Shown here piece by piece: positions 1 through 64,000 of a stretch of DNA of 64,000 nt. The notes under the pieces are model-generated. The model searched no databases, was not told the origin of the DNA, and saw only the letters and a program-made list of their open reading frames with translations. Position numbers and translations under genes: made by a program. This stretch comes from Cryomorphaceae bacterium (GTDB lineage Bacteria; Bacteroidota; Bacteroidia; Flavobacteriales_D; Parvicellaceae), in assembly GCA_905182525.1 (NCBI GenBank), contig CAJJBV010000005.1, positions 62,001 through 126,000 of the forward strand, in the 5' to 3' direction. Position 1 is the first letter of the stretch, and each line of letters begins with the position of its first letter.

Positions 1-1
1 A

Positions 2-961
2 TATGGTCTGAAAGCGGCACGCAATTTTAGTGAGTTATCGAGGTTGGCAAATCTTCAAAAAAACGAAACTGTTTATGAAAATATTAGAATATCTCTTGGG
101 CAAGTAATTATGCTTGAGAAAATGCAAGAGATAATGAAGCAGAATCTTAGTGAAATTAAAATATTAAAAAAGAAAACTAATAAACTCATTCAAGCTGGAG
201 TAATAGATAAAAACTCTATTAATGATATTTTAATTTTAGAATTAGATATTAATTCGGGACTGGAAGAAATTCAGTCAAACAAAAAATTAGCCGTTTTGTC
301 GTTAAAGTCAATTATTGGGTTCCCCGTAGACAGCACCCTTAATTTAATTAACGATTTTGAAGTTAGTGGTGAGGATAGTTTTAATAATGCAATGAACACA
401 AAAAATAATAATGCTTTTAAAATTGGAGAGCAAAATGTTATTTTAAATGATCTTAATTTTAAAACTACTAAAAGCGAAGGCTACCCATCCGTTTTTGGGT
501 TTTTTAATCAACAACATATGGCTATGAGAAATGATTTTAACTTTTTTGATTCTAGAAAAGATTGGTACCCTTCTACTGTTTGGGGGATAAACATTTCTAT
601 TCCTATTTACAATAGCGGCGAAGGAAAATCTAAAACCAATCAAAAAAGACTAGCTCTAATCCAATCTGAAAATGAATTAAAACAAATAGAAAGTCAGATT
701 TTTAACTTATACGAAATGCTGAAAAGTAATTACAATAGTGCCTATTTGAATTACAAAAATCAAAAATCAAAACTTGTTTTAATAAAGGGCGTTTATAAAA
801 ATGAGGAAAGAAAACTATCTCTCGGGGCTTCTAACTCGCTTTCCCTTTCTCAAAGAAAAATGCAGTTTTTACAAGCGCAACAGCAACTAATTCTTAAAGA
901 ATTTGAGCTTTATAAAGCTGAGATTCAAATAAAAACTCACACCAATCCTATAAAATTATGA
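2..961 (+). CDS. TolC-family outer-membrane efflux channel (5' end outside the window)
   Basis: The reading frame is open from base 2, so the gene begins before the window; the TTG at 44 is only an internal codon. About 320 residues are visible. They are rich in long amphipathic helices with heptad-like spacing, as in the two-fold repeated coiled-coil barrel of TolC/OprM proteins that span the periplasm and outer membrane. The protein ends in a short polar tail. The stop overlaps the next ATG (ATGA at 958-961), and the next two genes are a membrane-fusion protein and an RND pump, so this is the exit duct of the same tripartite pump. Family assignment rests on composition and context; the N-terminal signal peptide is not visible. 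Confidence 0.82.
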   Translation, partial: YGLKAARNFSELSRLANLQKNETVYENIRISLGQVIMLEKMQEIMKQNLSEIKILKKKTNKLIQAGVIDKNSINDILILELDINSGLEEIQSNKKLAVLSLKSIIGFPVDSTLNLINDFEVSGEDSFNNAMNTKNNNAFKIGEQNVILNDLNFKTTKSEGYPSVFGFFNQQHMAMRNDFNFFDSRKDWYPSTVWGINISIPIYNSGEGKSKTNQKRLALIQSENELKQIESQIFNLYEMLKSNYNSAYLNYKNQKSKLVLIKGVYKNEERKLSLGASNSLSLSQRKMQFLQAQQQLILKEFELYKAEIQIKTHTNPIKL

Positions 962-2010
962 AAAACATACTTTGGTTTTCCTTTTTAATTATTGTTGCCT
1001 GTCAAAGCAATGATGAAATAATTATAACAGCAACGGATAATGGCGATAATTTAATTGCTAAACCTTTAGTTTCAGTTGTAACTGTTCAAAAAAAGAAGTT
1101 TAAACATTATTTTAAGACCCAAGGCAGTGTAATAAGTAAAGAAATGGCTTTTATAAGGCCCGAGTTAAGTGGTGTAGTTCATACACTTAATGTTGAAGAA
1201 GGAGACTATGTGAAAAAAGAGCAACTAATAATAACCGTTTCTACAGATATTTTAATCGCTCAGCTTGCAGAAATAAATGAGCAAGTTTTATTCACGGAAT
1301 ATCTATTTGAAAAACAAAAAAATCTTTATAATGAGGGATTAAGTACAGAAATTCAACTTAAAGAGGTTGAAAATAATTTTAACAGAATAAAAAAATCAAA
1401 AAACACTCTTTTAACTCAACTTGAAAAGGCTAAAGTTGTAGCGCCTTTTAGTGGTTTCATCGAGAAAGTTTTGGTTCAAGTTGGCGAATCTGTAAGCCCA
1501 ATGGTTTCCATTTGCCATTTGGTAAGTACCGATAATCTATATGTTGTGGCTGATGTTTCAGAAACCCTTCTTTCAAAGATTTCAAAAAACAATCCTTTAG
1601 AAGTTTATTTTCCTTCATTAAAATTAAAATTAGAAGCTCTCAAAATTAATAGAATTGGAAAAATTGTAAACCCAATAAATAGGACTGTTAAAATAGAAAC
1701 AAGGTTGCCTAATTCAAAAAAATTAATTCCAAACTTAATGGCGGAACTAAAAATCAATCATTACTCCAAAGACAGTGCAATATGTTTGCCCTCAAGATTA
1801 ATTTTAAAAGATTCTGATGGAAATACTTATGTGAAACTTCTTGATAATAAAAATAAGGTGCTCATCTGCCCAATAATTCTAGGAAATAGTGAAAAATCCG
1901 AAGTTGAAATAATTAGCGGCCTCAAGGAAGGTGCTAAAGTAATTGACAATGGGAAAAGTACCGTTCTAGAGGGTCAAGAAGTTGAAATAATTAGTGGTGT
2001 TAACTCATGA
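958..2010 (+). CDS. RND efflux periplasmic adaptor (membrane-fusion lipoprotein)
   Basis: 350 residues. The N-terminus has a short hydrophobic segment ending at a Cys near residue 15 (IIVACQS), a lipobox for inner-membrane lipid anchoring. Around residues 60-85, the stretch with GVVHTLNVEEGDYV is the first half of a biotinyl/lipoyl-like domain, and AKVVAPFSGFIEKV (about 158-171) is the second half. They flank a helical hairpin, the typical HlyD/AcrA adaptor order, followed by beta-barrel regions to the C-terminus. The adaptor links the inner-membrane pump to the outer-membrane channel. The start overlaps the stop of the channel gene and the stop overlaps the pump start (ATGA), which suggests translational coupling of the three genes. 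Confidence 0.9.
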   Translation: MKNILWFSFLIIVACQSNDEIIITATDNGDNLIAKPLVSVVTVQKKKFKHYFKTQGSVISKEMAFIRPELSGVVHTLNVEEGDYVKKEQLIITVSTDILIAQLAEINEQVLFTEYLFEKQKNLYNEGLSTEIQLKEVENNFNRIKKSKNTLLTQLEKAKVVAPFSGFIEKVLVQVGESVSPMVSICHLVSTDNLYVVADVSETLLSKISKNNPLEVYFPSLKLKLEALKINRIGKIVNPINRTVKIETRLPNSKKLIPNLMAELKINHYSKDSAICLPSRLILKDSDGNTYVKLLDNKNKVLICPIILGNSEKSEVEIISGLKEGAKVIDNGKSTVLEGQEVEIISGVNS

Positions 2011-5000
2011 AAAATCAAATTAAAAAATGGAGAGAATTTGGACTCTCCTCTCTAGCTGTTAATAATAGAAAAACTGTTTATTTAATTATAACCCTACTGC
2101 TAATTGGAGGGCTATCAGCATATAATAATATGCCTAGAGAAAGTTTTCCTCAAATCCAAGTTCCTGAGATCTATGTTAACGTTCCTTATCCCGGAAACTC
2201 TCCCGAAATCATTACAGACAAAATTATAAAGCCTTTTGAGAAGGAATTAAATAAATTAAAAGGAATTGAGAAAATTAATTCTACAGCTATCCAGGGTTTT
2301 GGAATCGTAAAAATAGAGTTTAATTTTGGGGTGACACCTAAAGAGGCCAAAAGAGCTGTGGAAGAGGCGTTGACAGACGCTAGATCTACCAAAACTTTTG
2401 CACAAGATTTACCTATTGAACCCACAATTCAAGAAGTTGATGTTAACGAATTCCCTATAATAAACATTAATTTGTCTGGGAAGTACCCTGTAGATATTCT
2501 TAAAGAAAAAGCCGATTTAATTAAAGATCGTTTAGAATCAATTTCTGAAATTAATTCAGTTGATATTCGAGGTGTTCAAGAGAAAAAATTGAAAATTGAA
2601 ATTAGGAAGTATGATGCTGAGGCCAAAAGAATTAGTTTTTCTGATGTTGAATCCGCAATTCTAAGTGAAAATACAACAATAGGGGCTGGCAATCTTAAAA
2701 TAGATGGCATTGATAATTTTATAATTATTGAGGGTAAATTTAAGGATTTTAATGAACTTAATAATCTTGTAGTGAAGCATGAGGAAAATAACAATGTCTA
2801 TTTAAGAGACATAGCAAATGTTTCTTTTGCAGATGCGGATACCACTAGCTATGCTCGGCAAAACGGGCAACCTGTTGTGATGCTAGATGTTAAAAAGAGA
2901 GCTGGAGAAAACATTATCAATGCCATTGATAAATTAAAAATTCAGGTCAAAAATCTTCAAATCCAATTTCCAAAAGATATGAGCTTGACCTATACTAATG
3001 ATCAGTCTATAATGATCCGTTCCCAAGTAAGTAATTTAGAAAATTCTATTGTGTTTGGTGTTGTCCTGGTGGTTTTTGTTTTACTCTTTTTTCTGGGGCT
3101 TAGAAATGCTCTTTTTGTCGGAATTGCAATCCCGTTTTCAATGTTTTTATCCTTTATAATACTGGATTTTGCCGGGGTTAGTTTAAATATTATGGTTTTA
3201 TTTTCTTTGGTCTTAGCACTTGGAATGCTTGTTGATAATGGTATAGTTGTGGTAGAAAACGTATATAGATTAATGGATGATGGGCTAAATGCTATTGAAG
3301 CCACTAAAAAAGGGGTTGGAGAGGTTGCTTGGCCAATTATAGCGTCTACCGCTACAACTTTGGCTGCTTTTGTTCCTTTAGCACTATGGCCGGGAACTAT
3401 TGGAGAATTTATGCAATACCTTCCTATTACATTAATGATTGTCTTAGGTTCCTCGTTATTTGTAGCACTAGTAATTACACCTGTTTTATTAGCTGTTTTA
3501 ATGAAAGTAGAAAGCCAGAACCAAAACCGTAAAAACACTTTAAAAATATTTGCTGGAGTATTAATTTTTGGAGTATTAATGTCATTTTTAGAATTTAAAA
3601 CTCTAGGTAATTTAACGATTATAATAAGTTTTTTAATCCTTGTAAATGGATTTTTTCTGGCTCCAGGAACAAAATGGTTTCAGGATAAGTTTTTACCAAA
3701 ACTAGAAAGTGGCTACCAAATATTTTTAACTTGGGTTTTACAAAAAAAGAGGCCAGCCTGGATTATTCTAGGTACTTTTTTTACATTATTTCTGTCTTTT
3801 GTTCTTACGGGCTTGTTTCCACCAAAAGTTTTATTTTTTCCCGAAAATCAACCTAATTATATTAGTGTTTTCGTGGAATTACCCGTTGGGACTAATATTT
3901 CAAAAACTAACTCTACTACTCTTTCTGTAAAGAAAAAAATAACAAGTTTATTAAATGAGCCGATCTTAGGTAAAGACTCTATTTCTTACTTACAAGCTAA
4001 AGATCAAGAATTCATTGACGGTAAATTAGTAGAAACTTTTTTTGTTGAATCAATTATAGAACAGGTTGGTAAAGGAACTTCTGATCCAAATAGCGGGCCC
4101 TCTTTTGGAGAAACTCCACACAAGGCCAGAATAACAATTTCGTTTTGTGAGTTTTCTCACAGAAATGGCCTTAATACTAGCGAGGTAAAAAGATTAATCG
4201 AACAAGCTGTAATGGGTAAATTTCATGCAGATGTTACAATTGTTGTAGACAAAGAGCAAAGCGGTCCTCCTCAAAAAGCACCTATAAATATTGAAGTTAC
4301 AGGGTCGGAAAATTATAGTGAGCTGACAAAAAGAGCAGAAACCGTTCAAGAGTATTTAATAAAAAAAAATATTAAAGGAATTCAAAAATTAAAATTGGAT
4401 GTTGAAGTAAATAAATCGGAGGTTCAGATTGAAATTAATAGACAATATGCTAAAAGAGTTGGTCTTTCAACATCTCAGATTGCCCAAAGTATAAGAACTT
4501 CACTTTTTGGGAAAGATGTTTCAACTTATAATTATGGCGACGAGGATTACGATATTAACATTCGGTTTAATGAAAATGACCGAAAAGACATTTCTTCCAT
4601 ATTAAATCAAAAAATAATGTTTATGAATAACCGGGGTGTTAAATTAAGTATTCCTATAAGTTCCGTTGTAAATAATGTCAAAACTATCAATAAGCACGCT
4701 GCAGTAGTAAGAAAAAATCAAAATAATACTGTAACTGTCTTTAGTGGGGTTCAAGAAGGATATAATGCCAATGAAATAATAACTGTTGTTAAAAAGCATT
4801 TAGCAGAATTTAGTAGCTCAAATGAAGGTCAGGAATTTGTGTCAGCTGGGTATAATTACAAGTTTACTGGCCAAATGGAAGACCAAGAAAAAGAACTGGC
4901 TTTTTTAAGTGGGGCTTTGCTTTTTGCTGTTTTTCTCATTTTATTGATTTTAGTTACACAGTTTAACGCTTTCTCCTCACCTGTTATAATCTTATCTTCA

Positions 5001-5531
5001 GTAGTGTTAAGTCTTGCCGGTGTTTTTTTAGGAATTGTAATTTCACGAAATGATTTTGTAATAATAATGACAATGATTGGAATTATTTCTCTTGCTGGAA
5101 TTGTAGTTAATAACGCTATTGTTTTGGTTGACTATACAAATCTTATCAGAAAGAGAAAACGCGAAAAGCTTAATCTTGACGAGCTTGCTTTGAGTTCTGA
5201 TGAAGATTTTAGGGCTTCTGTAATTGAAGGCGGCAAAACAAGGTTAAGGCCCGTTCTATTAACTGCTATAACTACAATACTTGGACTATTTCCCTTGGCA
5301 TCTGGTCTTAACATTAATTTTTTTACACTAATTAGTGATTGGGATCCACAGATATTTTTTGGAGGAGACAATGTTATCTTTTTTAAACCAATGAGTTTAG
5401 CAATTATTTACGGATTAACTTTTGCAACTTTTTTAACTTTAGTAGTTGTTCCTATTATGTATTATTCTATTTATAAGTTTAAAGTCTGGTTATTTGAAAA
5501 ACTAAATTGGACTATTAAAATTGATTTATAG
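2007..5531 (+). CDS. RND-superfamily efflux pump, permease subunit
   Basis: 1174 residues, slightly longer than AcrB (about 1050). One membrane helix near residues 27-43 is followed by a large periplasmic porter region, a helix cluster at about 345-500, a second porter region, and a final helix cluster at about 965-1165. LGMLVDNGIVVVENVY in the fourth membrane helix is the RND proton-relay region; only one Asp is present where AcrB has two. Two extra hydrophobic segments at about 510-550 separate the halves and explain the additional length. It should export drugs or other small molecules using the proton gradient. The substrate cannot be told from sequence. Last gene of the three-gene operon. 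Confidence 0.92.
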   Translation: MKNQIKKWREFGLSSLAVNNRKTVYLIITLLLIGGLSAYNNMPRESFPQIQVPEIYVNVPYPGNSPEIITDKIIKPFEKELNKLKGIEKINSTAIQGFGIVKIEFNFGVTPKEAKRAVEEALTDARSTKTFAQDLPIEPTIQEVDVNEFPIININLSGKYPVDILKEKADLIKDRLESISEINSVDIRGVQEKKLKIEIRKYDAEAKRISFSDVESAILSENTTIGAGNLKIDGIDNFIIIEGKFKDFNELNNLVVKHEENNNVYLRDIANVSFADADTTSYARQNGQPVVMLDVKKRAGENIINAIDKLKIQVKNLQIQFPKDMSLTYTNDQSIMIRSQVSNLENSIVFGVVLVVFVLLFFLGLRNALFVGIAIPFSMFLSFIILDFAGVSLNIMVLFSLVLALGMLVDNGIVVVENVYRLMDDGLNAIEATKKGVGEVAWPIIASTATTLAAFVPLALWPGTIGEFMQYLPITLMIVLGSSLFVALVITPVLLAVLMKVESQNQNRKNTLKIFAGVLIFGVLMSFLEFKTLGNLTIIISFLILVNGFFLAPGTKWFQDKFLPKLESGYQIFLTWVLQKKRPAWIILGTFFTLFLSFVLTGLFPPKVLFFPENQPNYISVFVELPVGTNISKTNSTTLSVKKKITSLLNEPILGKDSISYLQAKDQEFIDGKLVETFFVESIIEQVGKGTSDPNSGPSFGETPHKARITISFCEFSHRNGLNTSEVKRLIEQAVMGKFHADVTIVVDKEQSGPPQKAPINIEVTGSENYSELTKRAETVQEYLIKKNIKGIQKLKLDVEVNKSEVQIEINRQYAKRVGLSTSQIAQSIRTSLFGKDVSTYNYGDEDYDINIRFNENDRKDISSILNQKIMFMNNRGVKLSIPISSVVNNVKTINKHAAVVRKNQNNTVTVFSGVQEGYNANEIITVVKKHLAEFSSSNEGQEFVSAGYNYKFTGQMEDQEKELAFLSGALLFAVFLILLILVTQFNAFSSPVIILSSVVLSLAGVFLGIVISRNDFVIIMTMIGIISLAGIVVNNAIVLVDYTNLIRKRKREKLNLDELALSSDEDFRASVIEGGKTRLRPVLLTAITTILGLFPLASGLNINFFTLISDWDPQIFFGGDNVIFFKPMSLAIIYGLTFATFLTLVVVPIMYYSIYKFKVWLFEKLNWTIKIDL

Positions 5532-5629
5532 CTTAGTTTTTAGGCTGAAGACTTTGAAAATATATCAACAAAATAAATAAGTATAATTCTTTTTAAGTGG
5601 TAATTTTATTTTTTTCAGAAGATTAAATT

Positions 5630-6886
5630 ATGGATGCCAAATCATTAAAAGTTCATATTGTTGGAGGTGGAGTTAGCGGCCTTGTTGCAGCTCAGGTTTT
5701 AGAAAAACACGGGTTGATCCCAATAATTATAGAAGCTACTGATCGTGTTGGTGGGCGACTAAAAACAGATATTATAGATGGGTTTCAATTAGACCGAGGG
5801 TTTCAGGTTTTATTATCCAGTTATAGTGCAGCAAAAAAATATCTAGACTACAAAGCTTTGGATCTACAAAAGCTCAAGGCAGGCTCTTGCATATTTATAA
5901 ATGGTAAACAAAAGTTTTTTGGAGACCCTTTAAGAGATTTTACATTATTTTTTCCAACTCTTTTTTCTGGAATTGGCAATATGAGTGATAAGATTAAAAT
6001 AGCAAAACTAAACTTCAGCCTTCAAAAAAAAACTATCGCTGAAATATTTGAAGGCGATGAAATCACTACTAAACAATACTTAGATAATTTAGGTTTTTCA
6101 AAAAATATAATTCAAAAGTTTTTCTTGCCTTTTTTTAGTGGCATTTTTCTTGAAAACAGCCTTAAAACACCTAGTAGAATGTTTGAATTTGTTTTTAAAA
6201 TGTTTGGCGAAGGCCTTGGTGTTCTGCCAAAAGGAGGTATTGAAGATATTTCAAAGCAACTTAAAGAAAAGCTTCAAAGTACAGAGATTCATTACAATAC
6301 ACTGGTTTCCAAAGTTAAAAACAAGGTAATTACCTTGTCTAATGGTAAAAAAATTGAGAGCCATTATGTAATTATAGCAGCTGAACCAAGTTCCTTAGTT
6401 GAGAATTTAAAAAACCAACAAATTGATTGGAAATCTTGTGAAAACCTATACTTTACTTGTGCTAATCGCGTTTACGACAAGGCATTTATAGGGTTGATTG
6501 CGAACAAAGAAAGTCTAATTAATAATATTTTTTATCCTACCAGTCTTAAAACTATCCATAGAGGTAAAAGAGACCTAATTTCTGTTACTGTTGTTAAAGA
6601 ACATGGCTTATCAGAGAAAGATTTAATTAATCAGGTTAAAATAGAATTAAAAAAAGAATGTAAAATTGAAGATGCTCATTTTTTAAAGCTATATAATATT
6701 CCCAAAGCCTTGCCAGACATAAACAACTTGCAATACGAAATTTTCCCGTCTGAAACTAAACTTAAAGACGGTGTTTTTTTAGCTGGAGATGTTTTGCTTA
6801 ACGGATCTTTAAACGCAGCTATTATTGCTGGTGAAAAAGCTGCAATGGGCGTTATAGAGGATATAGAAAAAACTATTGCTCTGTAG
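5630..6886 (+). CDS. FAD-dependent amine oxidase / phytoene-desaturase-like oxidoreductase
   Basis: 418 residues. The N-terminus carries the dinucleotide-binding fold VGGGVSGLVAAQVLEKHG followed by an acidic residue and DRVGGRLKTD, the classic FAD-binding pattern of the amine oxidase/protoporphyrinogen oxidase/phytoene desaturase superfamily. Near the C-terminus, FLAGDVLLNGSLNAAIIAGE is the second FAD contact expected in these proteins. No signal peptide or membrane helix is seen, so it is probably cytosolic or peripheral. Length fits the family. It stands alone, with a 98-bp leader and a convergent neighbour 16 bp away. The substrate is unknown; carotenoid-type or amine substrates are both possible. 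Confidence 0.85.
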   Translation: MDAKSLKVHIVGGGVSGLVAAQVLEKHGLIPIIIEATDRVGGRLKTDIIDGFQLDRGFQVLLSSYSAAKKYLDYKALDLQKLKAGSCIFINGKQKFFGDPLRDFTLFFPTLFSGIGNMSDKIKIAKLNFSLQKKTIAEIFEGDEITTKQYLDNLGFSKNIIQKFFLPFFSGIFLENSLKTPSRMFEFVFKMFGEGLGVLPKGGIEDISKQLKEKLQSTEIHYNTLVSKVKNKVITLSNGKKIESHYVIIAAEPSSLVENLKNQQIDWKSCENLYFTCANRVYDKAFIGLIANKESLINNIFYPTSLKTIHRGKRDLISVTVVKEHGLSEKDLINQVKIELKKECKIEDAHFLKLYNIPKALPDINNLQYEIFPSETKLKDGVFLAGDVLLNGSLNAAIIAGEKAAMGVIEDIEKTIAL

Positions 6887-6902
6887 AATTAGCAAAGTTT
6901 AT

Positions 6903-7388
6903 CTATAAACACTTAAAGTATTCAAACGGCTCAAGGCAAGAAATACACCTATACATTGCTTTACATGCTGTGGAACTAAATTGACTTACTAATTCTGTTT
7001 CGTTGGTCTTGCATCTTGGGCATTCTATCTTTTGTTTTATTCCTAAAAGTATGTTTTTGTCTTTGGTTTTATGAGCTGGGGGAGCTATTCCATAAGCTTT
7101 TAACTTTTCCTTTGCTTTATCCGTTATCCAATCGGTTGTCCATGGAGGGTCAAACTGCATTATGATATCAAACTTTTTCACTTTTAATTGCTCTAGTTTT
7201 TCTTTAATATCTTTTTGAAAGCGATCCATGGCTGGACAACCAGAATATGTTGGAGTGATGACCACCTTCAAGGTGTTTTTATCAAACATAATATTTCTTA
7301 AAACCCCCAATTCCTTAATACTAATAACTGGTATTTCTGGGTCTGGTATTTCAGAAATCACTTTTTTTATGTCTTTCAGGCTTGTCAT
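6903..7388 (-). CDS. PaaD-like protein (MIP18/DUF59 domain plus C-terminal zinc ribbon)
   Basis: 161 residues from the ATG at 7388, which lies 2 bp after the hemF stop; a GTG at 7400 would overlap hemF and is less likely. Residues 1-100 form a DUF59/MIP18-type domain (ISEIPDPEIPVISIKELG near the start). The C-terminal 40 residues hold CPRCKTNE and a second pair, CISC, matching the zinc-ribbon tail of PaaD of phenylacetyl-CoA epoxidase, a subunit thought to help assemble iron centres. The other paa genes are not in this window. Instead it closes a queD-hemF operon. It may act in iron-sulfur or di-iron centre maturation generally, or its partners may be elsewhere. Confidence 0.82.
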   Translation of the reverse strand: MTSLKDIKKVISEIPDPEIPVISIKELGVLRNIMFDKNTLKVVITPTYSGCPAMDRFQKDIKEKLEQLKVKKFDIIMQFDPPWTTDWITDKAKEKLKAYGIAPPAHKTKDKNILLGIKQKIECPRCKTNETELVSQFSSTACKAMYRCISCLEPFEYFKCL

Positions 7389-7390
7389 TT

Positions 7391-8206
7391 TTATGTCCAC
7401 TTTGCTGTTGGAGGCATTGACATTAGAATTGCTTCCGTAGAGCCTCCTGTTTTAAGCCCGAAGAGGGTTCCTCTATCCCAAATTAAGTTAAACTCAACGT
7501 ACCTTCCTCTTTTGATTAGCTGTTGCTCTTTTTCTTCTAAAGTCCAGCCTTGATCTTTATGTTTTTTAACTATTTGAGAAATAGCCTCTAAAGTCTTAGT
7601 CCCTACATCTTTTACAAAAGAAAAATCTTTATCCCATTGCCCGGTATTTAAATGATCAAAAAAAATACCCCCCTCTCCTCTAGCCTCTTTTCTGTGAGGT
7701 AAATAAAAATATTCATCACAGTTTTTTTTAAACTTTGGGTAGTATTCTTTATTGTGATTTTGACATGCTTTCTCTAGTTTTGAGTGAAAAAGCTTCGTGT
7801 CGTTTTGATTAATGAAAGTCGGGGTCATGTCTGCCCCGCCCCCAAACCAAGATTGTCCAGTAACTAAAAATCTAGTATTAAAGTGAAATGCTGGCACCTT
7901 AGGCGAGTTCATGTGAGCAACTATACTAATTCCTGATGCCCAGTATTTGGGAGACTTTTCTGTACCTTTTACTTTGTTTCGATATTCACTTGAAAACTCT
8001 CCGGAAACAGTGGAAATATTTACTCCTACTTTTTCAAAAACCTCGCCCTTCATTACACTAATTTCTCCACCTCCAGAACCCTTATGCTTCCAGCTTTTTC
8101 TATCAAAAGATCCTGTATCCGTCTCCATAAAAGATGTGCAAAATTGATCTCTTAAGTCTTTAAACCATTGAGCAGCTCTGGTTTTTTGTTCTTCTATATT
8201 CTCCAT
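7391..8206 (-). CDS. hemF: Coproporphyrinogen III oxidase, aerobic
   Basis: 271 residues from the ATG at 8206, which shares a base with the queD stop (TAATG); the frame is open 30 bp further upstream but that part would overlap queD. HemF uses oxygen to decarboxylate two propionates of coproporphyrinogen III in heme synthesis. Recognisable family segments are SWFGGGADMTPTF, GIFFDHLNTG, and near the end GRYVEFNLIWDRGTLFGL followed by a GGSTEAILMSMPP block. These are the most conserved parts of HemF and are intact. Cytosolic, no signal peptide. The gene lies between queD and a PaaD-like gene in a tight minus-strand operon. A hemD gene occurs separately near 31 kb. Confidence 0.96.
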   Translation of the reverse strand: MENIEEQKTRAAQWFKDLRDQFCTSFMETDTGSFDRKSWKHKGSGGGEISVMKGEVFEKVGVNISTVSGEFSSEYRNKVKGTEKSPKYWASGISIVAHMNSPKVPAFHFNTRFLVTGQSWFGGGADMTPTFINQNDTKLFHSKLEKACQNHNKEYYPKFKKNCDEYFYLPHRKEARGEGGIFFDHLNTGQWDKDFSFVKDVGTKTLEAISQIVKKHKDQGWTLEEKEQQLIKRGRYVEFNLIWDRGTLFGLKTGGSTEAILMSMPPTAKWT

Positions 8207-8649
8207 TATAGATTTTTGTTGTCTTCTATATTCCATTGGGCATAACTATTGGCTGTTTCTCTTAAAAAGCCTTTTACAATAGTGGTTCCTTTTGGTTCGT
8301 TTTTTTTTAATATTTCAATGATTTCAATAAGCATATTTTCACAAGTTGGCTGATAATCAACAAGTCTTATTCTTTCATTAATTGATTTAATTTCTTTAAA
8401 CCTAGTGTCTTTTCTAAGTATTAACCTGTGGTCGAAAAGGGGTAAAACTTTTGTTTTTATAATTTGCTTAATTTCTCCAAAATCAACCACCATTCCACAG
8501 TCTGATATGGTTTTTTCTGGTTTTGGAGTTCCTAAATATGTCATTTCTAGGTGGTAGCTGTGGCCGTGAATGTCTTTACATTTGCCGTTGTATCCATCAA
8601 GTGCATGTGCTGCTTCAAAATCAAACTCTTTTGTTATTCTTATTTTCAA
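8206..8649 (-). CDS. queD: 6-carboxytetrahydropterin synthase (QueD/PTPS family)
   Basis: 147 residues. It begins with the family pattern FDFEAAHAL, then CKDIHGHSYHLEM with the zinc-binding His residues and the catalytic Cys, and later LFDHRLIL. QueD converts dihydroneopterin triphosphate to carboxytetrahydropterin, the first step towards 7-deazaguanine (preQ0/queuosine) after GTP cyclohydrolase. An insertion-rich middle (RKDTRFKEIKSINER) and the PTCENMLIEI segment are typical of Bacteroidota members. First gene of a three-gene minus-strand operon; its stop overlaps the hemF start. A 6-pyruvoyltetrahydropterin synthase activity cannot be excluded, but queuosine use is the better guess. Confidence 0.93.
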   Translation of the reverse strand: MKIRITKEFDFEAAHALDGYNGKCKDIHGHSYHLEMTYLGTPKPEKTISDCGMVVDFGEIKQIIKTKVLPLFDHRLILRKDTRFKEIKSINERIRLVDYQPTCENMLIEIIEILKKNEPKGTTIVKGFLRETANSYAQWNIEDNKNL

Positions 8650-8759
8650 ACTTTTTTTACAAAATTACAATTAAAACAGAAAACTTTTTTTAATTCAACA
8701 CTATTAATATTTGCTTTACTTTATTTTTGAGTTGATTAATTTTAAATTACATTAGAAAA

Positions 8760-11700
8760 ATGTATTCAAATAAAGATAGCTTTTTAGATCTCTCCAAAGA
8801 ATTAGACTTCTTTATTAATAAGTTTTATAAACATGCCGTTATCAAGGGATTGTTAATGTCTTTTATTTTTATTCTTTTTTTGTTGGCCGGGATTTTAATT
8901 TTAGAGGAGCTGTTTAGGTTTTCATCTGTTGGCAGGGGGGTTTTATTTGTTGGGGGGTGCGCTGTTACTATTCTTTATTTCTTTAAAGTTGTTGTTCTTC
9001 CTCTAATGAAACTTTTCTTTATTATTGATAGAATGTCCTATCGTGATGCCTCTTATTTGCTTTCTGCTAAAATCCCTGGAATTGAAGATCAACTAATCAA
9101 TGTTATTGGATTAAAAGCAATGGCAGAAAAAGGCGGTTCTGATTTGTTGTCTGCTTCTGTCGAACAAAAATCAATACATTCTTTGAAATATAATTTTTCT
9201 TCTGCAATCTCGTTGCACGAACAAAAAAAGTTTTTTTTGGTTGTCTTTCTTTTATTTTTAGCTTCTTTTTTTTTCTCCATTGTCTTCCCCGATAGTATTA
9301 TTCGCCCACTTAAAAGAGTCGTTTTGTTCCAAAGTAGCTTTGAAAAGCCAAACCCTTTTTCCTTTGAGATAAATAAGGGAATCCCTATTGTTGCTTTAGA
9401 AAACAACTCTCTTTCAATTAATATTAAAACCATTGGAGATGTAGAACCAGAACAGGTTCTAATGTACGTAGAAAATCAGCGATTTTTTCCTTCTAAATCA
9501 GAATTTAAATCCTTTACATATAAGTTCAATTCTGTTAAAAAGTCTTTTAATTTTAAACTCTTAGACGGTAATAATGATACTATTATTTTTCCAGTGACGG
9601 TATTACCTCGCCCCAGGTTACTTTCAGAAAAAAAAATAATTCATTATCCTGCTCATACTGGATTAGTAAACGATACATTTTATAATATTAACAGAGTGGT
9701 TGCTCCGGAAGGCTCTATTATTGATTGGGTTATTGGTTGTAGAAATATTTCTTCTTGTTCTGTTGTTTTTAATGATACCAATATACAAAGTAAAGAAGAG
9801 TTAATTCGGTTTTCTTACTCTCCCGTTAAATCTCAGGACTATTTAATATATATTAAAAATGATCTATCAGAATTTTTAGACTCTTCCGTTTACTATATTG
9901 AAATAGACAAAGATGCATATCCTTCTATATCTTTTAATGAGTTATATGATAGTAATAATGTTAAAAAAAGATTTTTTATTGGTGAGATTTCTGATGATTA
10001 TGGTTTTTCAAACCTGAGGTTTTATTGTAAAATTCAAGACAGTATTATATTTTCTAAACCGGTAAAATATCAGGGTTCTAACAGAGCTGTTTTTAGTTTT
10101 GATTTTGATTTCTCTACTTTAAACCTAAATGATGGCGATTTGTTAAAATATTACTTTGTAGTTAGAGATAACGACGGAGTTAATAATCCGAAAATGACTG
10201 CTTCAAAAACTCTTTTTTTTAAGTCTCCATCTAAGAAAGAGTTAAAAGAAATAAAAAAAACCAAGAGTTTGGAGCAAAACAAAGCTTTTAGCTCACTTCA
10301 AAAAAAACTTTTCTCTTTTAATGATGACTTAGACAAATTGCGTTCTAAAATGCTTAATAAAAAGTCTTTAGACTGGGAAGACAAATTGGCTCTAGAAGAC
10401 TTTCTAAAAGTGCAAAAGAAAATTCAAGAGGAGCTAGAAGAACTTCAAAATAAACTTGAAAACGAGCTTTCAGAAAGTCAAAAAAATAAAAGTGCAGAAA
10501 TTCTTAAAAAACAGCAGCAGGTTAATAAAATGATGCAAGAAATTATGTCTGATGAAATGAAAAAACTTTATGATGAACTCGGAAAACTTGCAGAAGAGAT
10601 GAACAAGGAAAAAGTATTGGAAAAACTAGAAGACCTAGATTTTTCTCAAGATGACATGCTAAAAGATCTTGACCGAACAATAGAGCATTTTAAAAAATTA
10701 GAGATTGAACAAAAAGCTAAAGAGATTGCTGAAGAACTTCAAGATTTAGCAAAAGAACAAGATGAACTAAAAGAAAAAAATAAGGATAAGGAATTTTCGA
10801 ATTTTCAAAAAACTAAACAACAAGAAAAAATTAAGGAGGAGTTTAATGAAATACAAAATGACTTGTATGAAATGAAAATGAAAAATAAGGAGCTAGAAAA
10901 GCCTTTAACTATCAATACTGCAGAAAAGGAAAAAGAAGTTAATGACGCAATGAAGGAGTCTCTAAAAAAAATTGCAGAAAATAAAAATAAAAAAACAGCA
11001 GAGCAACAAGAAAAAAGTAGTAAAGGCTTGAAAGATTTAGCAGGCTCTATGGAAAGCCTTAGCAAGGGCGGAGGAAACAAAGTAGAGGAAGATATGGAGT
11101 CTTTGAGGATTCTTTTAGAACAGCTAATCACCTTTTCTTTAGACCAAGAGCTGGTCCTTGTTGACATGAAAAAAACCAACCCAAAAGACCCAAAATTTAT
11201 TGGAATAGGTCAAGACCAACGAAACTTAAATGACAAAATAAAGATAATTGAAGACTCTTTAATCGCCCTTTCTCTAAGGCAAATAATGTTAAGCAACAAA
11301 ATTAACAACGAGGTTAAAAACATAAAACGTTCTTTAAAAAAAAGCATCAGATACATAACTGAACGTAAAGGAAAAAATGCGCAAATTCAACAACAAACTG
11401 TGATGATGCACACTAACGAACTCGGTCTTTTATTAAGTGAAATGATGAATCAGCTACAACAAAACATGCCAGGATCTGGACAGTGCAATAAGCCTGGTGG
11501 TAAAAATAAAAAGCCTGGTAAGGGTCTTCCTGAAAATGCGGAGGAGCTTAAAAAGCAAATTGAAGCAATGAAAAAATTTATGAAAGGCAAAAAAGATGGC
11601 AAAAATCCCGGAAATAAAGGATCGTCATTTGAACAACTTGGTAGAATGGCTGCTAAGCAATCCGCAATTAAAAAACAGCTACTTGAAATGTCACAAGAAC

Positions 11701-12062
11701 TAAATAAAGATGGATCGGGGAAGGGGAACAGCCTTAAAAGTCTCATAAAAAAAATTGAAGCTGTCGAGGATGATATTATCAACAATGAAATCTCTTTGTC
11801 TTCAATTAAGCGCCAAGAAGAAATCAAAATAAAGCTTTTAGAACTTGATAAAGCTAGTAAAGAAGAAGAAGAAGAAGAAAAAAGAGAGTCTAAGGAATCT
11901 TTGGATAATTTCAAAAATAATAATACTAGTTTGTTCGAAGAATATCTTCAAATTAAACAAGGGGAAACAGAGCTACTAAAAACTATTCCTCCAAATTTGA
12001 AACCTTATTACAAAAATAAAGTAAATGAGTACTTTAAATCTATTGATAACAATTATGATTAG
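8760..12062 (+). CDS. DUF4175-type membrane protein with long coiled coil
   Basis: 1100 residues. Membrane helices occur at about residues 27-50, 60-85 and 158-178, followed by a probably extracytoplasmic beta-rich region to about residue 490. From about 490 to 1080 the sequence is almost entirely Lys/Glu-rich coiled coil, including a run of acidic residues encoded by six GAA repeats (11862-11879) and a Gly/Lys/Pro-rich linker near residues 905-950. This architecture matches the DUF4175 family of Bacteroidota; I know of no established function. The 3' end overlaps the next gene by 8 bp, and the order DUF4175 - HATPase - ybeY - mnmG is one I associate with the phylum, so co-transcription is likely. 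Confidence 0.8.
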   Translation: MYSNKDSFLDLSKELDFFINKFYKHAVIKGLLMSFIFILFLLAGILILEELFRFSSVGRGVLFVGGCAVTILYFFKVVVLPLMKLFFIIDRMSYRDASYLLSAKIPGIEDQLINVIGLKAMAEKGGSDLLSASVEQKSIHSLKYNFSSAISLHEQKKFFLVVFLLFLASFFFSIVFPDSIIRPLKRVVLFQSSFEKPNPFSFEINKGIPIVALENNSLSINIKTIGDVEPEQVLMYVENQRFFPSKSEFKSFTYKFNSVKKSFNFKLLDGNNDTIIFPVTVLPRPRLLSEKKIIHYPAHTGLVNDTFYNINRVVAPEGSIIDWVIGCRNISSCSVVFNDTNIQSKEELIRFSYSPVKSQDYLIYIKNDLSEFLDSSVYYIEIDKDAYPSISFNELYDSNNVKKRFFIGEISDDYGFSNLRFYCKIQDSIIFSKPVKYQGSNRAVFSFDFDFSTLNLNDGDLLKYYFVVRDNDGVNNPKMTASKTLFFKSPSKKELKEIKKTKSLEQNKAFSSLQKKLFSFNDDLDKLRSKMLNKKSLDWEDKLALEDFLKVQKKIQEELEELQNKLENELSESQKNKSAEILKKQQQVNKMMQEIMSDEMKKLYDELGKLAEEMNKEKVLEKLEDLDFSQDDMLKDLDRTIEHFKKLEIEQKAKEIAEELQDLAKEQDELKEKNKDKEFSNFQKTKQQEKIKEEFNEIQNDLYEMKMKNKELEKPLTINTAEKEKEVNDAMKESLKKIAENKNKKTAEQQEKSSKGLKDLAGSMESLSKGGGNKVEEDMESLRILLEQLITFSLDQELVLVDMKKTNPKDPKFIGIGQDQRNLNDKIKIIEDSLIALSLRQIMLSNKINNEVKNIKRSLKKSIRYITERKGKNAQIQQQTVMMHTNELGLLLSEMMNQLQQNMPGSGQCNKPGGKNKKPGKGLPENAEELKKQIEAMKKFMKGKKDGKNPGNKGSSFEQLGRMAAKQSAIKKQLLEMSQELNKDGSGKGNSLKSLIKKIEAVEDDIINNEISLSSIKRQEEIKIKLLELDKASKEEEEEEKRESKESLDNFKNNNTSLFEEYLQIKQGETELLKTIPPNLKPYYKNKVNEYFKSIDNNYD

Positions 12063-12471
12063 TACCTTAGATCCTGTAGTGACGAAACTTAGCTTAAGGG
12101 CCGAATCAAAGAGCTTGCTTATTTTAGAAAGCTGGGTGAATTCTCTTTGTGAAGCTCATAATATTAGTAATGAAATTTACGGGAATATTTTAATTGCGCT
12201 TTCAGAGGCTGTCAATAATGCCATTAACCATGGAAATAAAAATATTCTAGAAAAAAAAACATTAATTATTTCTACTTTTAATAATAATAATTTAACATTT
12301 AATGTTTCTGACCAGGGAAATGGATTTGATTTTTCAGACCTTCCGGATCCCACATTGCCTGAAAATATTGAAAAGCCTCATGGGAGGGGGATTTTTTTAA
12401 TGCGTCAACTCTCTGAAGAGGTTGTTTTTGAAGAACCTGGAAATAAAGTTGAATTAACCTTTAAGGTTTAA
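12055..12471 (+). CDS. HATPase_c-fold ATP-binding protein (anti-sigma-factor kinase-like)
   Basis: 138 residues from the ATG at 12055, which overlaps the stop of the previous gene; an in-frame ATG 30 bp upstream is less likely. The N box ALSEAVNNAINHGN and the G1-like segments VSDQGNGFDFSD and PHGRGIFLM are those of RsbW/SpoIIAB-type GHKL ATPases. Proteins of this type bind ATP and regulate sigma factors or act as small histidine-kinase-like domains. No sigma or anti-anti-sigma gene is next to it, so the partner is unknown. The fold call is firm; the regulatory role is inference. Confidence 0.85.
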   Translation: MISTLDPVVTKLSLRAESKSLLILESWVNSLCEAHNISNEIYGNILIALSEAVNNAINHGNKNILEKKTLIISTFNNNNLTFNVSDQGNGFDFSDLPDPTLPENIEKPHGRGIFLMRQLSEEVVFEEPGNKVELTFKV

Positions 12472-12474
12472 TAT

Positions 12475-12888
12475 TTGGATATTTCATTTTATAAACAAAA
12501 TGTTTCTTTTGAGCTAAACGAATCTTCTACCCTTAAATGGGTTGTCAAAAGTATTGATTTGATGGGTTTTAAACCGGGCTGCTTGTCTTTTGTCTTTTGT
12601 GATGACAGATACATTAGAAAGATTAACAAATTATACCTTAAACACGACTACTTCACAGACGTTATTTCGTTTGACCACAGTAATGGAAAATTAATAAATG
12701 GTGATATTTTCGTGTCTATTGATACCGTTAAGAAAAATGCTTTGGAATACCATGTTACCTTTAAAGAAGAATTATTTAGGGTTATTATTCACGGTGTTCT
12801 ACATTTGTGTGGATTTAATGACGTTACAAATAAAGAAAAGTCTATTATGCGAGATAAAGAAAACAACTTGTTAAAACTAATTATTTGA
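12475..12888 (+). CDS. ybeY: Endoribonuclease YbeY, rRNA maturation factor
   Basis: 137 residues with a TTG start, 3 bp after the previous stop. The UPF0054 signature HGVLHLCGFND near residue 104 provides the zinc-binding HxxxH plus a final acidic residue where many members have His. The preceding TDVISFDH and GDIFVSIDTV segments are also characteristic. YbeY processes the 3' end of 16S rRNA and takes part in ribosome quality control. It sits immediately upstream of mnmG, another RNA-maturation gene. Confidence 0.94.
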   Translation: MDISFYKQNVSFELNESSTLKWVVKSIDLMGFKPGCLSFVFCDDRYIRKINKLYLKHDYFTDVISFDHSNGKLINGDIFVSIDTVKKNALEYHVTFKEELFRVIIHGVLHLCGFNDVTNKEKSIMRDKENNLLKLII

Positions 12889-12907
12889 TATAGAGTTGGT
12901 TACGCTC

Positions 12908-12923
12908 TGTTTCACGTGAAACA
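12908..12923. promoter_or_regulatory. parS centromere-like site (perfect 16-bp palindrome)
   Basis: TGTTTCACGTGAAACA is a perfect palindrome and identical to the widely conserved chromosomal parS consensus bound by ParB. It lies in the 37-bp gap between ybeY and mnmG and ends 2 bp before the mnmG ATG. A second, imperfect copy lies directly after the mnmG stop. parA and parB are not in this window. Binding by ParB is inferred from sequence identity alone. Confidence 0.85.
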
Positions 12924-12925
12924 AA

Positions 12926-14796
12926 ATGCTTAATAAATACGATATTATTGTTGTAGGCGCAGGTCATGCGGGAAACGAAGCTGCAGCTAGTGCAGCGAAG
13001 ATGGGTTCCAGTGTTCTTTTGATCACTATGAACATGGAAACCATTGGTCAAATGAGCTGCAACCCAGCAATTGGTGGAATAGCAAAGGGGCAAATAGTAC
13101 GCGAAATTGATGCATTGGGTGGTTCCACAGGAATAATTACAGACTTAAGCTCTATTCAATACAAGCTTTTAAACAAGTCTAAAGGTCCTGCAATGTGGAG
13201 TCCACGTGCTCAGTGTGACAGAAAACTATTTAGCAACACCTGGAGAAGATCCCTAGAGAGCATTAAAAACCTAGATTTTTGGCAAGATGTTGTCGAAGAA
13301 ATAATTGTTGATAACCACAAGGTAATTGGTGTAAAAACATCAATGGGAGTCAAAATACTGTGTAAGGCCGTGGTATTAAATAGTGGAACTTTTTTAAATG
13401 GCACTATTCATCTTGGGGAAAAAAAGTTTGGTGGTGGAAGAATGGGTGAAAAGCCAATAAAAGGAATAACAGCACAATTAGAATCGTTAGGTTTTAAGTC
13501 CGGTAGAATGAAAACAGGCACCCCGGCAAGGGTTGACGGTAGAAGTATAAACTTTTCTTTGATGGAAGAGCAGCCTGGAGATGTGAATCCTGGTAAGTTT
13601 TCGTACTTTAAAGACACCACAGCTTTAAAAAGTCAAAAAAGTTGTTTTATAACATACACAAACGAAAGAACACATGATGTTTTAAGAAGCGGGTTCAATA
13701 GAAGTCCTCTTTTTAATGGCGCTATAGACTCTGTAGGTCCAAGATATTGTCCTTCAATTGAAGATAAAATAAACAGATTTAGTCAAAGGCCAAGACACCA
13801 AATATTTGCAGAACCTGAGGGTTAGACACAATAGAATTTTATATAAACGGATTTTCTAGTAGCTTACCTGAAGATATACAACTTTTGGGGCTAAGGACTA
13901 TAAAGGGATTTGAAGATGCTAAGATGTTTAGGCCTGGGTATGCTGTAGAATATGATTACTTTCCTCCGACACAACTAAAACACACATTAGAAACTAAGAT
14001 TGTTGAAAACCTATATTTCAGTGGGCAGATAAATGGAACCACAGGTTATGAAGAAGCAGCAGGACAGGGTTTAATGGCTGGAATAAATGCACATTTAAAA
14101 ACGAACAATAAAGAGCCAGTTATCCTTGGAAGAAACGAAGCTTATATTGGGGTCTTAATTGATGATTTAATAACAAAAGGCACCAATGAGCCTTATAGAA
14201 TGTTCACTTCTAGGGCTGAATACAGAATACTATTAAGACAAGACAATGCAGATATACGGCTTTCAAAAAAAGGATTTGAGATTGGTCTATTGGAAGAGAA
14301 TAAATTTGATATGGTTGAAACCAAAAAGGAAAGAACTGAAATTTTAAAAAAATACGTAGCAAAACTATCATTGAGACCCGAAGAGGTAAACGATCTTCTT
14401 GAAAAGAAAAAAAGCGGAAAGATTAAACAAAAAGTTAAAACACCCAGTATTTTGACAAGACCTGGTATTTCTCTAAACGAAATTATTGATAGAAGCGAAA
14501 AATTGAAACACTTCATTAAAGAAAATAAAGTAGACAATAACATAATTGAACAAGTTGAAATAGACTTAAAATATAGTGGGTATATTAATAGAGAAATAGA
14601 AAATGCTGAAAAATTAAAAAAACTAGAGTACGTCAAAATACCAAATGATATAGACTATTTGAAATTTTCATCTCTTTCAACTGAAGCCAAAGAAAAACTA
14701 AACAGCATAAGGCCAATTAACATTGGACAGGCAGCAAGGATAAGTGGGATAAAACCATCTGATATATCGATTCTATTAATTTACCTAGGAAGATAA
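12926..14796 (+). CDS. mnmG: tRNA U34 carboxymethylaminomethyl synthase MnmG (one frame break)
   Basis: MnmG works with MnmE and FAD to modify the wobble uridine of several tRNAs. The N-terminal piece (12926-13825) begins with the FAD-binding [19 protein letters not shown] and contains [23 protein letters not shown]; the C-terminal piece holds [16 protein letters not shown] and the MnmE-interacting helical end. At GAGGGTTA (13817-13824) the first frame stops, and the continuation [18 protein letters not shown] resumes one base out of phase, exactly where MnmG proteins continue. One missing base, probably a G or T, explains this. The total, about 623 residues after correction, is normal for MnmG. 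I read this as a sequencing error in an otherwise intact gene. Confidence 0.93.
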
Positions 14797-14812
14797 GGTT
14801 TCACGTGGAACA
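14797..14812. promoter_or_regulatory. parS-like site, second copy
   Basis: GGTTTCACGTGGAACA starts at the base directly after the mnmG stop and matches the parS consensus at 14 of 16 positions (changes at positions 1 and 12). The inner CACGTG core and both TTNCAC/GTGNAA half-sites are kept. Together with the perfect site at 12908 it brackets mnmG at a spacing of about 1.9 kb. Confidence 0.6.
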
Positions 14813-14832
14813 AGAAAAGGAAAACATATTGA

Positions 14833-15693
14833 TTATGTAGTATATGCGAGGGGAGCGCTATAAAAAAACATCTTCTAGGGCAAGATCATAATGCAACAAA
14901 GGAGTTTTTTAGTGTTGTAGAGTGTAAAAACTGCGGATATAGATTTACAAGCCCAAGACCTAAAGAGAAATTTATTGGAAAATACTACCGAAGCAAAAAC
15001 TACATCTCTCATAATGCAACTAAAAAAGGATTAATAAATAAAATATATCACATTGTAAGAAAGTACCAATTTTACAAGAAAAACCAATTAATAGAAAAAT
15101 ACAGTAAAACAGACGGGACAAAAATATTAGATGTTGGATGCGGAACAGGTGATTTTTTAAGTTATATGCAGGACAAAAAATGGGAAATAGACGGTATAGA
15201 AAATGATGAAGGAGCTAGAAAAATTGCAATAGAAAAAAATGATATTAAAATTAATAGTGACCTTTTAAGCTTGAAAGAAAAAGACAAGTATGACGTAATA
15301 ACAATGTGGCACGTCCTTGAGCATGTATATGATGCTCAAACATACATCGAAAAGATTTATAAAATCCTTAAAAAAGGTGGAGTTATTATAATTGCTGTCC
15401 CAAACTGCAACTCCTATGACGCAAAAAAATATAAAGAAAATTGGGTAGCATATGACCTGCCAATACATGTATCTCACTTTAGAAAGTCAGACATTCATAA
15501 CATTGCGAATAAAAACAACCTAAAATTAAAACATATAGAACCAATGTTCTTTGACGCATACTACATAAGCATATTGAGTTCTAAGAAAAAAGGAGAAAAT
15601 TTGATTAAAGGTATTTGGAACGGATTTAAATCGAATATAAAGGCAAAAAAAGAGAAAGAGTACTCCAGTTTGATGTATTTTTTGTATAAATAG
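14833..15693 (+). CDS. Class I SAM-dependent methyltransferase with N-terminal zinc-binding motif; start unresolved
   Basis: The frame is open from 14833 although the first in-frame ATG is at 15166, which would cut the SAM fold. The upstream part clearly belongs: CSIC at 14836 and CKNCGY about 30 residues later form two Cys pairs, followed by TSPRP and the SAM-binding motif ILDVGCGTGDF (about 15126-15158) and ITMWHVLEHV. This domain order is typical of small methyltransferases found near surface-sugar or lipid genes. No ATG, GTG or TTG precedes the CSIC motif in this frame; a TTG (14829) and an ATG (14834) occur in the other two frames, so a small indel near 14830-14840 is likely. Substrate unknown. 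Confidence 0.75.
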   Translation, partial: LCSICEGSAIKKHLLGQDHNATKEFFSVVECKNCGYRFTSPRPKEKFIGKYYRSKNYISHNATKKGLINKIYHIVRKYQFYKKNQLIEKYSKTDGTKILDVGCGTGDFLSYMQDKKWEIDGIENDEGARKIAIEKNDIKINSDLLSLKEKDKYDVITMWHVLEHVYDAQTYIEKIYKILKKGGVIIIAVPNCNSYDAKKYKENWVAYDLPIHVSHFRKSDIHNIANKNNLKLKHIEPMFFDAYYISILSSKKKGENLIKGIWNGFKSNIKAKKEKEYSSLMYFLYK

Positions 15694-15793
15694 CTTTTAA
15701 GGACATATTATAACCCACAGGTACATATAATGCAGAAAAAATAAGATGTCTTAGCAGATTCAAGTTATGTGAAAAAACATAACTGCTTAATTT

Positions 15794-16774
15794 TCAACTA
15801 ATTAAAGGTGTTAATGTGGTGATTTCTGTTTGAGGGTCATTACCAAGGTGCATAATATTGTAAGCGCAATTAAGAATTGGCGCATCTTCATTTCTTTTTA
15901 AATTAAATATTATTTTATAAATGGAGGCACAGGCATGGTATCCTTCGGCAACCATTTTAGTTTGTGATAACGCTTTGGGTAGTGGCAACCCTTTACCAAT
16001 TAAAAAGCCAAGACTTCTATTTCTACTATGGGCTGAATAACAAGTTACTAAAAGATCCCCTAAGTAAGCAGCTTTAGTAATAATTCTATCTTTAGAATCC
16101 AAAATCGTTAAAAGATTATTAAGCTCATTTGCTGATGATGTAATTAAAACGGCAATAAAATTATCACCATAACCTAGACCTGAACAAACGCCTGTAAGAA
16201 TAGCATAAATATTTTTAATAATTGCAGCATACTCAGCACCAACAACGTCTGATGAAATGCTTATTTGTAAGAAATTTGATTTGAAAATGTTTTTTAGGTA
16301 TTCGACTTGAGTTAAACTTTCAGAGGATATGGTTATATAACTCTGCTTTTCAAGTGCAATTTCTTCAGCATGACAAGGGCCAGAAATAACACCGTAATTA
16401 TTGTTTTTATTAATAGAGGTAAAAAAACTGTGGGGGGTAATAAGTCTTTCTGGGATAACACCTTTAGTTGCAGATAATATAAACTTGTTGTTTAACAAAG
16501 GGCCTTTGTTTAAAAAAGTTGAAAACAAGAATTCTGAAGGAATTGCAACAATTATAAGATCATTGCTTTTTAAAACATCATCAATATTATTAAAGAGAGA
16601 TATGTTATTGGTATTAAGGCTTAAATTTGTTAGATAAGAAGGGTTTCGTTTGAAATTTTTAATGTGCTCAAGATTTTTATTACTTCTTATCCACCAGCTT
16701 ACTTTTTGCTTTTGTGAGAGAACTGAAATTAGAGCTGTTCCCCAACTGCCAGCGCCTATAACAGCTATATTCAT
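15794..16774 (-). CDS. gpsA: Glycerol-3-phosphate dehydrogenase [NAD(P)+]
   Basis: 326 residues. The N-terminus AVIGAGSWGTAL is the GpsA Rossmann motif, followed by the conserved SATKGVIPE segment and the catalytic-region motif GAEYAAIIKNIYAI with the essential Lys. It reduces dihydroxyacetone phosphate to sn-glycerol 3-phosphate for phospholipid synthesis in the cytosol. Its ATG overlaps the idi stop (ATGA), so it is the last gene of an rpiB - M28 peptidase - idi - gpsA string with overlaps or a 1-bp gap throughout. Confidence 0.95.
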   Translation of the reverse strand: MNIAVIGAGSWGTALISVLSQKQKVSWWIRSNKNLEHIKNFKRNPSYLTNLSLNTNNISLFNNIDDVLKSNDLIIVAIPSEFLFSTFLNKGPLLNNKFILSATKGVIPERLITPHSFFTSINKNNNYGVISGPCHAEEIALEKQSYITISSESLTQVEYLKNIFKSNFLQISISSDVVGAEYAAIIKNIYAILTGVCSGLGYGDNFIAVLITSSANELNNLLTILDSKDRIITKAAYLGDLLVTCYSAHSRNRSLGFLIGKGLPLPKALSQTKMVAEGYHACASIYKIIFNLKRNEDAPILNCAYNIMHLGNDPQTEITTLTPLIS

Positions 16775-17289
16775 AAATTTTTGTTATAAAATTTCTCAAC
16801 CTGAATAAAGCAAATTTTAAACCACTCTGTATATCTTTCCGGTTTATTTTTAATTTCTTTTTTAATAGCTTCTAAGGTTTTATATTCATATGTGTCAACT
16901 TCGGACAAATTAATAGTAGGGGTGTCGTTAGACGTTCCAAAATAAACATGGTCAAATTCATGCTCGTAGAGGCCGTTAATTAAAATAGCTTTATAAATAA
17001 AGTCAAATTGTTTGGATAAGTTACAGGACATTCCCATTTCCTCTTTAAGACGTCTATTTGCTGCTTCCTTTGTTGACTCGTTAGGCCTTGGATGACTACA
17101 ACAGGTGTTTGTCCAAAGGCCTGCTGAGTGATATTTAGTTTTAGCTCTTCTTTGTAGAAGTAGTTCCTTTTTACTATTAAAAACAAAAATCGAAAAAGCC
17201 CTGTGCAATACACCCTTTATATGCGCCTCTTGTTTTTCCATTGACCCAATCTCGTTGTCCAGTTTGTCAACTAAAATTACTTTTTCCAT
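16771..17289 (-). CDS. idi: Isopentenyl-diphosphate delta-isomerase, type 1
   Basis: 172 residues, normal for bacterial Idi. The Nudix-like fold shows LHRAFSIFVFN, the active-site Cys in WTNTCCSHPRP, the RRLKEEMG Nudix-box helix and the catalytic Glu region YEHEFDHVYFG. It interconverts IPP and DMAPP for isoprenoid, quinone and carotenoid synthesis. The start lies 1 nt after the M28 peptidase stop and the end overlaps gpsA, so all are probably made from one transcript. Confidence 0.96.
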   Translation of the reverse strand: MEKVILVDKLDNEIGSMEKQEAHIKGVLHRAFSIFVFNSKKELLLQRRAKTKYHSAGLWTNTCCSHPRPNESTKEAANRRLKEEMGMSCNLSKQFDFIYKAILINGLYEHEFDHVYFGTSNDTPTINLSEVDTYEYKTLEAIKKEIKNKPERYTEWFKICFIQVEKFYNKNL

Positions 17290-17290
17290 T

Positions 17291-18736
17291 TTACTTTATT
17301 CTTTCTTTTCTATAGGCAAGCTCCCATGCAGTTAAAAAGACATATTTAGTTACTTTTGCTAATTTAGTAAAATCTATTTTCTCGAAATCGTCTGTTGGCT
17401 TGTGATAGTCCTCATGCATACCTCCAAAATAAAAAATTACCGGTATATTGTTTTTAGCAAAATTATAATGATCTGATCTTTCATAAAATCTATTAGGGTC
17501 ATCTTTTTTATTGTAGGTATAGTCTAAATTGAAAAAAATGTTTTCATTATTAACTTCTTCACTAATCGAGTGCAACTCTTTGCTAATTCTATCAGAACCT
17601 ATGAGATAAATGTAATTATTGTTATCGTGTAGAGTGTCTTTTCTTCCGACCATATCAATGTTTAAGTCAACAACTGTTTTAGAAAGTGGGAAAATTGGAT
17701 TCTCTGTATAATATCTTGATCCGAAAAGACCTTTTTCTTCACCCGAAAAAGCTAAAAATAGTATTCCTCTTTGTGGTACAAAACCTTCATCAAATGCTAG
17801 TTTAAAAGACTTGGCGATAGACATTAGCGAGCTTGTTCCAGAGCCGTCGTCATCTGCGCCGTTACAAATTTGACCATTATCATAACCTAAATGATCATAA
17901 TGAGCCGATATTACTATTAACTCGTCTGTTTTGCCTGGTATAAAGCCCAAAACGTTTTCGGAGTATTTAGTTTTGTTAGTCTGTGTTGAAAATGATGTAG
18001 TGTTGTCACCGTCTTTTAAAACACTTAATAATGATTGGTCATCAACAATGAAAAAAGGAATGTGTGCTTTAGATTTTTGATTCCCGTGAATTTTCATGTA
18101 AGGTTTTATTATTTGATCCTTTATTCTTAAGTCCGTGTTTTTATAATTCGGCTTTTGTAATATAACAGCAAGAGCTCCTTTAGAGGAAAAATAATTAATT
18201 TTCTTTCTCCAGCTAACGGGTTTTTCATGTTTGTTAGTGTCATTAAGTAATAGCACTACTTTTCCTTTAAAATTTTCTTCTTGTGGTTTTTGAGTTAAAG
18301 AGAATACCTGCAAGACTATTTGTTTACGTAAATAAGAACAATTTACAGGCAATCCCAAAGAATAAAATTCTTCTAAGAATTTAAGTTTAGTTCCGTTAAT
18401 CGAAAGGTCTACTGACGAAAGGTCCAGTACCTGTACAGGAAATTGTTGAAAATAAGTATTCTCAAGGGTTGTTGGGCTTGAAATGTTATATTTAATAAAG
18501 TGGTCTTTGATATAGCTAGCAGCCCTTTTTTGACCTTTTGTTGTTGTTTCTCTTCCCTCAAATTCGTCTGAAGAAAGCTTTTTCAAATATACTTTAAGAT
18601 CGGAAGTGCTGATTGTGTTAGAATATAACTGTGCTGTTTTTTGGGGTGTTTGGTTTTGGATAGTTTTAGGTTTTAAGACTACACAGGATGACACAAAAGC
18701 AATTATTAATAAGTAATAATATTTACTGTTTTCCAT
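17291..18736 (-). CDS. M28-family metallopeptidase, lipoprotein
   Basis: 481 residues from the ATG at 18736, chosen because it gives a lipoprotein signal (LLIIAFVSSC, Cys18) and overlaps rpiB by only 14 bp; the frame stays open 66 bp further upstream. A protease-associated (PA) type region at roughly residues 100-230 precedes the M28 catalytic domain. Zinc ligands are visible: SAHYDHLG, NGADDDGSG, AFSGEEKGLFGS with the catalytic Glu pair, LNIDMVGR, and the final HEDYHKPTDD. It should cleave N-terminal residues from peptides at the cell surface or in the periplasm. Its specificity cannot be told. Confidence 0.92.
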   Translation of the reverse strand: MENSKYYYLLIIAFVSSCVVLKPKTIQNQTPQKTAQLYSNTISTSDLKVYLKKLSSDEFEGRETTTKGQKRAASYIKDHFIKYNISSPTTLENTYFQQFPVQVLDLSSVDLSINGTKLKFLEEFYSLGLPVNCSYLRKQIVLQVFSLTQKPQEENFKGKVVLLLNDTNKHEKPVSWRKKINYFSSKGALAVILQKPNYKNTDLRIKDQIIKPYMKIHGNQKSKAHIPFFIVDDQSLLSVLKDGDNTTSFSTQTNKTKYSENVLGFIPGKTDELIVISAHYDHLGYDNGQICNGADDDGSGTSSLMSIAKSFKLAFDEGFVPQRGILFLAFSGEEKGLFGSRYYTENPIFPLSKTVVDLNIDMVGRKDTLHDNNNYIYLIGSDRISKELHSISEEVNNENIFFNLDYTYNKKDDPNRFYERSDHYNFAKNNIPVIFYFGGMHEDYHKPTDDFEKIDFTKLAKVTKYVFLTAWELAYRKERIK

Positions 18737-19154
18737 TAATCTTTGAAATTCTTTTTTTATGCCTTCCACCTTCAAAAGGTGTATTAATAAAGGTATTAAC
18801 AATTTTTATTGCCACTGGAAAAGATATAAATCTTGCAGGAAGTGCTAATGCATTTGCATCATTATGTAGCCTTGCCATTTCTGTAATTTCATTTGTCCAA
18901 CATAAAGCACACCTTATGTCCTTGTGCTTGTTTGCAGACATTTGAATTCCATTTCCGGAACCACAAATTAGTATTATTCTATCACATTTTTTCTTCTTAT
19001 ACTCACTAACCGCTTTATGAGCATAATCTGGGTAGTCAACGCTTGAATTCGAGGATGGGCCAGAATCTATAAAGATATGCTTTGCACTAAAAGAAGAAAT
19101 AAGGTAGCTTTTAAGTTCAAAACCTGCGTGATCAGATGCTATTGATATTTTCAT
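18723..19154 (-). CDS. rpiB: Ribose-5-phosphate isomerase B
   Basis: 143 residues. Starts with SIASDHAGFELK, the RpiB/LacAB signature including the Asp-His pair, followed by DYPDYAHKA and CGSGNGIQMSANK, the phosphate-binding loop, and ARLHNDANALALPARF. It interconverts ribose 5-phosphate and ribulose 5-phosphate in the pentose phosphate pathway. First gene of the minus-strand cluster leading to gpsA; its end overlaps the M28 peptidase start by 14 bp. Confidence 0.95.
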   Translation of the reverse strand: MKISIASDHAGFELKSYLISSFSAKHIFIDSGPSSNSSVDYPDYAHKAVSEYKKKKCDRIILICGSGNGIQMSANKHKDIRCALCWTNEITEMARLHNDANALALPARFISFPVAIKIVNTFINTPFEGGRHKKRISKINGKQ

Positions 19155-19454
19155 GTTATAAACTTGTTGGTTATATTGTTATAATTTTATTTGCTTTTGT
19201 AAGTAAGTTGTTTGATATAAAAAATAGTTTATTTATATGCTTTTAAAGAATAAAGAAATAAAGAATTAATTAAAAGGTTACCAACTAAACAAAGGCATCA
19301 TTTTTGATTTTTTATTAACTAATAAATTAATATTGTTTTATAAATATATTTTTAATAACTCATTAAATAGTTGATTTTAAATGTTTTATTTTAAATTCTT
19401 TTGTTGATCGAATGTTAATAAAACTTTTATTTGTAATAAAATTATAAAAACTCA
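19155..19454. other. AT-rich intergenic region between divergent genes
   Basis: Three hundred bases without a credible gene, separating rpiB (minus) from the MORN-type repeat gene (plus). It is extremely AT-rich with several short A and T runs and should hold promoters in both directions. One Bacteroidota-type promoter candidate is listed separately. I see no RNA gene or long hairpin. Confidence 0.6.
19404..19433 (+). promoter_or_regulatory. Candidate Bacteroidota-type promoter
   Basis: A TTG at 19404-19406 is followed after 19 bp by TTTATTTG (19426-19433), one mismatch from the TAnnTTTG -7 element of Bacteroidota primary sigma promoters. The spacing is right, and the MORN-type gene begins 21 bp downstream. 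Such AT-rich matches arise by chance, so this is tentative. Confidence 0.35.
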
Positions 19455-20972
19455 ATGTTTTACAAACAAATGAACATAGCTAATAATAATAAATGTATTT
19501 ACATAATCTTTTTTTTAATATATATAAATGTTAATTATTCTCAAAACGTTGAAAGTAAGAAGTTTTATTTTCAAACAGGAGAATTAAGTAGCGAGGGTAA
19601 TTTAAAGAATGGTAAGCCAGATGGGAAATGGACAAACTATTATAAAAATTCTAAAAAAAAGTCTATAGGCTTTTGGAAAGAAGCTTTACTTGATAGTACA
19701 TGGTTGTTTTATGATTCTTCTGGAATTATAACTCTAAAAGAGGAGTATAAAAATAATAAAAAGCATGGCATTATTATAAACTATGACAGTACAGGAAGAA
19801 TAGTAAAAAAAACTTTTTACAAAAACGGAAATAAAGAAGGTAAAGAAGTAGAATACTTTAAAGGTTCAAATAAAATTTTAAAAGAAAACAACTACGAAAA
19901 CAACATAAAAGATGGAACATGCTATAATTATGATAGTTTAGGAAATATAATTTCTATTTTGAATTATGACATGGGAATTATTAACAAAAAAGAAGAAATA
20001 AATAGGCTCGATTCAGAAGGTAAAAAACATGGTATTTGGAAAGTTCATTATGATAATAATAAAACGAAAATTGAAGAAACTTTTTTCCATGGACAAAAAG
20101 AAGGATTCAAAAAAGTTTATGATAAAAAAGGAAAAATAAAAGAAATAATAAAATATAAAGACGGTATAGAAAATAATATAGAAATAACAAAAGGAATAAA
20201 AATATCACAGATTAAAATTAAAAATGGGTATATATTAGGAGTATTAAAAAATAATAAAAAACAAGGTTTATTTAAAGTTTTTGATTCCACAGGAAAACAA
20301 ATTAATTTTAATTATTTTATAAATGATACTCTTATATATGAGGGAAACTTTGATAAATCAAATAATAAAAAAGGTAGTTGGGTGTTTTACTGGCCAAATG
20401 GGGAAATAAAGGAAAAAGGAGTTTTTTTTAAAAATAATAAAAGCGAAGAATGGAAATATTATTTTGAAAATGGTGTTTTACAACAACAAGGAAAGTTTCT
20501 AAAAAATAAACCAAATGGTGTCTGGCAATGGTGGTATATAAATGGTAAAATAAGAAGACAAGAAGAATATATAAATGGAAAAGAAAATGGATTAATAATA
20601 GAATACGATACTAACGGAGTAGTAATAACTAAAGGTGAATATTTTTATGGTGAAAGAGAAGGTAATTGGGAATATAAAATAAATGATTTTAAAGAAAAAG
20701 GAAAATATATAGGAGGAATGAAAATAGGATTATGGAAATCTACATATACTACAACTAACAAAACAAAATTTAAAGGCGAATTTATTAATGATATTCCTAT
20801 TGGCAAGCATGTTAGTTACTATTCAAATGGATTAAAAAAAGAAGAAGGAAAATATAAAAACGGAGAAAAAAATGGAGAATGGAATATTTATAATAAAAAA
20901 GGAGAATTAATAGTAACTTATTTATATAAGAATGGAAATGAGTTTAAAAGAGATGGTGTTAAAATTAAATAA
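19455..20972 (+). CDS. Secreted MORN/YwqK-type repeat protein
   Basis: 505 residues; the start is ATG 19455 or ATG 19470. A hydrophobic signal segment (IYIIFFLIYINVNYSQ) precedes about fifteen repeats of 22-24 residues with the pattern NGKPDGKWTNYY or GEREGNWEY, the MORN-like beta-hairpin unit that annotation pipelines often call YwqK-family antitoxin. No toxin partner is present, so the antitoxin name should not be taken literally. It is strongly Lys/Asn/Ile-rich. Six bases separate it from rsmI, so the two are probably co-transcribed. Function unknown; probably a periplasmic or surface scaffold. Confidence 0.8.
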   Translation: MFYKQMNIANNNKCIYIIFFLIYINVNYSQNVESKKFYFQTGELSSEGNLKNGKPDGKWTNYYKNSKKKSIGFWKEALLDSTWLFYDSSGIITLKEEYKNNKKHGIIINYDSTGRIVKKTFYKNGNKEGKEVEYFKGSNKILKENNYENNIKDGTCYNYDSLGNIISILNYDMGIINKKEEINRLDSEGKKHGIWKVHYDNNKTKIEETFFHGQKEGFKKVYDKKGKIKEIIKYKDGIENNIEITKGIKISQIKIKNGYILGVLKNNKKQGLFKVFDSTGKQINFNYFINDTLIYEGNFDKSNNKKGSWVFYWPNGEIKEKGVFFKNNKSEEWKYYFENGVLQQQGKFLKNKPNGVWQWWYINGKIRRQEEYINGKENGLIIEYDTNGVVITKGEYFYGEREGNWEYKINDFKEKGKYIGGMKIGLWKSTYTTTNKTKFKGEFINDIPIGKHVSYYSNGLKKEEGKYKNGEKNGEWNIYNKKGELIVTYLYKNGNEFKRDGVKIK

Positions 20973-20978
20973 TAGAAA

Positions 20979-21674
20979 TTGGGTAATATCTATATAATAC
21001 CAACACCAATAGGTAACCTAGGTGATATAACCTATAGATCTAAGGAAACGCTAGAAAAAGTAAATAAAATATTCGCTGAGGACACTAGAATAACAAAAAA
21101 ACTTTTGATAAAATATAATATTATTAATAGTATTTCACCTTATCATCAACATAACGAGCATCAAGTTGTAGATTTAATAATTAAAGAGATTAAAGAAAAA
21201 GATATTGACATTGCTCTCGTTTCTGATGCAGGTACACCAGGAATAAGTGACCCAGGATTTTTATTAGTAAACAAAGCAAAAGAAAACAATATACCTGTTT
21301 TTTGTTTGCCTGGTCCCACTTCTATAATTCCAGCTTTAGTACAGTCGGGATTTGCAACAGATGAGTTTAGTTTTTTTGGTTTTTTACCACATAAAAAAGG
21401 AAGAAAAATAAAACTAAAAAAAATATTAAATATTTCTCATACTATTGTTTTGTTTGAATCTCCACATAGGCTTCTTAAACTATTAAACGAAATAAAGTTA
21501 GAGATACTAGATACCAGACAAATTAGTATTTCTAGAGAAATAACAAAAATATACGAAGAAAATATAAGAGGAACTGCAGAAGAGTTAATTTTACATTTTG
21601 AAAAAAACAAAGTAAAAGGAGAAATAGTATTGTTAATAGATAAAATACCCAAGAAAAAAAATGCAAGAATATGA
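20979..21674 (+). CDS. rsmI: 16S rRNA (cytidine1402-2'-O)-methyltransferase
   Basis: 231 residues with a TTG start. The N-terminus [14 protein letters not shown], then [25 protein letters not shown] and [11 protein letters not shown] are the tetrapyrrole-methylase-fold motifs of RsmI, with SAM-binding Gly-rich loops. It methylates the ribose of C1402 in the ribosomal decoding centre. The protein is shorter than E. coli RsmI, which has an extra C-terminal domain; lengths near 225-235 are normal in Bacteroidota. The 3' end overlaps leuS by 14 bp. Confidence 0.95.
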
Positions 21675-24598
21675 TCCTCAAATAATTGAAAGAAAGTGGC
21701 AAAAATATTGGTTTGAAAATAAAACTTTTGCTGCAAAAGACAAAACAAACAAACCCAAGTTTTATGTTTTAGATATGTTTCCTTATCCCTCTGGTGCTGG
21801 ATTGCACGTGGGACACCCTCTAGGCTACATAGCTTCCGATGTTTACGCTAGATATAAAAGACTGTTAGGTTTTAATGTTTTACACCCGATGGGATATGAT
21901 TCTTTTGGTTTGCCGGCAGAACAATACGCTATTCAAACTGGCCAACATCCAGCTGTTACAACAAAAACAAACATAGATGGAGGAAACGACATTGAAGGAA
22001 ACGTAATTTTAGGCTACAGAAAACAACTAGATAAACTTGGATTTTCTTATGATTGGGATAGAGAAATAAGGACATCTTCGCCTGAATATTACAAATGGAC
22101 ACAATGGATTTTCAAACAAATATTTAACTCTTGGTATAATAAAGAAACAAAAAAAGCTGAAAAAATAGAGACCTTAGTGTTGAAGTTTGAAAAAAAAGGA
22201 AACAAAGGCGTTAATGCCAGCACAAACAATAAAGTTATTTTTTCTTCATCAGAATGGAATAGCTGGAGTCAAGAAAAAAAAGAAAAAACACTTTTAAAAT
22301 ATAGGCTTACTTACCTTTCTGATAGCTATGGTAAACTGGTGTCCAGAGCTTGGAACAGTCTTAGCAAATGACGAGATTAAAAATGGATTTTCAGAAAGAG
22401 GAGGATTTCCGGTTGAGCAAAAAAAAATGAGACAGTGGAGCATGAGGATAACAGCATATGCTGAACGGCTAATAAAAGATCTAGATAAATTAGACTGGTC
22501 CGAATCGATAAAAGAAACACAAAAAAACTGGATAGGCAAATCAAAAGGAGCGACAATTAACTTTCAAATACCAGGACTAGAAAATAAAATTGAAGTATTT
22601 ACAACAAGACCGGAAACTATATTTGGGGTTTCATTTATAGTGCTTTCTCCAGAACATAAACTATTAAAAAAGGTAACCACAAATAAACAAAAACAAAAAA
22701 TAGAGGAGTATATAGCTAAAGCATCATTAAGATCAGAAAGAGAAAGAACAAGCGAAGTAAAACAGGTGACAGGAGAGTTTACAGGTGCTTACGCAATTCA
22801 CCCTTTTACAAAAAAGAAACTTCCTATTTGGACAGCAGACTATGTTCTTTCTTCTTATGGGTCAGGAGCCATTATGTCTGTTCCTTGCGGGGACCAAAGA
22901 GACTGGCTATTTGCAACAAAGTTTAAGATTACCATTATCAACATCTTTAAAGACAAGGACATCTCTAAAAGTGCATATACAAACAAGGATGCAATTTTAA
23001 ATAATTCAGACTTTTTAAACGGAATAACAACAAAAAAAGCAGAGCAATTAGCGATAAAAGAGCTAGCAAAAAACAACTATGCAGAGCCAAAAACACAGTA
23101 TAAATTAAGAGATGCTGTTTTTTCTCGACAAAGATATTGGGGAGAACCCTTTCCTGTTTATTATAAAGGTACTTTACCATACTTATTAAAGAACGATAAA
23201 GTTGTTGAGCTACCCAAAATCGATAATTACTTACCCACTAATGATGGAGAGCCACCATTAGCAAGAGTAAGCAAAGAAGAATGGAAAACAGATTTTTCTG
23301 GAGACAGAATGGAAGCGAACACCATGCCTGGCTGGGCAGGAAGTAGCTGGTATTTTTTGCGTTACATAGACCCCTTAAACACCAAAGAGTTCGTCTCCAA
23401 AGAGAAATTAAATTATTGGAAAAATGTAGACTTGTATGTTGGCGGAGCAGAGCACGCAACAGGACATCTTTTATATTCTCGGTTCTGGACAAAAATTTTA
23501 TATGACCTTAAGTATATTCCCTTTGAAGAGCCCTTTAAAAAAATGATCAACCAAGGAATGATACAAGGTAACTCTAGATTTGTTTACAAGCTAAAAAATG
23601 AATCGAGTAGTATTACAAAAAAACACACCATTTATTTTTCCAAAAATATAGTTGAGGATATAAACCACAGGAACAGCTTTTCGATAAATGAATTTAAAGA
23701 AAAATTAATAAACACAACCCTATATAAAGCTGATGCACAACTTTTAAAAAAACTACATACTCAACTTGAAAAACACGTTTTTAAAACACATGTAGATATT
23801 AATCTAGTAGAAGGGTATGAGCTAGACATTAAAGCGTTTAAAAAGTCTAGAAAAGAATACAATAATGCAGAGTTTGTTTTAGAAAACGAAAAATTTAAAT
23901 GCTCTGGGGCGGTAGAAAAAATGTCAAAGTCATATTATAATGTTCAAAACCCCGACACCTTAGTTGAAAAATACGGGGCAGACACCTTAAGGTGTTATGA
24001 AATGTTTTTGGGGCCGCTAGAACAACATAAACCATGGGACACCAAAGGAATAACCGGCGTTTATAGTTTTTTAAAAAAGTTTTGGAAACTTTTTCATAAG
24101 GAAGGAAAATTTAATGTTTCAAAGGGGTCTCCAACCCCCCAAGAACTCAAGACTATACACAAAACCATAAAAAAAACGAAAGAAGATATAGACAGGTTTT
24201 CTTTCAACACACCCGTTTCAAGCTTTATGATATGTGTAAACGAACTAACATCATTAAGCTGTAACAATACAGAAATACTTTCTTTACTGTGTATTATTTT
24301 ATCTCCCTACGCCCCACACGTGACAGAAGAAATGTGGAGTAAAATGGGAAACAAAAATAGTATTTCTCTTGCGGAATTTCCAGAATATAAAAATGAATAT
24401 ATTTTAGAAAACAAATTCAAGTACCCAATCTCATTTAATGGAAAAATGAAATTTTTATTAGAACTTCCCAAAACACTCTCAATTAGTGACATTGAAAAAG
24501 AAGTGCTTAACAACACAAAAACAATTAAATTATTACAAGGAAAACCACACAAAAAAGTAATAGTAGTTCCTAATAAGATAGTAAATATTGTTATTTAG
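21661..24598 (+). CDS. leuS: Leucine-tRNA ligase (one frame break)
   Basis: Class I synthetase charging tRNA-Leu, about 978 residues once corrected. HIGH-type motif in [13 protein letters not shown], the [14 protein letters not shown] block, KMSKS in [14 protein letters not shown] and [17 protein letters not shown]. The editing (CP1) domain lies at about residues 240-420. The frame breaks at 22330: the first frame reads on into nonsense, whereas dropping one G of TATGG gives [15 protein letters not shown], the expected continuation. The total length is one base over a multiple of three, consistent with a single inserted base in the consensus. Overlaps rsmI at its start and the convergent lspA by 8 bp at its end. 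Confidence 0.95.
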
Positions 24599-25250
24599 CG
24601 GACCTTGAAAACAGCATCGCTAAGTCAAGATCTTCCTTGCGAACAAGTTTCTTATAAAAAATCACAATAATAAAGACACTTGAAGAAATGCAGGTGTCTG
24701 CAATATTAAAAACAGGCGGAAATACTTCAGTATTTTTTAAACCAAAAGGAGCCCATGAAGGCCAATAAAACTCAAGATGAATCATGTCAACTACACACCC
24801 TTCAAGGAAGCCAGAGTACCCACCTTCAAAAACAGAAGAAACACCAGAATACCCAACCCAGTATTCAATATCGCTATTCCAAGAAGTCCCAGAGCTAAAA
24901 ATTAGGCCATAAAATAAATTATCAATAATATTTCCTAATGCACCAGAAAAAACAAAGCACAGAATAACAACAAAACCCTTATGAGCGCCTTTTTTAATTA
25001 ATAAATAAATATATTTCCCTATAAAAAAAACAGCAAAGACCCGAAAAACACCAAGAATGTATTTACTTGTTAGCCCCCCAAAAGAAAGACCAAAAGCCAT
25101 CCCTGGATTTTCTACAAAATCAAATCTTAGAATGCCTAAGTTAAAAATATTCTCACCCAAGGTATAGTTACATTTCACCCAAAACTTAAGAGACTGGTCT
25201 AAAATCAGTACAGAAAAGATAATTAAAAAAGGATAATACTTCTTAATCAA
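24591..25250 (-). CDS. lspA: Lipoprotein signal peptidase (signal peptidase II)
   Basis: 219 residues with four membrane helices. FVENPGMAFGL, SGALGNIIDNLFYG and the C-terminal FNIADTCISSSV contain the two catalytic Asp residues of LspA. It cleaves prolipoprotein signal peptides in the inner membrane; many lipobox proteins in this window would be substrates. Longer than E. coli LspA (164) because of a loop before the second Asp, as usual in Bacteroidota. It follows the DksA-like gene by 6 bp and overlaps leuS convergently by 8 bp. Confidence 0.95.
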   Translation of the reverse strand: MIKKYYPFLIIFSVLILDQSLKFWVKCNYTLGENIFNLGILRFDFVENPGMAFGLSFGGLTSKYILGVFRVFAVFFIGKYIYLLIKKGAHKGFVVILCFVFSGALGNIIDNLFYGLIFSSGTSWNSDIEYWVGYSGVSSVFEGGYSGFLEGCVVDMIHLEFYWPSWAPFGLKNTEVFPPVFNIADTCISSSVFIIVIFYKKLVRKEDLDLAMLFSRSAK

Positions 25251-25256
25251 AAGAAA

Positions 25257-25637
25257 TCAGTTTTCAGCTTTTTTAGCTTCTATACTTAGCGTTGTGTGAG
25301 GGACAAGCTTAAGACGATCTTTACTTATAAGCTTACCGGTTTTTCTACAAATCCCATAAGTTTTATTTTTTATTCTAATAAGTGCATGCTCTAAGTTGGT
25401 AATGAACTTTTCTGTCCGGGAGGCAAGTTGAGCATTTTCCTCTCTCATTAATGTTTCTGCCCCATCTTCCATCATGTTAAAGGACCTCCCTGTATCATTT
25501 GTGCCGTGGTCATCTTTATGTGAAAGGGACCCTTTTAAAATTTCAAGAGCCTCTTTTGCTTCTTCAAGCTTTTGCGCAATTATAGTTCGAAACTCTTCAA
25601 GTTCAGTGTCTCCGTACCTGTTTTTTTCATTATTCAT
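25257..25637 (-). CDS. DksA/TraR-family protein with degenerate zinc finger
   Basis: 126 residues. An N-terminal helical hairpin (about 10-90) is followed by a short finger region YGICRKTGKLISKDRLK. Only one Cys remains, where canonical DksA zinc fingers have four, so zinc binding is doubtful. The end RLKLVPHTTLSIEAKK is typical of the family. DksA-like proteins enter the RNA polymerase secondary channel, sometimes with ppGpp. Order ileS - this gene - lspA matches what I know in Bacteroidota; ileS overlaps its start by 8 bp. Confidence 0.88.
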   Translation of the reverse strand: MNNEKNRYGDTELEEFRTIIAQKLEEAKEALEILKGSLSHKDDHGTNDTGRSFNMMEDGAETLMREENAQLASRTEKFITNLEHALIRIKNKTYGICRKTGKLISKDRLKLVPHTTLSIEAKKAEN

Positions 25638-28600
25638 AATGATGTGTATTTATTTTTTCAATGGAATATTTAAATTCTTTACCACCTTTTAAAATACTGG
25701 AATCTTCAAATTTATCAACGAAGATTAAGTTTTTTGTCAATGTTTCGGAGCAAATATAATTTAAATTGTTATTAAAAGCTTCTTGGGTTTGCTTATCGGA
25801 AAAGATTTTGATTTTAATAAAGTCTGTAACCTCAAGCATCATTTCTTTTCTCTCGTTTTGAATTAGACTAACAAAGTCCCTTGAAAGCCCCTCTTCCATA
25901 AGCCTCTTACTTATAGAGACATCCAGAGCAACAGTGATATTTCCAGAATTAGCGATTTCCCACCCGGGCACTTCTTCGGTTAAAATCTCAACATCTTCGT
26001 TTAAAAGTATTACAACCCCATCATTTAAAAGAACTTCTTTTTGACCAGTCTTTTCAAAAAGCACAATATCCTCATTGCTCCAATCACCAATAATAGAAGC
26101 AATGTCTTTCATGTTTTTGCCTTGTTTTGGGCCTAAAATTTTAAAATTTGCTTTAGCTTTCTTTTTTAATAAAGAATCGCTAGAAGAAATAAATTCAATG
26201 GCCTTTATGTTAACTTCCGAAACAATAATTGACTCAACCTCTTTTACGGCGCTATCAAACTCTTTACCAATAGATGGAATTAAAACTCTTTGTAGAGGCT
26301 GCCTAACTTTTATTTTAGTTTTTTTACGAAGGCTTAATATTAAAGAAGAGATTTTTTGGGCAAGAGCCATTTTATACTCTAGACTGCTACTTATAAGGCT
26401 ATCATTATGTTCTGGGAAAAGAGACAAATGAACAGAGTCTTCAGCAGAACACAGGTCCTCATAAAGCATGTCGCTATAAAAAGGCGCTACAGGAGACATC
26501 ATTATGCTGATTTCTTTTAAGCAAATAAAAAGAGTGTCGTAAGCAGCTTTCTTCTCCTCGTTAAAGACCCCTTTCCAAAAACGTTTTCTACAAAGACGCA
26601 CATACCAGTTGCTAAGATCATTTATTACAAAAGATTGTATTTCTCTTGCTGCTTTTGTGGGCTCATAATCATTATAGTCTCTTTCTACATCTTTAATAAG
26701 TGAATTTAACCTGGAAAGAATCCAAGAGTCAAGCTCAGTAAGTTTTGTGGAAGTTTTATTTTTATCGTATTTGTAGCTGTCAAGATTAGCATAAAGCGCA
26801 AAGAAATTATAGGTGTTAAAAAGGGTTCCAAAAAATTTTCTTCTAACCTCGTTTATACCTTCAAAATCAAATTTTAAGTTGTCCCACGGCTGAGCATTTG
26901 ATATCATATACCACCTAGTTGCATCGGCACCATATTCCTTTAAAGTTTCAAATGGATCTACAGAATTCCCAAGGCGCTTAGACATTTTTTGACCAGACTT
27001 ATCTAAAACAAGCCCATTGGAAATAACATTTTTATAAGCAACAGAACCAGTGATCATTGTAGATATCGCATGTAAAGTATAAAACCAACCTCGGGTTTGG
27101 TCAACACCTTCTGCAATAAAATCAGCCGGAAACGCTTTTTTTTCATCAATCATCTCCTTATTTTCAAAAGGGTAGTGCCACTGAGCGAATGGCATAGACC
27201 CAGAATCAAACCAAACATCTATAAGATCTTTCTCCCTGTAAAGAGGGGTTCCATTTTTTGAGGATAGAACAATTTTGTCTACAAAGCTTTTGTGTAAATC
27301 AAAAAAAGAATAATTTTCTTTACTATAGTTGTTGTCTTGAAAATTTTCTAAAGGATTTACTTTCATGTGCCCCATTTTAATAGAAAATGCAATTTCTTTT
27401 TTTAATTCCTCGACTGAACCAATACACACAACATCCGCACTATCTTCACTTCTCCATATTGGAATAGGAATTCCCCAAAACCTAGACCTAGAAAGGTTCC
27501 AGTCGTTCGCGTTTTCTAGCCAATTTCCAAACCTTCCAGTTCCTGTGGACGTAGGCTTCCAATTAATATTTTTATTCAATTCCACCATGTTTTTTTTAAA
27601 AGCGGAAACTTTCACAAACCAAGAATCAAGGGGATAATATAAAACGGGCTTATCTGTTCTCCAACAATGTGGGTAACTGTGCTCGTATTTCTCAACTTTA
27701 AAAGCTTTATTTTCTTCTTTTAGGATTATTGCAATCTCCACGTCTAAAGGCTTTCTTTTAGGGTCTGCACTTTCGTAATATGCTTCTTTAACAAACTTAC
27801 CACTGAGAACTACCTAAACCATCGACAAAAGCACCTTTAAGGTTTACTAAAGGAACTAATTCACCTGTTGAATTTTTAATAAGCATTGGAGGAACACCAG
27901 CATTAATAGCGACCTTTGCATCATCCGCTCCAAAGGTAGGTGCGATATGAACAATTCCAGTGCCCTCTTCCACGGAAACAAATTCTCCATGAATTACTCT
28001 AAAAGCCTTTTCTGGAAATTCGGCAGGCTGCACCAGGGGCATTAATTGGTGGTAAAATAGCCCAACCAATACTTTTCCTTTAACTTTTTTGATAACCTCG
28101 TATGATATTTGCTTTTCTTTATCTTTCAGGTCCTCAAAAGCAACATATGGCGAAGAAAACACTTTTTTTAAAAGCTTTTCAGCCGTAACAACTACAACCT
28201 CTTCGCCAGTATACTGATTATGGGTTTTAACAACAACATAGTCCACGTTATTATTTACCGCTAAAGCAGTGTTAGAAGGCAACGTCCAAGGGGTTGTTGT
28301 CCAAGCCAATAGATAAACATTTTCTTTGACCCCGAAGACTGAGGCATTATTATTTTTAATTCTAAACTGAGCAGTAATTGAAGTGTCTTTTACATTCTTG
28401 TAACACCCAGGTTGATTGATTTCATGAGAACTAAGACCGGTTCCTGCCATAGGTGAGTAGGGTTGAACAGAATAGCCTTTATAAATCAAACCCTTGTCAA
28501 AAGCCTGCTTAAGTATCCACCAAACCGACTCCATGTATTTGTTTTCATAAGTAACGTAAGGATCCTCAGTATCTACCCAATACCCCATTTTTGAAGTTAG

Positions 28601-29002
28601 ATCGTTCCAAACATTAGTATATTTCATTACAGCTTTTTTACAAGCGGCATTATAGTCTTCAATGCTAATTTTGACACCAATATCCTCCTTTGTTATTCCA
28701 AGTTCTTTTTCAACACCTAGTTCAACGGGCAAACCATGAGTGTCCCACCCAGCCTTTCTATTAACCTGAAAACCCTGAAGGGTTTTGAATCGACAAAAAA
28801 CATCTTTTATAGTTCTTCCCATCACATGGTGAATACCAGGAAGGCCATTGGAAGAAGGGGGTCCTTCAAAAAAAACAAAAGGCTTGTTGCCCTCCCTGTT
28901 ACTAAGACTTTCTTTAAAAGTATTATTTTTCTTCCATTTTTCGAGAACAGAATCTGCAATTTCAGAAAGATTTAGCTCTTTTCTTTGTTTAAATAAACTC
29001 AT
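25630..29002 (-). CDS. ileS: Isoleucine-tRNA ligase (one frame break)
   Basis: Class I synthetase for isoleucine, about 1123 residues once corrected. The N-terminal piece holds EGPPSSNGLPGIHHVMGRT (HIGH motif). The C-terminal piece holds SGQKMSKRLGNSVDP (KMSKS) and GADATRWYMI. Between them, at about 27804-27811, the first frame runs GLGSSQW and stops, while the other frame gives SGKFVKEAYYESADP, the expected sequence after GLGxF. The total is one base over a multiple of three, so one inserted base explains it. The overlap of 8 bp with the DksA-like gene suggests co-transcription with it and lspA. Confidence 0.95.
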
Positions 29003-29005
29003 ACA

Positions 29006-30034
29006 TTACTTTTTAAACGCCAACATTAAATTGACTTTTTTATGGCTATGAAAAACCCCTTTCTTTCTTCTTAATTTTTTTTGCTCTTCAAGAGGCAATT
29101 TTACCACATTGATACAATTGGGAGAACAACAATTATTATAGGCCACTTTACACTTATTGCATTGAATAAAAAGTAAATTACAATTTAAATTTTGACAATT
29201 AGTATGATCATCACTAACCCCCCCGCATTGATGACAGTTACTAAGAATGTCCTCAGAGATTCGCTCACCAAGCCGATTGTCAAAAACAAAGTTTTTACCC
29301 TTAAAATAATTTTTTAATCCCAGTTCTTTAGTTTCGTTTGTATATTTGACAATCCCACCAGAAAGCTGATGAACATTTTTAAACCCAGAATGTTTTAAAT
29401 AAGCAGATGCTTTTTCACACCTAATTCCACCTGTACAATATAATAATACATTATCTTTTTCATTGCCTTTCAGTAGTTTTTTTACTAAAGGAAGCTCTTC
29501 TTTAAATGTCTCAGTTTCTGGAAGTATGGCCCCATCAAAATGTCCAACTTCGCTTTCGTAATGATTTCTCATATCAACGATGATTGAACCACTCTCCGTT
29601 AATTGATTCCATTCTTTTGCAGACAAATGTTTCCCCGGGTTGGTCACATCATATTCTTTCGCTTCTAGCCCGTCTGCCACAATCTGAGATTTGACTTTTA
29701 CAGTGAGCTTTAAAAAAGATAAATTATTTTTTTCTAACCCCGCCTTAAATGCTAAATCCTTAATATAAGAAACACTATCTACAAAATCTCTGAAGTTTTT
29801 TAAATGATGATCTGGAACAGAAACCTGGGCATTAATGCCCTCTTTAGCAACATAAATCCGACCCAGAACACCAAGGGCCTTCCACCCACTAAACAAATAA
29901 TTTCTCAAAAAACGAGGCTCTGCAATAATAACATATTTGTAAAAAGACAAAACGGTTCTATTGAACAATTCTTTGGAAATTTTTTTTTTTGCAGCAGCCC
30001 GATTTAACTTATTATGTAGCTCGACATTAGACAT
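29006..30034 (-). CDS. trhO: tRNA uridine-34 hydroxylase, rhodanese family
   Basis: 342 residues from the ATG at 30034. A start at 30121 is possible, but it would overlap the divergent DUF4271 gene and remove any promoter space. An N-terminal acylphosphatase-like part (GRIYVAKEGINAQ) precedes a rhodanese domain with active-site Cys in YCTGGIRCEKAS. A Cys-rich C-terminal region with multiple CxxC pairs (CHQCGG, CNKC, CC) follows. TrhO hydroxylates U34 of certain tRNAs in the presence of oxygen. The ileS start lies 3 bp after its stop region, so trhO may lead the trhO - ileS - DksA-like - lspA operon. Confidence 0.92.
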   Translation of the reverse strand: MSNVELHNKLNRAAAKKKISKELFNRTVLSFYKYVIIAEPRFLRNYLFSGWKALGVLGRIYVAKEGINAQVSVPDHHLKNFRDFVDSVSYIKDLAFKAGLEKNNLSFLKLTVKVKSQIVADGLEAKEYDVTNPGKHLSAKEWNQLTESGSIIVDMRNHYESEVGHFDGAILPETETFKEELPLVKKLLKGNEKDNVLLYCTGGIRCEKASAYLKHSGFKNVHQLSGGIVKYTNETKELGLKNYFKGKNFVFDNRLGERISEDILSNCHQCGGVSDDHTNCQNLNCNLLFIQCNKCKVAYNNCCSPNCINVVKLPLEEQKKLRRKKGVFHSHKKVNLMLAFKK

Positions 30035-30115
30035 TCGTTTTCTTTTAAAAGGTAAAAATAGAAAAACATCTTTAAAAGCTTTAAATTTAAGCTCTTTAAT
30101 GAGAGATAAACAATT

Positions 30116-30754
30116 ATGCAATTAATAGAAAGAGTACTTAATGACCATCTTTACTTATTAATTATAATGATAATTACAACTATTATAATTAGTTACTCGA
30201 TTAAAAATAGACCAACACTTTTAAAGAGTATTGTTTTAGCGCACATAAAAAAAACAGACTTTAAGTTTGTTTTAAATAATACTCAAGACAGAATAATAAC
30301 CATTTTATTTTGGACTTCTATTTTACTTCAAGCCCTAGCCTTGTGTTTTGTTTTTGAGGAAAAAAACATTTCTCCAACTATAGTATTAATAGTTTTCACC
30401 ACATTGGTGATTATTAAAAGAGGACTTATCACTATTTCCGGAGTTATTTTTCAAAAAAAAAAACTCTCCGAAACCTACCTTGCGTCTTTTATAATAATGG
30501 CAATACAAATAGGCTGGGCCTCCGCAGCATTTTCTTTATACAGGATAATTTACCACAGTAGCTTTAACACAAATCTTTTTAGCAACATAAGTACAATTTT
30601 TTTTACCGTAATTGTGTTTTATATATTAAGCAGGTTTATAATCTTGTTGAGAACAGCAAAAAAAGAAGAAGTTTCTTTTTTACATATAATTTTTTACCTT
30701 TGCACACTTGAAATATTGCCTTTGGCAATTATTTTAGTTCTTATAAACAGATAA
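30116..30754 (+). CDS. DUF4271-family membrane protein
   Basis: 212 residues with about six hydrophobic segments (starting LYLLIIMIITTIIISYSI) and no signal peptide cleavage site, so an integral inner-membrane protein. Size, membrane layout and position directly before hemD fit the DUF4271 family of Bacteroidota. No function is known to me. First gene of a plus-strand cluster running through hemD, rnpA and the S41 peptidase to the O-antigen-ligase-like gene. Confidence 0.78.
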   Translation: MQLIERVLNDHLYLLIIMIITTIIISYSIKNRPTLLKSIVLAHIKKTDFKFVLNNTQDRIITILFWTSILLQALALCFVFEEKNISPTIVLIVFTTLVIIKRGLITISGVIFQKKKLSETYLASFIIMAIQIGWASAAFSLYRIIYHSSFNTNLFSNISTIFFTVIVFYILSRFIILLRTAKKEEVSFLHIIFYLCTLEILPLAIILVLINR

Positions 30755-30786
30755 AAGTTTAGCATTTAATTTAAATTACAGCTAAA

Positions 30787-31530
30787 ATGAATATTAACTC
30801 CATACTTGTCTCTCAGCCTAAACCGAAAAGCGATAAAAACCCCTTTCATGGGTTGGCCAATAAGTATTCACTAAAAGTTGATTTTAGGTCATTTATACAC
30901 GTTGAGGGGATTGACCCTAAAGATTTCAGACAGCAACGAATAGATATGTCTAGCTATTCTGCTGTAATTTTTACCTCTAGAATGGCAATTGACCACTACT
31001 TTAGAATTGCTAAACAAACTCGATTTACTGTTCCTGATCATATGAAATATTTCTGTGTTTCCGAGGCTGTAGCGTATTATCTTCAAAACTATGTTGTGTA
31101 CCGGAAAAGAAAAATATTTCACGGCAAACAAACCTTCAAAGATCTGATGGAAATAATAGTCAAACACAATACCGAAAGATATTTAGTGCCCTGTTCAGAC
31201 ATTCAGAGAAAAAACATACCAGACCAACTGGAGGAAAACAATATTAAGTTTAAAAACACAACACTTTATAAAACAGTGTGTAGCGACTTGTCCGATCTGG
31301 AAGAGGTTAAATACGACGTTTTAGTCTTTTATAGCCCATCTGGGATTCAGTCGCTTTTGAAAAACTTTCCAAAGTTCAAACAAAACGGAACAAAAATAGC
31401 TGCCTTTGGACAAACAACTGTACAGGCTGCAGAAAAAGCAGGTCTGAGAATAGACATCAAGGCCCCATTACCAGGGGTTCCCTCAATGACTATGGCCATA
31501 GAAAAATACTTAAAAAGCAATCCTAAATAA
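30787..31530 (+). CDS. hemD: Uroporphyrinogen-III synthase
   Basis: 247 residues. HemD proteins are poorly conserved; the recognisable features are the paired Rossmann-like halves, SAVIFTSRMAIDHYF, then YLVPCSDIQRKNIP, and VLVFYSPSGIQSLL with the typical Ser-Pro-Ser-Gly, followed by IAAFGQTTVQAAEKAGL. It closes and inverts ring D of hydroxymethylbilane in heme synthesis. Location between DUF4271 and rnpA supports the call. Confidence 0.9.
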   Translation: MNINSILVSQPKPKSDKNPFHGLANKYSLKVDFRSFIHVEGIDPKDFRQQRIDMSSYSAVIFTSRMAIDHYFRIAKQTRFTVPDHMKYFCVSEAVAYYLQNYVVYRKRKIFHGKQTFKDLMEIIVKHNTERYLVPCSDIQRKNIPDQLEENNIKFKNTTLYKTVCSDLSDLEEVKYDVLVFYSPSGIQSLLKNFPKFKQNGTKIAAFGQTTVQAAEKAGLRIDIKAPLPGVPSMTMAIEKYLKSNPK

Positions 31531-31559
31531 AGGTGTTTTTCCATTACTAGCCTCTAGAG

Positions 31560-31889
31560 ATGCTTAGAAAAAAACAAATACTTTCAAATAAAAAAGATAT
31601 TTCAAAATTATTTTCAAAAGGCTTTAAAAGTTCATGTTTCCCAATAGTTATGTTTTCGATGCCCTTTGAGAAGGATCAAGTTTTATTTTCAGTTTCTAAA
31701 AAGAATATTTCAAAAGCGTCAGAAAGAAACAAAATTAAAAGGCAAATGAAGGCAATATATTTCAATAACTTGGAGTTGTTTTTAAATGAACAACCAAAAG
31801 CAACAGCCCTTACCTATGTTTCCAAAACAAAATCAAGTTTTATTGAAATAAACAAAAGTATGAAAGAACTTTTTAATCTTAAAACATGA
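31560..31889 (+). CDS. rnpA: Ribonuclease P protein component
   Basis: 109 residues, basic. SKKNISKASERNKIKRQMK contains the RNR-type motif that contacts the P RNA. It assists the catalytic RNA in maturing tRNA 5' ends. Here rnpA is not next to rpmH but between hemD and the S41 peptidase, the usual Bacteroidota arrangement. Its stop overlaps the peptidase start by 4 bp. Confidence 0.94.
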   Translation: MLRKKQILSNKKDISKLFSKGFKSSCFPIVMFSMPFEKDQVLFSVSKKNISKASERNKIKRQMKAIYFNNLELFLNEQPKATALTYVSKTKSSFIEINKSMKELFNLKT

Positions 31890-33526
31890 ACTTTAAAAAA
31901 TTTAAAGTACTATTTTTAATTCCTTTAATTTTAGTATTAGCTTCTTCCCAAAAAACAGAAAAAGACTATTTTGAAATCAGTAAAAATCTTAAACTTGTTG
32001 CATCGGTTTATGAAAAAATTAATAACTATTATGTCGATGAGGTAATTCCAGGCAGAGTAATGAAAAAAGGCATAGAAGCAATGCTAAAATCACTTGACCC
32101 GTATACTACATATATTTCAGAATCTCAGATAGAAGACTTTAGATTTACAACTACAGGAGAGTATGGTGGTATTGGAGCCAACATTAAGAAAAGAAAAAAC
32201 AAAGTACTTATTTCAGAACTCTACGAAAATTCTCCTGCACAGAAAAGCGGAATTTTGCCAGGAGATGAAATATTAACCATTGACGGAATTAAAATTAATA
32301 CCAAGAACCTAGAAGAAGCAGGTAATTTATTAAAAGGACCGGCAGAATCAATTATTAATATTGAAATAAATAGAAGAAATAAGACAATCGTTAAAAAAGT
32401 AAAAAGAGAACAAATACAAATTCCGGCAGTTAGCTTTTTTAAAAAAATCAATTCCAATACAGGGTTGATAAAGCTTAACTCTTTTACAAGAACAGCTTCA
32501 ACCGAGTTTCAAGCTGCACTAAAAGAACTACAAAAAAAGGGTATAAAAAATCTAATAATTGATTTAAGATCAAATGGAGGTGGGCTTTTAAATGAAGCTG
32601 TTAAAATTGTAAACTTTTTTGTTCCTAAAGGCCAAGAGGTTGTAAGCACTAAAAGTAGAATAAAAGAAATGAATCGATCTTATATTACTCAAAATACACC
32701 CTTTGCAAATACCCTTTCTTTAATAGTATTAGTAGATGAATACTCAGCATCAGCCAGTGAAATTGTGGCTGGAAGTTTACAAGATCTTGATAAAGCTGTT
32801 ATAGTAGGTAATACAAGCTTTGGAAAAGGTCTTGTTCAACAAACCAAACCTGTAAGTTTTGGCGGGCAAATAAAATTAACAGTAGCAAAATATTATACAC
32901 CATCAGGAAGGTGCATTCAAAAACTAGACTATTCCTCAATACAGGGAAGCTCAAAAAAGATTGAAGACAGCCTGGTTAAAAGTTTTAAAACAAAAAATGG
33001 AAGAAAAGTTTTCGATTCAAGAGGGATTGAACCAGATAAAAAAATTGAGGAAGAATATTTGAGCGTGATTACAGAAACTTTATTGCTTAAAGACATCATA
33101 TTTGAGTTTATCAACGACAATATTGATTTCTATGATCAAGACTCTTTAAGCCCAGAAAGCTTCTGTTTGTCAGATTCAGCCTACAAATCATTTGTCAATT
33201 TCACCTGCAATAAAAAAATTAACTATCAAACAGGATCATCCTTTCAATTAAAAGAATTAAAAAAAATAGCAAAAAAAGAAAAATACTTAAAAGAAAACGA
33301 AAATATTTTTCAAAATCTTGACAGTATTTTTAAAGTAGATATTGGAAAAGACTTAATAAAAAACGAAGAAGAGATAAAATTCTTTTTGGAGAATGAATTA
33401 ATCTCAAGGAAACACTTTCAAAGAGGAAGAATGGAGGCCTCCTTAAAAAAGGATAATTACGTACAAAAAGCTTTAGAATTACTTAACAACAAAGAGGAGT
33501 ACAACAAAATTTTAGGATATAATTAG
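31886..33526 (+). CDS. C-terminal processing peptidase, S41 family (CtpA/Prc-like)
   Basis: 546 residues. An N-terminal hydrophobic segment (VLFLIPLILVLASSQ) directs it to the periplasm. A PDZ domain at about 90-175 (ENSPAQKSGILPGDEI) is followed by the S41 catalytic domain, with Ser291 in SASASEIVAG and the Lys314 base in TSFGKGLVQQ. A C-terminal helical extension of about 130 residues is typical of Bacteroidota members. It should trim C-termini of periplasmic proteins. Translationally coupled to rnpA. Confidence 0.94.
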   Translation: MNFKKFKVLFLIPLILVLASSQKTEKDYFEISKNLKLVASVYEKINNYYVDEVIPGRVMKKGIEAMLKSLDPYTTYISESQIEDFRFTTTGEYGGIGANIKKRKNKVLISELYENSPAQKSGILPGDEILTIDGIKINTKNLEEAGNLLKGPAESIINIEINRRNKTIVKKVKREQIQIPAVSFFKKINSNTGLIKLNSFTRTASTEFQAALKELQKKGIKNLIIDLRSNGGGLLNEAVKIVNFFVPKGQEVVSTKSRIKEMNRSYITQNTPFANTLSLIVLVDEYSASASEIVAGSLQDLDKAVIVGNTSFGKGLVQQTKPVSFGGQIKLTVAKYYTPSGRCIQKLDYSSIQGSSKKIEDSLVKSFKTKNGRKVFDSRGIEPDKKIEEEYLSVITETLLLKDIIFEFINDNIDFYDQDSLSPESFCLSDSAYKSFVNFTCNKKINYQTGSSFQLKELKKIAKKEKYLKENENIFQNLDSIFKVDIGKDLIKNEEEIKFFLENELISRKHFQRGRMEASLKKDNYVQKALELLNNKEEYNKILGYN

Positions 33527-33530
33527 TTTT

Positions 33531-35063
33531 TTGCTTAAAAAAATAACACATAGAAAACTATACGTATTTTTTATTTCTTGCTTGGCTGCAAGCGTTAGTT
33601 TGGGAAAATTTCCAATGAGCCTATCACTTATTGGGTTATTTATTAATTGGGTTTTAGAGTTAGATTTTAAATTAAAGTGGGAGAATATAAAAAACCACAA
33701 ATATTTACCAATTATTTTTTCAGGGGTTTTCTTAATAGAATTATTTTGGCTTCCAATTTCGTGTGATTTAATAACTGGATTAAATGTCCTTAGAATAAAA
33801 TTACCCCTTCTTTTATTACCAATAATTATTGGGACGACCAAGCAAATTTCAAAAAAAGAATATAAAACCATAATTATTACATTTTTTCTTGGAATAATAG
33901 TTAGTACATTTTTAGTGTTTTTAGTAGATCTAGGGTGGTTAAATACAAAAAAAGATTCAGGAACAGTTAGAGATATTTCTATATTTATGTCTCACATAAG
34001 GTATTCAATATTACTATCCTTTGCCGCAATTTTAATTCTATTTTTAGTAATCAACAAGAAAAAAAGCAGAATACTGTTAATGTTATTTTTTACATGGATT
34101 ATTTTCATCGTATTTAAACTTGCAACTATTACAGCAATTTTAGGTCTGTCAACAGCTATAATTACAATGATCGTCATAGAAATTGCAGTACTAAAAAGAA
34201 AGATCAAAAATGGTTATATTATTGGCCTTCTAGGTAGTTTTATTTTATTTGGATTGTATGTAGGTATAACAATTAAAGATTTTTATCACGTAAAGTCAAA
34301 CGAAAGAGCAATACAAACATCTAGTTTAGGCGGGGAAAAGTATTCCCACAAATTTCATGATAACACTACAGAAAATGGTTTTTTCGTATGGGAAAATATT
34401 GCACCAAAAGAATTAAAAAAAGCATGGGAAAAGCGAAGCAAAACCCGATTTGATGGCAAAGACAACATAGGACAACCCCTTAAAAAAACATTATTCAGGT
34501 ATTTAACATCAAAGGGGTTTAAAAAAGACAGAGAGGGCTTATTGAAACTCAAAGAAAGCGAAATAAGACTTATAGAAAACGGCAGAACTACTTGTAAAGA
34601 GTATAGTAATTTACAAATAAGAATTAGATCTTTATTGCATGAGAGTAACGCAGATAAAAAACAGCAAAACCTCAAGAATCAGACAGTAAGCCAAAGACTT
34701 TTTTTTTGGAAAAAGGGATTAGAAATTTTTTTAAAAGCTCCAATTTTCGGCCATGGACCAGGAGGATCCAAAGTTGAGTACAAAGAATATTATAAAACCA
34801 ACGAAACGCCTCTTTTTGCTCACAATCAGTTTTTAACTCAATTAATTAATTTAGGAATATTAGGGTTTATTATTTGGATTACCATAATTTTTTATGTTTT
34901 TACCCAAATTAAAAAGGAATTAATATCGATTTTCATTCCTTATTTAGTTTTAATGTTTTTATCATTTTTATCTGATGACATGCTTGAAGTGCAGGCAGGA
35001 GTTACTATTTTTTCCCTAATTGGTACCATTATGTTATTTAGTGATCTCAACGTTTACAACTGA
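33531..35063 (+). CDS. O-antigen ligase/Wzy-like polytopic membrane protein
   Basis: 510 residues with a TTG start 4 bp after the peptidase stop. About ten hydrophobic segments surround one long soluble loop at about 245-395. In the second half, GHGPGGSKVEY and AHNQFLTQLINLGILGF resemble the Wzy_C motif around the catalytic His of O-antigen ligases. It may ligate or polymerise surface glycans. The 3' end overlaps the convergent rdgB by 10 bp. Ligase versus polymerase cannot be decided. Confidence 0.8.
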   Translation: MLKKITHRKLYVFFISCLAASVSLGKFPMSLSLIGLFINWVLELDFKLKWENIKNHKYLPIIFSGVFLIELFWLPISCDLITGLNVLRIKLPLLLLPIIIGTTKQISKKEYKTIIITFFLGIIVSTFLVFLVDLGWLNTKKDSGTVRDISIFMSHIRYSILLSFAAILILFLVINKKKSRILLMLFFTWIIFIVFKLATITAILGLSTAIITMIVIEIAVLKRKIKNGYIIGLLGSFILFGLYVGITIKDFYHVKSNERAIQTSSLGGEKYSHKFHDNTTENGFFVWENIAPKELKKAWEKRSKTRFDGKDNIGQPLKKTLFRYLTSKGFKKDREGLLKLKESEIRLIENGRTTCKEYSNLQIRIRSLLHESNADKKQQNLKNQTVSQRLFFWKKGLEIFLKAPIFGHGPGGSKVEYKEYYKTNETPLFAHNQFLTQLINLGILGFIIWITIIFYVFTQIKKELISIFIPYLVLMFLSFLSDDMLEVQAGVTIFSLIGTIMLFSDLNVYN

Positions 35064-35631
35064 GAAAAAAAGTTAATTAGTTTTTTTACTGCTAATCCCC
35101 TATGACTTATTTCATTTTTTTTTGTGATTGACATTTCTGCAAACGACTCTTTATAACCTATCGGTTGAAAAATCGGATCGTAGCCAAAACCCTTACCACC
35201 TTTTTTGTCTTTTCGAATTAACCCATGAACCTGCTCCTTCAAAAAAGTAATGTTTTTGATTTAGAATTAGCGCAATTACAGTTTTAAAAGTTGCCTTTCG
35301 ATTTTCAAAACCTTTTAACTCATTTAAGACTTTTAACATGTTTTTTTCTGCGTTGCACTCCTTTCCTGCATATCTTGCAGAATAGACTCCAGGACGCCCG
35401 CCTAAGCGCCTCTATTTCAAGGCCAGTATCGTCAGAAAAACAATCCATACCAGTTTTTTCGTATATATAATTAGCTTTTTGTAGGGCATTTTCTTTTAAA
35501 GTATTTCCCGTTTCAGGAAGTTCTTCCGTGATTTTAATATCTAATAATCCAATAATTTCAAAAGAACTAACGGCAGATCTAATCTCTTTTAATTTATTAT
35601 AGTTTCCTGTTGCAAAAACAATTTTTTTCAT
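35054..35631 (-). CDS. rdgB: dITP/XTP pyrophosphatase RdgB (two frame breaks)
   Basis: RdgB removes non-canonical purine triphosphates. The start is the ATG at 35631, giving [16 protein letters not shown]; then [12 protein letters not shown], after which the frame is lost. Omitting the T at 35403 restores [21 protein letters not shown] second shift near 35234 is needed before [21 protein letters not shown], the substrate-binding C-terminal part. The locus is two bases over a multiple of three, so two inserted bases would leave an intact protein of about 191 residues, the normal size. Either a decayed gene or, more likely, consensus errors, given similar breaks in essential genes nearby. Confidence 0.9.
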
Positions 35632-35743
35632 ATTAATAATTCTAAAATACAATACAAAGATAAAACTAGAGTAACAGTGATTGGTTAATAATTATAATTA
35701 ATATCGTACAAAAATTAGTAAACCTCTATTAATTTTGAGTAAG

Positions 35744-36746
35744 ATGAAAAAAATAGCGGTAATTGAAGGCGGATACAGTCTTGAAAAAGCAGTTTCCTTA
35801 AAAAGTTCAAATACGATTTTTGAGAATTTAGACCGGTCTAAATTTATTCCTACAAAAGTTTTAATTGATAAAAAGGAGTGGGTTGCTTACGACAATGATG
35901 GCAAGTACTTTATCGATAAAAACGATTTTAGCTATACTAAAAACGGTATAAAACACAATTTTGATTTTGCTTTTATCATAATTCATGGCAGCCCTGGGGA
36001 AGATGGCAAACTACAAGGTTATTTTGAGATGATTGGCATTCCCCACAGCACTTCATCCTCTTCTGTTACATCGCTTACTTTCCAAAAATTTCATTGTAAT
36101 CAGTTTTTAAAAAATTTCGGTGTTAACGTTGCTGAAGCGTTATTATTTAGGCTAGAGGACAAAATTGATGAAACAGATATTTTAAATAAAATAGGCTTAC
36201 CCTGCTTTGTTAAGCCTACAAATGCGGGAAGTAGCTATGGAATAACCAAAGTAAAAAGTTTAAAAGAATTAACTCCAGCAATTAAATATGCTTTTTCATA
36301 CGGAAATGAAGTAATTATTGAAGCCAATATTAAAGGTAGAGAAGTTACCAACGGAATCTTACAGAAACAAAGAGGGGCTAAAAACACTTCCAATTACAGA
36401 AATAATTTCCGAAAACGAATACTTTGATTACGAAGCTAAATATAATGGAAAATCCAAAGAAATAACACCTGCAGATTTTAGCAAAGAACATACTCAAAAA
36501 ATTAAATCTTTAACCTCCTTTATTTATAAAACTTTAGGAATGAATGGTCTAGCTAGGATGGATTATATCATTAACGAAAACAACATACCTTTTTTAATAG
36601 AAATAAACTCTGTCCCTGGAATGAGTAAAGAAAGTATAATCCCTCAAATGATAAAAGAGGATAATAAACTGATTAAAGATGTATTGTCAGATATCATCAA
36701 TTTAAAAAAGCAAAAAAGATTGATCATTTTTAAGACCGCTTTTTAA
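35744..36746 (+). CDS. ddl: D-alanine-D-alanine ligase (one frame break)
   Basis: ATP-grasp enzyme joining two D-Ala for peptidoglycan. ATG at 35744 gives KKIAVIEGGYSLEKAVS, an N-terminal loop similar to EHxVS of other Ddl proteins; then HGSPGEDGKLQGYFEM and CFVKPTNAGSSYGI. Around 36362 one extra base shifts the frame: dropping it joins GREVTNGIL to RNKEGLKTLPITEI. The rest holds GLARMDYIIN and FLIEINSVPGMSKESIIPQM, the metal-binding end. The locus is one base over a multiple of three. About 333 residues when corrected. The 3' end overlaps the convergent broken membrane gene by 17 bp. Confidence 0.93.
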
Positions 36747-38055
36747 GCGAATCTAAATATATAGCAGAGAAAAAGAAAGGCATCAAAGGTATTTTGTACC
36801 TTACTAGAGCTCCAAAATTTGTTCCAGCTATTCCTACTCCAAAGGCAAAGAATAAAGAAAAAATACAAACAGTAAATTAAGAAAGGGTCACTTAACACTG
36901 ATTCTTTAAAAATTTAAATGGACCTATTCGGATTAAGCTATAAAGAACAAAAAGTAATAAAACAGTATTTTCAATAGCTGAAAGAACCATAGTTGGACTG
37001 CCAATTTCCCAAGGTAAAGGCCTGAAAAGAGCTGTAAAAGTAGCTAAAGGCGCAGAATTCAACAGTCCGCCAATAGAACCATCTATACGGTCCAGTTTAT
37101 AATTATTTTCCCCATAGCTCAATTCATTTCAGTAAATCATCTTGTGTAATTTGAGCTTTTTCAATAGCCGACTCCAAACTACCGTACCTACCCATAGAAG
37201 AAGAAAAGCTATTAAAAATAAAAAAACCAACAGACAAAAAAACTACTATTAAAAGTGGAAAAACTAATATTTTAATAAGGTTATTTTTTAAACTTCCCAA
37301 GTAGAAGTTGTTAAGCCATAATAAAGCACCAGGGATTAAACAAATTAAGATATATGGCTTACAATTTAATATCATAAAGTATTGAGCACCAAAAAGAAGC
37401 CATTCCAAAACACTTTTTTTCTAGAAATAAAAACATTGTAAAAACTATAGGTGAACCAGCATACTGCCCCAAGCATGAAACTGTCCTTCATAATCCCCCC
37501 CCCCAAAAAATTAAAGACGGCATAAACAATATTATATATGCAAATGCTTTAGCGTTTCCAGGATATAAAATATTAATCAGTCTATAAAATTTCCAAATTC
37601 CAATATAAGAAACCACAGCAGTTAAAAAACTAGTAATCAAAAAACTTTTAGAACCTAAAAGATATAGTGGTGCAGAAAGCCTACAAACTAAAAATGTGTT
37701 TTTATCGTTAAACCAACCCAATATTGGGTAGCCAGTTCCGGAATTAAAAGAGCTAAAAGAATTATAATAACTATTGGTATTAAACAAAACAGCTATTCCT
37801 TTTGAAAAATTTTATAAAAATAAATTAGCAATCGCTTTAGCTCCAAGAAAATAGTAAACTGTGTCTCCCCCACCATAGTAGAACAAGTAAATACTTATAA
37901 AAAAAGATAACTCCAATAATTTTAAACCAAAGTCCCTTTACAAAATACCGATACTCAGGATATTTTTCAATATTATTTGACTTTATCCATCTGGCAAAGC
38001 CAAAAATAAAAATTAGGTATATTGGAACTAATATTAGATCATTAATAGAAATCAT
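36730..38055 (-). pseudogene. Polytopic membrane protein gene broken by at least five frame disruptions
   Basis: Pieces in all three minus-strand frames join into one membrane protein of about 440 residues: the N-terminus from ATG 38055 (NDLILVPIYLIFIFGFA), then YYGGGDTVYYFLGAKAIA, GYPILGWFNDKNTF, SFLITSFLTAVVSYIGIWKF, FMPSLIFWGGGIMKDS, LNCKPYILICLIPGALLW, SYGENNYKLDRIDGS, LFRPLPWEIGSP and the C-terminal FGVGIAGTNFGALVRYKIP ending at 36730. Breaks lie near 37885, at a TAA near 37817, in the C10 run at 37495, at an A/T run near 37415, near 37128 and near 36850. It resembles a conserved Bacteroidota membrane family of unknown function found near glycan genes. Decay and poor consensus are both possible. 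Confidence 0.75.
37495..37504. repeat. C10 homopolymer inside the broken membrane gene
   Basis: Ten consecutive C on the plus strand (ten G in the coding direction) fall exactly where the protein changes frame at FWGGGIMKDS. Nine G would keep the reading frame. Such a tract is a hotspot for both slipped-strand mutation and base-calling errors. Confidence 0.9.
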
Positions 38056-38126
38056 TAAAAGCTTTGTTTTTCAAAGTTCTTTGCTAAAATAGCACATATT
38101 TTTAATATATAATTACTTTTACCAAA

Positions 38127-39350
38127 TTGAAAAAGACATTTCATATACTATACCTTTCATATGACGGACTAACCGATCCGCTAGGCCAGTCCCAAGTATT
38201 GCCCTATATATTAGGAATTAAGCAGAATGAAAAATATAAATTTACTATTATTTCTTTTGAGAAAAAAGATGCCTATAATGCTAACAGCACCAAAATTAAA
38301 GAACTTTTAAGTAAAAACGCAATCAATTGGATTCCAATTAATTATAACAAAAAGCCACCTGTCCTTTCCACACTTTTCGATATTACAAAACTGTATTCAA
38401 CAATTAAAAAAATAAATAGTAAAGAAAAAGTTCATCTACTTCATTGCAGAAGTTACATCACCTCATTAACAGCTTTAAAACAAGCAAAAAAATATAATAT
38501 TCCATTTATTTTTGATATGAGAGGTTTTTATGCTGACGAAAGAGTAGATGGAAAAATCTGGAGTAAAAGCCACTTTATTTATAAGCACATTTATAATTAT
38601 TTTAAAAAGAAAGAAAAAGAATTCTTACAATCTTCACAGCATACAATCTCGTTAACAAAGAATGGAAAAAAAGAGATAGAATCGTGGAATCTTCCAAATC
38701 AATCCCCAATTAGCATAATACCTTGTTGTACAGATGAAAAACTTTTTAAAAAGCAAAATATTGTTGATAAAAGAACTGAATTAGGAATTCATAAAGATGA
38801 TTTTGTTATTTCTTATGTTGGCTCTATTGGAACCTGGTATATGTTAGATGAAATGCTAGATTTTTTCAAGGAATTAACACAAAAGAAAGAAAACACTAAG
38901 CTTCTTTTCATTACAAAAGACAATCCACAACATATATTTAATAAAGCAGACGAATTTGGAATAAAACACGAAGCTATAATTATAAAATCATCTTCTAGAG
39001 AAATGATGCCATCCTATATTGGACTCAGTAATTTTTCAATATTTTTTATATTACCAGTATATTCTAAAAAAGCCTCATCTCCCACAAAAATGGGGGAAAT
39101 TATGAATCTTGGAATTCCAACAATATGTAATTCGGGAGTAGGAGATGTTGATGAAATAATGGAAAAATGTATGCCAGAATTATTAGTTAAGGAGTTTACC
39201 AAAAAGGAATATAATCGTGTTATTGACATAATAATCAATAATTACGAGGTTAACAAAGTTAACATTCAGAATATATCCAATGAATACTATTCATTAGAAA
39301 AAGGAGTTGAGAAATATAAAGCTATTTATAAAAACATCCTTGAAGAATAA
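38127..39350 (+). CDS. Glycosyltransferase, GT4-like (GT-B fold)
   Basis: 407 residues with a TTG start. The N-terminal part LYLSYDGLTDPLGQSQVLPY is typical of bacterial group 1 glycosyltransferases; HCRSYITSLTAL and FDMRGFYADERVDG follow. In the C-terminal domain, SYVGSIGTWYMLDEML and SSPTKMGEIMNLGIPTICN match the donor-nucleotide binding region (the acidic residue of the E(x7)E element). No membrane helix, so it acts at the cytoplasmic face of the membrane. It probably adds a sugar to a surface polysaccharide, in line with the neighbouring Wzy-like and nucleotidyltransferase genes. The sugar is unknown. Confidence 0.87.
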   Translation: MKKTFHILYLSYDGLTDPLGQSQVLPYILGIKQNEKYKFTIISFEKKDAYNANSTKIKELLSKNAINWIPINYNKKPPVLSTLFDITKLYSTIKKINSKEKVHLLHCRSYITSLTALKQAKKYNIPFIFDMRGFYADERVDGKIWSKSHFIYKHIYNYFKKKEKEFLQSSQHTISLTKNGKKEIESWNLPNQSPISIIPCCTDEKLFKKQNIVDKRTELGIHKDDFVISYVGSIGTWYMLDEMLDFFKELTQKKENTKLLFITKDNPQHIFNKADEFGIKHEAIIIKSSSREMMPSYIGLSNFSIFFILPVYSKKASSPTKMGEIMNLGIPTICNSGVGDVDEIMEKCMPELLVKEFTKKEYNRVIDIIINNYEVNKVNIQNISNEYYSLEKGVEKYKAIYKNILEE

Positions 39351-39351
39351 C

Positions 39352-39825
39352 TCACTCATGGTGATACTTTTCACCTTTAAGAATAGTGTGTGATCGATAT
39401 AATTGTTCTTTAAAAAACAATCTTATCATTTGATGGGAAAATGTCATTTTAGATAAACTAAGCTTTGAATTTGATCTTTTGTAAACTTGGTCACTAAACC
39501 CAAAAGCACCACCCACTACAAAAACCAACTCTTTATTTGACGATAATATTTTTTTATTAATAAAATTTGAAAACTCAATGGAGGAAAAAGAACTTCCATT
39601 TTCGTCTAATAAAATCACCTCAGCACTATTATTGATAGCTGACAAGATGCTAACTCCTTCTTTATTTTTTAACTCCAGGATAGATAGTTTGCCACTATTT
39701 TTAACATCAGGAATTATAAATTCTGTAAACTTGCAGTAGTGTTTGAGCCTCTCAGAGTATACTTTTTCTCCCTCTACAAGAAATTTAGATTTAGTTTTTC
39801 CTACAACAATCAGTTTAATTTTCAT
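39352..39825 (-). CDS. rlmH: 23S rRNA (pseudouridine1915-N3)-methyltransferase
   Basis: 157 residues, exactly the family size. VVGKTKSKFLVEGEKVYSER starts the SPOUT fold, VILLDENGSSFSS and FVVGGAFGFSD form the trefoil-knot SAM site, and SLSKMTFSHQMIRLFF with EQLYRSHTILKGEKYHHE is the diagnostic C-terminus. It methylates pseudouridine 1915 in helix 69 of the ribosome. Convergent with the glycosyltransferase gene with a 1-bp gap. Confidence 0.96.
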   Translation of the reverse strand: MKIKLIVVGKTKSKFLVEGEKVYSERLKHYCKFTEFIIPDVKNSGKLSILELKNKEGVSILSAINNSAEVILLDENGSSFSSIEFSNFINKKILSSNKELVFVVGGAFGFSDQVYKRSNSKLSLSKMTFSHQMIRLFFKEQLYRSHTILKGEKYHHE

Positions 39826-39905
39826 AAATTAAATCTAGCAATTATAAAAAGAAACCTAAAATATTCAAGATCTCTAATTTTTAGATAATTAATATTCAAT
39901 CTTAA

Positions 39906-40556
39906 ATGAAAAAACTAAAAGCATTGGTAATAGGAGCTACAGGGGCCACAGGACGAGAATTAGTTAACTTATTAATTAATGATGAGGATTTTGACCAAGT
40001 TTCTATTTTTGTTAGAAAAGCTCCGGAATTAGAGCACGAAAAATTAAAAATTCATACAATTGATTTTAATGAAATTAAAAGGCACAAAGATTTAATTAAA
40101 GGAGATATTTTATTTTCAGCACTAGGGACCACTAAAAAAGAGGCAGGAGGGAAGCAAAGGCAGTATATAATCGATTATACTTATCAATATGAATTTGCTA
40201 AAATCGCCGCTGAAAATGGAGTTGATCAATTGTCTTTAGTTTCATCAATTGGTGCAAATCCTAAATCATTTATGTTTTATCCTAAAATGAAAGGAGAGCT
40301 AGAATCAGATGTGAAAAAGTTAAAATTTAAAAAAATTGATATCTTTCAACCCCCCATATTAATTAGGCAACCTGAAATTATTAGAAAAGGAGAGAAAAAA
40401 GCAATTTCCATAATTCAAAAACTTAATAAACTGGGTATTCTTAAGTCTCAGCAGCCATTAATGGTGTCAAACTTAGCAGAAAGAATGGTGAAAACCGCAA
40501 AAACTAATTCAAAAGAAAAAGTAAATACATATTTACCCAAAGAATTATTTAACTAA
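39906..40556 (+). CDS. NAD(P)-binding Rossmann protein (atypical SDR, NmrA/HTATIP2-like)
   Basis: 216 residues. ALVIGATGATGRELVNLL is a GxxGxxG dinucleotide motif at the N-terminus; SALGTTKKEAGGKQ, SLVSSIGANPKSFMFYPKMKGELE and FQPPILI follow, as in small atypical SDR proteins related to HTATIP2/YbjT. The Tyr-x-x-x-Lys pair of SDRs is present as YPKMK. Substrate unknown. It stands between minus-strand genes and looks monocistronic. Confidence 0.83.
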   Translation: MKKLKALVIGATGATGRELVNLLINDEDFDQVSIFVRKAPELEHEKLKIHTIDFNEIKRHKDLIKGDILFSALGTTKKEAGGKQRQYIIDYTYQYEFAKIAAENGVDQLSLVSSIGANPKSFMFYPKMKGELESDVKKLKFKKIDIFQPPILIRQPEIIRKGEKKAISIIQKLNKLGILKSQQPLMVSNLAERMVKTAKTNSKEKVNTYLPKELFN

Positions 40557-40602
40557 TAATAGTTTTTAGAAAAAGTAATTAATTTATAATTTGTAAGAAA
40601 CC

Positions 40603-41502
40603 TTATCCCCATAATTTTTTGGGGTATACACCTTTTGCAATATGTTCATTTAATGTATTTATAGCCATTTCTTTATCTTCTTTATAAGTTACGCCAAACC
40701 AACTATCATTAGTTGGAATAACTGAAAAAGCTATTTCTTTAGATTTAATTTTGCTAGATACAATATCCGGAATATAATACTCTGCAGTAGGATTATTGGG
40801 GTTTTCTTTCATGAAATTATAAAGTCCTTTTTCTATCGCTTCAAAAACAGAAGGGTGAAATCCCCAATAATTCATGGAAACAAATGATTCAGGATCTACT
40901 TCACCAGTCTTGTTAGGCTCTCCTAAATTATACTTTACTATACCATTTTGCATGGCTAATTTTTCTCTTTCACTAACTTCGATAAGATTATTTTTCGAAT
41001 CAACTTTACAAACTCCACGATTTACTGTACCATGCTCAGAAAGTGTATTTTTAAGAATATAACCTATCATGCACATTTTAGAAGGACTGCATTTATTAAT
41101 TAGAAAATCAGCCATAATTTTGTAAGAATTAGCACCATAGTAGTCATCAGCGTTTATTACAGCAAAAGGTTCGTTAATAACATTCTTAGCCACTAAAACA
41201 GCATGAGTTGTTCCCCAAGGCTTGGTTCTTTCTATTAATTTTAATCCATCAACATTAACGTTTACCGGCTGATAAACATATTCTATTTCAATTCTTGTTT
41301 TAAAGGAGTCAAATATATCTCTGAAAGCAGCATCAAACTCTTCTCTGATCACAAAAACTATTTTTCCAAATCCAGCTTTTATAGCATCGTAAATGGAGTA
41401 TTCTATTATGGGCTCTTTATTGGGGCCTATTCCATCAATTTGTTTTAGACCACCGTATCTACTGCCCATTCCAGCAGCAAGGATCAAGAGTGTTGGCTTC
41501 AT
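40603..41502 (-). CDS. Nucleotidyltransferase (sugar-nucleotide pyrophosphorylase-like)
   Basis: 299 residues. LLILAAGMGSRYGGLKQI is the nucleotide-binding signature of NTP_transferase enzymes, although with Met-Gly-Ser-Arg-Tyr-Gly in place of the usual GxGTRL; INADDYYG later holds the metal-binding Asp pair. Proteins of this type activate sugar phosphates or related phosphates with NTP. The neighbouring surface-glycan genes suggest a role in sugar activation, but gapN lies immediately upstream and may share the transcript (21 bp gap). Confidence 0.85.
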   Translation of the reverse strand: MKPTLLILAAGMGSRYGGLKQIDGIGPNKEPIIEYSIYDAIKAGFGKIVFVIREEFDAAFRDIFDSFKTRIEIEYVYQPVNVNVDGLKLIERTKPWGTTHAVLVAKNVINEPFAVINADDYYGANSYKIMADFLINKCSPSKMCMIGYILKNTLSEHGTVNRGVCKVDSKNNLIEVSEREKLAMQNGIVKYNLGEPNKTGEVDPESFVSMNYWGFHPSVFEAIEKGLYNFMKENPNNPTAEYYIPDIVSSKIKSKEIAFSVIPTNDSWFGVTYKEDKEMAINTLNEHIAKGVYPKKLWG

Positions 41503-41523
41503 TTGTTTTATTTAGCCTTAAAA

Positions 41524-43110
41524 TTATAATAAATATTCGGTGTTAATGAAATTAGAGTGCTCTGAATTTAAAAGTTTTTGAAGAATTTTATTGTTGTAAT
41601 CATTATCTTTTGAAGCAACTAAAGTTCTTATAGAGAAAGATCTTAACGCATCAAAAACACTTAATGTACCTACTGCAGAGTTTTTTCTTCCTGTAAAAGG
41701 GTACACATCTGGTCCCCTTTGGCACGCACTATTTAAATTAACTCGACAAACTAGGTTTGCTAAAGTATCAATTAATGGCCCTAGCTGCTTAACACTTTCT
41801 CCAAATAAACTTACTTGCTGCCCATAGTCTGAATTGGCCATAGCGTTCAAGGGTTCATCAATATCTTTAAAAGAAACTATTGGAATAACAGGTCCAAATT
41901 GTTCTTCGTGAAATAGATTCATATCTTCATTGACGGGGTACATTACCGCAGGGAAACAATAGTTTGTAGACATTTCTCCACCTTTTTTATTCATTACTTT
42001 TGCACCTTTTGAAATTGCGTCTTGTATAAGATCTTGAATATATTTAGGCTTCTGAGTTTCTGGTAAAGGGGTTAAAAACGAACCATCTTCCCAAGGTAAT
42101 CCAAATTTTAATTCATCAACGGCTTTGGTAAACTTTGAAATAAATTCGTCAACGATATTTTCATGAACAAACAATACTTTAAGCGCCGTACACCTTTGTC
42201 CGTTATAAGAAAGAGTACCCGAAACACATTCTTTAATCGTAAGGGCCATATCTGCATCAGGAAGAACTATTCCTGGGTTTTTAGCCTCTAGCCCAAGAAT
42301 TAATCTTAATCTATTTTTATATGGGTGCTGGTCTTGTAGCGCTACAGCCGAAGAACTATGACCAATCAAAGCAAGAACATCAACTTTTCCAGTTTTCATT
42401 ATTGGGGAGGCTATTTTTCTTCCTCTTCCAAATAAAACATTTACAACTCCTGGCGGAAACGCTTCTTTGAAAGCTTCTAAAAGGGGGGTAATTAACAGAA
42501 CTCCCAATTTAGCAGGTTTAAATACAGCTGTATTTCCCATTATTAATGCAGGTATAAGTAGAGAAAAAGTTTCATTTAATGGGTAATTGTAAGGGCCTAA
42601 ACAAAGAACAACACCCAATGGGCCTCTTCTAATATGAGCACGTATATTTCCCTCAGTATCAAATTTTGCACTTTTTCTATCTAACTTTTTGTACGCTTCA
42701 ATAGTATCATAAATATATTCCACAGTTCTGTCAAATTCTTTAGTAGCATCAGAAGTATTCTTTCCAATTTCCCACATTAAAAGCTCAATTATTACAGCTC
42801 TTTTGGTAGCCATAATTTTCACAAAGGTCTCCATGCAAGCAATCCTCTCTTTTACCTTCATTGTTGGCCACAGCCCCTTACCCCTAGAAAATGAATTTAC
42901 TGCAGCGTCTAGAGCTTTTAATGAAACTTCTTCGTCCAAATCTGGCACAGTTCCAATTAATGTTGGAGCCTCTTCTCCATTTGCGCCTTTAGAAAGAAAA
43001 ATATTTGAATACACATCAGCAGACGGGCCATTCCAAGTAGTAATTTTTCCATCAACTAAATACTGATTACACTGTATATTAGGTACTTTGATTTTTTCTG
43101 TTACTTTCAT
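41524..43110 (-). CDS. gapN: NADP-dependent glyceraldehyde-3-phosphate dehydrogenase (non-phosphorylating), aldehyde dehydrogenase family
   Basis: 528 residues, a little longer than plant and streptococcal GapN (about 480-500). [20 protein letters not shown] is the cofactor-binding segment, [16 protein letters not shown] holds the general-base Glu, and [11 protein letters not shown] the catalytic Cys. [15 protein letters not shown] is the conserved ALDH motif near the C-terminus, and [20 protein letters not shown] is typical of GapN. It oxidises glyceraldehyde 3-phosphate directly to 3-phosphoglycerate, making NADPH. Cytosolic. Start by ATG at 43110, with no closer alternative. Confidence 0.9.
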
Positions 43111-43272
43111 TAAGGATATTTTTGTTTAACAAATAAACAAAAAATATAAACAAAAAAACAATTATTTATGAATTTCAATTAATTAATATCATCCTATTTA
43201 AATTATTAAGCGGATTAAATCATCAAATAAAATACGAGATTAATTTTAATTACTAGTTTTAATGCAACAACA

Positions 43273-46200
43273 ATGCTCATACAAATGAAAGTAAACGCAA
43301 TTATTATAATTCTAAGTCTATTTTTTTTAAAAATAACAGCTCAAAATCCCGGAGATACTACTATAATTGAAACCTTAGACTTTAATGATATTACCAAACG
43401 AAGAGGGTGGTATATTTTCCCTTCCGACACTAACAAATACCATAAAGTTTTAATGTATTATACCTTAAAATGTGATAATGCCACTACCCAAGACAACTAT
43501 CCCTGCGGAGAGTGGGATTACACTACTTATACAAGGCTTTACAACCATCAAAATGTAAATAGCCCGTATTACTATTATCGAAATTCAACACCAGAAATTA
43601 TTCAATATAACAATAGCCCTAAGTTCGATATTCAACAAAACTTATCTTATAATTTATTGCATGATTCTACAATCGTTGAAAACAGCTTTGATATTGGTTC
43701 TGGAACATTAAATACCACAGAGCTTTTTAACACAGTTAATAAATCTGAAAAAGTACAATACTTAATTACTGCTACAGAACTTCAAAATCAGGGTTTAATA
43801 GCTGGGGATATTTCAAAACTATCCCTTGACATTCAAAACCAAGGAGAAATCCTAAAAAGCGTAATTATCAAAATGAAATTAACTACATTATCAGAGTTAA
43901 CAGACTCTACTTTTGAGTATGACAATTTCACTTTAGTTTATAATAATTCGTTAGCTCAACAACCCTTAGGGATTACAACATATAACTTTTTACAGCCTTT
44001 TTCGTGGGACGGAACAAGTAATATTGTTTTAGACTTTATTTTTTCATCTAACTCAGGAAACACCAATTATACTATTGCTTCAGACAATTTAGCTAGTAAT
44101 ATTGGCATTATTCAACCATTTAACGGCCACTTAGACTTTAAGGATGATGATATTGTAGATATTCCTTCTTCAGTTTTTTCAGAAATAGATAGCGCAATAA
44201 CCATTTCGTTCTGGTCTTTCGGAGATGAGAATTTAATGCCTTTTAATTCCTATATTTTTGAAGGAAGAGACACCAACGGATACCGTGTAGTTAACTGCCA
44301 TCTTCCTTGGAGTAACAGTAGAGTGTATTGGGATGCTGGTAATAATGCAACAAACTCTTACGACAGAATTAATGAAATAGCAAGTTTAAGCGATTTTTCT
44401 GGAAAGTGGAATCACTGGGCATTTACAAAGGATATAGGCAGTGGAGAAATGAAAGCTTTTTTAAATGGGAGTCTATTTATGAGCGGAAACTCTAAGACAA
44501 AGTCAATGGCAGGAATTAAGAAGTTTAGAATAGGTGGAAATGCGGCAGCTAACTTTAACGGTGTTTATGATGGGAAAATAGATGAATTTAGAGTATGGAA
44601 CAAAGCACTGGATTCCAACACTATTAAGTTATGGATGAACAAAACAGTTGATAATAATCATCCATTTTATAATCACCTGCAAGCCGCTTATAATTTTGAC
44701 GAAGATAATGGAGTTCTTGCCCATGATTATAGCAACAACTTAAGGCACGGAACATTATTAGGACTCCCTAAATGGGAAAACTCCGACTTATCACTTCGTG
44801 ACTTTAACCTTTTAACAACTACTAATCGACCAAAATTCACTTTTTATAAGGGCACATATATTAGCAGCTTAGACTCGGCAATAGTCCTAGACACTTCTTA
44901 TTACCCACCTATTTCTATTATAAAAACAATACCCTATATTAATCTTAATGTTAGTGGAATTTCAAAAAATATTATTGATACTATCTATGGATTTGAAAGC
45001 GGATGGGGCTATACTTACAACCATTTGGGACTAAAAATAGATTCTTTAGATTTTGGAGTTAACCAACAAATAAATAACCCATATAAGCAAGATATTCATC
45101 AAATTCAAAATTACGTTACACCATATGGCATAGGGCTAAGTTTAGGTCAATCTGGGTTTAGGTGGGTTTATGATGTTACAGATTATTTACCATTATTTAA
45201 CGATACCATAGAAATTTCCGCAGGCAACCAACAAGAGTTAATAGATTTAAAATTTTTATTTATTCACGGAACACCATCAAGAGAGGTAATAGATTTTAAA
45301 ACCATTTGGAGAGGAGATTATAGTCATGGAAATATAGCCAACGATATTTCATTACCCTGCTGTAAATATTCCTTTAAACCCAATCGCTAGTAGTTTTAAG
45401 GCCAAAACAAGGACAACAGGCCATTCATTTGGAGGATTTCAAAATTGTGCTGAGTTTTGTCCAAAGCTTCACCATTTAAAAGTAAACGGAGTTAAGCATT
45501 TTGAGTGGCTCAACTGGAAAGAATGTTCGGATAACCCTGTAATTGCTCAGGGAGGGACATGGCTCTATGATAGAGCAGGTTGGTGCCCAGGAACTTTTGG
45601 AACTACTTATGATCATGAAATTACTCCATTCATTGGTTCTGGCGATACATCTGTAAACATTGACTATGGAATGGAAATTACAACGGCGGGAATGGAAGGA
45701 AATTATCGAACTACTGTTCAGTTAGTATCTTACGGAGATCATAATTTTCAAAATGATGCAGGAATAACAGATGTATTGGCACCTAATAAATGGGAATTTC
45801 ACAATAGGATAAACCCTATATGTGACCAACCAAAAATACTATTAAAAAATTATGGTGAGCAGGATTTATTAAGTGTAGAATTAGATTATTGGATTTGTGG
45901 TGGGGTTCACGAAACCTTTACTTGGAATGGACAATTAGAGTTTGAACAAGAACTTGAAATTGAATTGCCTATTGCAAGCCAATCTTTTTGGGACCATGCC
46001 CAATTTTGTAAGGATTTTCACGTGAAAATTATGCGAACAAATGGAACAAATGATGAATATCCAGAAAATAACCACTACCAAACAACTTTTGAAACACCCC
46101 CAGTTTACCCTGAAAACTTAGTACTTTGGACAAGGACTAATGCAGTAGGAAGCGATACTAAACTATTTGTAAAAGATGTAAATGGAAATATTATTTTTTC

Positions 46201-46699
46201 TAACACAAATTTTCAAAATAATACTCTGAAAAGAGATACTATTAATTTAATTCCAGGTTGCTATCATATTGAATTACAAGATATTGGAGAAAATGGGCTA
46301 AACTTTTTTGCGAATAGTGATGGGGCTGGATATTTTCAAATAAGAAAACCCACAGGATCACCCTTAATTGCATTTGAGTCGGATTTTGGGAAAAATATTA
46401 TTCACTATTTTACAGTAGGATATGGCCTGTCTATTGATGAAATAAATAACAATTTTGACTTTAATTGTTCACCAAATCCAGCTAAAAACATTTTGAATAT
46501 TCGCACTAATGGATTTGTTGATAAGGTAAATATCGAAATCTTTGATGGGTTCGGAAAGATAGTTCACAAAGAAATAATTAACTTCTCAAATTTTACAAAT
46601 AGTAGTTCAATTAATCTTTCAACATTTGAAAATGGGATGTACTTTATTAAAATATTTGATGCATTTCACACAAAAACTAAGCAATTTGTACATATCTAA
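43273..46699 (+). CDS. Secreted PNGase F-like protein with LamG domain and T9SS sorting tail (one frame break)
   Basis: About 1141 residues once corrected; start at ATG 43273 or 43285, followed by a signal peptide (IIIILSLFFLKITAQ). Then the LKCDNATTQDNYPCGEWDY region, a LamG domain at about residues 285-456 (SAITISFWSFGDEN ... NHWAFTKDIGSGEMKAF), and a PNGase-F-C-like domain (RGDYSHGNIANDI, TTGHSFGGFQNCAEFCPK, GGTWLYDRAGWCPG). The end carries a T9SS type A tail (CSPNPAKNILNIRTNG ... ENGMYFIKIF). At 45355-45362 an extra base breaks the frame; omitting it gives LPAVNIPLNPIASS. PNGase F removes N-linked glycans; whether this protein is active is not shown. Confidence 0.88.
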
Positions 46700-46728
46700 T
46701 TTAATTTATAACTTATAGCAATTATATT

Positions 46729-47490
46729 TTGAAAATAACATTTGTAAAATACATTATTGTTCTTTTGATTTTCACTTCCTGTACAAATCAAAAGATTGTT
46801 TCTAATCATTGGTCAAAATATGCCTATTCAAACTCTAGTTCAATTTCGTTAAGTGCTTCAAGAAATACAGTTTTTGAAGAACCAAAATTAAAACTAACAA
46901 AACCCTTATTATCTTCCCAAGACAGCGTAAAAATACTAACAAAGTCAGGAACGACCTACGAAGGAAGAATAACAAAATCAGATTTCAATGGATATTATAT
47001 AAACATTAATAATAACAACGAAATATACGTTTCTAATAACGAGATAAAAGAAATTACTTTTTTAAACACCAACAAAACAGCACTATCTAAAACCAGTTCA
47101 AATTCAGTAATAGATTCCGCGAACAAAAGGTCTAATATAATCCTAACAACCAAAAATGAGTCCCAAATAAATAATGAAAATATATGGGACAGGACAAATA
47201 GTGACTTTATAAATAAGTCACCCCCTAAACAGGTTAAATCTAGCAGTTACAAAAAAAAAATGGCGCCGTTTAGTATTTTGAGCTTTGTTTCTACAGTCTT
47301 GGGGTTTTTTACAGGATTTACATTTTTACTTGGTCTAATATTTGGCGCAATAAGCTTATCTAAAATTAAAAAAAACCCAGAAAAATATAAAGGGAGAGGC
47401 TTGGCAAGATTTAGTTTCATCTTTAGTTTAGTTATGATCTTAACTGCTTTATTAGTAATAATTTTATTTCTGAGTCTTTTTTTTATTTGA
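46729..47490 (+). CDS. Lipoprotein with C-terminal DUF4190-like membrane domain
   Basis: 253 residues from a TTG start. IIVLLIFTSCTNQ is a lipobox (Cys18). Residues about 58-105 (KILTKSGTTYEGRITKSDFNGYYI) look like a small SH3/KOW-type beta barrel. A Ser/Asn-rich linker leads to two C-terminal membrane helices (about 178-210 and 225-253) around KIKKNPEKYKGRGLARFS, the DUF4190 pattern. Function unknown. Its last 27 bp overlap the convergent HAD gene. Confidence 0.7.
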   Translation: MKITFVKYIIVLLIFTSCTNQKIVSNHWSKYAYSNSSSISLSASRNTVFEEPKLKLTKPLLSSQDSVKILTKSGTTYEGRITKSDFNGYYININNNNEIYVSNNEIKEITFLNTNKTALSKTSSNSVIDSANKRSNIILTTKNESQINNENIWDRTNSDFINKSPPKQVKSSSYKKKMAPFSILSFVSTVLGFFTGFTFLLGLIFGAISLSKIKKNPEKYKGRGLARFSFIFSLVMILTALLVIILFLSLFFI

Positions 47491-47781
47491 AAAAAAACTT
47501 TCATCACTAAGCCCTTTATCATCTATAAATAAGTCTGCTCCAAACTTAACCCCTGTTCGTAAAGTGTGAAATTTAACTCCCCAAGATTTTAGCTGGTCCA
47601 TAGTGAAGAAAAAATAATTTTTACCACTCACACAACCTCTTGCCGTATCAATTATAATAGTATGGCCATCATCATAAAGTTTATTTACAATCTGAATTCT
47701 ATCTTTTTTAGGGCTAGATTCAGAATAATTATTTCCTTCAGTATTACACAAAGTTCCGTCTAAGTCAAAACAATAAATCAT
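47464..47781 (-). CDS. Small HAD-fold phosphatase-like protein
   Basis: 105 residues. IYCFDLDGTLCNTEG is HAD motif I with the nucleophile Asp; IIIDTARG is motif II (Thr); LFIDDKGL near the end supplies motif IV Asp residues. The short length without a cap domain is typical of the capsule-biosynthesis type HAD proteins. Substrate unknown; a sugar phosphate is plausible. Overlaps the lipoprotein gene convergently by 27 bp. Confidence 0.82.
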   Translation of the reverse strand: MIYCFDLDGTLCNTEGNNYSESSPKKDRIQIVNKLYDDGHTIIIDTARGCVSGKNYFFFTMDQLKSWGVKFHTLRTGVKFGADLFIDDKGLSDESFFSNKKKTQK

Positions 47782-47815
47782 GATTTTATATTAATTTTAT
47801 TATAAATATAAAACT

Positions 47816-48013
47816 ATGAATTACAAGTGGTATGTTTTTTCTATTTTGGGATTAATATTTATTGGGTCTGGACTTTGTATATTTGGAGAGGCTCTAATTA
47901 GAAAACTAAACCAGGAGAACTATTTTTTAATTGGCACACTATCATTAGTAATTTTCAATTCAGGAATATGTTTTGTAGGAGAAGCAATTTTTATAAGAAG
48001 AAAAATGACTTGA
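47816..48013 (+). CDS. Small two-helix membrane protein, unknown
   Basis: 65 residues. Two hydrophobic segments (VFSILGLIFIGSGLCIFGEAL and LIGTLSLVIFNSGICFVGEAI) are joined by a short charged loop and end in basic residues. The two halves resemble each other (GSGLCIFGEA and NSGICFVGEA), so the protein may be an internal duplication. I do not recognise a family. The next gene starts 25 bp downstream. Confidence 0.6.
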   Translation: MNYKWYVFSILGLIFIGSGLCIFGEALIRKLNQENYFLIGTLSLVIFNSGICFVGEAIFIRRKMT

Positions 48014-48038
48014 TAACAGATATTATTACTTTAGCAAT

Positions 48039-48425
48039 ATGGATATATTAGATTTTGAAAACAGCACCTACAGTGTTAACTTAAGAAAGTTAACTAGAAA
48101 ATCAAGATTAGGGTTTGGCTATCGTGATATTAAGCACATTACCATTCAGGATATTCTAATAATGAATAAGCATAAGGAGCTTATAAAAATATATTTTGGA
48201 TTGAGTAAAATTAATTTTATAGATGAAATTTTAGACGAGCTTGGAATAAGTGAAGATATGCGAATTCCAAAACCGGGAAAAATTGTCGACTATGATGAAA
48301 GAGATATTGTCGTTGCTAAGGCGTTAAAGGTTGTTAAGGAAAGAAAAAAAGAAGAGGTGGCAGCATTTAGAAAAATGGCTCAAGAAATGAGGGAGCAAAA
48401 GAAAATAGAGGATGCTAAAAAGTAG
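48039..48425 (+). CDS. Hypothetical cytosolic protein with charged helical tail
   Basis: 128 residues, no signal peptide or membrane helix. The first 90 residues look globular (LGFGYRDIKHITIQDI); the last 40 are a Lys/Glu-rich helix (KVVKERKKEEVAAFRKMAQE). Codon use and composition match the neighbours. I recognise no domain. It ends 2 bp before the convergent endonuclease gene. Confidence 0.6.
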   Translation: MDILDFENSTYSVNLRKLTRKSRLGFGYRDIKHITIQDILIMNKHKELIKIYFGLSKINFIDEILDELGISEDMRIPKPGKIVDYDERDIVVAKALKVVKERKKEEVAAFRKMAQEMREQKKIEDAKK

Positions 48426-48427
48426 AG

Positions 48428-49495
48428 CTAATCAATGAAGACTTTAAATAAATAAAAATCATTCTTCATATTCACTTTAATCAAATAAATTCCAGAACTT
48501 AAATTTTTAGTTTCTATAGAAGTTTCTCTACTAATCAAATTTCTATGCCCATTTACATTTATTACTTCTATTGATACGAATTGGGTTAAGTCTAATTTCT
48601 CAACTTTTAACCCCAAACTACTATAATTTATTTTTGGATAAATCTTATTAAAGACACCATCTTCTGAGGAATTAACCGATGGCCATTTATCTTCTGCAAT
48701 TGGACCATCCCAGATTAAGGTTGCTAAATAAGGGTTGTCAATAAACGGGTTTCTATTGCCCTGTACATTAGAAATCTCATCATTTCTTAATTCCTCAAAC
48801 TCAGAAACCGGATCCGAAACATTCCATTCTAAAAAAATATCAGGCATATCACCATTTGGGCTATAAAGCTGTGTTCCAACACCAACATTTCCAGGCTCAC
48901 ATTGGTTTTGATATCTTACAAACATATACATTATAATTCTTGCAACATCTCCTCTCCATTCGTCTCCGGGGTACCAATTACCTTGATTATTTGAAGATGA
49001 ATTGCCACTACCATTATCAAATTTCTTATTGCTTCTGTTAGAATTAGTAGAGTAATCACATGCTCTTAAATTATGAACATCAGTACCTGCTGATGGAAAA
49101 TTAGTAGATAAATTTGGAGAAGCCAAAGACTTAGGATATACATGTTCTCTGTTCCATAATCCATAACATGGACCTGTGTGGCACGAAAGTGATTTATTTC
49201 TTGTTCTGTCATTTTCAACAGATGCATCATTGTCATTGTATCCATAAATCAATAAAACTTTTGAGCTGTTATTTGTAACAACATCAGAATTTTTTATTAA
49301 GTCCCAAGTGTCGACAGAAGCAGATGAAGTGTAGTTCAATTTATTTTGGTGGGTGGAAGAGATTAAATTTGATAATTGATTTTTTAGTAAATCTCCAGTT
49401 AGGTTAAAATTAATTGATTGGTAATAAGGGTGGACTTGACTTAAAGCAACGCTAACAGATATAAAAACAAAAATAATATTAAGTAGATACTTCAA
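48428..49495 (-). CDS. Secreted endonuclease I-family nuclease with T9SS sorting tail
   Basis: 355 residues. Signal peptide (LLNIIFVFISVSVALSQ), then the endonuclease I domain: WNREHVYPKSLASPN, FPSAGTDVHNLRACDY with the His/Asp/Asn active-site set, and NRSNKKFDNG. GDEWRGDVARIIMYMFVRY is another hallmark. The last 75 residues resemble a T9SS type A tail (KTKNLSSGIYLIKVNMKND). It should cut extracellular DNA or RNA, probably for nutrient uptake. A lone minus-strand gene; the next upstream gene on the strand begins almost 1 kb away. Confidence 0.92.
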   Translation of the reverse strand: MKYLLNIIFVFISVSVALSQVHPYYQSINFNLTGDLLKNQLSNLISSTHQNKLNYTSSASVDTWDLIKNSDVVTNNSSKVLLIYGYNDNDASVENDRTRNKSLSCHTGPCYGLWNREHVYPKSLASPNLSTNFPSAGTDVHNLRACDYSTNSNRSNKKFDNGSGNSSSNNQGNWYPGDEWRGDVARIIMYMFVRYQNQCEPGNVGVGTQLYSPNGDMPDIFLEWNVSDPVSEFEELRNDEISNVQGNRNPFIDNPYLATLIWDGPIAEDKWPSVNSSEDGVFNKIYPKINYSSLGLKVEKLDLTQFVSIEVINVNGHRNLISRETSIETKNLSSGIYLIKVNMKNDFYLFKVFID

Positions 49496-49552
49496 AATTT
49501 AATTTTCCTCAATATTACTAAATACTTTCTATGGACATGATCGTTTATATAT

Positions 49553-50481
49553 TTAAAGCGATATTATTTCTTTAAATTTAGCAATTCCAAAACCATTTTT
49601 TAATAAAGTATTAGATTCATAGCTCAGGCTATCAAGCAACGGATTTGTATGATTTAAATGAATAAATTTAATTTTTGATTTTTCATTTTTTGGTTCATTT
49701 CCAAGCAAATCCATTGTCTCAGTTACAAAAGGATGTGGAACTTCAGAAATATTTCTATTATTTATCTCCTTACTGTCATAAAAGGTGCCATCCAAAAGTG
49801 CTAAATCCACCTTTTTAATTTCTTTGACCAACTCTTTGCTCCATTTCTCCCACTTATCAATATCAGGGATAAATAAAATTGTTTTTTTTGGCCTTCTATT
49901 TTATATCCAACAGTTTCAGAAAACTCATCTCTATGCGGAACTAAAAATGGTGTTATAGAAATATTTCTAGAAAGTTGTATTTTTTCTTCAGAATTAATTT
50001 TATTAAGCTTAATATTTTTAATTTTTAAAAGTTGACTCCAAGGCCCATTAACAGCTAAAAATTCTTGCATTCTTGGCATTGCATAAACTGGAATATCGAC
50101 ACTATTCATAGACTCCCTACCTAAATACATTAACCCAGTATAGTGACCTATGTGAGCATGAGTCAAAAAAATTCCATCTGGAGTTTCTTTATGATTAAAT
50201 CCAGCGGTTGATTTTAATATTTTGCATTGTGAAGGAAAATCTGGTGAAGCATCAATTAACCAGTATTTTTTTTCGAGAGGATCAATAATTCCTAAACTAA
50301 CTACTTTTCTACTAGCATCAGGATTTTTAAATAATTCTTCACAACAGCTTTTTTGGCAACCCATATGAGGCGATCCAGCATCTTGAATAGTACCAAGAAC
50401 AATTAAATAAGGATTCTTAAAACTTTGTGCAAAATTATAAATGGATAATAAATGGAAAATGCAGATAAATATTATTTTCAT
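49553..50481 (-). CDS. MBL-fold metallo-hydrolase, PqqB-like, secreted (one frame break)
   Basis: About 309 residues once corrected. Signal peptide (IIFICIFHLLSIYNFAQS), then LGTIQDAGSPHMGCQKSCC and the metal-binding LTHAHIGHYTGL. At the T8 run 49881-49888 one base is missing: with nine A in the coding strand GQKKTILFIPDIDKWEKWSK continues into the second piece, which ends HLNHTNPLL with the last ligand His. The locus is one base short of a multiple of three. The family is related to PqqB, but no other pqq gene is here, so the substrate is unknown. Neither piece alone holds the whole active site. Confidence 0.85.
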
Positions 50482-50513
50482 TATATATAAAATTACATAT
50501 TAAAAATAAGCAT

Positions 50514-50541
50514 AAAAAAAGGGAAGATTAATCTTCCCTTT
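50514..50541 (-). terminator. Rho-independent terminator after the DUF5679 gene
   Basis: GGGAAGATTAATCTTCCC (50521-50538) is a perfect palindrome flanked by seven A on its left, which read as a T run after the hairpin on the minus strand. It begins 22 bp past the stop of the 47-residue gene. Confidence 0.7.
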
Positions 50542-50562
50542 CAAAAATATTATGTTAGAAAA

Positions 50563-50706
50563 CTAAGCTTTACCTAAAATTCTAAACATTCCAGTTCCAC
50601 ATGAAGGACATTTACCTTTCATTGCTTTACGACCATTTTTCATAGTAACTTCATTAGCGTCACTAATTTCTTTTTTGCTTTTGCATTTTACACAATAACC
50701 TTCCAT
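50563..50706 (-). CDS. DUF5679-type 47-residue zinc-ribbon miniprotein
   Basis: 47 residues: MEGYCVKCKSKKEI, then KNGRKAMKGKCPSCGTG and MFRILGKA. Two CxxC pairs form a treble-clef or zinc-ribbon arrangement as in DUF5679. A terminator follows directly. The gene is small but convincing because of the paired Cys motifs and the terminator. Function unknown; nucleic-acid or ribosome association is possible. Confidence 0.85.
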   Translation of the reverse strand: MEGYCVKCKSKKEISDANEVTMKNGRKAMKGKCPSCGTGMFRILGKA

Positions 50707-50797
50707 AATTATTATTTTAAGATTTAATTTGAATTTAAAGATAGGATTTATTTACAGTCACACAAACTAAATAGCAGAATCTTCCTCATATCACAAT

Positions 50798-50834
50798 AAA
50801 AAAGGCCGTAATTATTATAATTACGGCCTTTTTT
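50798..50834 (-). terminator. Strong terminator after the giant secreted-protein gene
   Basis: GGCCGTAATTAT, one base, then ATAATTACGGCC (50804-50828) makes a 12-bp stem bracketed by A6 and T6, so it could work in both directions. It lies 18 bp past the stop of the giant minus-strand gene. Confidence 0.8.
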
Positions 50835-50851
50835 ATTGACGATTAAACTAG

Positions 50852-53800
50852 TTACTCTTTAATAATTCTAGTTGTGTATGAGTTATCTTTAGCTGTTAGT
50901 TCTAGTATATAAACACCATCTGCAAATGATTTAAGGCTTATTTCTTTTTCATTGGTGGTGATTATCTTTCTTCCAAATAAGTCGTAAACATTGGTGGTGA
51001 TTAGTCCGCTATAGTTTCCAGTACTAATTGTTACCATATCACTAGTTGGATTTGGATAAATAGAAACACTATTATTCCATTTCTCAATTCCAGTTGTATT
51101 TACAAATTCCACTACAAAATTAGTAGTGTCACCGTAACAACCTGTTAAATCCGTAGCGATTACCCAATAAGTTCCGTTTGTACTTGGTGTAATCCTCGCT
51201 GTTATATCTCCCGTACTCCATAGATAAGTATATGGGGCTGAACCATTAACAGCAGAAGCTTCTATGTCATTTCCATTTTGAACAATCGTAGTTACTATAG
51301 GATTAATTGTAAGATTTAATGTGACAATACTATCACAGCCTGAAGCGCTAGAAAGTATAAAGGTTGCAGTATCATTACTTAAGCTATATATTATTCCATC
51401 AATCCATATAAAATCACAAGCAGCTTGCTGAACATCTATTCCGGTTATTGCAGAGTCAACAGTCAAAGTAGTGGTAACAATACTATCACAGCCACTATTA
51501 GTAGAATAAACATCGTTATAACTTCCACTAGCTGTTTGATAAGCTCCACCTAGAAACAAACTATCTCCTTGACATATGTTAGCTAGAAACACTGTCTGTA
51601 ATTGAAAGATTAATAGATAAAACCGTATTCACTAAACTATCACAGCCACTATTAGTAGCATAAACATCGTCATAACTCCCAGCTACTGTTTGATAAGCCC
51701 CACCTAGGAACAAACTATCTCCTTGACATATACTAGCTGTTACACTGTTAGTTATTAATGAGTCTACTGTGAAGTTTGTAATAGTAATACTATCACAGCC
51801 AGCTACACTGACTGTAGTGTCATAGAAAGTGCCACTTGCTAATTCATAATTACCATTGATTAATGCACTATCGCCATAACATATATTTACATTAAGATTT
51901 GCAACAATCTGCGAAGAGACGGTTAAATCTGTTTCAATAATTAAGTTACATCCATTAGCATCTACCAAAGTGTCATAATATAGTCCAGTTGTAGTTTGGT
52001 ATAAGCCACCAGCTAAAACACTATCTCCATTACATATGGCAAAGAGGTTAGAAACAAAGTTTTCGCTAAGGACATGTAAAAGTTGTTTCTATTATACTGT
52101 CACATCCATTAACATTGGTTAAGCTATCAATATAAACTCCGCTAATAGTTCTGTAAGCACCTGCAATAAAGCTGCTGTCTCCATAACAAACAGTAATAGT
52201 ATCGGCTAAATAATTTATATCATTTACTGTTAATATCGTAGTAAGAATACTATCACAACCTAGGGTTGTTGAAAGCGTATCTACATAACTTCCAGCTGCT
52301 GTTTGATAAGCTCCACCTAACATCATACTGTCTCCTTGACATATACTAGCTGTTACACTATTGGTAACTACAGGATTAACTATCAATGTGGTGGTAAGAA
52401 TACTATCACAACCTAGGGTTGTTGAAAGCGTATCAAGATAATCTCCAGCCGTTGTTTGATAAGCCCCACCTAACATCATACTGTCTCCTTGACATATACT
52501 AGCTGTTAAATTATTAGTAACTACAGGACTAACGTTTCAAGTCGTAGTAAGAATACTATCACAACCATTAGCTGACAGAAAGCGTATCTACATAACTTCC
52601 AGCTACTGTTTGATAAGCTCCACCTAGCATAACATACTATCTCCTTGACATATACTAGCTGTTATACTATTTGTTATTAATGAGTCTACTATAAAGTTGG
52701 TAATGGTAATACTATCACAACCAAGTACACTTGTTGCAGTGTCATAAAAAGTTCCATTAGCTAGTTCATAATTACCATTAATTAATGCGCTATCGCCATA
52801 ACACACGCTTAATGGTAGATTAACCGTAATCTGTGAAGAAACAGTTAAAACAGTTTCAGTTACACTATCACAACCAGTCATAGAAGAAAGCGAATCATAG
52901 AAAGTTCCACTTGCTAATTGGTAAGCACCACCAGCTAAAACACTGTCTCCAGTACATAAGCTAATATTTATAATGTTGTAGTAATTAGAGTTTACAGTTA
53001 CATTAACAGAGCCCAAAGCGATACAACCATTAGCATCTGTTCCAGTAACTGTGTAAGTAGTTGTTGTAGTTGGTGTGAAAGCAGTTCCATCAGTAACACT
53101 ATTATCCCAAGCATAAGTTGTTGCTCCAGATCCTGAAAGTGTTACAGCACCACCATCACAAACAGCTTGGTCAGCTCCAGCTGAAACCGTTGGTAAAGCA
53201 TTTACAGTAACATCTACTTGATCTGTTCCTATACAACCATTTCCATCTGTTCCAGTAACTGTGTAAGTTGCAGTTGCAGTTGGCGTGAAAGTAGCTCCGT
53301 CAGTAACACTATTATCCCAAGCATAAGTAGATGCTCCAGAACCTGAAAGTGTTACAGCACCACCATCACAAACAGCTTGATCAGCACCAGCTGATACTGT
53401 TGGTAAAGTATTTACAGTAACATCTACATTGTCTGTTCCTATACAGCCATTTCCATCTGTTCCAGTAACTGTGTAAGTAGCAGTTGCAGTTGGGGTGAAA
53501 GCAGTTCCATCAGTAATACTCATTATCCCAAGAATAAGTAGATGCTCCAGATCCTGAAAGTGTTACAGCACCACCATCACAAACAGCTTGATCAGCTCCA
53601 GCTGAAACCGTTGGCAATGCATTTACTGTTAAGTCTCCTGTAGCAGATGCACTTTGACATCTATTAGCATCAGTTACTACTACTGAATAATTACCAGCTG
53701 TAGTTCCAGTTGTAGTTGCATTAGTTCCTGTTCCTTGACCGCTCCATAACCAACTAGTTGCAGTAGAGCTTGTAGCTGTAAATGTAGCAGCAGCATCTCC

Positions 53801-56800
53801 AGTACATATCGTAGCATCATTTACCGTTACCGTTGGTAATGCGTTAATTGTTACCAAAACTTGATCAGTTCCAATACAACCATTAGCATCTGTTCCAGTA
53901 ACAGTGTAAGTAGTAGTTGCAGTTGGGCTGAAAGTAGAACCGTCAGTAACTGCATTATCCCAAGCATAAGTAGTTGCTCCAGAACCTGAAAGCGTTACAG
54001 CACCACCATCACAAACAGCTTGATCAGCTCCAGCTGATACTGTTGGTAAAGTATTTACAGTAACATCTACTTGATCAGTATTAGAACAACCATTTCCATC
54101 TGTTCCAGTAACTGTGTAAGTAGTAGTTGCAGTTGGCGTGAAAGTAGCTCCGTCAGTAATACTATTATCCCAAGCATAAGTAGATGCTCCAGAACCTGAA
54201 AGCGTTACAGCACCTCCATCACAAACAGTTAGATCAGCTCCAGCTGATACCGTTGGTAAAGTATTTACAGTAACATCACTTGATCAGTATTAGAACAACC
54301 ATTTCCATCTGTTCCAGTAACTGTGTAAGTAGTAGTTGCAGTTGGCGTGAAAGTAGCTCCGTCAGTAACTACATTATCCCAAGCATAAGTAGATGCTCCA
54401 GAACCTGAAAGTGTTACAGCACCACCATCACAAACAGCTTGATCAGCACCAGCTGATACTGTTGGTAAAGTATTTACAGTAACATCTACTTGATCTGTTC
54501 CAGTACAACCATTTCCGTCTGTTCCAGTAACTGTGTAAGTAGTAGTTGCAGTTGGGATAAAAGAAGATTCGTTAGTTACACTATTATTCCATGTAAATGT
54601 AATTGGCACTTCGCTACATAAAGGATATGGACATCCGGATGAAGTTACAGTATATTGATCAGGGCTTTCTACATCACAATCTTCACCTCCTTCAGTCCAA
54701 GTACCGTCTGCATTTCTGTAAGCCCATGAATCTTCATAAGGATCCCCAGGCATTGCAGATGCGTTAACATCACCATAATTGTCAATGACAACTCCATTTA
54801 AAAATAATTCCATGGGATCATCCCCATTCATAGTCAAAACAGAATTTGCAGTAGCATCATTAAATGTCTGTTCAAAATTTGACCAACAAGATCCAAAATA
54901 ATTAGAAAAAAAGTTTGGATCTGTACCAATTCTATAGACTAAAATATCATCTCCAGCACTTGCAGAACTTCCAATTGGAAAACTCCACTCTACACCGTCT
55001 GAACCACCACCATTATTTGAATTATTAAAACCATATATACTTAGGTCAGCAATGTCTTCATTTGCAACTAAATGAATTGCTTTACCGTCATTTGAAGATG
55101 ATGGTGCGTTTAAATCCATTATTCCTTTAATTGATAAAGCATTACTAAAAAGTGTAGATTTTCCAGTTAATGTGACGGTGTCGCCAGAACAAACAGCTTG
55201 ATCTGCTCCAGCATCTACGGTAGGTAAAGCATTAACAGTTAAGTTTCCAGTAGCAGCAGCACTTGAACATGTTCCATCAGTTACTACTACTGTATAATTC
55301 CTGCAGCTGTGTTCCTGTTGTAGTTTGGCTAGTTCCCTGTTCCATTGTACACTCCAAACCATACTGTTGCTGTAGCACTCGTAGCTGTAAATGTTGCTGC
55401 AGATCTCCAGCACATATAGTGGCATCATTTACCGTTACCGTTGGTAATGCATTTACTGTACAACAACTTGATCAGTTCCTGTACAACCATTTCCATCTGT
55501 TCCAGTAACTGTGTAAGTAGCAGTTGCAGTTGGGGTGAAAGCAGTTACGTTGTACACTATTATCCCAAGCATAAGTAGATGCTCCAGATCCTGAAAGTGT
55601 TACAGCACCTCCATCACAAACAGCTGGTCAGCTCCAGCTGAAACCGTTGGCAAAGCATTTACTGTTACCAAAACTTGATCAGTTCCAATACAACCATTTC
55701 CATCTGTTCCAGTAACTGTGTAAGTCGCAGTGTAGTTGGTGTGAAAGTAGTTCCGTTCATTACACTCATTATCCAAGCTAAGAGTTGCTCCAGATCCTGA
55801 AAGCGTTACAGCACCACCATCACAAACAGTATCAGCCCAGCTGATACTGTTGGCAAAGTATTTACAGTAACATCAACTTGATCTGTTGCAGTACAACCAT
55901 TTGCATCTGTTCCAGTAACTGTGTAAGTTGCAGTTGCAGTTGGTGTGAAAGCAGTTCCGTCAGTAACACCATTGTCCCAAGCATAAGTAGATGCTCCAGA
56001 TCCTGAAAGTGTTACAGCATCGTCCATCACAAACAGCTTGATCAGCTCCAGCTGTAACGTTGGCAATGCATTAACAGTTAAGTTTCCACTAGCTGACGCA
56101 CTTTGACATCCATTGGCATCTGTTACCACTACAGAATATGCTCCAGTAGTTGCTCCAGTTGTAGTTGCACTAGTTCCTGTTCCTTGACCGCTCCATAACC
56201 AACTAGTTGCAGTAGAGCTTGTAGCTGTAAAAGTAGCAGCAGCATCTCCAGTACATATAACGGCATCATTTACCGTTACCGTTGGTAATGCGTTAATTGT
56301 TACCAAAACTTGATCAGTTCCCGTACAACCATTTCCATCTGTTCCAATAACTGTGTAAGTTGCAGTTGGTGTGAAAGACCGAACAGCCCTTACATAACCT
56401 AAAACCCAATTTTTATTCGTAGCATAACTGAATCCATTAATAAAATTTATACGGTATGCATTTGAACTGTTAGTTTCTGACGAACTCCAATAATTATTAT
56501 TTCCAATATTAAGTAATCCCGTACCCTTATTATCATACATTTTTTGTAGTTCATCCTTACTAGGTAAATACCAATCATCATAAGTAACACCTCCTTCATT
56601 AACACTGTAATCTGAGCATATACCTGCAGCATAACTATAACTTCCTGGATTACCACCTTGACTGGCAATAATTGCATTGGTATTGGAAAGACCTGTCCCT
56701 AGATCTGTTGCATTTGCACCAGTCGTTATGTAACTACCATTATACCACTGAAGACCTGTGCTTTGGTCCGAATTAGCTGCAATTAACCCTTTAAATTCTG

Positions 56801-58938
56801 TTGAGACATATCCTGGATCACCACTTTGTAGAATATAAACTATAACGCCACCTTGATAAGAATCGCCAATAGTAAGATTAGACGGGTTAGAATTTGGTAT
56901 AAAAGCTACTCCGTCACTTACTCCATTATTCCACGCATAAGTTGTTGCTCCAGATCCTGAAAGTGTTACAGCACCACCATCACAAACAGCTTGATCAGCT
57001 CCAGCTGATACTGTTGGTAAAGTATTTACATTAACAACAACTTGATCAGTTGCTGTACAACCGTTGGCATCTGTTCCAGTAACATTGTAAGTAGTAGTTG
57101 CAATTGGTGTGAAAGCAGTTCCGTTTGTAATACTATTATCCCAAGCATAAGTAGATGCTCCAGAACCACTTAAAGTGACACTCGTTCCGGGACAAGCAGT
57201 TTGATCCGCTCCGGCTGAAACCGTTGGCAATGCATTGACTGTCAATATTCCCGTAGCTGGTGCACTTTCACATCCCTGTGCATCCGTTACCACTACTGTA
57301 TAATCGCCAGCTGTAGTTCCAGTTGTAGTTTGGCTAGTTCCCGTTCCATTGTCACTCCACAACCAACTCACCGCTGTAGCACTTGTCGCTGTAAATGTTG
57401 CTGCTGAACCTCCATCACATATCGCCTCATTATTTACTGTTGCTGTTGGCAAAGTATTAACTGTAACAACTAATTGATCAGTTGCAATACAACCATTGGC
57501 ATCTGTTCCAGTAACTGTGTAAGTTGTTGTTGCAGTTGGCGTGAAAGCTGTTCCGTTAGTTACACTATTATCCCAAGAGTAAGTAATTGGTAAAACTGAA
57601 GAATGTAAGCCTATGTTCGTCCAGTCATCTTTTGCTAAAACTTCCCACTCTGAATCTGTTGTATTTGTACCAGCAGAAGCTGTCCAATTGGCGTTAGGCC
57701 CCGTTACAGATGATTTTCTAACTAAAGTATGATCTTTTGTGGCATTGTTAACACCAGCTACACTCCAACCTGACCCAGGGTCAGCACCATCTGTTCCCAC
57801 CGCATCAATTAATGTCATTGTTCCACTAATAGATTTTGCTAGTCCAATAGCATCGTCACCATTGTAGTTTGCTTGTGACCAAACGATATCGCCTGCAGAA
57901 CTTATTGTTGCAGCAGACGAGCCATTATAAATAACATAAACTTCTCCAGCTGCAAGTGTACCGCTTAAAGACAATGAATATTCTGGCCAACTTCCTCCAT
58001 TTGCTATTTTCCACATTTCGTAATTAGATAAATCAACATCTGATCCTGTCCCATTAAAGATTTCTATGTATTTATTATTGCTAGACCCTTCTGAATATTC
58101 AGAAATGAAAAGATCTGTTTCTGGTGCATTTAAAGTAATTTGATCACCACTACAAACCGTTTGATCAGCTCCAGCATTAACACTGAGCGAGCAAGAAGTT
58201 ATAGGCGCATTATCAGTCACCCAAGTTGCTCCAAAAATTGTTCCATCGTACCCGACACTACTTAAATCATTTAAGGTAGCACCAGAACCTTCAGAAAAAT
58301 TGTAATAAATATCTAGGTTGGTTTCATTTCCAGTTAATGCAGTATTGTAATTAGCCAAAATTTCACTAGCTGTTCTAGCAACTGACCAAACTCTTGCTTC
58401 AGTCATCATACCATCATAATAATACTCGTTAGTTGAAGAATTGAATGAAGTCTGCTTCAGACCCATCTCCTAAAAAGCCAAACCTTGTAACTCCACTACG
58501 CCCGATATTTCCACCAGCATGTGCATTTACTTTTCTAGCAACTTCTACACCATCAACATAAATTATTTTATCTGTTCCATCAAAAACAACTGCAGCGTGG
58601 TGCCATGTACCATTTACAAGAGCTGAATTGGCACTTGACCAAAAATCGTCAGTAGCTCCAGTTACACTTGTAGAGTGAAAACCAATACGACCATCTCCTT
58701 CAATACTGAAATGCCAATACTCACTTCTGTCAAAACAAATTAACGCCCAATTAGAATAATCTCCAGCAGTAGTGAAAGAAGTTTTAAACCACACTTCTGC
58801 AGTTAATGCAGAAATTGGAGAAGAGTAGGATTTATTTATTGCAACATAATCATCTGTACCATCAAAACTTAAAGTAGTTTGACTTTTGCCGTTTAAAAAC
58901 AACATTGATACTGCTAAGAGGGTAAATATTTTTTTCAT
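50852..58938 (-). CDS. Giant secreted repeat protein with LamG, Ig-like and nested domains and T9SS tail (many frame breaks)
   Basis: About 2,690 residues if continuous. ATG 58938 starts a signal peptide (IFTLLAVSMLFLNGKSQ), then a LamG-type lectin domain (about 58500-58870), an array of Ig-like units of about 70 residues (TYAWDNSVTDGTAFTPTATA core), an array of about 51-residue GDS units (ICQGDSMMLGGAYQ ... GCDSI), and a T9SS type A tail (YPNPTSDMVTISTGN ... LKSFADGVYILELTA). LTD-like and DUF1566/Lcl_C-like domains lie inside Ig units. At least nine frame breaks occur (for example near 58440, 55300-55800, 54280, 53515, 52620, 52070, 51970, 51590). Adhesin-like by architecture; target unknown. 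Confidence 0.85.
51480..52970 (-). repeat. Tandem 51-residue GDS-type repeats (coding)
   Basis: Units of about 153 bp encode ICQGDSMMLGGAYQ followed by GCDSI and a short beta strand, with a Cys pair in each unit. Starts of comparable motifs near 52318, 52471 and 52622 show the period. Some neighbours are almost identical at DNA level, others diverged, as expected for repeats that exchange by recombination. Variants such as YGDSALINGNYELA also occur. Confidence 0.8.
54607..55161 (-). other. LTD-like domain nested in an Ig-like unit (second copy)
   Basis: Between AGADQAVCSGDTVTLTG and the closing TFTWNNSVTNESSF of one Ig unit, about 185 residues form another domain: DDILVYRIGTDPNFF, DDPMELFLNGVVIDNYGD, and SWAYRNADGTWTEGGED. 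These resemble lamin-tail-type domains seen in Bacteroidota secreted proteins. It replaces the loop that in simple units is only SGSGAS. Confidence 0.65.
56375..56880 (-). other. DUF1566/Lcl_C-like domain nested in an Ig-like unit
   Basis: About 168 residues, starting IGDSYQGGVIVYILQ and containing AGICSDYSVNEGGVTYDDWY, LPSKDELQKMY and NNYWSSSETNSSNAY, the YWSSSE hallmark of DUF1566/Lcl_C (Legionella collagen-like adhesin C-terminal) domains. It interrupts an Ig unit between AWNNGVSDGVAF and FTPTATYTVIG, all in one open frame. Confidence 0.75.
57600..58120 (-). other. LTD (lamin-tail) domain nested in an Ig-like unit (first copy)
   Basis: After AGADQTVCSGDQITLNAPET the sequence switches to DLFISEYSEGSSNNKYIEIF, an LTD start, followed by SLSGTLAAGEVYVIYNG and NYNGDDAIGLAKS, and ends before ITYSWDNSVTNGTAF, the second half of an Ig unit. 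All in one open frame of about 886 codons. Confidence 0.75.
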
Positions 58939-59092
58939 AATTTTATAATATTAATGCAATATAGAATATACAGATAATATTTAAAAAATTTTAAAGAAAA
59001 AAGTATGTCCAAATAGTGTAATTCAGCCTATTTTATAGTTCAATTAAGTTGTCTTGAAATAATACTTTGTTGGGATTAGCTAGACTAAATTT

Positions 59093-59118
59093 AAAAAAGC
59101 TTAAAGTTTAGAAGCTTT
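59093..59118 (-). terminator. Terminator overlapping the DoxX stop
   Basis: AAAGCTT (59096-59102) and AAGCTTT (59112-59118) pair with a nine-base loop; the A6 run at 59093-59098 becomes a T run after the stem on the minus strand. It closes the operon that begins at 61782. Confidence 0.55.
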
Positions 59119-59479
59119 ATAAGCAAGACCAAATTAAAACAAACTGAATGGGTAACCTCACCCAAGAAGCCATAAAACTAGAGACATTAATTGCCTCTTG
59201 AGGAAGCTCGTTAAATGCTAAGTAGATATTGGCAGGATAAACGGCAATTAATAAAAACACCAAACCCCAAGAGGCATAAAACCTCGTTTTTTTAAATAGC
59301 AAACCAAGTCCAAATAAAATTTCACACCCACCACTTAAATAAACCAGCTCAAGGTGAAAAGGCAGGTATGGGGGTACTATTTTTAAAAAAAAAGAAGGGT
59401 TTATAAAATGTTGACAGCCTATCCAAACATAACTAAGACCCATTAAAACAACCAATAACTTAAGAAGATTTTCTTTCAA
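59117..59479 (-). CDS. DoxX-like small membrane protein
   Basis: 120 residues from a TTG start, with four membrane helices. LVVLMGLSYVWIGCQHFINP and YLSGGCEILFGLGLLF are the DoxX pattern. DoxX-like proteins are linked to respiratory or redox processes, without a firm general role. Last gene of a minus-strand operon with a miniprotein, msrB, a pterin dehydratase and an SDR protein; a terminator overlaps its stop. Confidence 0.85.
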   Translation of the reverse strand: MKENLLKLLVVLMGLSYVWIGCQHFINPSFFLKIVPPYLPFHLELVYLSGGCEILFGLGLLFKKTRFYASWGLVFLLIAVYPANIYLAFNELPQEAINVSSFMASWVRLPIQFVLIWSCL

Positions 59480-59502
59480 TTTTTTATAATTACAATCTCA
59501 AA

Positions 59503-59676
59503 CTAATTATCAAAATTATTAAAGCACCTATGTTTTTCTTCCTCTATTTGCTGAACAATTTCATATAATTCGTCCTTAATAATCTCTATATCGCCCCCAC
59601 TATTTAAGTCGATTAATTTTTTAACATTGTTTAATTTTGAATTTATAGATTCAATAGTTTTAGGAGTTAATTGCAT
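59503..59676 (-). CDS. 57-residue hypothetical protein
   Basis: 57 residues beginning [17 protein letters not shown], mostly helical and charged, ending in FNNFDN. Its ATG overlaps the msrB stop (TAATG), which suggests coupled translation. No domain recognised. Support comes from the coupling and from filling the gap between msrB and DoxX. Confidence 0.65.
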   Translation of the reverse strand: MQLTPKTIESINSKLNNVKKLIDLNSGGDIEIIKDELYEIVQQIEEEKHRCFNNFDN

Positions 59677-60131
59677 TATTTACCTGGAATAAATTTTAAA
59701 GAAACTGAGTTCACACAGTGTCTGGTATTTTTAGAAGTTAATTGTTCACCAAGAAAAACATGACCTAAATGACCCCCACACTCTTTACATAAGATTTCTG
59801 TTCTTCTGCCATCAGCATCAGTAATTTTTTCTACGGCATTGTCAATTTCATCATCAAAGCTAGGCCAACCACAATTCGATTTAAATTTATCATTTGATTT
59901 GTATAAGGGAGTTTCACACCTTCTACAAACGTAAACTCCTGTTTCATAATGGTTGTTATATTCTCCGGAAAATGGATACTCTGTTCCTTTATTAACAATT
60001 ATTCTTTCTTCTTCGGTTGTAAGAGAATTGTATTTTTTATCACTCATTTTTGGGCTATTTTTTTCAGTTTGACAAGAAACCACATTACAGAGTATAATTA
60101 ATACCGTAGTAATAAGTAGGTTTTTTTTCAT
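59676..60131 (-). CDS. msrB: Peptide-methionine (R)-S-oxide reductase, lipoprotein form
   Basis: 151 residues. The signal [16 protein letters not shown] ends in a lipobox Cys near residue 20, so it should sit in the envelope. The MsrB domain shows [49 protein letters not shown] (the other zinc Cys pair) and the catalytic Cys in [11 protein letters not shown]. It repairs methionine-R-sulfoxide in proteins. Its start overlaps the pterin dehydratase stop (ATGA). Confidence 0.96.
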
Positions 60132-60412
60132 TTGGAGGTTAAATTATTAAATAAAGCATCAATTTTAGAGGCCAGAATTAAATCTTTCTCAGTAATTTTT
60201 TTCTCATCATGAGTTGTTAAATTGATTTTTATTTTACGAAAAGAGTTTAAAATATCGGGATGATGGTTACAAGCTTCAGCTTCTTTAGCAACGAGATTAA
60301 AAAAATCTACAGCCGAATTAAAATCGTTAAAAACGAAAGTTTTAGATATTTCATTATTGATAATTTCCCAATTATATTTATTTGTTAATTCCTGTAAACT
60401 ATTGTGATTCAT
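60128..60412 (-). CDS. 4a-hydroxytetrahydrobiopterin dehydratase (pterin-4-alpha-carbinolamine dehydratase)
   Basis: 94 residues. [14 protein letters not shown] contains the family motif [E]xxxHHP, and [19 protein letters not shown] provides the second His and the Asp. The enzyme regenerates pterin cofactor after aromatic amino acid hydroxylation and can be present without a hydroxylase nearby. ATGA overlap with msrB; 2-bp gap from the SDR gene. Confidence 0.93.
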
Positions 60413-60414
60413 AT

Positions 60415-61782
60415 TTATTTTTTTAGTGTGCTAAGATGTTTTTCAAATTTTTTCATTACCAACAGATGTGCTTTTGCTTGGGTAAATTTATAAACAAACC
60501 AAGGAAGCCTTGGTACAAATTCGTGAATTGCTGTTATTATATATTCTCCATCTAAAATAGATCTAAATTCTAGCCAACCTCGATTGGTTCGCTTGGTGAG
60601 AAATCCTCCAGTGATATAAAAAAGCTGCCTGTTATTATCACTTCGACTTTCTATATATTCCAACTGCAGAAGGCAAATTCCAAGAAATTTAAACTTTAAT
60701 AGTGCATTATTTTTCTCTGCTGATATAATACGACTAAATATTTTACTTAGCCACAAGGGATAAGATTGAGCAACCCAATGAGCAGTTTTTTTACCGGGAT
60801 TGGCAATTCTTTGAACACTTCGAACAGTATTTTTGTCCTTTGTTTGGGGAACACCAACTGGAAAAACAGGAATATTAATGGATTTATCTAGGGCTCTTTT
60901 TATGGTTTCTTTAATATTATAATCAGGTAAATTTTCTAAAATAACTTTTGACTTTAAAGTCATGTCATGTCTAAGACTTTCAATTAAAGGAGACACGAAA
61001 TTGGAATTAGAACCACTAAAAACACCTACCCACAACTTAGACATTCCCAATGAAAAAAATGGGACTGAGAAAATCCATCTTCTTTTCCCCATTTCAATAG
61101 CCGTAAGTTTTAACAAGTCCATATAAGTAATTACCTGTGAGCCACCAATTTCAATAGGAAAGTTAAAATATTTCTCATTTCCCATAATTTGGTCAATACA
61201 TTTTAAAGCAAACCTTAAATCAACAGGTTGGTTTTTTGATTTTGTCCACGTTGGACAAGCCATAACCGGAAGTTTTTCTACTAGTTTTTTTACAATTTTA
61301 AAAGATGACCCTCCTGGGCCAATAATAATGCCTGCTCTAATCGCTGTAAGTGGAGTTTTTCTAGATCCAAGGACCTGCTCTACTTCAAACCTAGACTTTA
61401 AATGTTTAGAAATATTTAAATCATCCTTTGGTAAAATTCCACCAACATATATAATGTGTTTTAAATTGCAGCTTTCCGCAGCTCTAGAAAAGTTATCTGC
61501 TAAAAGCAAATCTGTATCTTCAAAATTGCTTTGATTTAGCCTAGTTGAGGGCTGCATAGAGTGGACTAAATAAAGCGCATAATCAACCCCCTCTAGAGCG
61601 TTAACGCTACTAGAGATTGAAAATAAATCCACCATTCTCCATTCAATATCCGAATTTGGAGAAGGAGTTACTTTTTTTCTAGAAAGTGCAATTATATCGT
61701 ACTTGTCTTTGTAGGTTTCAATAAACCACCTACCAATAAATCCAGTTGCACCAGCAACAGCTAATTTTTTTTTAAGCGCCAA
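60415..61782 (-). CDS. NAD(P)-binding SDR-like protein with DUF2867-type C-terminus
   Basis: 455 residues with a TTG start. AVAGATGFIGRWFIETY is a GxxGxxG Rossmann motif; LVHSMQPSTRLNQSNFED, HIIYVGGILPKDDLN and IRAGIIIGPGGSSF mark an extended atypical SDR domain to about residue 280. The C-terminal 150 residues (TAHWVAQSYPLW, NRGWLEFRSILDGEYI) are consistent with a DUF2867-type domain. Substrate unknown. First gene of a five-gene operon. Confidence 0.82.
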   Translation of the reverse strand: MALKKKLAVAGATGFIGRWFIETYKDKYDIIALSRKKVTPSPNSDIEWRMVDLFSISSSVNALEGVDYALYLVHSMQPSTRLNQSNFEDTDLLLADNFSRAAESCNLKHIIYVGGILPKDDLNISKHLKSRFEVEQVLGSRKTPLTAIRAGIIIGPGGSSFKIVKKLVEKLPVMACPTWTKSKNQPVDLRFALKCIDQIMGNEKYFNFPIEIGGSQVITYMDLLKLTAIEMGKRRWIFSVPFFSLGMSKLWVGVFSGSNSNFVSPLIESLRHDMTLKSKVILENLPDYNIKETIKRALDKSINIPVFPVGVPQTKDKNTVRSVQRIANPGKKTAHWVAQSYPLWLSKIFSRIISAEKNNALLKFKFLGICLLQLEYIESRSDNNRQLFYITGGFLTKRTNRGWLEFRSILDGEYIITAIHEFVPRLPWFVYKFTQAKAHLLVMKKFEKHLSTLKK

Positions 61783-61911
61783 TATTTATTAATTTTAATA
61801 TTCATAAGATAGATATTATTGTGACTTAACATTAATAATTTATAGAATTTAATTAATCTTATTATAACTTCATTGAATATATGCTTTGAATAAAAAATTA
61901 TTATTTCAAAA

Positions 61912-62685
61912 ATGAAAATTATTATTTCACAGTTTTTCAAAGGAATTTATTTATATAAAAGGGCATTAAAATTTGTTTCCCATAACAAGTTACTTTACTT
62001 CTTTTTATTTCCACTTATTTTCAATTTGCTAATTTACTATTTAGGATTAGTTTTTTTTGATAATACAGTAGAAAACTTAAAAAATTCTTTAGTTAGTTAC
62101 TTTGCTAATTCATTACAATTTGAAAATACAATTTTTAATAAATTTCTTACAATTTCATTATGGTTGATGGCAAAATCGTTTTCTATTTTTTTCTTTTCTT
62201 TTTTTGGTGGTTACCTAACAATAATAGCCATGTCCCCAGTATTTACTTATCTATCAGAAAAGACATCTTCTATTAAAAATGGAATTACATACAATTTTAA
62301 TTTAATAAGATTTTTAAAAGATTTACGAAGAGCTATTTTAATAGCCTTTAGAAATATCTTTATTCAGTTTATTTTAATGACAATCCTATTTATTTTTGGT
62401 TTTTTCCCATTAATTGGTTGGCCTATCTCAATATTAGGAAACTTACTATTATCATCTTATTTCTATGGGTTTTCATTTATGGATTATTCCAACGAAAGAA
62501 ATAGACTTTCTTTCTCGGATTCAATTAGTTTAATAAGAAAAAACAAGGGTATGGCAATAGGATTGGGTTTTATCTTTTATTTGTGCTTATTTATACCAAT
62601 AGTTGGCGGTCTAGTCTCTAGTTTTTTAGCTATTATTTCGGTAGTATCGGCGACTATATTTATGGAAGAAACTAAAACTAGCTAG
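61912..62685 (+). CDS. EI24/CysZ-like membrane protein
   Basis: 257 residues with about four to six membrane segments and the family start SQFFKGIYLYKRALKFVSH. AMSPVFTYLSEKTSS and the long hydrophobic block GFFPLIGWPISILGNLLLS followed by YGFSFMDYSNERNRLSF are characteristic of EI24/CysZ-type proteins. CysZ takes up sulfate in some bacteria, but membership here does not prove this. Overlaps the TlpA-like gene convergently by 4 bp. Confidence 0.84.
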   Translation: MKIIISQFFKGIYLYKRALKFVSHNKLLYFFLFPLIFNLLIYYLGLVFFDNTVENLKNSLVSYFANSLQFENTIFNKFLTISLWLMAKSFSIFFFSFFGGYLTIIAMSPVFTYLSEKTSSIKNGITYNFNLIRFLKDLRRAILIAFRNIFIQFILMTILFIFGFFPLIGWPISILGNLLLSSYFYGFSFMDYSNERNRLSFSDSISLIRKNKGMAIGLGFIFYLCLFIPIVGGLVSSFLAIISVVSATIFMEETKTS

Positions 62686-63203
62686 AGAAGACTTTTAATT
62701 TTTCGAATCATTAAATTAAATTCTTTTTCTTCATAAAGGCGGGTTAAAAAAACAATTTCCCTGTTTTTATTTACTACAATATTTCTTGTTACTCCAGCTC
62801 CTTGAACTGTGAATTCTGAAAATACTTTACCATCTATATCATATGCGATAGGGTAGGTTACTCCAATTTTATTAATAAAAGCATCTACTTTTTCTTTAGA
62901 CTCCTTAGTATCTATTCCAATTAAAAGAAAATCTTCATTTTTAAATTGTTTCCAAACTTTCTCTTCTAGAGCGGGCATTTCTCTACGACAAACACTACAC
63001 CAAGACCCTGTAAACTGAATCACCACTACTTTGTCTTGAAAATTTTTATTAGTCCAAACCTCGCCGTTTCTCATTTGGAGTTTAATTTCCGGAATTTGAT
63101 CACCAAGTTTAACTTTGTATCCTCTATTTGTTTCGGTTTGACTGTTTACAAAACTAAAAAGCAACATAAAAAGTAAAAAAGTAAAAGTGTTTTTTATTAT
63201 CAT
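62682..63203 (-). CDS. TlpA-like periplasmic thioredoxin-family protein
   Basis: 173 residues. Signal peptide (FTFLLFMLLFSFVNSQ), then a thioredoxin fold with the redox motif TGSWCSVCRREMPAL (CxxC) near residue 73 and LLIGIDTKESKEKVDAF. Preceded by GDQIPEIKLQMRNGE, typical of TlpA/ResA-type proteins, and the cis-Pro region is replaced by VQGAGVTRNIVV. It should reduce or form disulfides in the periplasm. It is 3 bp downstream of the orphan T9SS tail described next. Confidence 0.9.
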   Translation of the reverse strand: MIIKNTFTFLLFMLLFSFVNSQTETNRGYKVKLGDQIPEIKLQMRNGEVWTNKNFQDKVVVIQFTGSWCSVCRREMPALEEKVWKQFKNEDFLLIGIDTKESKEKVDAFINKIGVTYPIAYDIDGKVFSEFTVQGAGVTRNIVVNKNREIVFLTRLYEEKEFNLMIRKIKSLL

Positions 63204-63206
63204 AAA

Positions 63207-63347
63207 TTAATGGGAAACAGTAATAATTTTAGAATTTTGAATGTCTCCATCTGCTAATTTAACCAAATAGCTACCATTAGGTAAATCCTGAATATTTATA
63301 GAATATGTGCCATTTAAATTTTTTTGTTTTATCTCTTGCTTATTCGA
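63207..63347 (-). pseudogene. Orphan T9SS type A sorting-domain remnant
   Basis: Forty-six in-frame codons and a stop read NLNGTYSINIQDLPNGSYLV then KLADGDIQNSKIITVSH, the second half of a T9SS C-terminal sorting domain. There is no start and no upstream domain in this frame, because a stop precedes it at 63348 and the TIGR03643 gene overlaps. It looks like the leftover 3' end of a deleted secreted-protein gene. Confidence 0.6.
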
Positions 63348-63604
63348 TTACCTGAAATCTGCTTTTGTCGGGAGGACTTAAAACGAAACCCATTATCATC
63401 TCTTAATGAGGAATGCTTTGTTTTTCTACCTTGAACGCGGGCTCTCCATTTTTTCCAATTTTTAAGAGTCATTTCTCTTTTCATTAGCATAATCACTTCT
63501 TTTTCAGTAATGTTAAATTGAAAAAGTATGGCTTCAAAAGGTGTCCTATCTTCCCAAGCCATTTCAATTATTCTATCTTTATCTATTTCGCTTAAATCGT
63601 TCAT
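63329..63604 (-). CDS. TIGR03643-family protein
   Basis: 91 residues from the ATG at 63604; a TTG lies 6 bp upstream. IDKDRIIEMAWEDRTPFEAI, KEVIMLMKREMTLKNWKKW and RVQGRKTKHSS lead to the closing SSRQKQISGNRISKR, which matches this short conserved family of unknown function. Basic and probably cytosolic. It follows the cytochrome gene by 6 bp. The end is intact, so the following T9SS fragment is not its continuation. Confidence 0.85.
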   Translation of the reverse strand: MNDLSEIDKDRIIEMAWEDRTPFEAILFQFNITEKEVIMLMKREMTLKNWKKWRARVQGRKTKHSSLRDDNGFRFKSSRQKQISGNRISKR

Positions 63605-63610
63605 TAACAA

Positions 63611-63985
63611 CTAATTATTTTTCATTCCATTTAATTTCCAACAGTCAATTTTTTCAATTAAAGTATCATTAAGAACATCGATTAAACTTGATGTTATTGC
63701 AGGCCTAAAGTCCTCATCATATGGCATAGTACCTGCCTTCATTTCAGAAATAGAGTGATTAATATTTGCAACTATACTCTCATAATCCTCTAAAATAACA
63801 CCAGCATAATTTACATTACTGTTGTGGCAACTGGTGCAATTATTTAAAAAAATGGACTTGATCTCTGTTTCAAACGAAGGGTTAGCCTCGCATGGCAAAG
63901 GCTCCATAGTTTTATCTTTGCTACAAGAAAATAATCCCTCAACAAAAAGGCAAAAAACAAAAGCGTATGTTACATTTAATTTCAT
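63611..63985 (-). CDS. c-type cytochrome-like lipoprotein
   Basis: 124 residues. FVFCLFVEGLFSCSKDK is a lipobox (Cys21). FETEIKSIFLNNCTSCHNSN holds the heme-binding CxxCH, and AGTMPYDEDFRPAI contains a candidate axial Met before a short C-terminal helix. This short domain is common in Bacteroidota, often next to larger respiratory or sensor proteins, none of which is visible here because the window ends 15 bp upstream of its ATG. Confidence 0.86.
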   Translation of the reverse strand: MKLNVTYAFVFCLFVEGLFSCSKDKTMEPLPCEANPSFETEIKSIFLNNCTSCHNSNVNYAGVILEDYESIVANINHSISEMKAGTMPYDEDFRPAITSSLIDVLNDTLIEKIDCWKLNGMKNN

Positions 63986-64000
63986 AAAATAAAGACTTAA

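Follow-up and report, generated by a model that had tools for sequence, protein, structure and literature searches.

parS sites are the DNA handles that ParB grips to pull sister chromosomes apart. The window, i.e., the whole stretch of 64,000 nucleotides analysed here, carries a palindrome just ahead of mnmG which an earlier note had read as such a site. Two questions follow: whether the palindrome belongs to the chromosome's segregation system, and whether it marks the vicinity of the replication origin. The features needed to address them are the following.

12475-12888, + strand: ybeY (PF02130, 102 bits).
12908-12923, no strand assigned: parS 1, perfect palindrome TGTTTCACGTGAAACA, with the same placement in same-family loci.
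12926-14796, + strand: mnmG (gidA), in two ORFs (12926-13825 and 13885-14796), its reading frame being broken.
14797-14812, no strand assigned: parS 2, GGTTTCACGTGGAACA, whose first base directly follows the mnmG stop codon.
18723-19154, - strand: rpiB (PF02502), whose homologue in the relative G106 adjoins the GC-skew switch (by synteny and per-gene skew).
19155-19454, no strand assigned: intergenic stretch of 84% A+T, a weak oriC candidate on synteny only.
31560-31889, + strand: rnpA (PF00825), a member of the classical origin gene group according to the part of PMC2099444 consulted.

The 16-mer TGTTTCACGTGAAACA was found at 12908-12923 as claimed, with two bases (AA) between it and the ATG at 12926, and the Pfam matches of both flanking genes confirm its placement between ybeY and mnmG. 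The mnmG/GidA assignment is given by PF01134 (371 bits), which is present in both ORFs, together with PF13932 and PF21680 in the second; the stop codon occupies 14794-14796. When compared with the parS consensus TGTTNCACGTGAAACA, a 16-bp palindrome, parS 1 is perfect and parS 2, a site the earlier note had missed, presents one deviation, departing from TGTTYCACGTGRAACA at the outermost base. The claim that such a sequence is improbable by chance also held: Markov models of order 0-3, trained on the window, yield 0.000006-0.00002 expected perfect copies of TGTTTCACGTGAAACA for 64 kb and 0.0002-0.0008 for the whole 2.19 Mb, or some 0.0005 per genome. Given the window contains eight perfect 16-bp palindromes of any sequence, which are hence not rare, what is improbable is the exact sequence rather than the palindromy. 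One of the other palindromes, ATTTTCACGTGAAAAT at 46014-46029, is perfect and has the parS core without the outer G and C; it lies within an ORF.

Scanning the genome with up to two mismatches, as the earlier note had proposed, did not turn up many scattered copies. Three sites were found: parS 1, parS 2 and a poor match, TTTTTCACATGAAACA, on contig C4. Allowing three mismatches raises the count to 17, against 12 when the pattern is read backwards, which indicates that the three-mismatch sites are mostly due to chance. The sites are thus few and clustered, as for chromosomal parS, with parS 1 and parS 2 lying 1.9 kb apart. In a tally of 190 sites, parS variation falls mainly at positions 1/16 and 5/12, although only words scoring at least 14/16 enter this tally and its conservation is therefore partly built in. 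On sequence grounds, TGTTTCACGTGAAACA is in all likelihood a true parS site.

The genome also supports the claim that the organism uses ParABS, as it has one parA-parB operon and the parB gene whose absence would have spoken against it. A single ParB match over the family cut-off was found in the genome's contigs (C1:272283, 168 bits), and it lies directly behind parA on contig C1. ParA contains the AAA_31 domain, and ParB contains ParB_N, HTH_ParB and ParB_C and aligns over approximately 200 residues to solved ParB/Spo0J chains (Bacillus Spo0J). Read via the Spo0J alignment, ParB keeps the recognition-helix Arg and the SMGH-motif Gly equivalent to R173 and G201, which the part of PMC7383237 consulted describes as absolutely conserved in ParB; the contacts G170 and S172, conserved according to the same part, correspond to Ser and Asn here. 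A ParA and a ParB with parS-type recognition residues, by this equivalence, are hence both present. A Noc-binding site (NBS) was ruled out, given the core here is CACGTG, unlike that of the Noc site, and ParB has Arg and Gly at the specificity positions. At these positions Noc reads the NBS with Gln and Arg, as stated in that portion of PMC7383237.

The single dnaA is on contig C1, as is parAB, i.e., on a contig other than the window's (C5). The distance to the nearer contig end is 75 kb for the window's site and 223 kb for parB; hence, if both are on one chromosome, parS and parB are at least about 0.3 Mb apart.

The broken reading frame of mnmG may reflect the quality of the assembly. The gene's open frame is 301 aa long here. 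Among the 24 other same-family matches, 22 have frames of 623-639 aa, and the two shorter ones (498 and 343 aa) are both at contig ends. Besides mnmG at 12926-14796, whose split into two ORFs was tested with Pfam, inspection of the ORF list by eye showed leuS, ileS and a D-Ala-D-Ala ligase-like gene (21661-24598, 25630-29002 and 35735-36746) in two ORFs each. With so many housekeeping genes broken, base-level errors of the assembly seem likelier than decay. Also by eye, the long frames of 50852-58938 contain repeated Ig/PKD-like units and, at the C-terminus, a stretch like a type IX secretion sorting domain.

The placement of the sites was then compared among relatives, using a threshold of 13/16 for same-family loci and 14/16 for the phylum-wide and named loci. 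Within the order, TGTTYCACGTGRAACA occurs in 143 of 199 genomes (own included), with one to three copies each, and the reversed pattern in 2 of 199. When the search started from the parS side, mnmG was within about 0.85 kb of the site in all 30 loci fetched. For the same family, 14 of 39 genomes yielded no mnmG match at the cut-off and were left out. The remaining 25 loci include the own one; a site is present in 24 of them and occupies both flanks in 17. The eight loci without this pairing comprise three that contig ends truncate, four with a single occupied flank and L105, which lacks any site. For the class and phylum, 69 of 137 mnmG places were considered, comprising 29 of the 30 fetched automatically (own locus omitted) and 40 chosen at one to three per family. 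No more than 600 bp from mnmG, 63 of these 69 have a parS and none has the reversed motif; the site is upstream in 49 and downstream in 42. Six loci miss it (L135, L152, L193, L212, L215 and L216); in L212 and L215 a site falls within the final 40 bp of the mnmG reading frame.

Among the named loci, 64 of 80 have parS within the same 600 bp of mnmG, against 1 of 80 for the control. If only Bacteroidota-titled records are counted, the value is 62 of 76, the other 14 being without a recognisable site beside mnmG, two of which have it inside the gene. The misses include Blattabacterium (L287), Capnocytophaga (L304) and L244, L246, L257, L260 and L289, the last five presumably being Saprospiraceae or related records. 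None of these five has a parS near mnmG; the L260 record ends inside the gene. Four Bacteroidales (L300, L305, L306 and L311) have the site inside mnmG at an identical offset of 1577. Arrays of parS-like sites were observed around mnmG in a Flavobacterium (13 sites, L283) and in a Terrimonas (9 sites, L278). The compared genomes are not phylogenetically independent. In most of the phylum as sampled, the probable centromere goes with mnmG, with parAB and dnaA elsewhere, and this merits a proper survey. No description of parS beside mnmG/gidA, or in Flavobacterium or Bacteroidota, was found in open-licence titles and abstracts; Livny et al. 2007, reportedly the main survey of parS, may report parts of it.

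This conservation rules out a chance match. The shortness of the motif is all that speaks for one, while 0.0005 copies are expected per genome and the same placement recurs in relatives, so the probability we assign to coincidence is practically nil.

The placement also bears on whether the palindrome is an operator or RNA element for mnmG expression which merely resembles parS. The palindrome does end two nucleotides ahead of the ATG, and its distance upstream is 2-20 nt in many relatives. However, sites are not confined to the promoter side of mnmG, as those downstream are nearly as frequent as those upstream (42 versus 49 of the 69 loci), and the four Bacteroidales carry theirs inside the gene at one fixed offset. 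Furthermore, the sequence equals the parS consensus, and parB is present in all 26 single-contig genomes. RNA fold prediction over 12880-12960 does not pair the palindrome with itself, but with upstream bases (z -1.8; 10 of 200 shuffles fold equally well). The suggested effect on mnmG translation or transcription thus finds no support: given sites occur on either side of the gene or inside it, and no self-paired hairpin is predicted, control of mnmG by the palindrome is unlikely, and we regard an operator that only looks like parS as a very improbable explanation.

In the 26 single-contig Bacteroidota genomes, which include three of one genus (g35) and four of one family (f26), and for which ten chromosome lengths are rounded, allowing one mismatch gave 62 sites. 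Of these, 56 are within 15 kb of mnmG, and for 45 of them the distance is at most 1.9 kb. The other six, spread over five genomes, are at chance level, since the reversed pattern equally yields six matches in the same genomes. Two genomes (G200 and G328) have no site with at most one mismatch near mnmG, and two-mismatch sites are found there 12-55 bp upstream. In none of the 26 is the best parB match nearer than about 300 kb, the smallest distance being 299.5 kb (G200). A second, weaker ParB-family gene over the cut-off was observed 284 kb away in G330 (C1, 1872270-1872755). The median parB distance is 29% of the chromosome, which resembles random placement (KS p 0.23). The distance between dnaA and parS is 1.75-1.88 Mb in G106, G130 and G109, and 0.45 Mb in G002.

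We therefore favour, with a probability of roughly 0.88, the reading that the two palindromes on either side of mnmG serve the chromosome as parS (centromere) sites, which ParB would bind and on which segregation would act.

Whether these sites also mark the origin was addressed with GC skew, sampled in 20-kb stretches, and with dnaA. Bacteroidetes origins are commonly far from dnaA, according to the part of PMC4755523 consulted. In gut bacteria including Bacteroides caecimuris, the origin was placed through parS clusters and GC skew, with support from read coverage, as given in an excerpt of PMC10197239. Among the relatives, the skew origin is at or near the mnmG-parS region in four, and a fifth, G228, is compatible, though less closely. 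In G106, the per-gene table puts the negative-to-positive turn of the third-codon-position skew at 11-12 kb from parS; in G130, parS at 4.12 Mb falls inside the switch interval of 4.07-4.19 Mb; in G201, parS is at 3.37 Mb and the switch between 3.34 and 0.45 Mb. G002, a single-contig genome of the same family, switches between 3.9 Mb and the start of its 3.98-Mb contig, with parS at 15-17 kb, so that no more than roughly 0.1 Mb separates mnmG-parS from the skew origin. In G228, the switch is between 2.35 and 3.3 Mb, with skew near zero at 2.75 Mb and parS at 2.28-2.30 Mb.

Set against GC skew and dnaA, as the earlier note had called for, parS is at or near the skew origin in four relatives; the window's own dnaA is on another contig. 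Clusters of DnaA boxes (four in 500 bp) were found neither in the window, nor in the other C5 stretches examined, nor around parS in G106 and G002. In G106, an AT-rich intergenic stretch (C1, 1757319-1757956, in L108) lies at the skew switch beside the rpiB homologue; it holds six DnaA near-boxes, against 1.4 in shuffles, and is a candidate oriC. Its counterparts in the window's genome and in G002 present no excess, the window's stretch at 19155-19454 having one near-box against a shuffle mean of 0.66.

For the window's own genome, third-position skews were separated from the coding-strand component. Contig C5 presents an AT3 change point at about 13.4 kb of the window, with none of 500 permutations as strong, and a GC3 change point at about 22 kb (p 0.044). 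The + strand is G/T-rich on the left and C/A-rich on the right, a sign opposite to that of G106, G130 and G002, and the one usual for a terminus. The claim that the window lies near the origin thus has support in relatives; in the own genome, there is a break near parS, but of the opposite sign. We infer origin proximity there from the relatives only. No rRNA genes, which would serve for replichore orientation, were found on C5 outside 60001-62000 and 186001-188845. A symmetric inversion about the origin was rejected as a cause of the opposite skew by reasoning, since it would keep the sign.

The site could then be parS with the mnmG region nonetheless at the replication terminus in this genome, as the terminus sign of both the AT3 and the GC3 break on C5 would have it. 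Yet in G002 mnmG-parS is roughly 0.1 Mb from the skew origin, with G106 and G130 in agreement, and parS at the terminus would clash with ParABS. C5 genes point outward in 85 of 147 cases, as for an origin, although this is a weak reason given G106 (180 of 345) and G002 (147 of 291) show almost no bias. We consider a terminal location doubtful. A strand bias that flipped in this lineage is preferred, because the same-family single-contig genome has parS close to its origin and, to a lesser degree, because of the outward genes.

The loading of ParB, the sliding of its CTP clamp and the pulling by ParA are established for ParABS. For the centromere sites proposed here, a ParB dimer from the C1 parA-parB operon would load onto parS 1 and parS 2, close as a CTP-bound clamp and slide over mnmG and its neighbours. 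Nucleoid ParA would then pull the ParB-parS complex, separating the newly copied origin regions. As to history, the parS sites would have been inherited along with mnmG, an old origin-linked gene, and in Bacteroidota parAB would have moved away while the sites stayed. In Duganella (L313), a member of the Betaproteobacteria, mnmG is preceded by two parS, at distances of 95 and 145 bp, and rsmG, parA and parB come after it. Given this row of parS-parS-mnmG-rsmG-parA-parB, which is one outgroup locus, the simplest inference is that parS beside mnmG may be the older arrangement, which parAB left in Bacteroidota. Other loci titled outside Bacteroidota are L310 and L315, without a site, and L296 (Fibrimonas), with one.

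A further reading, which we hold tentatively and at well below even odds, is that the Bacteroidota centromere is tied to mnmG itself and not just to the origin region: the sites shift between its 5' side, its 3' side and its interior but seldom depart from it, while parAB and dnaA roam, ParB loading may be coupled to mnmG or its transcription, and the strand bias of the window's lineage has flipped.

parS 1 itself is an ordinary parS; the interesting part is the phylum-wide tie to mnmG with parAB elsewhere. Given dnaA is a poor origin marker in Bacteroidota, as the parts of PMC4755523 and PMC10197239 consulted indicate, a rule that reads parS at mnmG as the centromere and as the side of the origin would make it possible to locate origins in draft genomes from this phylum, a major one in the gut and the sea. 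The arrangement would also offer a natural case in which the centromere is at its old address and the machinery genes are gone, making testable why parS and parAB are usually linked.

In comparison with known systems, the window has two members of the classical origin gene group (PMC2099444, in the part consulted), mnmG (gidA) and rnpA, 17 kb apart; unlike in that group, dnaA and parAB are on another contig. The parS cluster of Bacteroides caecimuris, studied with Hi-C, is alike in that parS and GC skew mark the origin in a member of Bacteroidetes, which is not systematically tied to dnaA there; the text compared from PMC10197239 does not name the gene neighbouring parS. Duganella differs from the tested Bacteroidota in having parAB directly after mnmG-rsmG. 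With the chromosomal parS of Bacillus, Caulobacter and Pseudomonas, the window's genome shares an identical 16-bp palindrome and the presence of ParA and ParB, whereas the Bacteroidota tested have their sites crowded around mnmG, with no best parB match nearer than about 300 kb.
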